Below are positions 1-26,815 of a stretch of 26,815 nt of DNA, piece by piece. The notes under the pieces are model-generated. The model saw only the letters and a list, made by a program, of their open reading frames with translations. It had not been told where the DNA came from and did no database searches. A program made the translations under genes and the position numbers. The stretch comes from a virus. Within the stretch, counting starts at the first letter, position 1. Each line of letters starts with the position of its first letter. The DNA lies in the IMG/VR virus record IMGVR_UViG_3300028610_000207, positions 1 to 26,815 of that record. One strand, written 5' to 3'.

Positions 1-197
1 CCCTCTTTATTGGCAGGGACGGCACGAATGCGGGGTTTATTCACTATTACGTCCTCAAGGATAACAACAGCGTTATCAGGGGCGTCTTTGTCGAAGCTAT
101 CAACGACCATAACAGTGTCATTGCGAGACGATGACCCATTGTTAGAGCAGCTGTTGCCTTCATGCTTATAAATGTTCATGCGTCCTAAGTTCTTCAT
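1..197 (-). CDS. Hypothetical protein, leftward gene, 3' end outside the window
   Basis: The reverse strand is open from an ATG at 197 to the window edge (65 codons visible), starting MKNLGRMNIYKHEG. A purine-rich AAAGGGA lies about 6 bases upstream of the ATG, a good ribosome-binding site that decides the start. The visible part is hydrophilic, with a Ser/Asn-rich stretch (residues 15-22) followed by a strand-like segment with alternating Val and acidic residues. No family is recognised. It is the only gene on this strand and diverges from the late operon, so it probably belongs to another module (early, replication or accessory); that is inference from orientation. The C-terminus is missing. 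Confidence 0.65.
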   Translation of the reverse strand, partial: MKNLGRMNIYKHEGNSCSNNGSSSRNDTVMVVDSFDKDAPDNAVVILEDVIVNKPRIRAVPANKE

Positions 198-252
198 GGC
201 AATTCCCTTTCAATAATATTAACAATTAACTAACATACCCTAACTATCGGAA

Positions 253-281
253 AGTATACCCAACAGCTTTAAACAAATCCA
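253..281 (-). promoter_or_regulatory. Candidate leftward promoter for the gene at 1-197
   Basis: On the reverse strand TATACT (bases 258 down to 253, 5 of 6 to TATAAT) is preceded, with a 17-base spacer, by TGGATT (281 down to 276), a weak -35 matching 3 of 6. The expected start near 246 leaves about a 49-base leader. The poor -35 keeps this tentative. Confidence 0.3.
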
Positions 282-373
282 CTAAAAAATAAAGAAAAAC
301 AAAAGAAAGTTGAAAATCGTGCTTGAGAGCCTAAGAAGGGCGATAAATATTTAATAAATAGACGGGAAATATG

Positions 374-401
374 TTTACATTGAGTGAGATTATGGTATAA
401 T
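374..401 (+). promoter_or_regulatory. Sigma70-like promoter of the late operon (extended -10)
   Basis: TTTACA at 374-379 (5 of 6 to TTGACA) and a perfect TATAAT at 396-401 are separated by 16 bases. A TG one base before the -10 box makes it an extended -10 promoter. The expected transcription start is about 408, roughly 35 bases before the first gene of the operon (ATG at 442). It is the best promoter seen in the window and the only obvious one for the rightward gene cluster. Confidence 0.7.
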
Positions 402-441
402 GCGGGCATGAAGAGAATAATTGTAAGGGATAAGGGATATA

Positions 442-588
442 ATGGCTGAACACACACATACAATAACAAAGATAATAAAGCTAGCAAGACCCTTCCCAGA
501 CCCACGAGGAGTTAAAAACTTCTCACAAGTAGGGGACAAATACAGCAATGTAAAGCATAAGAATCTAAACAAGATACTAGGTGAATGA
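442..588 (+). CDS. Small hypothetical protein (48 aa), first gene of the late operon
   Basis: ATG at 442 follows an AAGGGAT ribosome-binding site and runs 48 codons to TGA at 586-588, which overlaps the ATG of the next gene (585). The product begins MAEHTHTITKIIKLARPF and is basic, with a Pro-rich turn around residues 17-21 and no membrane segment. No family is recognised. Its position directly before the small terminase, with start-stop overlap, suggests translational coupling and a role in packaging or late regulation, but nothing in the sequence proves this. Both neighbouring products begin M-A-E, which appears to be coincidence. Confidence 0.6.
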   Translation: MAEHTHTITKIIKLARPFPDPRGVKNFSQVGDKYSNVKHKNLNKILGE

Positions 589-995
589 TGGCTGAAAAGA
601 CCGCAAAAAAGAAAAGAGTATCGGCCAAACAAAAGAAAGCTGGGAGAAAACCGCATACATATACAGAAGACCAAATAAGCCAAATGAGCCAATTAGCGTT
701 AAATGGATGCCTGAATAACACAATAGCCAATATTATGGGTATAGACGGCGAAACATTGGTAAGGCATTTTAAGGAACTTCTAACTAAGAAACGATGCGAA
801 CGCAAAAACAACCTTCGCAAGATGCAAATGGATACCGCAAAGAAAGGTAATCCTGCTTTATTGATATTCCTTGGTAAGAACGAGTTGGACCAGAGGGACA
901 AGAAAGATGTTGAACATGGTATAAGTGACGCATTATCACATTTATTGACGGAAATAGGGTCAAATGGTAAAGGACTCACAATTAAAAACTCTTGA
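585..995 (+). CDS. terS: Terminase small subunit-like DNA-binding protein
   Basis: 136 residues. A very basic N-terminus (about residues 4-22, many Lys) is followed by GRKPHTYTEDQISQMSQLA, a helix, then a helix-turn-helix region (about 40-65: N-T-I-A-N-I-M-G-I-D-G-E-T-L-V-R-H-F). The segment DTAKKGNPALLIFLGKNEL (about 83-101) matches the pattern A-x-x-G-(N/D)-x-x-A-x-x-F-x-L-K seen in phage small terminases and related HTH proteins. The family role is recognition of viral DNA and loading of the large terminase. The gene overlaps the upstream gene by 4 bases and the large terminase by 32. Start could be either of two adjacent ATGs (585 or 588). Assignment rests on the motif plus position before terL. 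Confidence 0.75.
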   Translation: MMAEKTAKKKRVSAKQKKAGRKPHTYTEDQISQMSQLALNGCLNNTIANIMGIDGETLVRHFKELLTKKRCERKNNLRKMQMDTAKKGNPALLIFLGKNELDQRDKKDVEHGISDALSHLLTEIGSNGKGLTIKNS

Positions 996-2568
996 ATCGA
1001 GCCTTGACGACCAATATTGGCGTTTAAATAACCTTTATTGGATTATCGACGAGGATTCTAACCGAGTACTGTTCAAAATGAGAATGGCACAAGAGCAGTT
1101 TTACGCTAATATGTGGTACTGGAATATAATTCTTAAGAGTCGGCAGCATGGGTTTTCGACTCTTATTGATCTTATGGGGCTGGACTTATGTTTATTTAAT
1201 AATAATATCGAAGCGGGCATTATCGCCCATACTTTAAAAGACGTGCAGCACATCTTCACTACAAAGATTAAATACCCCTACGACAACCTACCTAAGACCA
1301 TACTAGAGCGTATTCCAGCGACTAAATGCGATGCTAACGAGTTGAGACTTTCCAATAATAGTTGTCTTCGTGTTGCAACCTCCATGAGGTCATCGACCTT
1401 GCGTTTTCTCCATGTGTCAGAGCACGGCAAGATATGTGCAAAGTACCCGCAAAAGGCCATAGAATTGAGGTCAGGGACGATGCCTGCTTTACATGATGGA
1501 TCGTATTTCTTTGACGAATCAACCGCCGAGGGTGGAGCAGGTGACTTTTACGATGCTTGTGTTCAGTCTCAAGCAGACAGTGCTACCGGTATCGATCTTA
1601 ATAAAAAACAAGCTAAGTTTCATTTCTTTGCATGGTTTGATGATCCTAAGAATGCGACAGATTCGACAGGTATCACAGTTTCGGACGAATTAAAGCGGTA
1701 TTTCACGGATTTAAAAGAGAAGAACAATATACAAACTTCGATAGAACAGCAAGCATGGTACGCTTTAACCCGCGATGGAGCAATGGGGCTGGGGCGTTTA
1801 ATGAAACGAGAGCACCCAAGTTATCCAGCTGAAGCGTTTGAACAAGCTGTTGAAGGTGCGGTATTCGGAGTAGAGTTAGAGAAAGTCAGATCAGAAGGTC
1901 GAATACGATTTCTACCGTATCAAGAAAGCGAACCGGTTTACACTTTCTGGGATATTGGCATTGGACACCCAACAGTTATACTTTTCGTACAGTTTATCGC
2001 CGCGGAAGTGCGAGTTATCGACTATCACGAAGAAGCTAACCGAGGTATCACATATCATTGCAAAATCGTTAAAGATAAGCCTTATACATACGAAAAGCAC
2101 TATTTACCACACGATGCAGCTAAACGCAATGCTGTAACTGCTGAGCCATTGTTCGATACTGTTGAGCAGTTGCTAGGCACTAACAAAGTTAATCAGGTTG
2201 ATCGATGTAAATCAAAAGGCGATAGTATTGAAGCTGCAAGAATGATATTTCCGCACGTATTCTTTGAAGGTAAGAAGACTTCAAAGCTTATAAAGTCTTT
2301 AGGGTTCTATCGTTATGAGTGGGATGATGACAAAAAGAAACACTCCGATAAGCCGGTAGACGATTGGTCAGCAGACGGATCGGACGCATTTCAGGGTTTA
2401 GGCATGGTCTGGGTAGAAGAGTCTATTGGCGGTAAACGACTGGGGCGCACAAGGTCAATAATCGGCAATATAAATACTGGACAGCGACAAAGTTATACAA
2501 ATAATGTACTTGATAGAGGTATGAGTGCTTATAATAACAATGTATTGCGAAGAGGCATGGGAGCATGA
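964..2568 (+). CDS. terL: Terminase large subunit (packaging ATPase and nuclease)
   Basis: 534 residues, a usual length for the family. The N-terminal ATPase half shows a Walker A-like KSRQHGFST (58-66), a Walker B-like hydrophobic strand ending V-S-E-H-G-K (about 147-156) followed by the typical C-A-K-Y-P-Q-K-A, and an E-S-T-A-E-G motif (185-190) in the position of the coupling motif. The RNase H-like nuclease half has an FWDIG aspartate (D330), LPHDA (D384) and D-D-W-S-A-D-G-S-D (D471/D474), a plausible metal-binding acidic triad. It powers DNA translocation into the prohead through the portal and cuts concatemers. It overlaps terS by 32 bases, consistent with coupling. The start at 964 is the one leaving the shortest overlap; no strong Shine-Dalgarno is seen. 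The C-terminal ~45 residues carry a near-repeat (S-Y-T-N-N-V-L-D-R-G-M-S and A-Y-N-N-N-V-L-R-R-G-M-G). Confidence 0.95.
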   Translation: MVKDSQLKTLESSLDDQYWRLNNLYWIIDEDSNRVLFKMRMAQEQFYANMWYWNIILKSRQHGFSTLIDLMGLDLCLFNNNIEAGIIAHTLKDVQHIFTTKIKYPYDNLPKTILERIPATKCDANELRLSNNSCLRVATSMRSSTLRFLHVSEHGKICAKYPQKAIELRSGTMPALHDGSYFFDESTAEGGAGDFYDACVQSQADSATGIDLNKKQAKFHFFAWFDDPKNATDSTGITVSDELKRYFTDLKEKNNIQTSIEQQAWYALTRDGAMGLGRLMKREHPSYPAEAFEQAVEGAVFGVELEKVRSEGRIRFLPYQESEPVYTFWDIGIGHPTVILFVQFIAAEVRVIDYHEEANRGITYHCKIVKDKPYTYEKHYLPHDAAKRNAVTAEPLFDTVEQLLGTNKVNQVDRCKSKGDSIEAARMIFPHVFFEGKKTSKLIKSLGFYRYEWDDDKKKHSDKPVDDWSADGSDAFQGLGMVWVEESIGGKRLGRTRSIIGNINTGQRQSYTNNVLDRGMSAYNNNVLRRGMGA

Positions 2569-2633
2569 AATCTATAAACGCGAGCGAAGGCTTATTAAAG
2601 GCCGATTTTAAGATAAACAAGGAGCCAAAATGA
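2565..2633 (+). CDS. Possible 22-residue coupling peptide
   Basis: ATG at 2565 overlaps the terL stop (ATGA) and the frame runs 22 codons to TGA at 2631-2633, which in turn overlaps the ATG of the next gene at 2630. The peptide starts MKSINASEGLLKAD. The double start-stop overlap is the geometry used for translational reinitiation, but an AAGGAG-like site (2619-2625) already serves the next gene, so this may only be a chance ORF filling a short spacer. No homologous family is recognised. Confidence 0.3.
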   Translation: MKSINASEGLLKADFKINKEPK

Positions 2634-2860
2634 CCAAGAGCGATGATTTTTTATCAGGTGGTGGCGGGGTTGACCTGCCTTCAAAACAAGCTGAAAACGT
2701 AAAGCGGACTGCTGAGGCATTACCGCAGGACACAGAGGCTTCACGTACGAGTAAGCGGCTTTCTGCTTCATTACTGACGAAGGGTTTCACAAAGCCAGCT
2801 CTAGGATTACCTGGGCTAAGGGCTATTAACAAAACAAATGTATTGGGATTGACGATTTAG
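2630..2860 (+). CDS. Small virion-associated protein between terminase and portal
   Basis: 76 residues: an N-terminal D-D-F-L-S followed by a four-Gly run (about residues 10-13), an acidic/polar middle, then SRTSKRLSASLLTKGFTK (about 38-55) and a Gly/Pro/Leu tail ending near L-G-L-T-I. Many podoviruses encode a short protein here with a Gly-rich start and an R-x-x-R-x-x-A-S-(T/L)-L-(L/T)-(T/K)-G motif, annotated as virion-associated or hypothetical. The pattern and position match that type; its biochemical role is not established. An AAGGAG site 5-6 bases before the ATG supports the start. Nine bases separate its stop from the portal ATG. Confidence 0.65.
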   Translation: MTKSDDFLSGGGGVDLPSKQAENVKRTAEALPQDTEASRTSKRLSASLLTKGFTKPALGLPGLRAINKTNVLGLTI

Positions 2861-2869
2861 GATTGACCA

Positions 2870-4675
2870 ATGGTAGCATGGAAAGAAAAAACATTATACG
2901 ACCGAATACTTGATCGGTGGATGGAAGTTGAGGACAAGTACTCGACGCTTAATACCAACCGTGAGCAGATAATCCGTATATTCAGGAGCGACGAGAAGCC
3001 AGAGTCTGGGGAGAACAGGTCCACAGGTAGTGAGAATACCGACATGGACTTGCTCGGTCAGGAGATTTATAACGGTTCTGGTCCGTGGTACTCTAAGAGC
3101 ATGGCTACAGGGTTCCAGGGTTCGCTCGTCTCAAAGAATATTGCTTGGATACGTTATCAGATGGGTCAATTCAGTCTTCGTGATGTTGACGAACTTGATG
3201 TTTGGCTGCAGGATATTAAAGATCACATGACCGAAGCATATCAAAAGTCTAATTTCTATGATGTTCAGCCACAATTTACACTTGATGGGATTACCACCGG
3301 TTCACCTGTAATGTTTGCCGAAGAGCAGACATCTACGGGACGCACAATGTGGATTCCTCAGTATTACCGGAATGTACGGCTTTACTACGACAAATTCAAC
3401 GAAGTCAACGGACTTATTGTTCGTGATAAGAAATGGACTGCAAAACAAATACATGATAAGTTCATAGGCGATGATCCAGATGGCAGTAAAGCCGAGAAGA
3501 TGCTGACAATGGCGGTTAATAACGCATTAAAGGCTGGCAAGCTCAATCAGGAGTTTACGGTATTCCGTGCGGTATTCAAAGTTGACCATCAGATATGGAA
3601 CGGAACCGGCGATAACGCTTTCAAGAAGCCTCAAGGTGATTGGACCTGGCTTTCTGTTTATTTCTTAGAACTTGCTGACTTGGACGCCGCGAAGAAGAAT
3701 ACCCCACTAAATAAGAATATGGGATTCTTTTCCCAACCTTTTGTTAATTGGGACTTCGATAAGAAGCCTTGGGAGTCAGCGAGTCGCACCCCGGCATGGT
3801 ATGCGATTTGGGATTGTATGGGACTTCAACAGGTCCATAAGAACTTTCTAGAGAATGCCCAGCTTCAGAACAGAGCGCCATTTATTGCTATGGACACAAT
3901 GAAGGGCAATATACATTTATCGCCAGAAGGTGAAATGTATGTCGATAAGGCCAATTATGACCGTCCTCCAAAATCGCTTGATATGGTTGGTAATCTGAAT
4001 ATACCGGCAGAGATAATCGATGTGTATGATGACGCATTGCGCAGATGGTTCTTTATTGATAAGTTTGAAATGTTCAATTTACTATCGAGAAACAATAAAC
4101 AGCCTGTAACAGCAACACAGATTTTCCAGATGGCAGGCGAAAAGGCTACTTTGCTAAGCCCTGCTATCGAGACACATAGTAAATATCTAAGCGTAGCTGA
4201 TGCCCGGATGGTTGATATTGAAGTTCGTGCCGGTCGTGGGCCGTTCGCTCCGGACACTATGGAGAATATAACCGATATTATCCGCGGTAATAGCGATGAA
4301 CAAGTTACATCAATCTCCATTCAACCGACGTTTATAGGCCCGCTGGCGCAAGCTCAGAAGCTTACACAGGCATTGGAGCCGATCACTACCGGTATTGGCG
4401 TACTGCGAGACTCAGGGCTATTAGAAATGAATCCAGACTTGGTTCATGGCATCAGAACTAAGGGGACAATGGATAAGATGTTAGAAGCTGTTGACTTCCC
4501 GGCAAGCGAGATCGTCCCAGAAGAAGAATTTAACGAGACAGTCGCAGCATTGAACGAACAAAGAGCACAGCAGTTACAGCAGGAAAACGCTATTGAAATG
4601 ATGAAAGCTAGCAAAAACTTACAGGGGCCCGTTGATGATACAAGCGTAATGTCCCAGGTTCAGGAGGCTGTGTAA
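2870..4675 (+). CDS. Portal protein (bacteriophage head-to-tail connecting protein)
   Basis: 601 residues, in the usual 500-700 range. The N-terminal third contains the family pattern of an L-x-x-R-W-M-E helix, a Tyr/Ser-rich segment (G-S-G-P-W-Y-S-K-S-M-A-T-G-F-Q-G-S-L, about 70-88) and W-L-x-D-I-K-D-H-M (110-120). The region after it (T-L-D-G-I-T-T-G-S-P-V-M-F, about 139-151) and the V-x-x-D-K-x-W-T-A-x-Q-I (185-196) are also typical of T7 gp8-like connectors. The C-terminus is helical and Gln-rich (about 555-601), as in the portal barrel or crown. It forms the dodecameric DNA gate at the capsid vertex and docks terminase and then the gp11-like adaptor. The start at 2870 has TTTAGGATT upstream. 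It ends 1 base before the next ATG, and its last codons provide that gene's AGGAGG site. Confidence 0.93.
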   Translation: MVAWKEKTLYDRILDRWMEVEDKYSTLNTNREQIIRIFRSDEKPESGENRSTGSENTDMDLLGQEIYNGSGPWYSKSMATGFQGSLVSKNIAWIRYQMGQFSLRDVDELDVWLQDIKDHMTEAYQKSNFYDVQPQFTLDGITTGSPVMFAEEQTSTGRTMWIPQYYRNVRLYYDKFNEVNGLIVRDKKWTAKQIHDKFIGDDPDGSKAEKMLTMAVNNALKAGKLNQEFTVFRAVFKVDHQIWNGTGDNAFKKPQGDWTWLSVYFLELADLDAAKKNTPLNKNMGFFSQPFVNWDFDKKPWESASRTPAWYAIWDCMGLQQVHKNFLENAQLQNRAPFIAMDTMKGNIHLSPEGEMYVDKANYDRPPKSLDMVGNLNIPAEIIDVYDDALRRWFFIDKFEMFNLLSRNNKQPVTATQIFQMAGEKATLLSPAIETHSKYLSVADARMVDIEVRAGRGPFAPDTMENITDIIRGNSDEQVTSISIQPTFIGPLAQAQKLTQALEPITTGIGVLRDSGLLEMNPDLVHGIRTKGTMDKMLEAVDFPASEIVPEEEFNETVAALNEQRAQQLQQENAIEMMKASKNLQGPVDDTSVMSQVQEAV

Positions 4676-4837
4676 ATGGAAAACAACTTTGATTGTTGCG
4701 GTAAACGCTCAACAGAATTGTTAGTTCACTCAGACGACGGAAATACCCAATGGGTGTACGCATGTGACGTATGCAAAAGAAAATTTGATAAAACTATTTA
4801 CGATATGGGACTCGGTAAACTAGAGGCAGTTATATAA
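4676..4837 (+). CDS. Small Cys-rich (zinc-ribbon-like) protein, 53 aa
   Basis: ATG at 4676 directly abuts the portal stop, with a perfect AGGAGG (4662-4667) ahead of it. The stop TAA (4835-4837) overlaps the next ATG. The product begins MENNFDCCGKRS and has C7 and C8 plus a C-x-x-C at 30-33 (A-C-D-V-C-K-R-K-F). The four Cys with a beta-like linker suggest a compact zinc ribbon, although an adjacent Cys pair in place of the first C-x-x-C is atypical. Function is unknown; such proteins often contact nucleic acid or other proteins. It is too short for common ORF cut-offs but has the best ribosome-binding site in the region, so it is likely real and well expressed. Confidence 0.7.
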   Translation: MENNFDCCGKRSTELLVHSDDGNTQWVYACDVCKRKFDKTIYDMGLGKLEAVI

Positions 4838-5115
4838 TGGCAGCTAAAACAGCAAAGCAGACAAGACGAGCCGAAAAACAGCAACGTCAGCAGGTAAGGC
4901 AGAACTTACAGGCGCTAACGAATACCGTCTTATGGCGTATAATCGATAACAATGGCGGTATAATGAATATACCAAAGATCGTAATGGATACTGTGCCAGC
5001 CAATGCTAAGCTGAATACAGAGTTTGATCCCGGCACAAATAGTTTTGTGATTACAGCGGTAAAGCCGGAAAGCGATATTATTCAACCAGAAAAGAAACTT
5101 ACATTAAGGAGTTAG
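4837..5115 (+). CDS. Hypothetical structural-region protein, basic N-terminal helix
   Basis: 92 residues. Residues 2-30 form a strongly basic, Gln-rich predicted helix (K-Q-T-R-R-A-E-K-Q-Q-R-Q-Q-V-R-Q). A compact domain follows that looks beta-rich from residue 40 on (G-G-I-M-N-I-P..., then N-S-F-V-I-T-A-V). Starts within the stop codon of the previous gene (TAATG), so it is probably coupled to it. No family is recognised. The domain with a conserved-looking I-P-x-x-x-M-D-x-V-P is reminiscent of small hypothetical proteins that sit between portal and scaffold in podoviruses, but that is only context. Confidence 0.65.
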   Translation: MAAKTAKQTRRAEKQQRQQVRQNLQALTNTVLWRIIDNNGGIMNIPKIVMDTVPANAKLNTEFDPGTNSFVITAVKPESDIIQPEKKLTLRS

Positions 5116-5117
5116 AC

Positions 5118-5210
5118 ATGCCAAAGGGAATAGGTTACAAGGCAGGTAGAAAAGCGGCGAGAACTAAAGTTGCTCGTAAAACGTCCAGTAAAAAGGGAAA
5201 ACGTAAATGA
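5118..5210 (+). CDS. Tiny highly basic protein, 30 aa
   Basis: ATG at 5118, two bases after the previous stop, is preceded by AAGGAG at the right distance, and TGA (5208-5210) overlaps the next ATG at 5207. Of 30 residues 13 are Lys or Arg and none is acidic; it begins MPKGIGYKAGRKAA and ends in a Lys/Arg run. The composition resembles protamine-like or RNA-binding tails, so binding to packaged DNA, RNA or acidic protein is possible. Small Lys/Gly-rich proteins of this sort are found in structural cassettes of other phages with no known role. Good signals on both sides make it a likely real gene. Confidence 0.6.
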   Translation: MPKGIGYKAGRKAARTKVARKTSSKKGKRK

Positions 5211-5470
5211 GTACAGGAATCCATAAAGCATATATGTCAGCAGGTCCGAATTTCTTAGCGGCACGTCTTGGCAGGATATTTACCAAGATCGAAACCGAAG
5301 AAGATAAGGTATTGCACAATGACATGCTTAAGGATGTTCTCGAAATTATTCAGGGCAAAGAGCAGACATTTTTCAGGACTCTTGCCCAGGGTATGATAAA
5401 TGAGAAGGTGGATAAAAAGAAAAGGTTCCTATTGCGATTGGCACAGAGGATCTTAAACGTAGGACAATAG
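5207..5470 (+). CDS. Hypothetical helical protein, 87 aa
   Basis: 87 residues with predicted long amphipathic helices (T-K-I-E-T-E-E-D-K-V-L-H-N-D-M-L, then the region from about residue 55 to the end, with V-D-K-K-K-R-F-L-L-R-L-A-Q-R). No transmembrane segment or signal peptide is seen. The start overlaps the stop of the 30-residue basic gene (ATGA), implying coupling. No family is recognised. Its place in the block between portal and scaffold suggests a minor head or assembly protein, but it could equally be an accessory late gene. Confidence 0.6.
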   Translation: MSTGIHKAYMSAGPNFLAARLGRIFTKIETEEDKVLHNDMLKDVLEIIQGKEQTFFRTLAQGMINEKVDKKKRFLLRLAQRILNVGQ

Positions 5471-5482
5471 AAAGATAAAGAC

Positions 5483-6097
5483 ATGGCAAATAAAAGTAAA
5501 AAGGCAGTTAAAAAAGAATTAGACAATTTAGGTGTTGAGTATGACACTGACGATTACCGAGAACTGTGTAATATGTTGAAGGGTTTTAAACCAACTAGGT
5601 TTCCAACTGACGATAAAGGTGATTCCGTTGCCGATGGACCTCTTATCGGTATGCCAGTTGGAAAAGGCTCAACAGATGAACCCGCTCAGCCGCTAGACCC
5701 TGAAAGCGACCATCCGGTAATAAAGCGAGCCTTAAAGATCGGTATAATACCTGAGCGGATTGCATTGTTCACGGATATTACCGAACTAGAAAGGCAGTGT
5801 CAGTTAATCGAACCCCAGTCAACAGCGACAGTAGGTAAGCCAAAGAAGCAAGTTATCCGAGAAGGATATATTATCAAAGGCGAACCTGAACGGGTTGAAT
5901 GTATTATTGAAATGTCACCGGCCAGGGCGCAACATGTAGCCCGCTGTACGTACGACGAAGGCCAGCTTGGTGATTTCTTACGCCATAAGCGTATTGATCC
6001 CAGAAGTGTGAACAACCTAAATTTCGACCGTTCTTGCACAGTGAACAAACGTGGTGTGTTGGTTACGGTTATAACTATTGATTATATGAAAGAGTAG
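5483..6097 (+). CDS. Hypothetical protein, 204 aa
   Basis: 204 residues. The N-terminus is Lys-rich (K-S-K-K-A-V-K-K-E-L, 4-13) and resembles the short helix that opens many phage-encoded small proteins (V-K-K-E-L-D-N-L-G-V-E-Y-D). A Gly/Pro/Asp-rich linker (about 40-75) follows. The C-terminal half (about 120-204) alternates basic and hydrophobic residues, reading as a beta-rich domain ending V-L-V-T-V-I-T-I-D-Y. No signal peptide. No family is recognised. The start at 5483 has only a modest AAAGATAAAG upstream. Location suggests a minor virion or assembly factor, with no direct evidence. Confidence 0.65.
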   Translation: MANKSKKAVKKELDNLGVEYDTDDYRELCNMLKGFKPTRFPTDDKGDSVADGPLIGMPVGKGSTDEPAQPLDPESDHPVIKRALKIGIIPERIALFTDITELERQCQLIEPQSTATVGKPKKQVIREGYIIKGEPERVECIIEMSPARAQHVARCTYDEGQLGDFLRHKRIDPRSVNNLNFDRSCTVNKRGVLVTVITIDYMKE

Positions 6098-6100
6098 AGT

Positions 6101-6265
6101 ATGAATCAGTTTTATACAAAAAAAGGTTGGATAGAGTTAGATAATAGCGTTTTCCCACAGAACCCCAAGAGTGGCGATGTGGCGATTATTGATAATTTAC
6201 AGTTCACATACGATCACCCTGAATATCAGACACCTAAAACATGGGTAATAACAAAAGAGAATTAA
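6101..6265 (+). CDS. Small hypothetical protein, 54 aa
   Basis: ATG at 6101, four bases after the previous stop, runs 54 codons to TAA at 6263-6265. A weak AAGAGTAGAG purine stretch precedes it. The product starts MNQFYTKKGWIELDN, is rich in aromatic residues (W10, W48, several Tyr and Phe) and looks like a small beta domain. No Cys, signal peptide or membrane segment. No family is recognised. Support comes from tight packing within the operon and the absence of any alternative use of the stretch. Confidence 0.55.
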   Translation: MNQFYTKKGWIELDNSVFPQNPKSGDVAIIDNLQFTYDHPEYQTPKTWVITKEN

Positions 6266-6284
6266 CTTAGAAAGGTAAACTATT

Positions 6285-7079
6285 ATGGACATAACAGGAA
6301 TCGAACACGCGTCAATAACAGACGACAATAGGACGGCATTCTCTACGCACATGGAGAAGTTTTCAACAATGGAAGATGCTGCATTAGATGGCATGTCACT
6401 TAAGCAGATGACCGGCAAGCCGTTTAAGTTCCCAGAATCTATGGATAAACTGCCTGACGATGCTTCAAGGACTGACTTTACAGCAAACGCAAATAAACTA
6501 CTTGGGCGAACGATACCTAAAGATTTAGAGTCTTTCGCGGCTGTCAACTTCAAAGAAGGATTGGCGGATGATGCAAAGGTCGATGATGCTCTTATCGGCA
6601 TTATCAAACAGTGGTCGGTAGATGAAGGTGTGTCTACAGAATCAGTCGGCAAGATGATTCGTCTGTTTAATGGCGATTTGAGCAAGCATATAATGTCGAA
6701 TGCTGAAACAATGCAGACTGCCGCCGCTGAACAAGCAAAGGCAGACAGGGTTATTGAAGTTAAAGCGTGTAATGACGCATTGTCAGCGCATACCGATTTC
6801 GGTAGTGCAGATGCGGTGAATGAAAAGACTGTACTTCTTCATAGGGCTTTGACGAACAATGCCAATCTGTCGGCTGAAGAAGCTAATGGTATCGCTGAAT
6901 TCCTGAGAGATCGGGAAGGTGCTACAAATCCTGTTTTACGTAGATTGATGATAAACCAGTTCGCCCCACTCGCTGCCGAAGGCTCAAACGATTCGGGCAA
7001 TGGCGGTGATTCGCCATCAACACCTAAATCAGCCGCACAGCAAATGCCTAAGACGGCAGAAATATTGGGATGGAAATAA
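6285..7079 (+). CDS. Putative scaffolding protein
   Basis: 264 residues immediately upstream of the capsid gene, the usual place of the scaffold in T7-like phages. The N-terminal half contains phrases common to this type: G-K-P-F-K-F-P (43-49), the region L-A-D-D-A-K-V-D-D-A-L-I-G-I-I-K-Q-W (about 92-109), then a helix-turn-helix-like V-S-T-E-S-V-G-K-M-I-R-L-F. Residues 135-165 are Ala/Glu-rich and helical, and the C-terminus has a Gly/Ser/Pro-rich linker followed by a short basic-aromatic tail ending I-L-G-W-K. Scaffolds organise capsid protein into proheads and leave before DNA entry, and their C-terminal end often binds capsid protein. Sequence match is by pattern, so a different head-assembly role is possible. 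GAAAGGT lies upstream of the start. Confidence 0.7.
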   Translation: MDITGIEHASITDDNRTAFSTHMEKFSTMEDAALDGMSLKQMTGKPFKFPESMDKLPDDASRTDFTANANKLLGRTIPKDLESFAAVNFKEGLADDAKVDDALIGIIKQWSVDEGVSTESVGKMIRLFNGDLSKHIMSNAETMQTAAAEQAKADRVIEVKACNDALSAHTDFGSADAVNEKTVLLHRALTNNANLSAEEANGIAEFLRDREGATNPVLRRLMINQFAPLAAEGSNDSGNGGDSPSTPKSAAQQMPKTAEILGWK

Positions 7080-7082
7080 AAA

Positions 7083-7088
7083 TATAAT
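7083..7088 (+). promoter_or_regulatory. Candidate -10 box ahead of the capsid leader
   Basis: A perfect TATAAT sits just after the scaffold stop codon. It would start transcription at about 7095, exactly at the beginning of the structured leader. No acceptable -35 is found 16-18 bases upstream, and the area is simply AT-rich, so this is weak on its own. Confidence 0.25.
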
Positions 7089-7098
7089 AAAAATCGAG

Positions 7099-7208
7099 AC
7101 GATGTAACCATTGGTTGCACCTTGCGACTGTCGGAAAGACGACACCCTTTATGCAAGGGTAATTGCAAGGCGAAGCCCGGAAACGGATGACTTCTCCGAA
7201 ATAATCGT
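7099..7208 (+). ncRNA. Structured RNA leader in front of the major capsid gene
   Basis: This is the only long non-coding gap inside the operon, and it folds well by eye. Outer stem: ACGAT 7099-7103 with ATCGT 7204-7208. Hairpin 1: 7104-7109 with 7113-7118 (one G-U). Stem 2: CCTTGCGA 7120-7127 with TTGCAAGG 7163-7170, enclosing a small TGTC/GACA helix (7129-7132 with 7141-7144) and hairpin ACCCTT/AAGGGT (7144-7149 with 7155-7160). Hairpin at the 3' side: CGGA 7184-7187 with TCCG 7195-7198. GGC/GCC around a GAA loop (7169-7177) and GAAG/CTTC (7172-7175 with 7191-7194) are competing or pseudoknot pairings. It does not match any riboswitch or ribozyme consensus that I can recall. Possible roles are mRNA stabilisation, processing or translational control of the capsid gene. 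Confidence 0.5.
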
Positions 7209-7238
7209 AAACAATAATATTATTTCAGGAGAAATAAA

Positions 7239-8267
7239 ATGAGTACACTAGCTTTAACAGGCAGGTCAAATCTATTTGACGTGCAGAAATTGAAAGCTCC
7301 GGACGGCGGGGCTGTACAGGTCACTAACACATTGATTGAGCGGAACGACCTTCTTTTCGATCTCCCGGCAATGCCCTCAAATGGCGGACTGTTTGTCACT
7401 GGTGCGAGAACTTCGGCCTTGCCAACATCTACACTGACTAATATCGGTGGTACATGGGGATCGTCTAAGAGCGAGCGGACACCGTTCGTTGAGGCACTTG
7501 CTACAACTCGCAGCAGGTTCCAGGTTCCCGAAGATGTTCTACAGACAGAGGGTCCGGAAGTTTCTCAGTTGCTTGTCAGTGAGGAAAAAGACGATCATAT
7601 CGAAGGTATGGGGCAGACATGGTCAAACCTTGTCATATCAGGTCCAGATGATCAAGACCCAGTACAGAACTCTATCGTTGGCCTTGCCAGTCGAGCACCT
7701 TATACATCGATTGATAGCGAGTTTACATATGATACGGGTGGCACAGGCGTTGACCTTAGAAGTTGCTGGCTGATGCAGCCTGGCCCAAGTACTGTTCACC
7801 TTGCTTATAACCCTAACCACCCTACACTCGGTGTGGAGATGCGGGAAATGGGCAGAGTATTCGTACAAGACCCGTCTGCTGCAAGTATTGACGCGGCTGA
7901 AGGTCGTTGGGATATTATCATTGAATTCATGCTTCAGCAGGGCTTTGTCATTCGCGATCAACGTGCGGTTAAACGTATCGCTAATGTCCCTGTCGGCGGA
8001 ACAACTACGCCTGGTGCTGATCTTATCAACAATGTAATCCGTGCGGCTAACAAACATAGTTCCACAATGTCTAAGACATGGATGCTGTATTGTGATGCTG
8101 ACGTTCATACACAGTTGATTCTCGGCGCTAACGATAAGTTGAAAGTTCACTCTTCTGATAAGAATATCTATCAGACTGAACTTCCTATGATCGGTCCAAA
8201 TATTATCATTCGTAGGCTTGATTCCCTGAACCATGCTATTGGTTCTGGTGAGACTCAGTTGACTTAA
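7239..8267 (+). CDS. Major capsid protein
   Basis: 342 residues, about the length of the major head proteins of podoviruses with Bbp17-like heads. Recognisable stretches are the N-terminal L-I-E-R-N-D-L-L-F-D-L-P-A-M (32-45), equivalent to the E-x-N-x-I-L-D-D-x-P helix, T-P-F-V-E-A-L-A-T (80-88), and a central block with G-G-T-G-V-D-L-R-S-C-W-L (about 167-178). The C-terminal domain contains G-F-V-I-R-D-Q-R-A-V-K-R-I-A-N-V (236-251), the most typical signature, describing an HK97-fold capsid protein. It builds the icosahedral shell around the scaffold. AGGAG (7227-7231) lies 7 bases before the ATG, inside an unstructured A/T-rich stretch, the best translation signal of the capsid module. The start codon is unambiguous. 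Confidence 0.93.
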   Translation: MSTLALTGRSNLFDVQKLKAPDGGAVQVTNTLIERNDLLFDLPAMPSNGGLFVTGARTSALPTSTLTNIGGTWGSSKSERTPFVEALATTRSRFQVPEDVLQTEGPEVSQLLVSEEKDDHIEGMGQTWSNLVISGPDDQDPVQNSIVGLASRAPYTSIDSEFTYDTGGTGVDLRSCWLMQPGPSTVHLAYNPNHPTLGVEMREMGRVFVQDPSAASIDAAEGRWDIIIEFMLQQGFVIRDQRAVKRIANVPVGGTTTPGADLINNVIRAANKHSSTMSKTWMLYCDADVHTQLILGANDKLKVHSSDKNIYQTELPMIGPNIIIRRLDSLNHAIGSGETQLT

Positions 8268-8276
8268 TTTGAGTCT
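8251..8276 (+). repeat. Inverted repeat across the capsid stop codon
   Basis: AGACTCA (8251-8257) and TGAGTCT (8270-8276) can form a 7-bp stem with a 12-base loop that contains the capsid gene stop (8265-8267), followed by AAATTTTAA. It is too AU-poor in its tail and too short for a confident terminator; it may protect the mRNA end or be chance. Confidence 0.3.
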
Positions 8277-8309
8277 AAATTTTAACTTGTTTAATTAAGG
8301 AGCATAATT

Positions 8310-8795
8310 ATGCTATTAGAAGAATTAGGTGTGCTGAGTACAGCACAAGATTTGACCGATGGGGCTGTTGATAGTGAAAACGTCATCGACCTCGGTACTA
8401 TCGCTAATGTTGGGTTTACTGACATGTGGCTTGCTATTGAAACAGAGACGAAAATAGGCGCCGCTGCTGGCACTACGTCGACGTATTCAATTGCTTTGGT
8501 AGTTGCATCAGAAACGACTCTGGATACTATCAGAACTGTTTTGACTATAGATATTGCTAATGACGTTGCTGATCCGCGTATCGCGGCTGTAAATCGCAAT
8601 ATTGCGGCATGTGAAGTCGGTCAGATGGTTGGAGAGGCAGCGGACGCTACTTATCGCTATATGGGTCTTATTGCGACTCTGGCTGACGGTAACGGCACTG
8701 CGACACTATCGATCAATGCGGCTATGTCACCGAGTAAACCCCGGACAAAAGACAATGTCCAAGTAATCCGTTCTAATGTGGGCTTGCCTACATAA
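8310..8795 (+). CDS. Capsid cement/decoration protein, Bbp16-like
   Basis: 161 residues directly after the capsid gene. The start M-L-L-E-E-L-G-V-L-S-T-A-Q-D-L and the following S-x-N-V-I-D-L-G (about 22-29) match the opening of Bbp16-type capsid cement proteins, whose usual form has L-S-D-A-Q-A, then S-T-N-V-I-D-L-G. The rest is beta-rich: W-L-A-I-E-T-E-T, T-S-T-Y-S-I-A-L-V-V-A-S-E-T, Y-R-Y-M-G-L-I. Cement proteins bind the outside of the mature shell and strengthen it after DNA packaging. AAGGAG (8297-8302) is 7 bases before the ATG. No signal peptide, in contrast to the next gene. A strong hairpin follows the stop. Confidence 0.8.
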   Translation: MLLEELGVLSTAQDLTDGAVDSENVIDLGTIANVGFTDMWLAIETETKIGAAAGTTSTYSIALVVASETTLDTIRTVLTIDIANDVADPRIAAVNRNIAACEVGQMVGEAADATYRYMGLIATLADGNGTATLSINAAMSPSKPRTKDNVQVIRSNVGLPT

Positions 8796-8801
8796 TGAAA
8801 T

Positions 8802-8840
8802 GGGCGGCCGGCTTAACCTTTCTCTGGCCGCCCTTTAATT
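8802..8840 (+). terminator. Terminator-like hairpin after the capsid module
   Basis: GGGCGGCC (8802-8809) pairs perfectly with GGCCGCCC (8826-8833) around a 16-base loop, and the downstream run is TTTAATTTACTTTT. It sits between the cement gene stop and the Shine-Dalgarno (AAGGAG, 8848-8853) of the next gene. With no promoter in between, it is more likely a partial terminator or mRNA-stabilising stem that keeps capsid and cement transcripts more abundant than the tail transcripts. Confidence 0.6.
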
Positions 8841-8860
8841 TACTTTTAAGGAGTAATCTA

Positions 8861-10837
8861 ATGAAGAAGTTTCTAATTGTTATATTGCTGTTCGCCTGCC
8901 TTGCCGGGACTGCCCAAGCTGCTCTTAGTTTTGGGCAGTCGTTTTACGACAAGAACGTACGAACGGCATTTTCTAAAACATCTAATGACCCATTACGTGG
9001 GTTTATCGGCGAAGTTGAAGGCATGTTGGACGGGACGGGAACATCGACCCTGATAACAAACCTTCTCTTTGATAATAGTATAACGTCTGATCCAACATCT
9101 ACGGAAGGTCGGCTATATTACAACACTACATCTAACCTGTTTAAATTCTACAATGGCACTTCCTGGGTTGATATTGAGGCCAATACAGGCGGTCTAAGTC
9201 TTGATGGCTCGTACAATCTTGGAAGCGACATTACTGTTGATAATGGTGTTATGACGTGGACAGCTACGGATGCGGCAGACAATGTGATTTTGACTTTTGT
9301 GCAGTCTGATACCGGAACTACTAAGGCTGTTACGCTGACTAATGCTGGAACCGGCAACACTATTGACATTCAGGGTCAATCTGGCGGAAACGATATTGAG
9401 GGAACTGACGACACTTGGGGCGTTACCGGAGCTGGCGTAGCAACCCTTGTCGGGCTTGTAACCAGTACCGGCGATGTTACTTTCACAGGTGCAGCAACCG
9501 ATATTGTCCACGATGCCTCTGCAAGCCAAATGGAGTTTAAGGATAGCTCTTTGCTCGTGTTTGGTACAAGTGATGATATTTCGCTTGCTTACGATGGCGC
9601 TGGTGACGATCTTAATATCTTATTTGATGATAAAGAGATTGCTTTCGGTGTCGATGGTGGCGGTGGTGATATTGTTATATTCTCAGAAACAGCAAGTTCT
9701 AAAGTCACATTCACGGAAGCTACTGATGATCTGCTATTTGTTGCCTATGATATTGATCTTGATGATAACTCTAATTTAGTTATCGGATCTGACGACGAAT
9801 GGGTAATTGACAATGCTTCTGAGGTACTAACTTTCTTGCCTTCTGACGCTACTGACGATTTTGTTATTGCACTTGGTGACGCAACGAATACCACAGATTT
9901 GAACATTTTTGGTGCAACAGCAAGTACAGTATCGTTTGATGCTTCCGGGGATCAAGTGACGTTTAATGCTTACGATGTTGCGCTTGGCGATTCAGATACG
10001 CTTGAATTTGGTGATTCTACCGATGGTATTATACAGTGGAATGCTTCGTTGTTAAAGATCGATGCGGTAACGACTACTGTTGGCACAGCTTTACAGATCG
10101 AAACAACCGATGGCGGAATTCATCTTAACGCAGACGGAGCGACGAATGGTGACATTCTGATTGACGCTGCAGACGTTCTGACTTTCACATCTGCTGATAC
10201 TAAAATCTTTGATGGTGCTGCCGCTGAAACATGGGTCGTTGAAGGTACTGCCGATGGTTTTGAAGCGACTGTTGTATTTACTGATCCCACTGCTAATGTA
10301 ACGTGGACATTCCCCACTGCTGCGACTGACACATTTGCTGTCATGGCCTCGACGCTTGTGACCAATGCCCCTGAAATAGCAAACTCTGTAACAGGTGGTA
10401 CTAATCAGCTTATTTTTGAAGGGTCTGTTGACGCTTTTGAGACTATCCTTACGGCAGAAGACGCAACCGCTGATGCAACTATTACTTTTGCTGACGATTC
10501 CGGTGATAATGTTTATATTGCCGAAGCTGGATCAACAACTAAGGATGGAACGAACGCTGCATTGCCACTAACCGATGCGTTGGTGCTTGGTACAAGTACG
10601 GCAGCTTCAGCATGGTCACTACCTGACGGTGAAGAAGGCCAGATATTGACCGTTTCTATTGTAACCGATGGAGGCGAGGCCACTATAACACCTGACACTG
10701 CAAATGCTTCGTGGGCTACAGTTGTTCTTACGGATGATATTGACACTGTAACATTCTTATTTATTGATGATGCGATAGGATGGATGATATTAGGTACTGC
10801 AAGTGATGGGACTAATATTGTTGCAGTAACACAGTAA
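8861..10837 (+). CDS. Secreted-type beta-rich fibre/appendage protein with signal peptide
   Basis: 658 residues from the ATG at 8861, chosen because AAGGAG is 7 bases upstream; an earlier in-frame ATG (8795) would translate through the terminator hairpin and has no ribosome site. Residues 1-20 form a Sec signal peptide: K2-K3, hydrophobic core, then A-Q-A before A21. The mature part is almost wholly beta-strand, rich in Asp, Thr, Ala and Gly, with almost no Lys. It contains E-G-R-L-Y-Y-N-T-T-S-N-L-F-K-F-Y-N-G (about 81-98), a phrase common in phage fibre N-domains, and two related repeats of about 40 residues near 458 and 517 (V-E-G-T-A-D-G-F-E-A-T and F-E-G-S-V-D-A-F-E-T-I, each followed by A-T-A/D-P-T-A and W-T-F or I-T-F). 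It is probably a head fibre or tail appendage on the virion surface. It is flanked by two terminator-like hairpins. An exported virion protein is unexpected. Confidence 0.75.
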   Translation: MKKFLIVILLFACLAGTAQAALSFGQSFYDKNVRTAFSKTSNDPLRGFIGEVEGMLDGTGTSTLITNLLFDNSITSDPTSTEGRLYYNTTSNLFKFYNGTSWVDIEANTGGLSLDGSYNLGSDITVDNGVMTWTATDAADNVILTFVQSDTGTTKAVTLTNAGTGNTIDIQGQSGGNDIEGTDDTWGVTGAGVATLVGLVTSTGDVTFTGAATDIVHDASASQMEFKDSSLLVFGTSDDISLAYDGAGDDLNILFDDKEIAFGVDGGGGDIVIFSETASSKVTFTEATDDLLFVAYDIDLDDNSNLVIGSDDEWVIDNASEVLTFLPSDATDDFVIALGDATNTTDLNIFGATASTVSFDASGDQVTFNAYDVALGDSDTLEFGDSTDGIIQWNASLLKIDAVTTTVGTALQIETTDGGIHLNADGATNGDILIDAADVLTFTSADTKIFDGAAAETWVVEGTADGFEATVVFTDPTANVTWTFPTAATDTFAVMASTLVTNAPEIANSVTGGTNQLIFEGSVDAFETILTAEDATADATITFADDSGDNVYIAEAGSTTKDGTNAALPLTDALVLGTSTAASAWSLPDGEEGQILTVSIVTDGGEATITPDTANASWATVVLTDDIDTVTFLFIDDAIGWMILGTASDGTNIVAVTQ

Positions 10838-10844
10838 TAATAAC

Positions 10845-10871
10845 GGGGCGGGCTTGGTCCCGCCTCATTTC
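10845..10871 (+). terminator. Terminator-like hairpin after the beta-rich gene
   Basis: GGGGCGGG (10845-10852) pairs with CCCGCCTC (10859-10866; one G-U) around a 6-base loop, followed by ATTTCTT. It sits between the stop codon and the next Shine-Dalgarno, the same architecture as the hairpin at 8802-8833. The U tract is short, so it may act as an attenuator rather than a full terminator. Confidence 0.55.
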
Positions 10872-10886
10872 TTAAGGAGTATTATC

Positions 10887-11294
10887 ATGGGACAAGGCGT
10901 AGGTAGAGACAATAAACGCTCAGTGTTCAGAATTCAAGTACCGCAGTTGGTGTTTCCTAATGGAGCCACTGGTGCTACGTTAACTCAGACAGAAGAAGTC
11001 AATATTGATGGCGCTGTAAAGCAAATAATGATCGGGTTAAATGACAATACTGGCAATGCGACTATAACATCTGTATCGCTCATTGATAAAGCCACAGGAT
11101 CAGTTCTATTCGTCAGTGACGGAGTGGCGGAGAATACAGATGCGGCTCCGATTGTTCAGCAGTTTATGACAGTTTCTGGAACTGATTTACCATTGCATAT
11201 ATTGAGTAATAAGACAATTACAGTTAGTGCTTTAATATCCGGCGATCCGGGCGCTTCAACTGGTTTGTGTGATATAACACTTATGGGAGACTAA
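10887..11294 (+). CDS. Hypothetical beta-rich virion protein, 135 aa
   Basis: 135 residues from the ATG at 10887, supported by AAGGAG (10874-10879) seven bases upstream; an in-frame ATG at 10854 lies inside the terminator hairpin and is rejected. The start MGQGVGRDNKRSVFRIQ is polar and shows no signal peptide. The rest reads as a small beta-sandwich (V-K-Q-I-M-I-G-L-N-D, T-I-T-S-V-S-L-I-D, then G-S-V-L-F-V-S-D-G). No family is recognised. Location after the beta-rich exported gene and before the tail adaptor suggests a minor capsid or tail component. It has a clean operon context: its stop is 3 bases before the next ATG. Confidence 0.65.
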   Translation: MGQGVGRDNKRSVFRIQVPQLVFPNGATGATLTQTEEVNIDGAVKQIMIGLNDNTGNATITSVSLIDKATGSVLFVSDGVAENTDAAPIVQQFMTVSGTDLPLHILSNKTITVSALISGDPGASTGLCDITLMGD

Positions 11295-11296
11295 AA

Positions 11297-12040
11297 ATGA
11301 CTACCGAAACGGATATTTGCAACATCTCACTTGGGAAGCTTGGCGGTGCAGGTGATGCTCTTAACGGCAACGCTTTCATATCGTCTATTGATGGATCGGA
11401 TAAAGTGTCGTCATGGTGCAAGCTCAACTTTCCACGAATAAGACGGAGAGTGATAAAAGACCTTGCGACAAGGAAAGCACCATTTCGTTCAACGGTAAGG
11501 TTTCTTGATTTAGGCACTGAATTAGATACTACGCCGGATATAGGACAATGGGAACATGCCTTTACTTTGCCAGGTGATTGCCTTGAGGTTGTGAGCCAAT
11601 TTGATGAAAACCTTATAGCCGCCAGGACACAATCAAGACCATACCAGGTTCGTGCTCAGGTAGAATATCAATGGGAAATGGTCGCAGACGCTACCGGCAA
11701 TGGCAAAATATTACTAACAAATACTTTAAGTAATACCGACAGAGACAGTGCGTTTATCGAAATTATTGTTGATACGCCAAATACAACATCTTTTTCAGAA
11801 GAAATGATCGACTGTATAGCAACATTGCTTGCGTCAGAAGTTGCTCCCGTTATCGGTAGGGATATGGAAGCCAGTAATGTAATGCTTGCTAAATATGAAC
11901 AGGTTGTAATGCCGAATGCACAGGCAGAGAACCAAAGAGGATTTAATAATACAGCGAGAAGTATACCTGATTGGGGTGGTGGACGTAGTAAAGTTCTCCC
12001 AACAAGGGAAAGATTCGCTCCAACCACAACTTCAACTTAA
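11297..12040 (+). CDS. Tail adaptor, T7 gp11-like (tail tubular protein A)
   Basis: 247 residues. The N-terminal T-D-I-C-N-I-S-L-G-K-L-G-G (5-17) is the diagnostic opening of the tail tubular protein A family (I-C-N-x-A-L-G-x-L-G). It is followed by a helix ending F-P-R-I-R-R-R-V-I-K-D-L-A (45-57), a W-E-H-A-F-T-L-P-G-D-C-L-E-V-V motif (about 85-99), equivalent to the family's Y-x-L-P-x-D-C-L, and a late helical block with I-A-T-L-L-A-S-E-V-A-P-V-I (175-187). Gp11 family proteins form the dodecameric ring under the portal that connects it to the tail nozzle. It has no signal peptide, unlike the gp12-like nozzle (14775) that it should contact. Its stop lies 10 bases before the tailspike ATG. 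Confidence 0.9.
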   Translation: MTTETDICNISLGKLGGAGDALNGNAFISSIDGSDKVSSWCKLNFPRIRRRVIKDLATRKAPFRSTVRFLDLGTELDTTPDIGQWEHAFTLPGDCLEVVSQFDENLIAARTQSRPYQVRAQVEYQWEMVADATGNGKILLTNTLSNTDRDSAFIEIIVDTPNTTSFSEEMIDCIATLLASEVAPVIGRDMEASNVMLAKYEQVVMPNAQAENQRGFNNTARSIPDWGGGRSKVLPTRERFAPTTTST

Positions 12041-12050
12041 GGATAAGAAA

Positions 12051-14735
12051 ATGAAAAATGTAATCTTTTTGATCGTATTGTTATTTACAATCTCCGCATT
12101 CGGTACGGTGTCTGATGGCGAAACGGTTCGACAGTCTTTTGCCCCGAACGGATCAACGACAACATTCACCTTTACCTTTGCTTGTAATTCAAGCGACGAT
12201 GTTTTGGTTTACGCTCCGTTGACTTCTACAGGCGATCCCATAGCTGCACTGGTCGAAGACACAGATTACACTATTGCACCGACTAGCAGCAGTTACCTTA
12301 ATGGCGGTGTTGTTACAATCAGTCCCGCTTTAGCCTCTACATTTACAGTTAAGATCGTACGACGGATTAAACAAAGTCAAGAGACTTCGTCAGGAGCAAT
12401 AACCGCAACATCCATTGTCGCAGCATTAGATAAACTTACAAGGCAGATACAGGATGCAGAGGATAGAAAAGACAGGTCATTACATTTACCTGAAAGCGAT
12501 AGTGTTTCTTTTGATATGACAATACCGAATTCAATCGACAGAGCTGGTAAGGTATTAAATTTTGATGGAAGCGGCAATGTTGGTGTGACTTCAGGTACAG
12601 ATACGTTTACCGTCGTTAATGGTGTCTATGATGATATTATCGCGGGTGACATTATCACAAAAGGCCCTATAATAGATGTTAGGGCTTTCGGGGCGTCTCC
12701 AACAGCGAGTGCCGCAGATAATGTGACAGCGTTTAACGCAGCTTTCGCCGCTGCGGTTGACGGAACTACTGTTTATGTGCCAGCAGGAACATATAGTATT
12801 GATGATGACCTTGTCACTTCAGGAGTAATCAACTTTAATCTGGTTGGGGCTGGTCAGAAAAAGACTATCATCAGCCAGACAAATGCGGCTGCAACTACTT
12901 TGAACTTTGGTGTTCACGGCAGAAGCACTATTAGTGATATTAACTTTTCAGGCGGTCTTATTGGTATCCAAATAAACAATGCAAATGTTAATCAGCAAAT
13001 AGTAGTTATACGAAACTGTTTCTTTAACAACCAAGTATCGAAATGTATCGAAACAGGAGGGCCAAATGGTACAGGTTCGGGTGCTAACTCTACATTCCTA
13101 CAAGTAAGTTCGTGTTTATTCACCCTTGAATCAGGCATGACATACGCAGTCTACGATAACCAGACAGATATAACAAATATAGAGGATTGCTGGGCTCAGA
13201 TGGGTGGAAGTTCTGCATTTTATAATGGCGGTGGAACAATGAGTCTCATTGACGTACATTGTTTTTCTTCCCCTGGATTCGATACAGAAGGTATTTGGGT
13301 CACAAATACTGCTACTGTGAATATTAGGGATTGTATCTTTGGCACAGAAAACGGCGCAGGCCAGACAGTACTAAGGAATTCTGCAACGTCAAGCGGAACG
13401 CACGTTACTATAACTGGATGCAGAATTGCTCCGAGAGATCAATACGCATTCAAATTTGTTAAATTGCCTAGTTATATAACTATAAAAAACAACTTCGGGT
13501 ACTCGTCTTTAGGTTCTGAGAGGAGTCTTGGCATCTGGATTGATTCTGACGCTGGATCGGTTAACAGATTATTAAGGGATAGAATAGTTATCGAGAATAA
13601 CGAGAATATACCGTACCGCATAGGTGATGATATATCAGGAGGGACAGCGAATGATGCTATATACTCAAACGCTCTTGCTATGCACAATAACGATAATAAG
13701 GGCGATCCATCAAGAGGGATTTTACTTGCCGATCATATTTCCAGTAAACTGTCAACAAGCGTTGCGACATCTACTGAAACAACAATGACAAAAGGAACGG
13801 CAACTTATGATTTTCTTGGTGGGCCTACTGTAACTGAATACGTAGCAACTGGAGATAACGCCCTATTCACATTAACTGATAGTTCTGCGATGGGTGGAGA
13901 CACCAGCAACGCTAATAATTATACGGCCGTATGGGACGTTGTCATAGAGGCCACTGTTCCGATTTACTGTAAGATATTAGCGGAGGGCAACGCTGGCGAG
14001 TTTACCCTTACAGATGGCCCTCACGTTCTTTGTGTGCCTTATAGAGAAGTTGATTCGCAGACTGCGCATACAATAGACATGCGTGGATTTGCTAGTGGAG
14101 ATAAATGTAGAATAGGAAGAATTCGTATCTTCCAGGGCAACAAGCTCGTTGATACTCCATTCACTATTTATGATGATGTTTCTACTAGTGTACCTCCACC
14201 TGGGCCAAGACTACGGTACGACCTTGGTGACAAGACTGTATTTTCTGATTATGCGGGAATAGGTAGTAGAGAATCTTTGGTCACTACTGCAGGGTCAAAC
14301 GGTGCAGAGGTTTTTGGTAATCCGGAAGCAGCGATCACAGATACTTTAGTAGTCACTGCTACGCAATTAAAGGCTTTGGCAGCAACACCGATAACGATTG
14401 TAGCTGCACCTGCCTCTGGGTATGTAACCGAATTTATATCTGCCGTACTTGTTTACGATTATCTTACGACTCCTTTTACACTTAATGGAGATAATGATAT
14501 TGCAATAAGATATACCAATGGAGCCGGAGCTATTGTATCGGACACTATAGATACGGCAGGTTTCATAGACCAAGCTAACGACGAGATAAGACTTGCAATG
14601 CCTATAGCCGGAACACTAGACCTTGTGCCAAGTGCAGTCCTTGTAATAGACAATATTGGTGGATCGGAATGGACTGCTGGACTTGGCGATTTAACAGTTA
14701 AAGTAACATACCGTACTCACTTAACAGGGCTATAA
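12051..14735 (+). CDS. Tailspike with T7-fibre-like N-terminus, beta-helix and signal peptide
   Basis: 894 residues from the ATG at 12051 (AAGGAT upstream), 10 bases after the previous stop; a longer reading frame from 11916 overlaps the adaptor gene and is rejected. Residues 1-18 are a Sec signal peptide (K2, hydrophobic core, S-A-F-G cleavage). Residues about 19-165 match the T7 gp17 N-terminal domain type (V-R-Q-S-F-x-P-N-G-S-T-T-T-F-T-F-T-F near the start, A-L-D-K-L-T-R-Q-I-Q-D near 128-138). Residues about 205-255 carry the pectate-lyase-3 opening (I-D-V-R-A-F-G-A, then A-F-N-A-A-F-A-A and V-Y-V-P-A-G-T-Y-S-I), followed by a right-handed beta-helix to about 540. A small beta domain ends the protein (about 760-894). 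It binds and probably degrades host surface polysaccharide. At least ten Cys are spread over the helix and C-terminal parts. Export is not expected for a T7-type spike. Confidence 0.85.
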   Translation: MKNVIFLIVLLFTISAFGTVSDGETVRQSFAPNGSTTTFTFTFACNSSDDVLVYAPLTSTGDPIAALVEDTDYTIAPTSSSYLNGGVVTISPALASTFTVKIVRRIKQSQETSSGAITATSIVAALDKLTRQIQDAEDRKDRSLHLPESDSVSFDMTIPNSIDRAGKVLNFDGSGNVGVTSGTDTFTVVNGVYDDIIAGDIITKGPIIDVRAFGASPTASAADNVTAFNAAFAAAVDGTTVYVPAGTYSIDDDLVTSGVINFNLVGAGQKKTIISQTNAAATTLNFGVHGRSTISDINFSGGLIGIQINNANVNQQIVVIRNCFFNNQVSKCIETGGPNGTGSGANSTFLQVSSCLFTLESGMTYAVYDNQTDITNIEDCWAQMGGSSAFYNGGGTMSLIDVHCFSSPGFDTEGIWVTNTATVNIRDCIFGTENGAGQTVLRNSATSSGTHVTITGCRIAPRDQYAFKFVKLPSYITIKNNFGYSSLGSERSLGIWIDSDAGSVNRLLRDRIVIENNENIPYRIGDDISGGTANDAIYSNALAMHNNDNKGDPSRGILLADHISSKLSTSVATSTETTMTKGTATYDFLGGPTVTEYVATGDNALFTLTDSSAMGGDTSNANNYTAVWDVVIEATVPIYCKILAEGNAGEFTLTDGPHVLCVPYREVDSQTAHTIDMRGFASGDKCRIGRIRIFQGNKLVDTPFTIYDDVSTSVPPPGPRLRYDLGDKTVFSDYAGIGSRESLVTTAGSNGAEVFGNPEAAITDTLVVTATQLKALAATPITIVAAPASGYVTEFISAVLVYDYLTTPFTLNGDNDIAIRYTNGAGAIVSDTIDTAGFIDQANDEIRLAMPIAGTLDLVPSAVLVIDNIGGSEWTAGLGDLTVKVTYRTHLTGL

Positions 14736-14774
14736 TGAATTCCAGACAGGAAACTCAAGTTTAGGACTAACGGA

Positions 14775-17063
14775 ATGCTTAAGAAATTGATTCTAATATT
14801 ACTTCTGGTTAGCAGTGCCTTTGGGTACAACCCGAGCATTACTTCTTTCAATGCTGGGCAAGTGTCTCCATTGATGGAGGCTCGTTCTGATTTCCAAAAG
14901 TATAACGCGTCAAGTCGCATACTGGAGAATATGTTCGTTACGGTTCAAGGTCCTGCTTTAAAGCGACCTGGCACAAAGTATATCGCCACTGCCAAAACAG
15001 GTACTCCGCGATTATTGCCTTTTGAGTTTTCTACGGATGATGCCTCCGTAGTAGAAACCGGTTCTTTCTATATGAGATTCTTTCAAGATGGCGGGCAGAT
15101 ACTTGACCCGATATTACCTGTTGAAATAGTCACAGTCTTCGCGGCGGACGAATTGGATGCTATTCAATTCACTCAGTTTGATAATCAGATGTATCTTGTT
15201 GATGGAACTGATGTCCCTCAAGTCCTATCCAGAACAAGTAATACTAACTGGACGATTGCAGATGTTGACTTTCAGACCGGGCCATTTTTACCAGAGAATG
15301 AAACAGCGACAACTATAACATCGTCTGCAACAACTGGATCGATCACGCTTACAGCAAGTTCAGGCATTTTTGAAACTACTACAGGTGCCAGCCATATCGG
15401 TTCTATCTGGCAGATTAACCAGGTCGGCGGTAATCCATCAATATCAAGTACGTTCTCAGCGAACGGAACGTCTATCGCTACTGCTCAATTTACCGGAGGG
15501 TACAGTTTTACAACTTCCGGTACGTGGGCCGGCACTGTAACGCTCCAAAGAAGCACAAACGGCGGTATATCCTGGCGATCAGCGCTTGCTCCATTGGTTG
15601 ATACGAATTTCGATAATCCCGCTGAAACCGAAGAGGATGGCGCAGTTTACCGAGCGGTAATGAGCAATTACACCAGCGGTACATGCACTTACAATATCAC
15701 AGTGACCGACAACACAAATAAGGGAGTCGTTAGAATTACGGCCGTTGCGAGTAGTACTTCAGCGACAGCGACGGTGTTGAATGATCTCGTGTCTACTAAA
15801 GCAACATCTACTTGGCGAGAAGGGTACTGGTCCGATTTTAGGGGTTGGCCTTTGTCGGTAGTTACCCATCAACAAAGACTTGTCTTTGGAGGCTCAAGAA
15901 CATTCCCACAAACGATATGGTTCGGTAAGACAGATCCGGATGATCCGGCTAATTTCTTTGAAGGTACACTGGATACCTCTTCCTTTACGGTAGCACTGCC
16001 CGGCCAGAATCCGATTAGGTGGTTACTGAGTCAAGATTACCTGTTGATTGGTACAAGCGGTTCATGCGGTAAGTATGGCGATCAGGGTAAGGCTGTAACG
16101 CCTACCTCCCCAAACTACCAAGAACAGACTCGTCACGGCGGAGCGGCCCTCAGGGCGGTTCTAGGCGGCGATGCAGTGGTATATGTGGAACGTGGGTCGA
16201 GGATAGTCCGCGAATTTGGATATTCTCTGCAATTTGACAAATATCTGTCTCCTGATCTTACGATTCTTTCCCCGGAGATTACCAAAAGCGGCATTACTGA
16301 TATAGCTTTCCAGTTAAGACCAGACCCGGTCTTATGGTCTGTTTTGGGTAATGGAAACATTGCAACCCTGACTTACGACAGAACTCAGTCGGTTGTTGCC
16401 TGGTCGCCACAAGTTACCGATGGCGATTTTGAAAGTGTGGCAATTATATCTGGTAGCAATGAAGACGAGGTTTGGGTGTCCGTCACTAGAGATAATGGGG
16501 TGTTTATCGAGCAGTTCCAGCCAAGGGACTGGGGAGACGACCAAGAAGACGCATGGTTCGTTGACAGCGGACTTGGTTACGATTCTACAGCCGCTACCAC
16601 ATTCACCGGCCTTGACCACTTAAACGGCTCTACGGTAGCCGTGTTTGCTGATGGGATTGTCCTTGAAAGTGAGGTTGTTTCCAACGGATCGATAACTATT
16701 GATGTCGCTTCGTCTGTAGTGGTTGCTGGGCTTCCATATACAGCTAAACTCGAAACGATGCCGATAAGGGCCGACCCGCAGGATTACACGCTTAATAAGA
16801 AGATTAAGGCGCTTTTTGTAGATTTCTATAAGACAGGAGATGTCGAGTTTGGAAATGGGTCCGATAGCGATCTTACGCCGGTTAACTTTGCCGATGGTGG
16901 TTCGTTTGTGGCTTTTCAGGAATTCCATACAAGCGAAGTTAAGCCGAAGCGGTTTGTCTGGGTTTATGGTGGAATGATTAAACAGACCGCGTATTTTGAG
17001 AGTAGCAAGCCTGTGCCTCTTGGTATCAGGGCAATTGTTCCGGATATGGAGATACGGCGATGA
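14775..17063 (+). CDS. Tail nozzle protein, T7 gp12-like (tail tubular protein B), with signal peptide
   Basis: 762 residues. After a 17-residue signal peptide (K3-K4, seven aliphatic residues, then S-S-A-F-G), the mature start matches the family opening: I-T-S-F-N-A-G-Q-V-S-P-L-M-E-A-R-S-D-F (about 21-39), then G-P-A-L-K-R-P-G-T-K-Y-I (about 55-66). A Ser/Thr-rich beta-sandwich insertion follows (about 175-330). The second half has the propeller-like block with G-S-C-G-K-Y-G, R-H-G-G-A-A-L-R-A and Y-V-E-R-G-S-R-I-V-R-E-F-G-Y, and the tail domain with G-L-P-Y-T-A-K-L-E-T (about 654-663). In T7 the hexameric gp12 is the tubular nozzle below gp11. A hydrophobic export-type N-terminus is not a feature of that family as I know it, and no alternative Met lies between it and the core. 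Upstream spacing contains only a weak AGGA. Overlaps the next gene by 4 bases. Confidence 0.92.
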   Translation: MLKKLILILLLVSSAFGYNPSITSFNAGQVSPLMEARSDFQKYNASSRILENMFVTVQGPALKRPGTKYIATAKTGTPRLLPFEFSTDDASVVETGSFYMRFFQDGGQILDPILPVEIVTVFAADELDAIQFTQFDNQMYLVDGTDVPQVLSRTSNTNWTIADVDFQTGPFLPENETATTITSSATTGSITLTASSGIFETTTGASHIGSIWQINQVGGNPSISSTFSANGTSIATAQFTGGYSFTTSGTWAGTVTLQRSTNGGISWRSALAPLVDTNFDNPAETEEDGAVYRAVMSNYTSGTCTYNITVTDNTNKGVVRITAVASSTSATATVLNDLVSTKATSTWREGYWSDFRGWPLSVVTHQQRLVFGGSRTFPQTIWFGKTDPDDPANFFEGTLDTSSFTVALPGQNPIRWLLSQDYLLIGTSGSCGKYGDQGKAVTPTSPNYQEQTRHGGAALRAVLGGDAVVYVERGSRIVREFGYSLQFDKYLSPDLTILSPEITKSGITDIAFQLRPDPVLWSVLGNGNIATLTYDRTQSVVAWSPQVTDGDFESVAIISGSNEDEVWVSVTRDNGVFIEQFQPRDWGDDQEDAWFVDSGLGYDSTAATTFTGLDHLNGSTVAVFADGIVLESEVVSNGSITIDVASSVVVAGLPYTAKLETMPIRADPQDYTLNKKIKALFVDFYKTGDVEFGNGSDSDLTPVNFADGGSFVAFQEFHTSEVKPKRFVWVYGGMIKQTAYFESSKPVPLGIRAIVPDMEIRR

Positions 17064-17500
17064 TTGAAACTAGAGAATACCAAACAGGCGATATGGACTA
17101 TGTAAGGCAGAATCCATTTCAGGACGAGGTCAAGAACTATCCTGAATTGATTATCCCGGCTAATACGTATACTTGCATATTTGAAGGTGAGATTGTCGCT
17201 GTTGGCGGGATTAAGATATTTCATGTCGGAGTTGGTGAAGCATGGATTGTGTTGACAAAGCAGTCTAAAAAGGATGGTATTTTCGGTCTTATTGCTTGCC
17301 GTGCGATTGAAAAGAAATTAAACGAATTGATTGTTGAGTTGAAAATGCGGAGAGTTGAAGCAAATGTAAGGGCTAACTTTACAGTTGCGATTAGATTCAC
17401 AGAGGCTATTGGCTTTAAATTTGACTGTGAACGAAAGAACTTCTTTCCGGGCGGTATATCTTCCATGCTCTATTCAAAGGTGAATGATGAATATATTTGA
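17060..17500 (+). CDS. T7 gp13-like internal virion protein A (GNAT-like fold)
   Basis: 146 residues, starting within the stop codon of the nozzle gene (ATGA). The pattern is that of the small GNAT-like proteins coded before the gp14-type gene in T7-like phages: an N-terminal Y-Q-T-G-D-M-D-Y-V segment, a strand pair around Y-T-C-I-F-E-G-E-I-V-A-V-G-G-I (38-52), W-I-V-L-T near residue 62-66, a long helix, and the late R-F-T-E-A-I-G-F-K-F-D motif (112-122). The usual acyl-CoA P-loop (Q/R-x-x-G-x-G/A) is not evident, so an acetyltransferase activity is doubtful and a structural or assembly role more likely. Overlaps the following gene by 17 bases. Confidence 0.75.
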   Translation: MIETREYQTGDMDYVRQNPFQDEVKNYPELIIPANTYTCIFEGEIVAVGGIKIFHVGVGEAWIVLTKQSKKDGIFGLIACRAIEKKLNELIVELKMRRVEANVRANFTVAIRFTEAIGFKFDCERKNFFPGGISSMLYSKVNDEYI

Positions 17501-18098
17501 TGAAATAATTGAAATTGAGAGTAATGGAAAATTATTCAAACTATCTGCATTCAGACGGTATGATCCTATTACCATTGCACTTATCGCTACTGGCGTAGGT
17601 ACTGGCATAAGCGTTCTTGGTACTCTGAAAGAAGGTAAGCAAGCCGAGGAAATAGGTAAAGCTCGTGCTGCTATTGATGTTCAGAATGCAGAAGCGGTGC
17701 GCGAAGCTAGTGTTGAAAAAGCGAGGATTGAGGGTGAACGAGGTAGGAGATTGAGAGCAACGCAAAAAGGGGCTGCCGCCGCTAGTGGGATAAAGATAAA
17801 CGTTGGCTCTCCTTTAGTTATTGAATCTGAAACAAGGGCTAATATCGCTAAGGATATAGGATTTGGATTGGAAGCTGGTAGGGTTGAATCTGCCGCTTTA
17901 TTGAGTAGTGCTGCTATCGAGCGCGCTACTGGAAAAGCAAAACGTAAGAAATCAAAGTTTGGTGCTTTGGCTCAAGGATTATTAGGTGTTGGCACTATCG
18001 CAGGTTTTGGTGCGAGATTGCCAGGTTCGCCTCCCGGTGCAGGGAGTCCTACTCAAACAGGGTTCCCAAGTGTTCCAGGAGGTGGTCAGTTTGCGTAA
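17484..18098 (+). CDS. T7 gp14-like internal virion (ejection) protein
   Basis: 204 residues. After a short acidic start, residues 28-48 are a hydrophobic Gly/Ile/Ala segment (P-I-T-I-A-L-I-A-T-G-V-G-T-G-I-S-V-L-G-T-L) followed by a charged Ala-rich helix (about 49-100), A-A-S-G-I-K-I-N-V-G-S-P and a second hydrophobic Gly-rich segment (160-176). A Pro/Gly tail ends the protein. This is the layout of gp14-type proteins, which sit in the virion core and insert into the host envelope during DNA ejection. Two adjacent ATGs (17484 or 17487) are possible, with AAGGTGA upstream. The last 8 bases of coding overlap the start of the next gene, whose Shine-Dalgarno lies inside this ORF. Confidence 0.82.
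   Translation: MMNIFDEIIEIESNGKLFKLSAFRRYDPITIALIATGVGTGISVLGTLKEGKQAEEIGKARAAIDVQNAEAVREASVEKARIEGERGRRLRATQKGAAAASGIKINVGSPLVIESETRANIAKDIGFGLEAGRVESAALLSSAAIERATGKAKRKKSKFGALAQGLLGVGTIAGFGARLPGSPPGAGSPTQTGFPSVPGGGQFA
18077..18093 (+). promoter_or_regulatory. Shine-Dalgarno and TTG start of the large fibre
   Basis: AGGAGG (18077-18082), spacer of 8 bases, TTG at 18091-18093. The signal lies inside the 3' end of the gp14-like gene. It fixes the start of a 1064-residue protein that default ATG-only calling would extend by 35 residues or place elsewhere. Confidence 0.65.
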
Positions 18099-21000
18099 GA
18101 TACTAATACTTATATTATTATGGACATCAATCGCTTACGGAAGCGGAAACTTCGAGATTTCAGATGGTGATGTAAGAGTGTTATCTCCTGATGGTTCTAG
18201 AGTTATTTCTCTTTTTGGTACTGGAACTGGGGAATTTGGACAGATAGTTGATAACGGGCTTACTGGTGTAAATGTTTATGCGGACGGAACCGGGTTATTA
18301 ACTTCAACTATTCCGTCAACAGGGACACTTGGATTTTGGACAAGGACAACTGGCCCTGCCTTGATAACTACCGCCGCAGCCGGTGATGGGGTGCTTACTA
18401 CAGGCACTATTACGGGTGGTACGTTTACTGATAGTACGGCTACACTTACGGGTGGTGATCTGACAAATCTTCAGACTTTATTGTTCGATACATCCGTAAC
18501 CCCAGCAAGCGAACCTGAGGGGCAAATATGGTGGAACGCAGATGATCACGTACTTAATATGTCGAGCGGGTTAGGTCCCGTCCAGCAAGTCGGCGAAGAA
18601 ATCTGGATGATAGCCAAAAACGAAACTGGCGTTCAGATAGACGACGGAAAAATTGTATTTATCGGCGGGGTTTCTAGTGGTAGACCTACCATCACATTAG
18701 CAAAAGCGGATAATCCTACTACCGCTGACAGGACAATTGGTTTCGCTACAATGGATATACCAGACAGCACATTGGGTATAGTTACAACATTCGGAGAGGT
18801 TAGGGACATTGATACTGTGAGTTGTTCTCCTGGTGATCAACTTTATTTATCTGCGACTTCAGCTGGTGGGTTTACTAATGTTCAACCAGAATACCCGAAT
18901 TATATAGTAAAGGTGGGAACCTGTGAGATAGCTGACGCTTCAGTTGGAATGGTTTTGGTTTCTGTTGTAGGTAGGGTTGAGGATATATTAGACAATGGTT
19001 GGAATGGTGGATTTCTTGAAAGTATTAATTTTACGGTATCGTCCGCAGGTGGGGTTATAACCGGTACACTTGAAAACAGTGACGGAGTGAGTGATTTAAC
19101 AGAAAATTTTTCTGACGGATTCACCGTCCTTGATGTTACGTCATCACCCGTTACAGTTGTATTAACCGCTGGGGCGGATGATAACCCGCAGGATAATTTA
19201 GTTTATATATTAAAGTCGGGTAAAACTACTCTTGTGACAAGTTCTGCATGGCCTTCTACGGAGCATATCAAAGTTGCTAATGTGACATTAAGGACAGCGG
19301 CAACAACTCTTACGGATGGGGCTTTGGTGAACCGAAACTGGAACGATCACATAGCGTCAAGTTCTAATTCTATGGGGCACATCCAACATATATCCGAGAA
19401 ACTAAGGAAATTTGAATCTCAATGGGATACAGGTGTTGAATCTTCTGTGATAGTAGCTAATAATAATCCCGCTATAGACACTGTCCATGTATCTACTACT
19501 TCTGGCGTTGTATATCAAGTTCACCCACAAGGGTTTCCAGCTTTATCTATGCCGACAGATGATATACATATTGCTAATAAATTTGGTGATGAATATTTCA
19601 CGACTACTAATCTTGCTACACAAACAGACTTATCAGACGGAACAGCTATAGGAAGTGCAAGTTTTAGTTTTGTAATTTGGGGCGTCCAGAATAGAAGTGG
19701 TACAACTTCTCATTTAATGTGTAATCTGCCGAGTGGAACATATGGCAAAAATTCACCCGAACTTGCTGTAGCAGATGCTTTCAATTTCACAAATTATACT
19801 ATTCCGAGAAATTTTCAAGGAACAGGATTCTTGATTGCTCGGCTAACCTTTATAATTGATACGCCCGGAACTACATGGACACTGCATGATAACGAAGACT
19901 TGCGAGGGAAGTTACCCAATGTAGCTGTCGGTGGTGGTGGTGCTGGCGGTTCAGGGATAACGACACTTCTCGGTTTAACAGATACGCCAGCTTCATTCGT
20001 AGCTAACGCACTCGCAAGGGTAAATGGGGCTGGTACGGCACTTGAATTCAGTAATGTGATAACAGGTAACTACAGCTGGACAGGGTCTTCAAATGCCGAT
20101 TGGAGCGACGAAGGCAAAACTATAACCCTTATAGGAAATGAGGCCGCAGCATTAGGTATACTGGGTAACTCTAGAAACTGGCTGAGTTTTAATACTCTAT
20201 CGAATAACTTACAGATAGGCAACGTAACAGATAACATATCTATTACATCTTTGGGCACAGGCCTAACCACTCTCGGCGGAAACTTACTCGTAGATGGTGG
20301 CGATATAGGGATTACAGGTGACACAGACCTAATCCAACTTGCTGTTGACGAAGTTACTGTTAATGGGGATTTGGGAGCGTCTGGAAGTTTAGATGTTGAC
20401 GGAACTGTAAGTATAGGAAGTGGGGCAACGCCTCTAATAACCACATTATTAACCGCTAGAGACGCTACCGATGACCCGATAGGAAATCTCTTAGGTCTTG
20501 ATTTCCTTTTGCAAACAACTGGAAATTTAGCTGCATTTGATATAACAGGGAACAATTCAGAATTGGGTTTTGGAAACTTAACCGCAACACCTACTGGATC
20601 AATGATTTCGTATAGAGCTAGGTTAGTTCTCGGTGGAGGCACAGCCCATACAATTCCAGAATACAGGGCTTTTTCATCCGCTATTTCCGGCACGTTTTCT
20701 ACTCTTAGCGTCACTGACACTTATAGCTATTACGCAGAAGACGCATCTATGGTAGCGTCCTCAGGTTCAATAACCAATCAATATGGCGTATACATAGAAG
20801 ATTTAGTGACAGGGACATCTTCTAATTGGTCTATCTTTTCTCTCGGGGGTAATATGGCTCACGTTGGAAACATGCGTATAGGCGATACAACAGTACCGAC
20901 AGATGCCTTAGAAGTAAATGGTGTATCAGTATTCGGCGATGGAGGCACAACAGATTACACCTCTATATCGGCAACGGGCATACTCGATTCAACAGCCGAC

Positions 21001-21285
21001 ACAGATACTTTAGGCGTAGGCGTTACTACTTTCGCGATAGGTTCTAACGTTATGACAATCACCGGTGATGGCGGCGGAAATACTATTGCAACGATTACAG
21101 GGGCGAGCAGGGCAACCATGCTTACACTTATATTTGTTGACGCGAATGTGATAATAACGGATGATAACACACATGCAGCAGACAGTGTTGATCTGTCAGC
21201 GGCTTTTACAAGTGCTGATGATACAACTTTACAGTTAATTTATGATGGTACAAGTTGGTACGAGACAAGCAGGAGTGTAAACTAA
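18091..21285 (+). CDS. Large secreted-type tail fibre (1064 aa), TTG start, signal peptide
   Basis: The start is TTG at 18091: AGGAGG (18077-18082) is 8 bases upstream, and the peptide M-R-K-I-L-I-L-I-L-L-W-T-S-I-A-Y-G is a complete Sec signal peptide cleaved after A-Y-G. The upstream ATG (17986) would give 105 bases of out-of-frame overlap with the gp14-like gene. Residues about 130-300 hold a fibre domain seen in many phages (E-G-Q-I-W-W-N-A-D-D-H-V-L-N-M, then V-G-E-E-I-W-M-I-A-K-N, Y-L-S-A-T-S-A-G-G). Residues near 623 carry L-L-G-L-T-D-T-P-A-S-F, a repeat unit common in fibre shafts. The end (about 1011-1064) is L-T-L-I-F-V-D-A-N-V-I-I-T... Y-D-G-T-S-W-Y-E-T-S-R, a widespread C-terminal fibre cap. 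Likely a receptor-binding fibre. Confidence 0.82.
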   Translation: MRKILILILLWTSIAYGSGNFEISDGDVRVLSPDGSRVISLFGTGTGEFGQIVDNGLTGVNVYADGTGLLTSTIPSTGTLGFWTRTTGPALITTAAAGDGVLTTGTITGGTFTDSTATLTGGDLTNLQTLLFDTSVTPASEPEGQIWWNADDHVLNMSSGLGPVQQVGEEIWMIAKNETGVQIDDGKIVFIGGVSSGRPTITLAKADNPTTADRTIGFATMDIPDSTLGIVTTFGEVRDIDTVSCSPGDQLYLSATSAGGFTNVQPEYPNYIVKVGTCEIADASVGMVLVSVVGRVEDILDNGWNGGFLESINFTVSSAGGVITGTLENSDGVSDLTENFSDGFTVLDVTSSPVTVVLTAGADDNPQDNLVYILKSGKTTLVTSSAWPSTEHIKVANVTLRTAATTLTDGALVNRNWNDHIASSSNSMGHIQHISEKLRKFESQWDTGVESSVIVANNNPAIDTVHVSTTSGVVYQVHPQGFPALSMPTDDIHIANKFGDEYFTTTNLATQTDLSDGTAIGSASFSFVIWGVQNRSGTTSHLMCNLPSGTYGKNSPELAVADAFNFTNYTIPRNFQGTGFLIARLTFIIDTPGTTWTLHDNEDLRGKLPNVAVGGGGAGGSGITTLLGLTDTPASFVANALARVNGAGTALEFSNVITGNYSWTGSSNADWSDEGKTITLIGNEAAALGILGNSRNWLSFNTLSNNLQIGNVTDNISITSLGTGLTTLGGNLLVDGGDIGITGDTDLIQLAVDEVTVNGDLGASGSLDVDGTVSIGSGATPLITTLLTARDATDDPIGNLLGLDFLLQTTGNLAAFDITGNNSELGFGNLTATPTGSMISYRARLVLGGGTAHTIPEYRAFSSAISGTFSTLSVTDTYSYYAEDASMVASSGSITNQYGVYIEDLVTGTSSNWSIFSLGGNMAHVGNMRIGDTTVPTDALEVNGVSVFGDGGTTDYTSISATGILDSTADTDTLGVGVTTFAIGSNVMTITGDGGGNTIATITGASRATMLTLIFVDANVIITDDNTHAADSVDLSAAFTSADDTTLQLIYDGTSWYETSRSVN

Positions 21286-21614
21286 TGAAAAAGATTCTGA
21301 TAATTCTAATAATGATGATGATTTTAGTAAGTCCTTTAAAAGCAGAGCCAGGGGACATCGAGATAACGATTGTCATTCCAGTAGCTTTTATTGATGACTT
21401 CCGTTCTTGGTTCTTGAGAGATAAGCCTATCCCGTTAATGGATAACCCTGCTTATCTTGATGACCCGAACCAACCTGCGATGGTAGATGCTTTTATGGAA
21501 AAAGTGTGGTTCAAAAAAGTAATACGTAAGTACGTGTTTAAAGTCTTAAAAAAAGGTAAAATTCTGTTGAACAAAGATGCAATCGTAGTAGATCCCAATA
21601 TGATAAAGGAATAA
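21285..21614 (+). CDS. Small secreted-type protein, 109 aa
   Basis: 109 residues starting in the stop codon of the fibre gene (TAATG) with an AGGAG site upstream. Residues 1-20 are a signal peptide (K2-K3, then I-L-I-I-L-I-M-M-M-I-L-V and L-K-A before E21). The mature part begins E-P-G-D-I-E-I-T-I-V-I-P-V-A-F and ends with a Lys-rich region (V-W-F-K-K-V-I-R-K-Y-V-F-K-V-L-K-K-G-K) and a short acidic tail. No Cys, no second membrane span and no lipobox (so not an o-spanin). Unknown family; between a fibre and an ejection protein it may be a tail-tip or assembly factor. Stop to next ATG is 1 base. Confidence 0.7.
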   Translation: MKKILIILIMMMILVSPLKAEPGDIEITIVIPVAFIDDFRSWFLRDKPIPLMDNPAYLDDPNQPAMVDAFMEKVWFKKVIRKYVFKVLKKGKILLNKDAIVVDPNMIKE

Positions 21615-21615
21615 C

Positions 21616-23253
21616 ATGTCAGTACAAATACCATTATCACAGAGAACTCAGTTGCCGCCGAGTAGGGTTGGTGCGGTTAAACCTCCATTCGATCTTGCCG
21701 ATCAGTCAGGTCAAAGAGCGTTCGGGCAGTCACTTGCAAAGTTTAGTGGTGATACGTTTAATCGTCTTGAACAAACTAGGGTTGCGAACGAAGAAGCTCA
21801 GTTCCAAGGGTTCGTTAATACCTCAATGAAAGAGTATGATGTATTCGTTGCCGGAAACCCAGGTGCGAGTTTCAAAGACTTGGAAAAAGAACGCGATAAG
21901 ATGCTTGCTCAAATAAGAAAGGCGGGTAACTCCGCTACAATGCCGAGGGCGCAACAGAATAATGCCCGGTGGTACACACAGAATCTTAACTCTATACGCC
22001 TGCAAACTCAAACTTCGATGGAGTCTATTAGAGCGAAGCAGGAATTGAGGGCGGCTGATGAAATAACTGAAGGTTATATAAATTCGTTTGATCGCGAGAG
22101 TCTTATATCTTTCACCAATCAGCAGGTACAGAGTGGCCTTTTGGAAGAGAATTTCGCAAAGGCAAGACTTGCTAATCAGTTAGATGTTATTAAGGCTGAG
22201 TCCAAGGTAGCTGTCCAGAACGTTTCTCAAATAGGTTTTGATGCGTGGCAGGCAACCGTAACTGAAGCTGACCCTGACGGAGATTTGAATGCTGCTTTAG
22301 ATGCCATAGAATTTATTGAGGGATTAACGGGGGATCAAAAGCAAAATGCTGAATCTACAGCGAAGACGAGGATAAACAACAGACGCGCAGAAGACAAATT
22401 ACAAGCAGAACAGAATGAGGTTGAGTCAGTTGAGCAAATAAAAGGAAAGCTTAATAAGGGCGAATTCGACGGAATGACAGTTTTTATAAACACGCTTCCC
22501 CTTTCTGAGACAGAAAAGAATAATCAAATTAAGACAGCTAATAGTTATATCGCTTCAGTTAATAATGCGAATACTAAAAGTAATTTTGTAACATCTGACA
22601 ACACTAACATCAAGATAGATCGCTTGATAAGAAGTGTTCGTTCTGGAGAAGTTTCTTATGATGACGCTATAGATGAATATCAAAAGTTCTCCAAAGACGT
22701 TAAAGCTTCTGAGGGGCGAACCAACTTAGACAACATCAGTACAGCATCAAATCAATCTCAGAGTGCAGACGACAGAAGAAAGAACTCTAAATACACAACA
22801 AGAAACCGACAACTCAGGGATTCGATTGAGAGACAGACAAGTTTGCTTTTGGAGCCAGACGAAATAGACGAAGTACTTGTTGACCTTGCGAATAAAGCAG
22901 AACTTGAATTAGGCGATAAATTTGATGGAATAGACTACGAAGATGAGGAACTGACAGCAGAAGTTGATAGGTTGATGCGTAAGTACACTCTATCTGAAGC
23001 TCAAATGACGAGAGCAGTGACCGCACGGCAACTCAGGCTCGCTGAGAGCTTCGAGGACCAACAAAAGGCCATCACCGAGTCCATAAGAAAGCTAAACGAA
23101 GAAGGCGATAGGGAGGGAGCCAAGAGGATTATGGAAGAAGCGATTTCGTTAGGTTTTGACCTAACCGCCGAAGGTAAAGCAAGGCCAACACAAAAGAAAG
23201 CCAAGGAGAGCGGGATTAAAAGAATACTTAACAGATTAATAGGACGAGACTAA
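21616..23253 (+). CDS. Internal virion protein, T7 gp15-like (putative ejection protein)
   Basis: 545 residues, almost entirely alpha-helical and polar, with Gln, Asn, Glu and Lys throughout and coiled-coil-like spacing (for example 28-80, 95-160 and 245-275). It begins with a Pro-rich disordered part (P-L-S-Q-R-T-Q-L-P-P-S-R-V, 5-18). Position between the gp14-like gene (with two exported genes inserted) and the giant last gene equals T7 gp15. No signal peptide, no enzyme motif. The basic C-terminal region (I-K-R-I-L-N-R-L-I) is typical of such helical tails. In T7 these proteins are ejected and help form the channel across the cell envelope. AAAGGAA is upstream; the stop overlaps the next ATG (TAATG). 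Confidence 0.72.
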   Translation: MSVQIPLSQRTQLPPSRVGAVKPPFDLADQSGQRAFGQSLAKFSGDTFNRLEQTRVANEEAQFQGFVNTSMKEYDVFVAGNPGASFKDLEKERDKMLAQIRKAGNSATMPRAQQNNARWYTQNLNSIRLQTQTSMESIRAKQELRAADEITEGYINSFDRESLISFTNQQVQSGLLEENFAKARLANQLDVIKAESKVAVQNVSQIGFDAWQATVTEADPDGDLNAALDAIEFIEGLTGDQKQNAESTAKTRINNRRAEDKLQAEQNEVESVEQIKGKLNKGEFDGMTVFINTLPLSETEKNNQIKTANSYIASVNNANTKSNFVTSDNTNIKIDRLIRSVRSGEVSYDDAIDEYQKFSKDVKASEGRTNLDNISTASNQSQSADDRRKNSKYTTRNRQLRDSIERQTSLLLEPDEIDEVLVDLANKAELELGDKFDGIDYEDEELTAEVDRLMRKYTLSEAQMTRAVTARQLRLAESFEDQQKAITESIRKLNEEGDREGAKRIMEEAISLGFDLTAEGKARPTQKKAKESGIKRILNRLIGRD

Positions 23254-26200
23254 TGCCAGTAACAGATGAACAATTAGATGCTTTCTTGCAAAATAATCCT
23301 GCTCTAGAGCCAGTTCAAAAAAAAGCGGTCAAACAGTCAGAGCGATTGCCCGGCGTGATAAACAACCCATTCAGTCTAAAGTGGATACCAGACGTAACCA
23401 CTCAAGAGTTACTTAGAAAAGATGTATGGGACGATGGGCGTATTGAGGTCGCACGTAAAGGACTTAATAATGCTATGGGCGTAAACGAACTCAAGCCTAT
23501 TTCCGAGTTTGATTCCCAGCGTAGATTAAATATATGGTGGAAAGATACGGGGCAATTTATCCCCCGCGATGTTCTTGATAGGCTTGGGGTTCAAGGGGGC
23601 CAGACATTTGAAGCTTTCAGGGATTTAGAAAGAGTTAGAGAGGGGATTGAAACAGATAATAGGGCTAGAGCTTCCGCTGTCAAGGATTTCCTAGGCATCG
23701 AGACTGATGTTAGCGGGGACCCGCTTGCCGACTTAGTGACATTACCGGAAGTAGTTGACCCAGATGATTTCACTCCGCTTCCAGAAGTAGAGCCGGACAT
23801 GGCCGATAGAATAAAAACAACTGATATAGAAGATTTAAGATTCATAAACGAAACGATAAATAAAAGCCCTGGGTCATTCGACCCAAGCCTAGCAAAGTCC
23901 ATAGATGATGAAATAAGAATAAAAGAAACTATTCCTGAGCTAATGGACGCCGTTGCCGATTTCCCTTTACTGTCATTGATTGGCACAGACTTCTTTAATT
24001 CGTTAGCCTTTAATTTACCTGAGTTTACAAGCCGTAAGGGACTTAGCCCTACCGAAGCACTTTTAGGTAGACCAAAGGGAAGTGAGTCTATTCTAATCAG
24101 ATCAATGGCAAGGATTAGGGAGCAGGTTGTAGCTCAAGACCCTACGCTATTGGCTCGTATAGGTGGAGAGTCAGGTAATATACTTGCCAGTATTATACAG
24201 TTTGCGGCATTGCCAGACCCAAGTAAGGCAAAGATATTTGCCAAGCTCCCAAAAGTAGTTAAAAGTGCTATAGGTGTAGGCACTAAGGCTGGCTTAATAG
24301 AGGCTTTGCAAGCACCAGGTTCGGGTGATACATTTGAAACTAGAGCAAAAGAAATAGTCACTGCCACAGGAATAGGCGCATTAACAGGTGTGGCGTTAGA
24401 AGTTTTCATGGGCTCAGCAAGAGCATTATTCAAGACCATCAAAGATTTACCTGTCAATAAACAAGCCGATAAAATACTCTTCAATAATCCAGATACGCCG
24501 TTCACTAAAAAAGAAATCGTATCGTTACTAAAGCACTTGAAGTCTACTGACCCCAAACAATTTAAGACGGCAATCGATTTTAAACCAAGAAAGGAGGTAG
24601 TTGCTACGGTCCGCCCAACACGACCATTATTAGAGAAAAGGTTAAGACCTGGCTTTGCTGAGATTGAAAAACCGGGAAAAATAATAGGTAAGGTTGCAAA
24701 ACAAGTCCCAAAAACAAAAGAGGCGATTGCTATTGAAGCGGCAAAGAAAATTCTCGAAGTAAAGAAGGTTGCTGCGAAAGTTCTACCTCCTAAACTTGTG
24801 TCACCTGAAGAAGCTGGACCAATGAAGATTACTTTCAAGGAGGCCGAAGGAGTTCGGGGCACTAAGATTGTGGCCGACCCAACACTAAGAAGGCAACTTC
24901 AAACAAAAGAAAATGAAATAGCCCAGCTAAAGACAAGACGTGATGAACTGAAAGCAGAAAAGCAATTCGTAAAGGCAACATCTAAAGCGTTGGAAATCGC
25001 AAAAAAAGAGACTGCACTAGAGGCACTAAGAGAGAAGTCGGCAATTAAACTTGAACAGACTATTGAAGGGTCTAAGGCTAAGATATCGAAAATAAGAGAA
25101 GCAGTAGAGTTCAAAGAATCCTTGCGTAATGATGCGGTATCAATGGTCACTGCCATCCCCAGAGAAATACGAGCGGCGTTTATCAATAGAGCAAACAAGG
25201 TTAAGACAATCAAAGCGTTAAATAAACTGACCGATGAAGTTGAAACAGGCATTGATAAATTTGAGCGAAAGATTGCGGTGGGCGATTTACGCCAGACTAT
25301 CAAGAAGATAGAATCCAGTAACAAGCTTGGAGTCGTTAGGCTCGCTAAACTCCCATCCCCTCAACGCGAAAAGATAATGGGGATCATTGATGAAATAAGC
25401 CTCAAGAAGATATCCAAGAAGCCTTTACCAGAAGGCCCGAAAACGTTCGGCGATCTTGATGTACAGGCGAAACGAGGACGTGAGCAATTACTCGGTGCTG
25501 ACTTAGAGTCCTTACAGCAGGTCACGCAAAAGCTCTCAACTGAACTAGCGGGCGGTCTCGAGGCCCTTAACGACGAAGCTGAGTTAGCATTAAGACTACC
25601 AGATGAAAGGGTAAGGCGATTAAACGTATTGTCCCAGAAGAACATTAGCGAGATCGACACAGAGGACATTAAGCTTGTTACTCAGTCACTCCAGCAGCTT
25701 GCGCAAAACGCAAAGCTCAAGACTCAACTGCTTACAAAGAAAGGCTTTAAGCCTATTGACAGTGCGTTAAAGACGATTACTACTCAGGAAATAGCGACCA
25801 TTGGCAAGGCAAGGAAAGCGGCTGCGAAAGATAGACCCGTCAAAGTTAAGAAGGGTAAGCTTGAAAAGGTCGGAGAGTTCAACAAGAAGCTATTGAAACT
25901 TGATGACGCTCATCTTGACACGCTTGTGCAGCTTTCGACTAATCCAGGCTCGAAGGTACTAAAGCAGATCCTCGACACTGACTTGCATGAGGGCTTGAGA
26001 GACACGGCGGATAAGACTAAGGAATGGATCGATTTATCAAGAGAGCAATTCGATAAGATCGGATTCAAAGAAATTAAGCAGATCAGCGATGAGGTTGAAG
26101 TTATTCTCGCTGGTCAGAAAATCAAACTAGAGAAGGATTTCCTTGTTAAATTAGAGTTACATTCACGAAGTCCTGAAAATCTCAAGGCCATTCTCAAGAC

Positions 26201-26815
26201 AAAAGGTTGGGTTATTGAAGGCAAGAGTTTTGATTACCCTAAGAATCCAGACGGTACGGATAAGATTAACCGGCTCGCTGAAATAAAACAGGCTTTAAAT
26301 GTGGTCCGAGGCAGCGATACATTGACAGGTATAGCAGACTGGACTAACGAATTAACGCCATTAAGGGCTGATGCAATTAACGAAGTGTCCTTAACTTTGA
26401 ACGGCTTTGAACTTGCGCGTGACCCATTTTACACGTCACGTCCCAGGCAGCTACCTAAGCGTGTTGAGGGCGGTAAGGACATATCAGTCCCACCAGAGCA
26501 GCAAGGCCAGTACCTACCGCGTACGGGTGGCACGCGGCGAATGAGGCTTGATAGGTGGTCGGATGATTTCTTGAGCGGCATAGAATCAGACGCTTTCTTG
26601 TCTGGAATGACAATGCCTTTGAGGAATGCGAGGGTTATCGTAAGCAGTGATTCGTTCCAAACGGCGATGAAGGCATCAGGAAGGGAACTAGAATTAAACA
26701 ATATAATTACCATCTTGCGTAGGGTACAAGGTGTGTCCACTAGCAAGAGCACACTTGAGGTATTCGGAGGTAAGTTGCAATCGGCGGTTGCGACTACGGC
26801 ATTGGGCTTCAGAGT
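23253..26815 (+). CDS. Giant internal/ejection protein, T7 gp16-like position, 3' end outside window
   Basis: Starts in the stop of the previous gene (TAATG) and remains open for 1187 codons to the window edge with no in-frame stop. The N-terminus M-P-V-T-D-E-Q-L-D-A-F-L is helical. Residues about 230-400 hold small-residue-rich hydrophobic stretches (I-L-A-S-I-I-Q-F-A-A-L-P near 310; T-A-T-G-I-G-A-L-T-G-V-A-L-E-V-F near 368), suited to membrane contact. Residues about 545-630 are a charged coiled coil. The visible C-terminal part (about 1050-1187: Y-L-P-R-T-G-G-T-R-R-M-R-L-D, then F-L-S-G-M-T-M-P-L-R-N-A-R-V-I) resembles the conserved late segment of very large phage virion proteins. No lysozyme or transglycosylase motif was seen in the visible part. 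It is probably ejected with the DNA; no signal peptide. The end, and any enzymatic domain, lies beyond the window. Confidence 0.75.
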   Translation, partial: MPVTDEQLDAFLQNNPALEPVQKKAVKQSERLPGVINNPFSLKWIPDVTTQELLRKDVWDDGRIEVARKGLNNAMGVNELKPISEFDSQRRLNIWWKDTGQFIPRDVLDRLGVQGGQTFEAFRDLERVREGIETDNRARASAVKDFLGIETDVSGDPLADLVTLPEVVDPDDFTPLPEVEPDMADRIKTTDIEDLRFINETINKSPGSFDPSLAKSIDDEIRIKETIPELMDAVADFPLLSLIGTDFFNSLAFNLPEFTSRKGLSPTEALLGRPKGSESILIRSMARIREQVVAQDPTLLARIGGESGNILASIIQFAALPDPSKAKIFAKLPKVVKSAIGVGTKAGLIEALQAPGSGDTFETRAKEIVTATGIGALTGVALEVFMGSARALFKTIKDLPVNKQADKILFNNPDTPFTKKEIVSLLKHLKSTDPKQFKTAIDFKPRKEVVATVRPTRPLLEKRLRPGFAEIEKPGKIIGKVAKQVPKTKEAIAIEAAKKILEVKKVAAKVLPPKLVSPEEAGPMKITFKEAEGVRGTKIVADPTLRRQLQTKENEIAQLKTRRDELKAEKQFVKATSKALEIAKKETALEALREKSAIKLEQTIEGSKAKISKIREAVEFKESLRNDAVSMVTAIPREIRAAFINRANKVKTIKALNKLTDEVETGIDKFERKIAVGDLRQTIKKIESSNKLGVVRLAKLPSPQREKIMGIIDEISLKKISKKPLPEGPKTFGDLDVQAKRGREQLLGADLESLQQVTQKLSTELAGGLEALNDEAELALRLPDERVRRLNVLSQKNISEIDTEDIKLVTQSLQQLAQNAKLKTQLLTKKGFKPIDSALKTITTQEIATIGKARKAAAKDRPVKVKKGKLEKVGEFNKKLLKLDDAHLDTLVQLSTNPGSKVLKQILDTDLHEGLRDTADKTKEWIDLSREQFDKIGFKEIKQISDEVEVILAGQKIKLEKDFLVKLELHSRSPENLKAILKTKGWVIEGKSFDYPKNPDGTDKINRLAEIKQALNVVRGSDTLTGIADWTNELTPLRADAINEVSLTLNGFELARDPFYTSRPRQLPKRVEGGKDISVPPEQQGQYLPRTGGTRRMRLDRWSDDFLSGIESDAFLSGMTMPLRNARVIVSSDSFQTAMKASGRELELNNIITILRRVQGVSTSKSTLEVFGGKLQSAVATTALGFR

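Follow-up and report, generated by a model that had tools for sequence, protein, structure and literature searches.

Sec-type signal peptides on external appendage genes, including tail nozzle and spike, of T7-like podophages

In the textbook account of morphogenesis, tailed phages are assembled entirely in the cytoplasm. Why, then, would outer virion parts of a podophage begin with signals for export? The window, by which we mean the whole 26.8 kb virus record analysed here, covers the late half of an uncultured T7-like podophage. It encodes two large ejection-type proteins in addition to terminase, portal, capsid, cement, adaptor, nozzle and gp14-like proteins, and five of its genes start with N-termini of the Sec type (Table 1).

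Signal-bearing and signal-free genes of the window

N-termini were rated with a scorer written for this analysis, which evaluates the n-, h- and c-regions. In calibration, 24 known Sec signals scored 9.2–14.9, with the cleavage site placed correctly in 20, and among 33 cytosolic proteins of E. coli all but one scored 4.9 or less (the exception, 9.0); some multi-pass membrane proteins also score high (NhaA, 12.6). The five genes, which had been singled out from sequence alone as starting with signal peptides, scored 12.4–16.0, against −13.6 to 2.8 for the remaining 16 genes of the window, and each has its own ribosome-binding site. These N-termini are therefore real. None of the 290 in-frame internal starts in the window reached 8, and only one of the 563 six-frame open starts scored 12 or more, this being the in-frame neighbour of the 18091 start. 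By sequence, the five match what is required of Sec and signal peptidase I substrates, having a positive n-region, an h-region of 7–16 residues and small residues at −3 and −1.

Table 1. Virion-module features of the window. Arrows mark predicted cleavage sites; clade counts refer to the 13 closest contigs.
Feature	Position	Strand	Signal peptide	Ribosome-binding site	Score	Remarks
Portal, head part	2870..4675	+	none		−9.0	PF12236
Major capsid protein	7239..8267	+	none			PF20911, phrog_212; no signal in 12/12 clade orthologues
Cement protein by position	8310..8795	+	none		−1.0	same slot as in Carin1
S8861, fibre-like appendage gene	8861..10837	+	8861-8920, MKKFLIVILLFACLAGTAQA↓ALSF	AAGGAG	16.0	
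gp11-like adaptor, last head-side part	11297..12040	+	none			phrog_394; no signal in 13/13 in clade
Tailspike, T7-gp17-type anchor and pectate-lyase-like domain	12051..14735	+	12051-12104, MKNVIFLIVLLFTISAFG↓TVSDG	AGGA	13.3	PF12708
Tail nozzle (gp12-like)	14775..17063	+	14775-14825, MLKKLILILLLVSSAFG↓YNPS	AGGA	13.0	
Acetyltransferase-like gene	17060					identity by place; the Greip annotation carries the same name
gp14-like internal virion protein	17484..18098	+	none			phrog_418; 11/11 clade scores <10
S18091, long fibre-like protein	18091..21285	+	18091-18141, (L/M)RKILILILLWTSIAYG↓SGNFE	AGGAGGT	12.4	TTG start
Small protein	21285..21614	+	21285-21344, MKKILIILIMMMILVSPLKA↓EPGD	AGGAG	14.6	
gp15-like slot	21616..23253	+	none			no signal in 9/9 in clade
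Giant gp16-like ejection protein	23253..26815	+	none		−8.0	phrog_28077; runs off the contig

Two of the signal-bearing products can be assigned by homology. The nozzle matches phrog_376 (E = 2.7e-160, residues 19–760) and, over its length, PDB 8ck1_A, a tail nozzle (E = 8.9e-165); its gene lies between the adaptor and the internal virion proteins, as in the nozzle family. The anchor of the tailspike matches phrog_1640 (E = 6.3e-17, residues 6–120 on profile positions 6–119) and also the tail fibre chain that accompanies PDB 8ck1. Pfam PF03906 was found in just two of the 13 aligned anchor members and is absent from the window spike. The longest open reading frame across 12051 begins at 11916, which is a false start.

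S8861 sits between cement and connector, a slot that in Cobetia phage Carin1 holds the head spike base, and by analogy its product may be a head fibre. A low-confidence model of it has repetitive beta content; for S8861 and S18091, AlphaFold gave models of too low a quality to use in a fold search (mean pLDDT 44.6 and 31.2). The TTG start of S18091 overlaps the 3' end of the preceding gene. Homologues of the 21285 gene carry a signal in contig L002, lack one in L005 and score 9.5 in L055. The sequence-only reading had spoken of five virion genes and of outer tail parts. All five signals stand, but the 21285 product is only a putative virion protein; 'external appendages' is a better term than 'outer tail parts', perhaps including head fibres encoded in the S8861 slot.

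Among the signal-free proteins, gp11 gave no match in a PDB search. The giant ejection protein shows weak, sub-threshold Pfam matches to Cas6 and CdiA_C, which are most likely due to chance.

Signals as additions to older proteins

The closest clade comprises 13 contigs, namely the window and contigs found with its nozzle as query. All 13 nozzles and all eight spikes start with the same type of N-terminus, in agreement with what the signals of the window would lead one to look for in related phages. The same is true of every S8861 orthologue with a readable start in related contigs and of every S18091 slot gene with a readable start in the clade (signals in L002, L003, L004, L005, L012 and L055). 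By automatic count, 36 of 44 members of the slot families carry signals; of the eight misses, six come from truncated genes or from starts that the automatic calling got wrong, and the other two are the homologues of 21285 in L005 and L055. Signals were found in 29 of 49 other appendage-block genes and in 16 of 227 genes elsewhere, several of the latter being fibres or membrane/lysis genes. Core virion families have none (0/125, automatic count), so the reported absence of signals from head and core genes extends from the window, where the maximum is 2.8, to the clade. Wrong starts, chance hydrophobic ends or scorer error are a highly improbable source of this pattern. The scorer is our own and membrane proteins can score high, but the chance rate is near zero, and the signals recur in 23 separate contigs, mostly with their own ribosome-binding sites. 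Together with the count for core genes, this essentially refutes an artefact.

The signals appear to have been added to pre-existing proteins. In the nozzle, the signal amounts to 17 extra residues, and the phrog_376 match begins only at residue 19. Signal-free nozzles begin at the mature domain in 25 bacterial or metagenome-assembled (MAG) contigs and in five INPHARED records; the former come from a prophage search of genome_contigs that found 26 nozzle loci, 25 of them with a readable N-terminus and all of these without a signal. Residue 1 of the mature spike (after A-F-G) aligns with the residue following the initiator methionine of signal-free fibre anchors (MTVS, MTISS), and the mature numbering agrees with phrog_1640. 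As signal-free relatives of both proteins thus start at, or a few residues from, the predicted cleavage point, the signal is an extra segment, and cutting it off would give nozzle and spike back their ancestral N-terminus.

The −3/−1 rule is obeyed at alignment-anchored sites by all eight spikes and by 11 of the 13 nozzles; in the remaining two nozzles a fitting site lies a few residues earlier. Identity to the window is 41–65% in the signal and 53–78% in the mature nozzle, and charge, hydrophobic core and −3/−1 residues are kept despite the drift of letters, so it is the properties of the signal that are conserved and not its letters.

In L005, two neighbouring genes (9932-10273 and 10273-12345) share the nozzle between them, the break point being the place of a large insertion, LamG-like by sequence, in other relatives. 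Both pieces carry their own signal, the second having gained MKKIILLIILFLSAVSFA. A second signal would be expected if each chain is exported; an N-terminal device retained in the virion would not need one. Directly before the split nozzle, L005 has a second, diverged gene (7338-9935) with a signal and a nozzle-like N-terminus. Nozzles exceeding 1,000 residues, which carry a large insertion around residue 115, occur in L007 (8210-11977), L008 (7526-11962) and L011 (8219-11974), where the insertion is LamG-like by sequence, and further ones in L077, L081, L101 and L118.

These observations bear on two other explanations. Cleavage is a prediction, and the hydrophobic N-termini might instead stay uncleaved in the virion, for example to touch the host membrane at infection or to seal the nozzle. 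We regard this as quite improbable: the −3/−1 sites are conserved at aligned positions, the h-regions are short, the add-on of the spike sits on the particle-binding end, where signal-free homologues begin, and the second signal of L005 lies in the middle of a split nozzle. Alternatively, the exported proteins might have another function beyond the cytoplasm (as free depolymerase or adhesin, or in receptor blocking), with virion copies made from signal-less internal starts. The lectin or lyase-like domains on spikes and fibres would suit such a role, but an internal start at the cleavage point, equipped with a ribosome-binding site, is not conserved, being present in none of seven spikes, one of ten nozzles and one of five S18091 genes. 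The sole nozzle case lies 12 codons downstream of the cleavage point, within conserved sequence, and the nozzle has no obvious free role, which makes this explanation distinctly unlikely. Sec export followed by signal-peptidase cleavage is, on sequence grounds, strongly favoured as the best reading of these N-termini.

Wider spread of the signals

A profile scan retrieved 78 further nozzle loci, of which 10 have a nozzle signal, 65 have none and three could not be judged. The ten added signal-bearing nozzles have 31–48% identity. Their loci have 30 signal-bearing genes among 119, chiefly the nozzle gene and those lying between cement and adaptor, whereas loci whose nozzle has no signal have two among 606. 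A tree built from 75 nozzle sequences, each cut to start just ahead of the conserved mature domain, has five changes of signal state, at least three of them forced by well-supported branches; gain and loss are not separable by count. L140 lies far from the rest. The borderline nozzle of L013 (710-3139, GTG start, score 8.1), counted as having no signal, is sister to that of signal-bearing L079 and may be a true case.

In some loci the signals are found off the nozzle. L014 has them on spike and fibres, L076 on spike or fibre-slot genes only. In vir555 (L019, BK063671), whose recorded host is Methanomicrobiales, Sec-type or membrane N-termini surround the tail module (including 13872-14384 and 26880-31897), and nozzle and fibre anchor have no signal. 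These three loci suggest that signals were acquired by fibres first and by the nozzle later.

A proposed assembly route and its relation to known systems

The suggestion that the outer parts may be exported, or cleaved by host signal peptidase, finds good support in the evolution of these genes, namely in drifting letters, −3/−1 residues, a restored N-terminus, the split nozzle and the co-occurrence of signals. The border between signal-free and signal-bearing products runs between gp11 adaptor and nozzle, that is, at the head–tail joint. The simplest model for such a border keeps heads in the cytoplasm, places the external parts in the periplasm and lets the two join at lysis, and we put the probability of this two-compartment assembly at about 0.6. 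Portal, scaffold, capsid, cement, gp11 adaptor, internal ejection proteins and DNA would form heads in the cytoplasm. Nozzle, tailspike and fibres, made with cleavable Sec signals, would cross the inner membrane unfolded, have their signals removed by host signal peptidase I and fold as oligomers in the periplasm. Once the inner membrane fails at lysis, finished heads would meet the exported parts, and nozzle and spikes would then dock onto adaptor-closed heads. In vitro, P22 spikes and T7 tail parts can join finished heads, which makes late joining plausible. A two-membrane host and joining at lysis are the points that we infer less firmly.

The sequence-only reading had also envisaged assembly at or across the inner membrane. 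Exported nozzle and fibres would then stay near the membrane before lysis, capsids would dock on its cytoplasmic face and the tail would be built across it. Although this predicts the same signals and the same head/tail boundary, cleavage would leave no membrane anchor, and no sequence feature suggestive of docking was seen in gp11 or portal; we consider it unlikely. Joining at lysis, which fits equally well or better, is the probable course. A broader proposition, to which we give even odds, is that the head–tail joint is a membrane boundary: heads are cytoplasmic, tails fold outside, and particles become infectious only once the membrane opens, the arrangement having more than one origin and a stepwise history of fibres, then nozzle. 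As a counterpoint, the signal-free nozzle of L014 implies that the boundary between exported and non-exported parts is not fixed.

Filamentous phages have virion proteins with cleaved Sec signals (M13 pIII and pVIII), but their particles are helical and extruded, without tail or lysis, and share no sequence relation. Secretion of that type (small helical coat, extrusion ATPase, secretin) was rejected for the window, whose genes instead encode terminase, portal, a tailed-phage capsid and a podophage tail. The P22 tailspike joins heads outside cells, and spikes can be the last addition to finished heads; these spikes, however, are cytoplasmic and have no signal peptide. Carin1 (PQ119497), of the nozzle family of PDB 8ck1_A, shares gene order, a homologous nozzle and a homologous fibre anchor with the window but has a signal peptide on none of the 17 virion-module genes examined. 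T7-like podophages, including pelagiphages such as Greip EXVC021P, share capsid, adaptor, nozzle, internal virion proteins and the gp17-type fibre anchor, whereas their tail proteins start at the mature domain. Carin1, Greip, Vibrio 1.182 and ctVRi840 all have virion modules free of signals.

In the open-access literature searched, phage signal peptides are described for endolysins and the Lom protein, and none was found for the nozzle or spike of a tailed phage. Some phage endolysins, such as Lys44, carry a signal peptide or a SAR domain and pass through Sec (PMC6116005), but these are lysis enzymes and not virion parts. The parts are thus of known kinds, and secretion of the outer parts of a tailed phage is new as far as that literature shows. 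If tails are secreted, a joining step outside the cytoplasm would be required, Sec would be a host factor that the phage cannot do without late in infection, and the timing of lysis would become part of assembly. Signals on nozzle or spike offer a simple sequence test for finding such phages, whose virion genes may be misannotated as host secreted proteins.

The signals have a median length of 19 residues and a median h-core of 11. A Tat type was rejected, with a twin arginine in just one case among the signal-bearing genes, as was a lipoprotein type, with no lipobox among those longer than 150 residues. Many periplasmic proteins are poor in cysteine, and odd cysteine counts are uncommon in them. 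Here cysteine makes up 0.62% of exported and core proteins alike, and counts are odd in 31 of the 46 mature chains having any; as the mature chains are not cysteine-poor and odd counts are common, oxidative folding offers no apparent reason for export, which counts against the model. Periplasmic glycosylation was likewise discarded, the Bacteroidota and Campylobacter motifs not being enriched; the plain N-x-S/T sequon shows a weak excess (z = 2.3). Among 62 proteins of relatives scanned against Pfam, most of them non-virion, there was no phage-encoded export chaperone or signal peptidase.

Lysozyme-type endolysins and lipoprotein-like signals in relatives suggest that the host is a bacterium. 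In two relatives (L060 4585-5106 and L054 8613-9113) the lysozyme-type endolysin is SAR-like, with an N-terminal hydrophobic segment. SAR endolysins are often paired with small-hole holins, and head passage before rupture would be harder in such phages, a point against the model in its simple form; joining would then occur at rupture and not through large holin holes.
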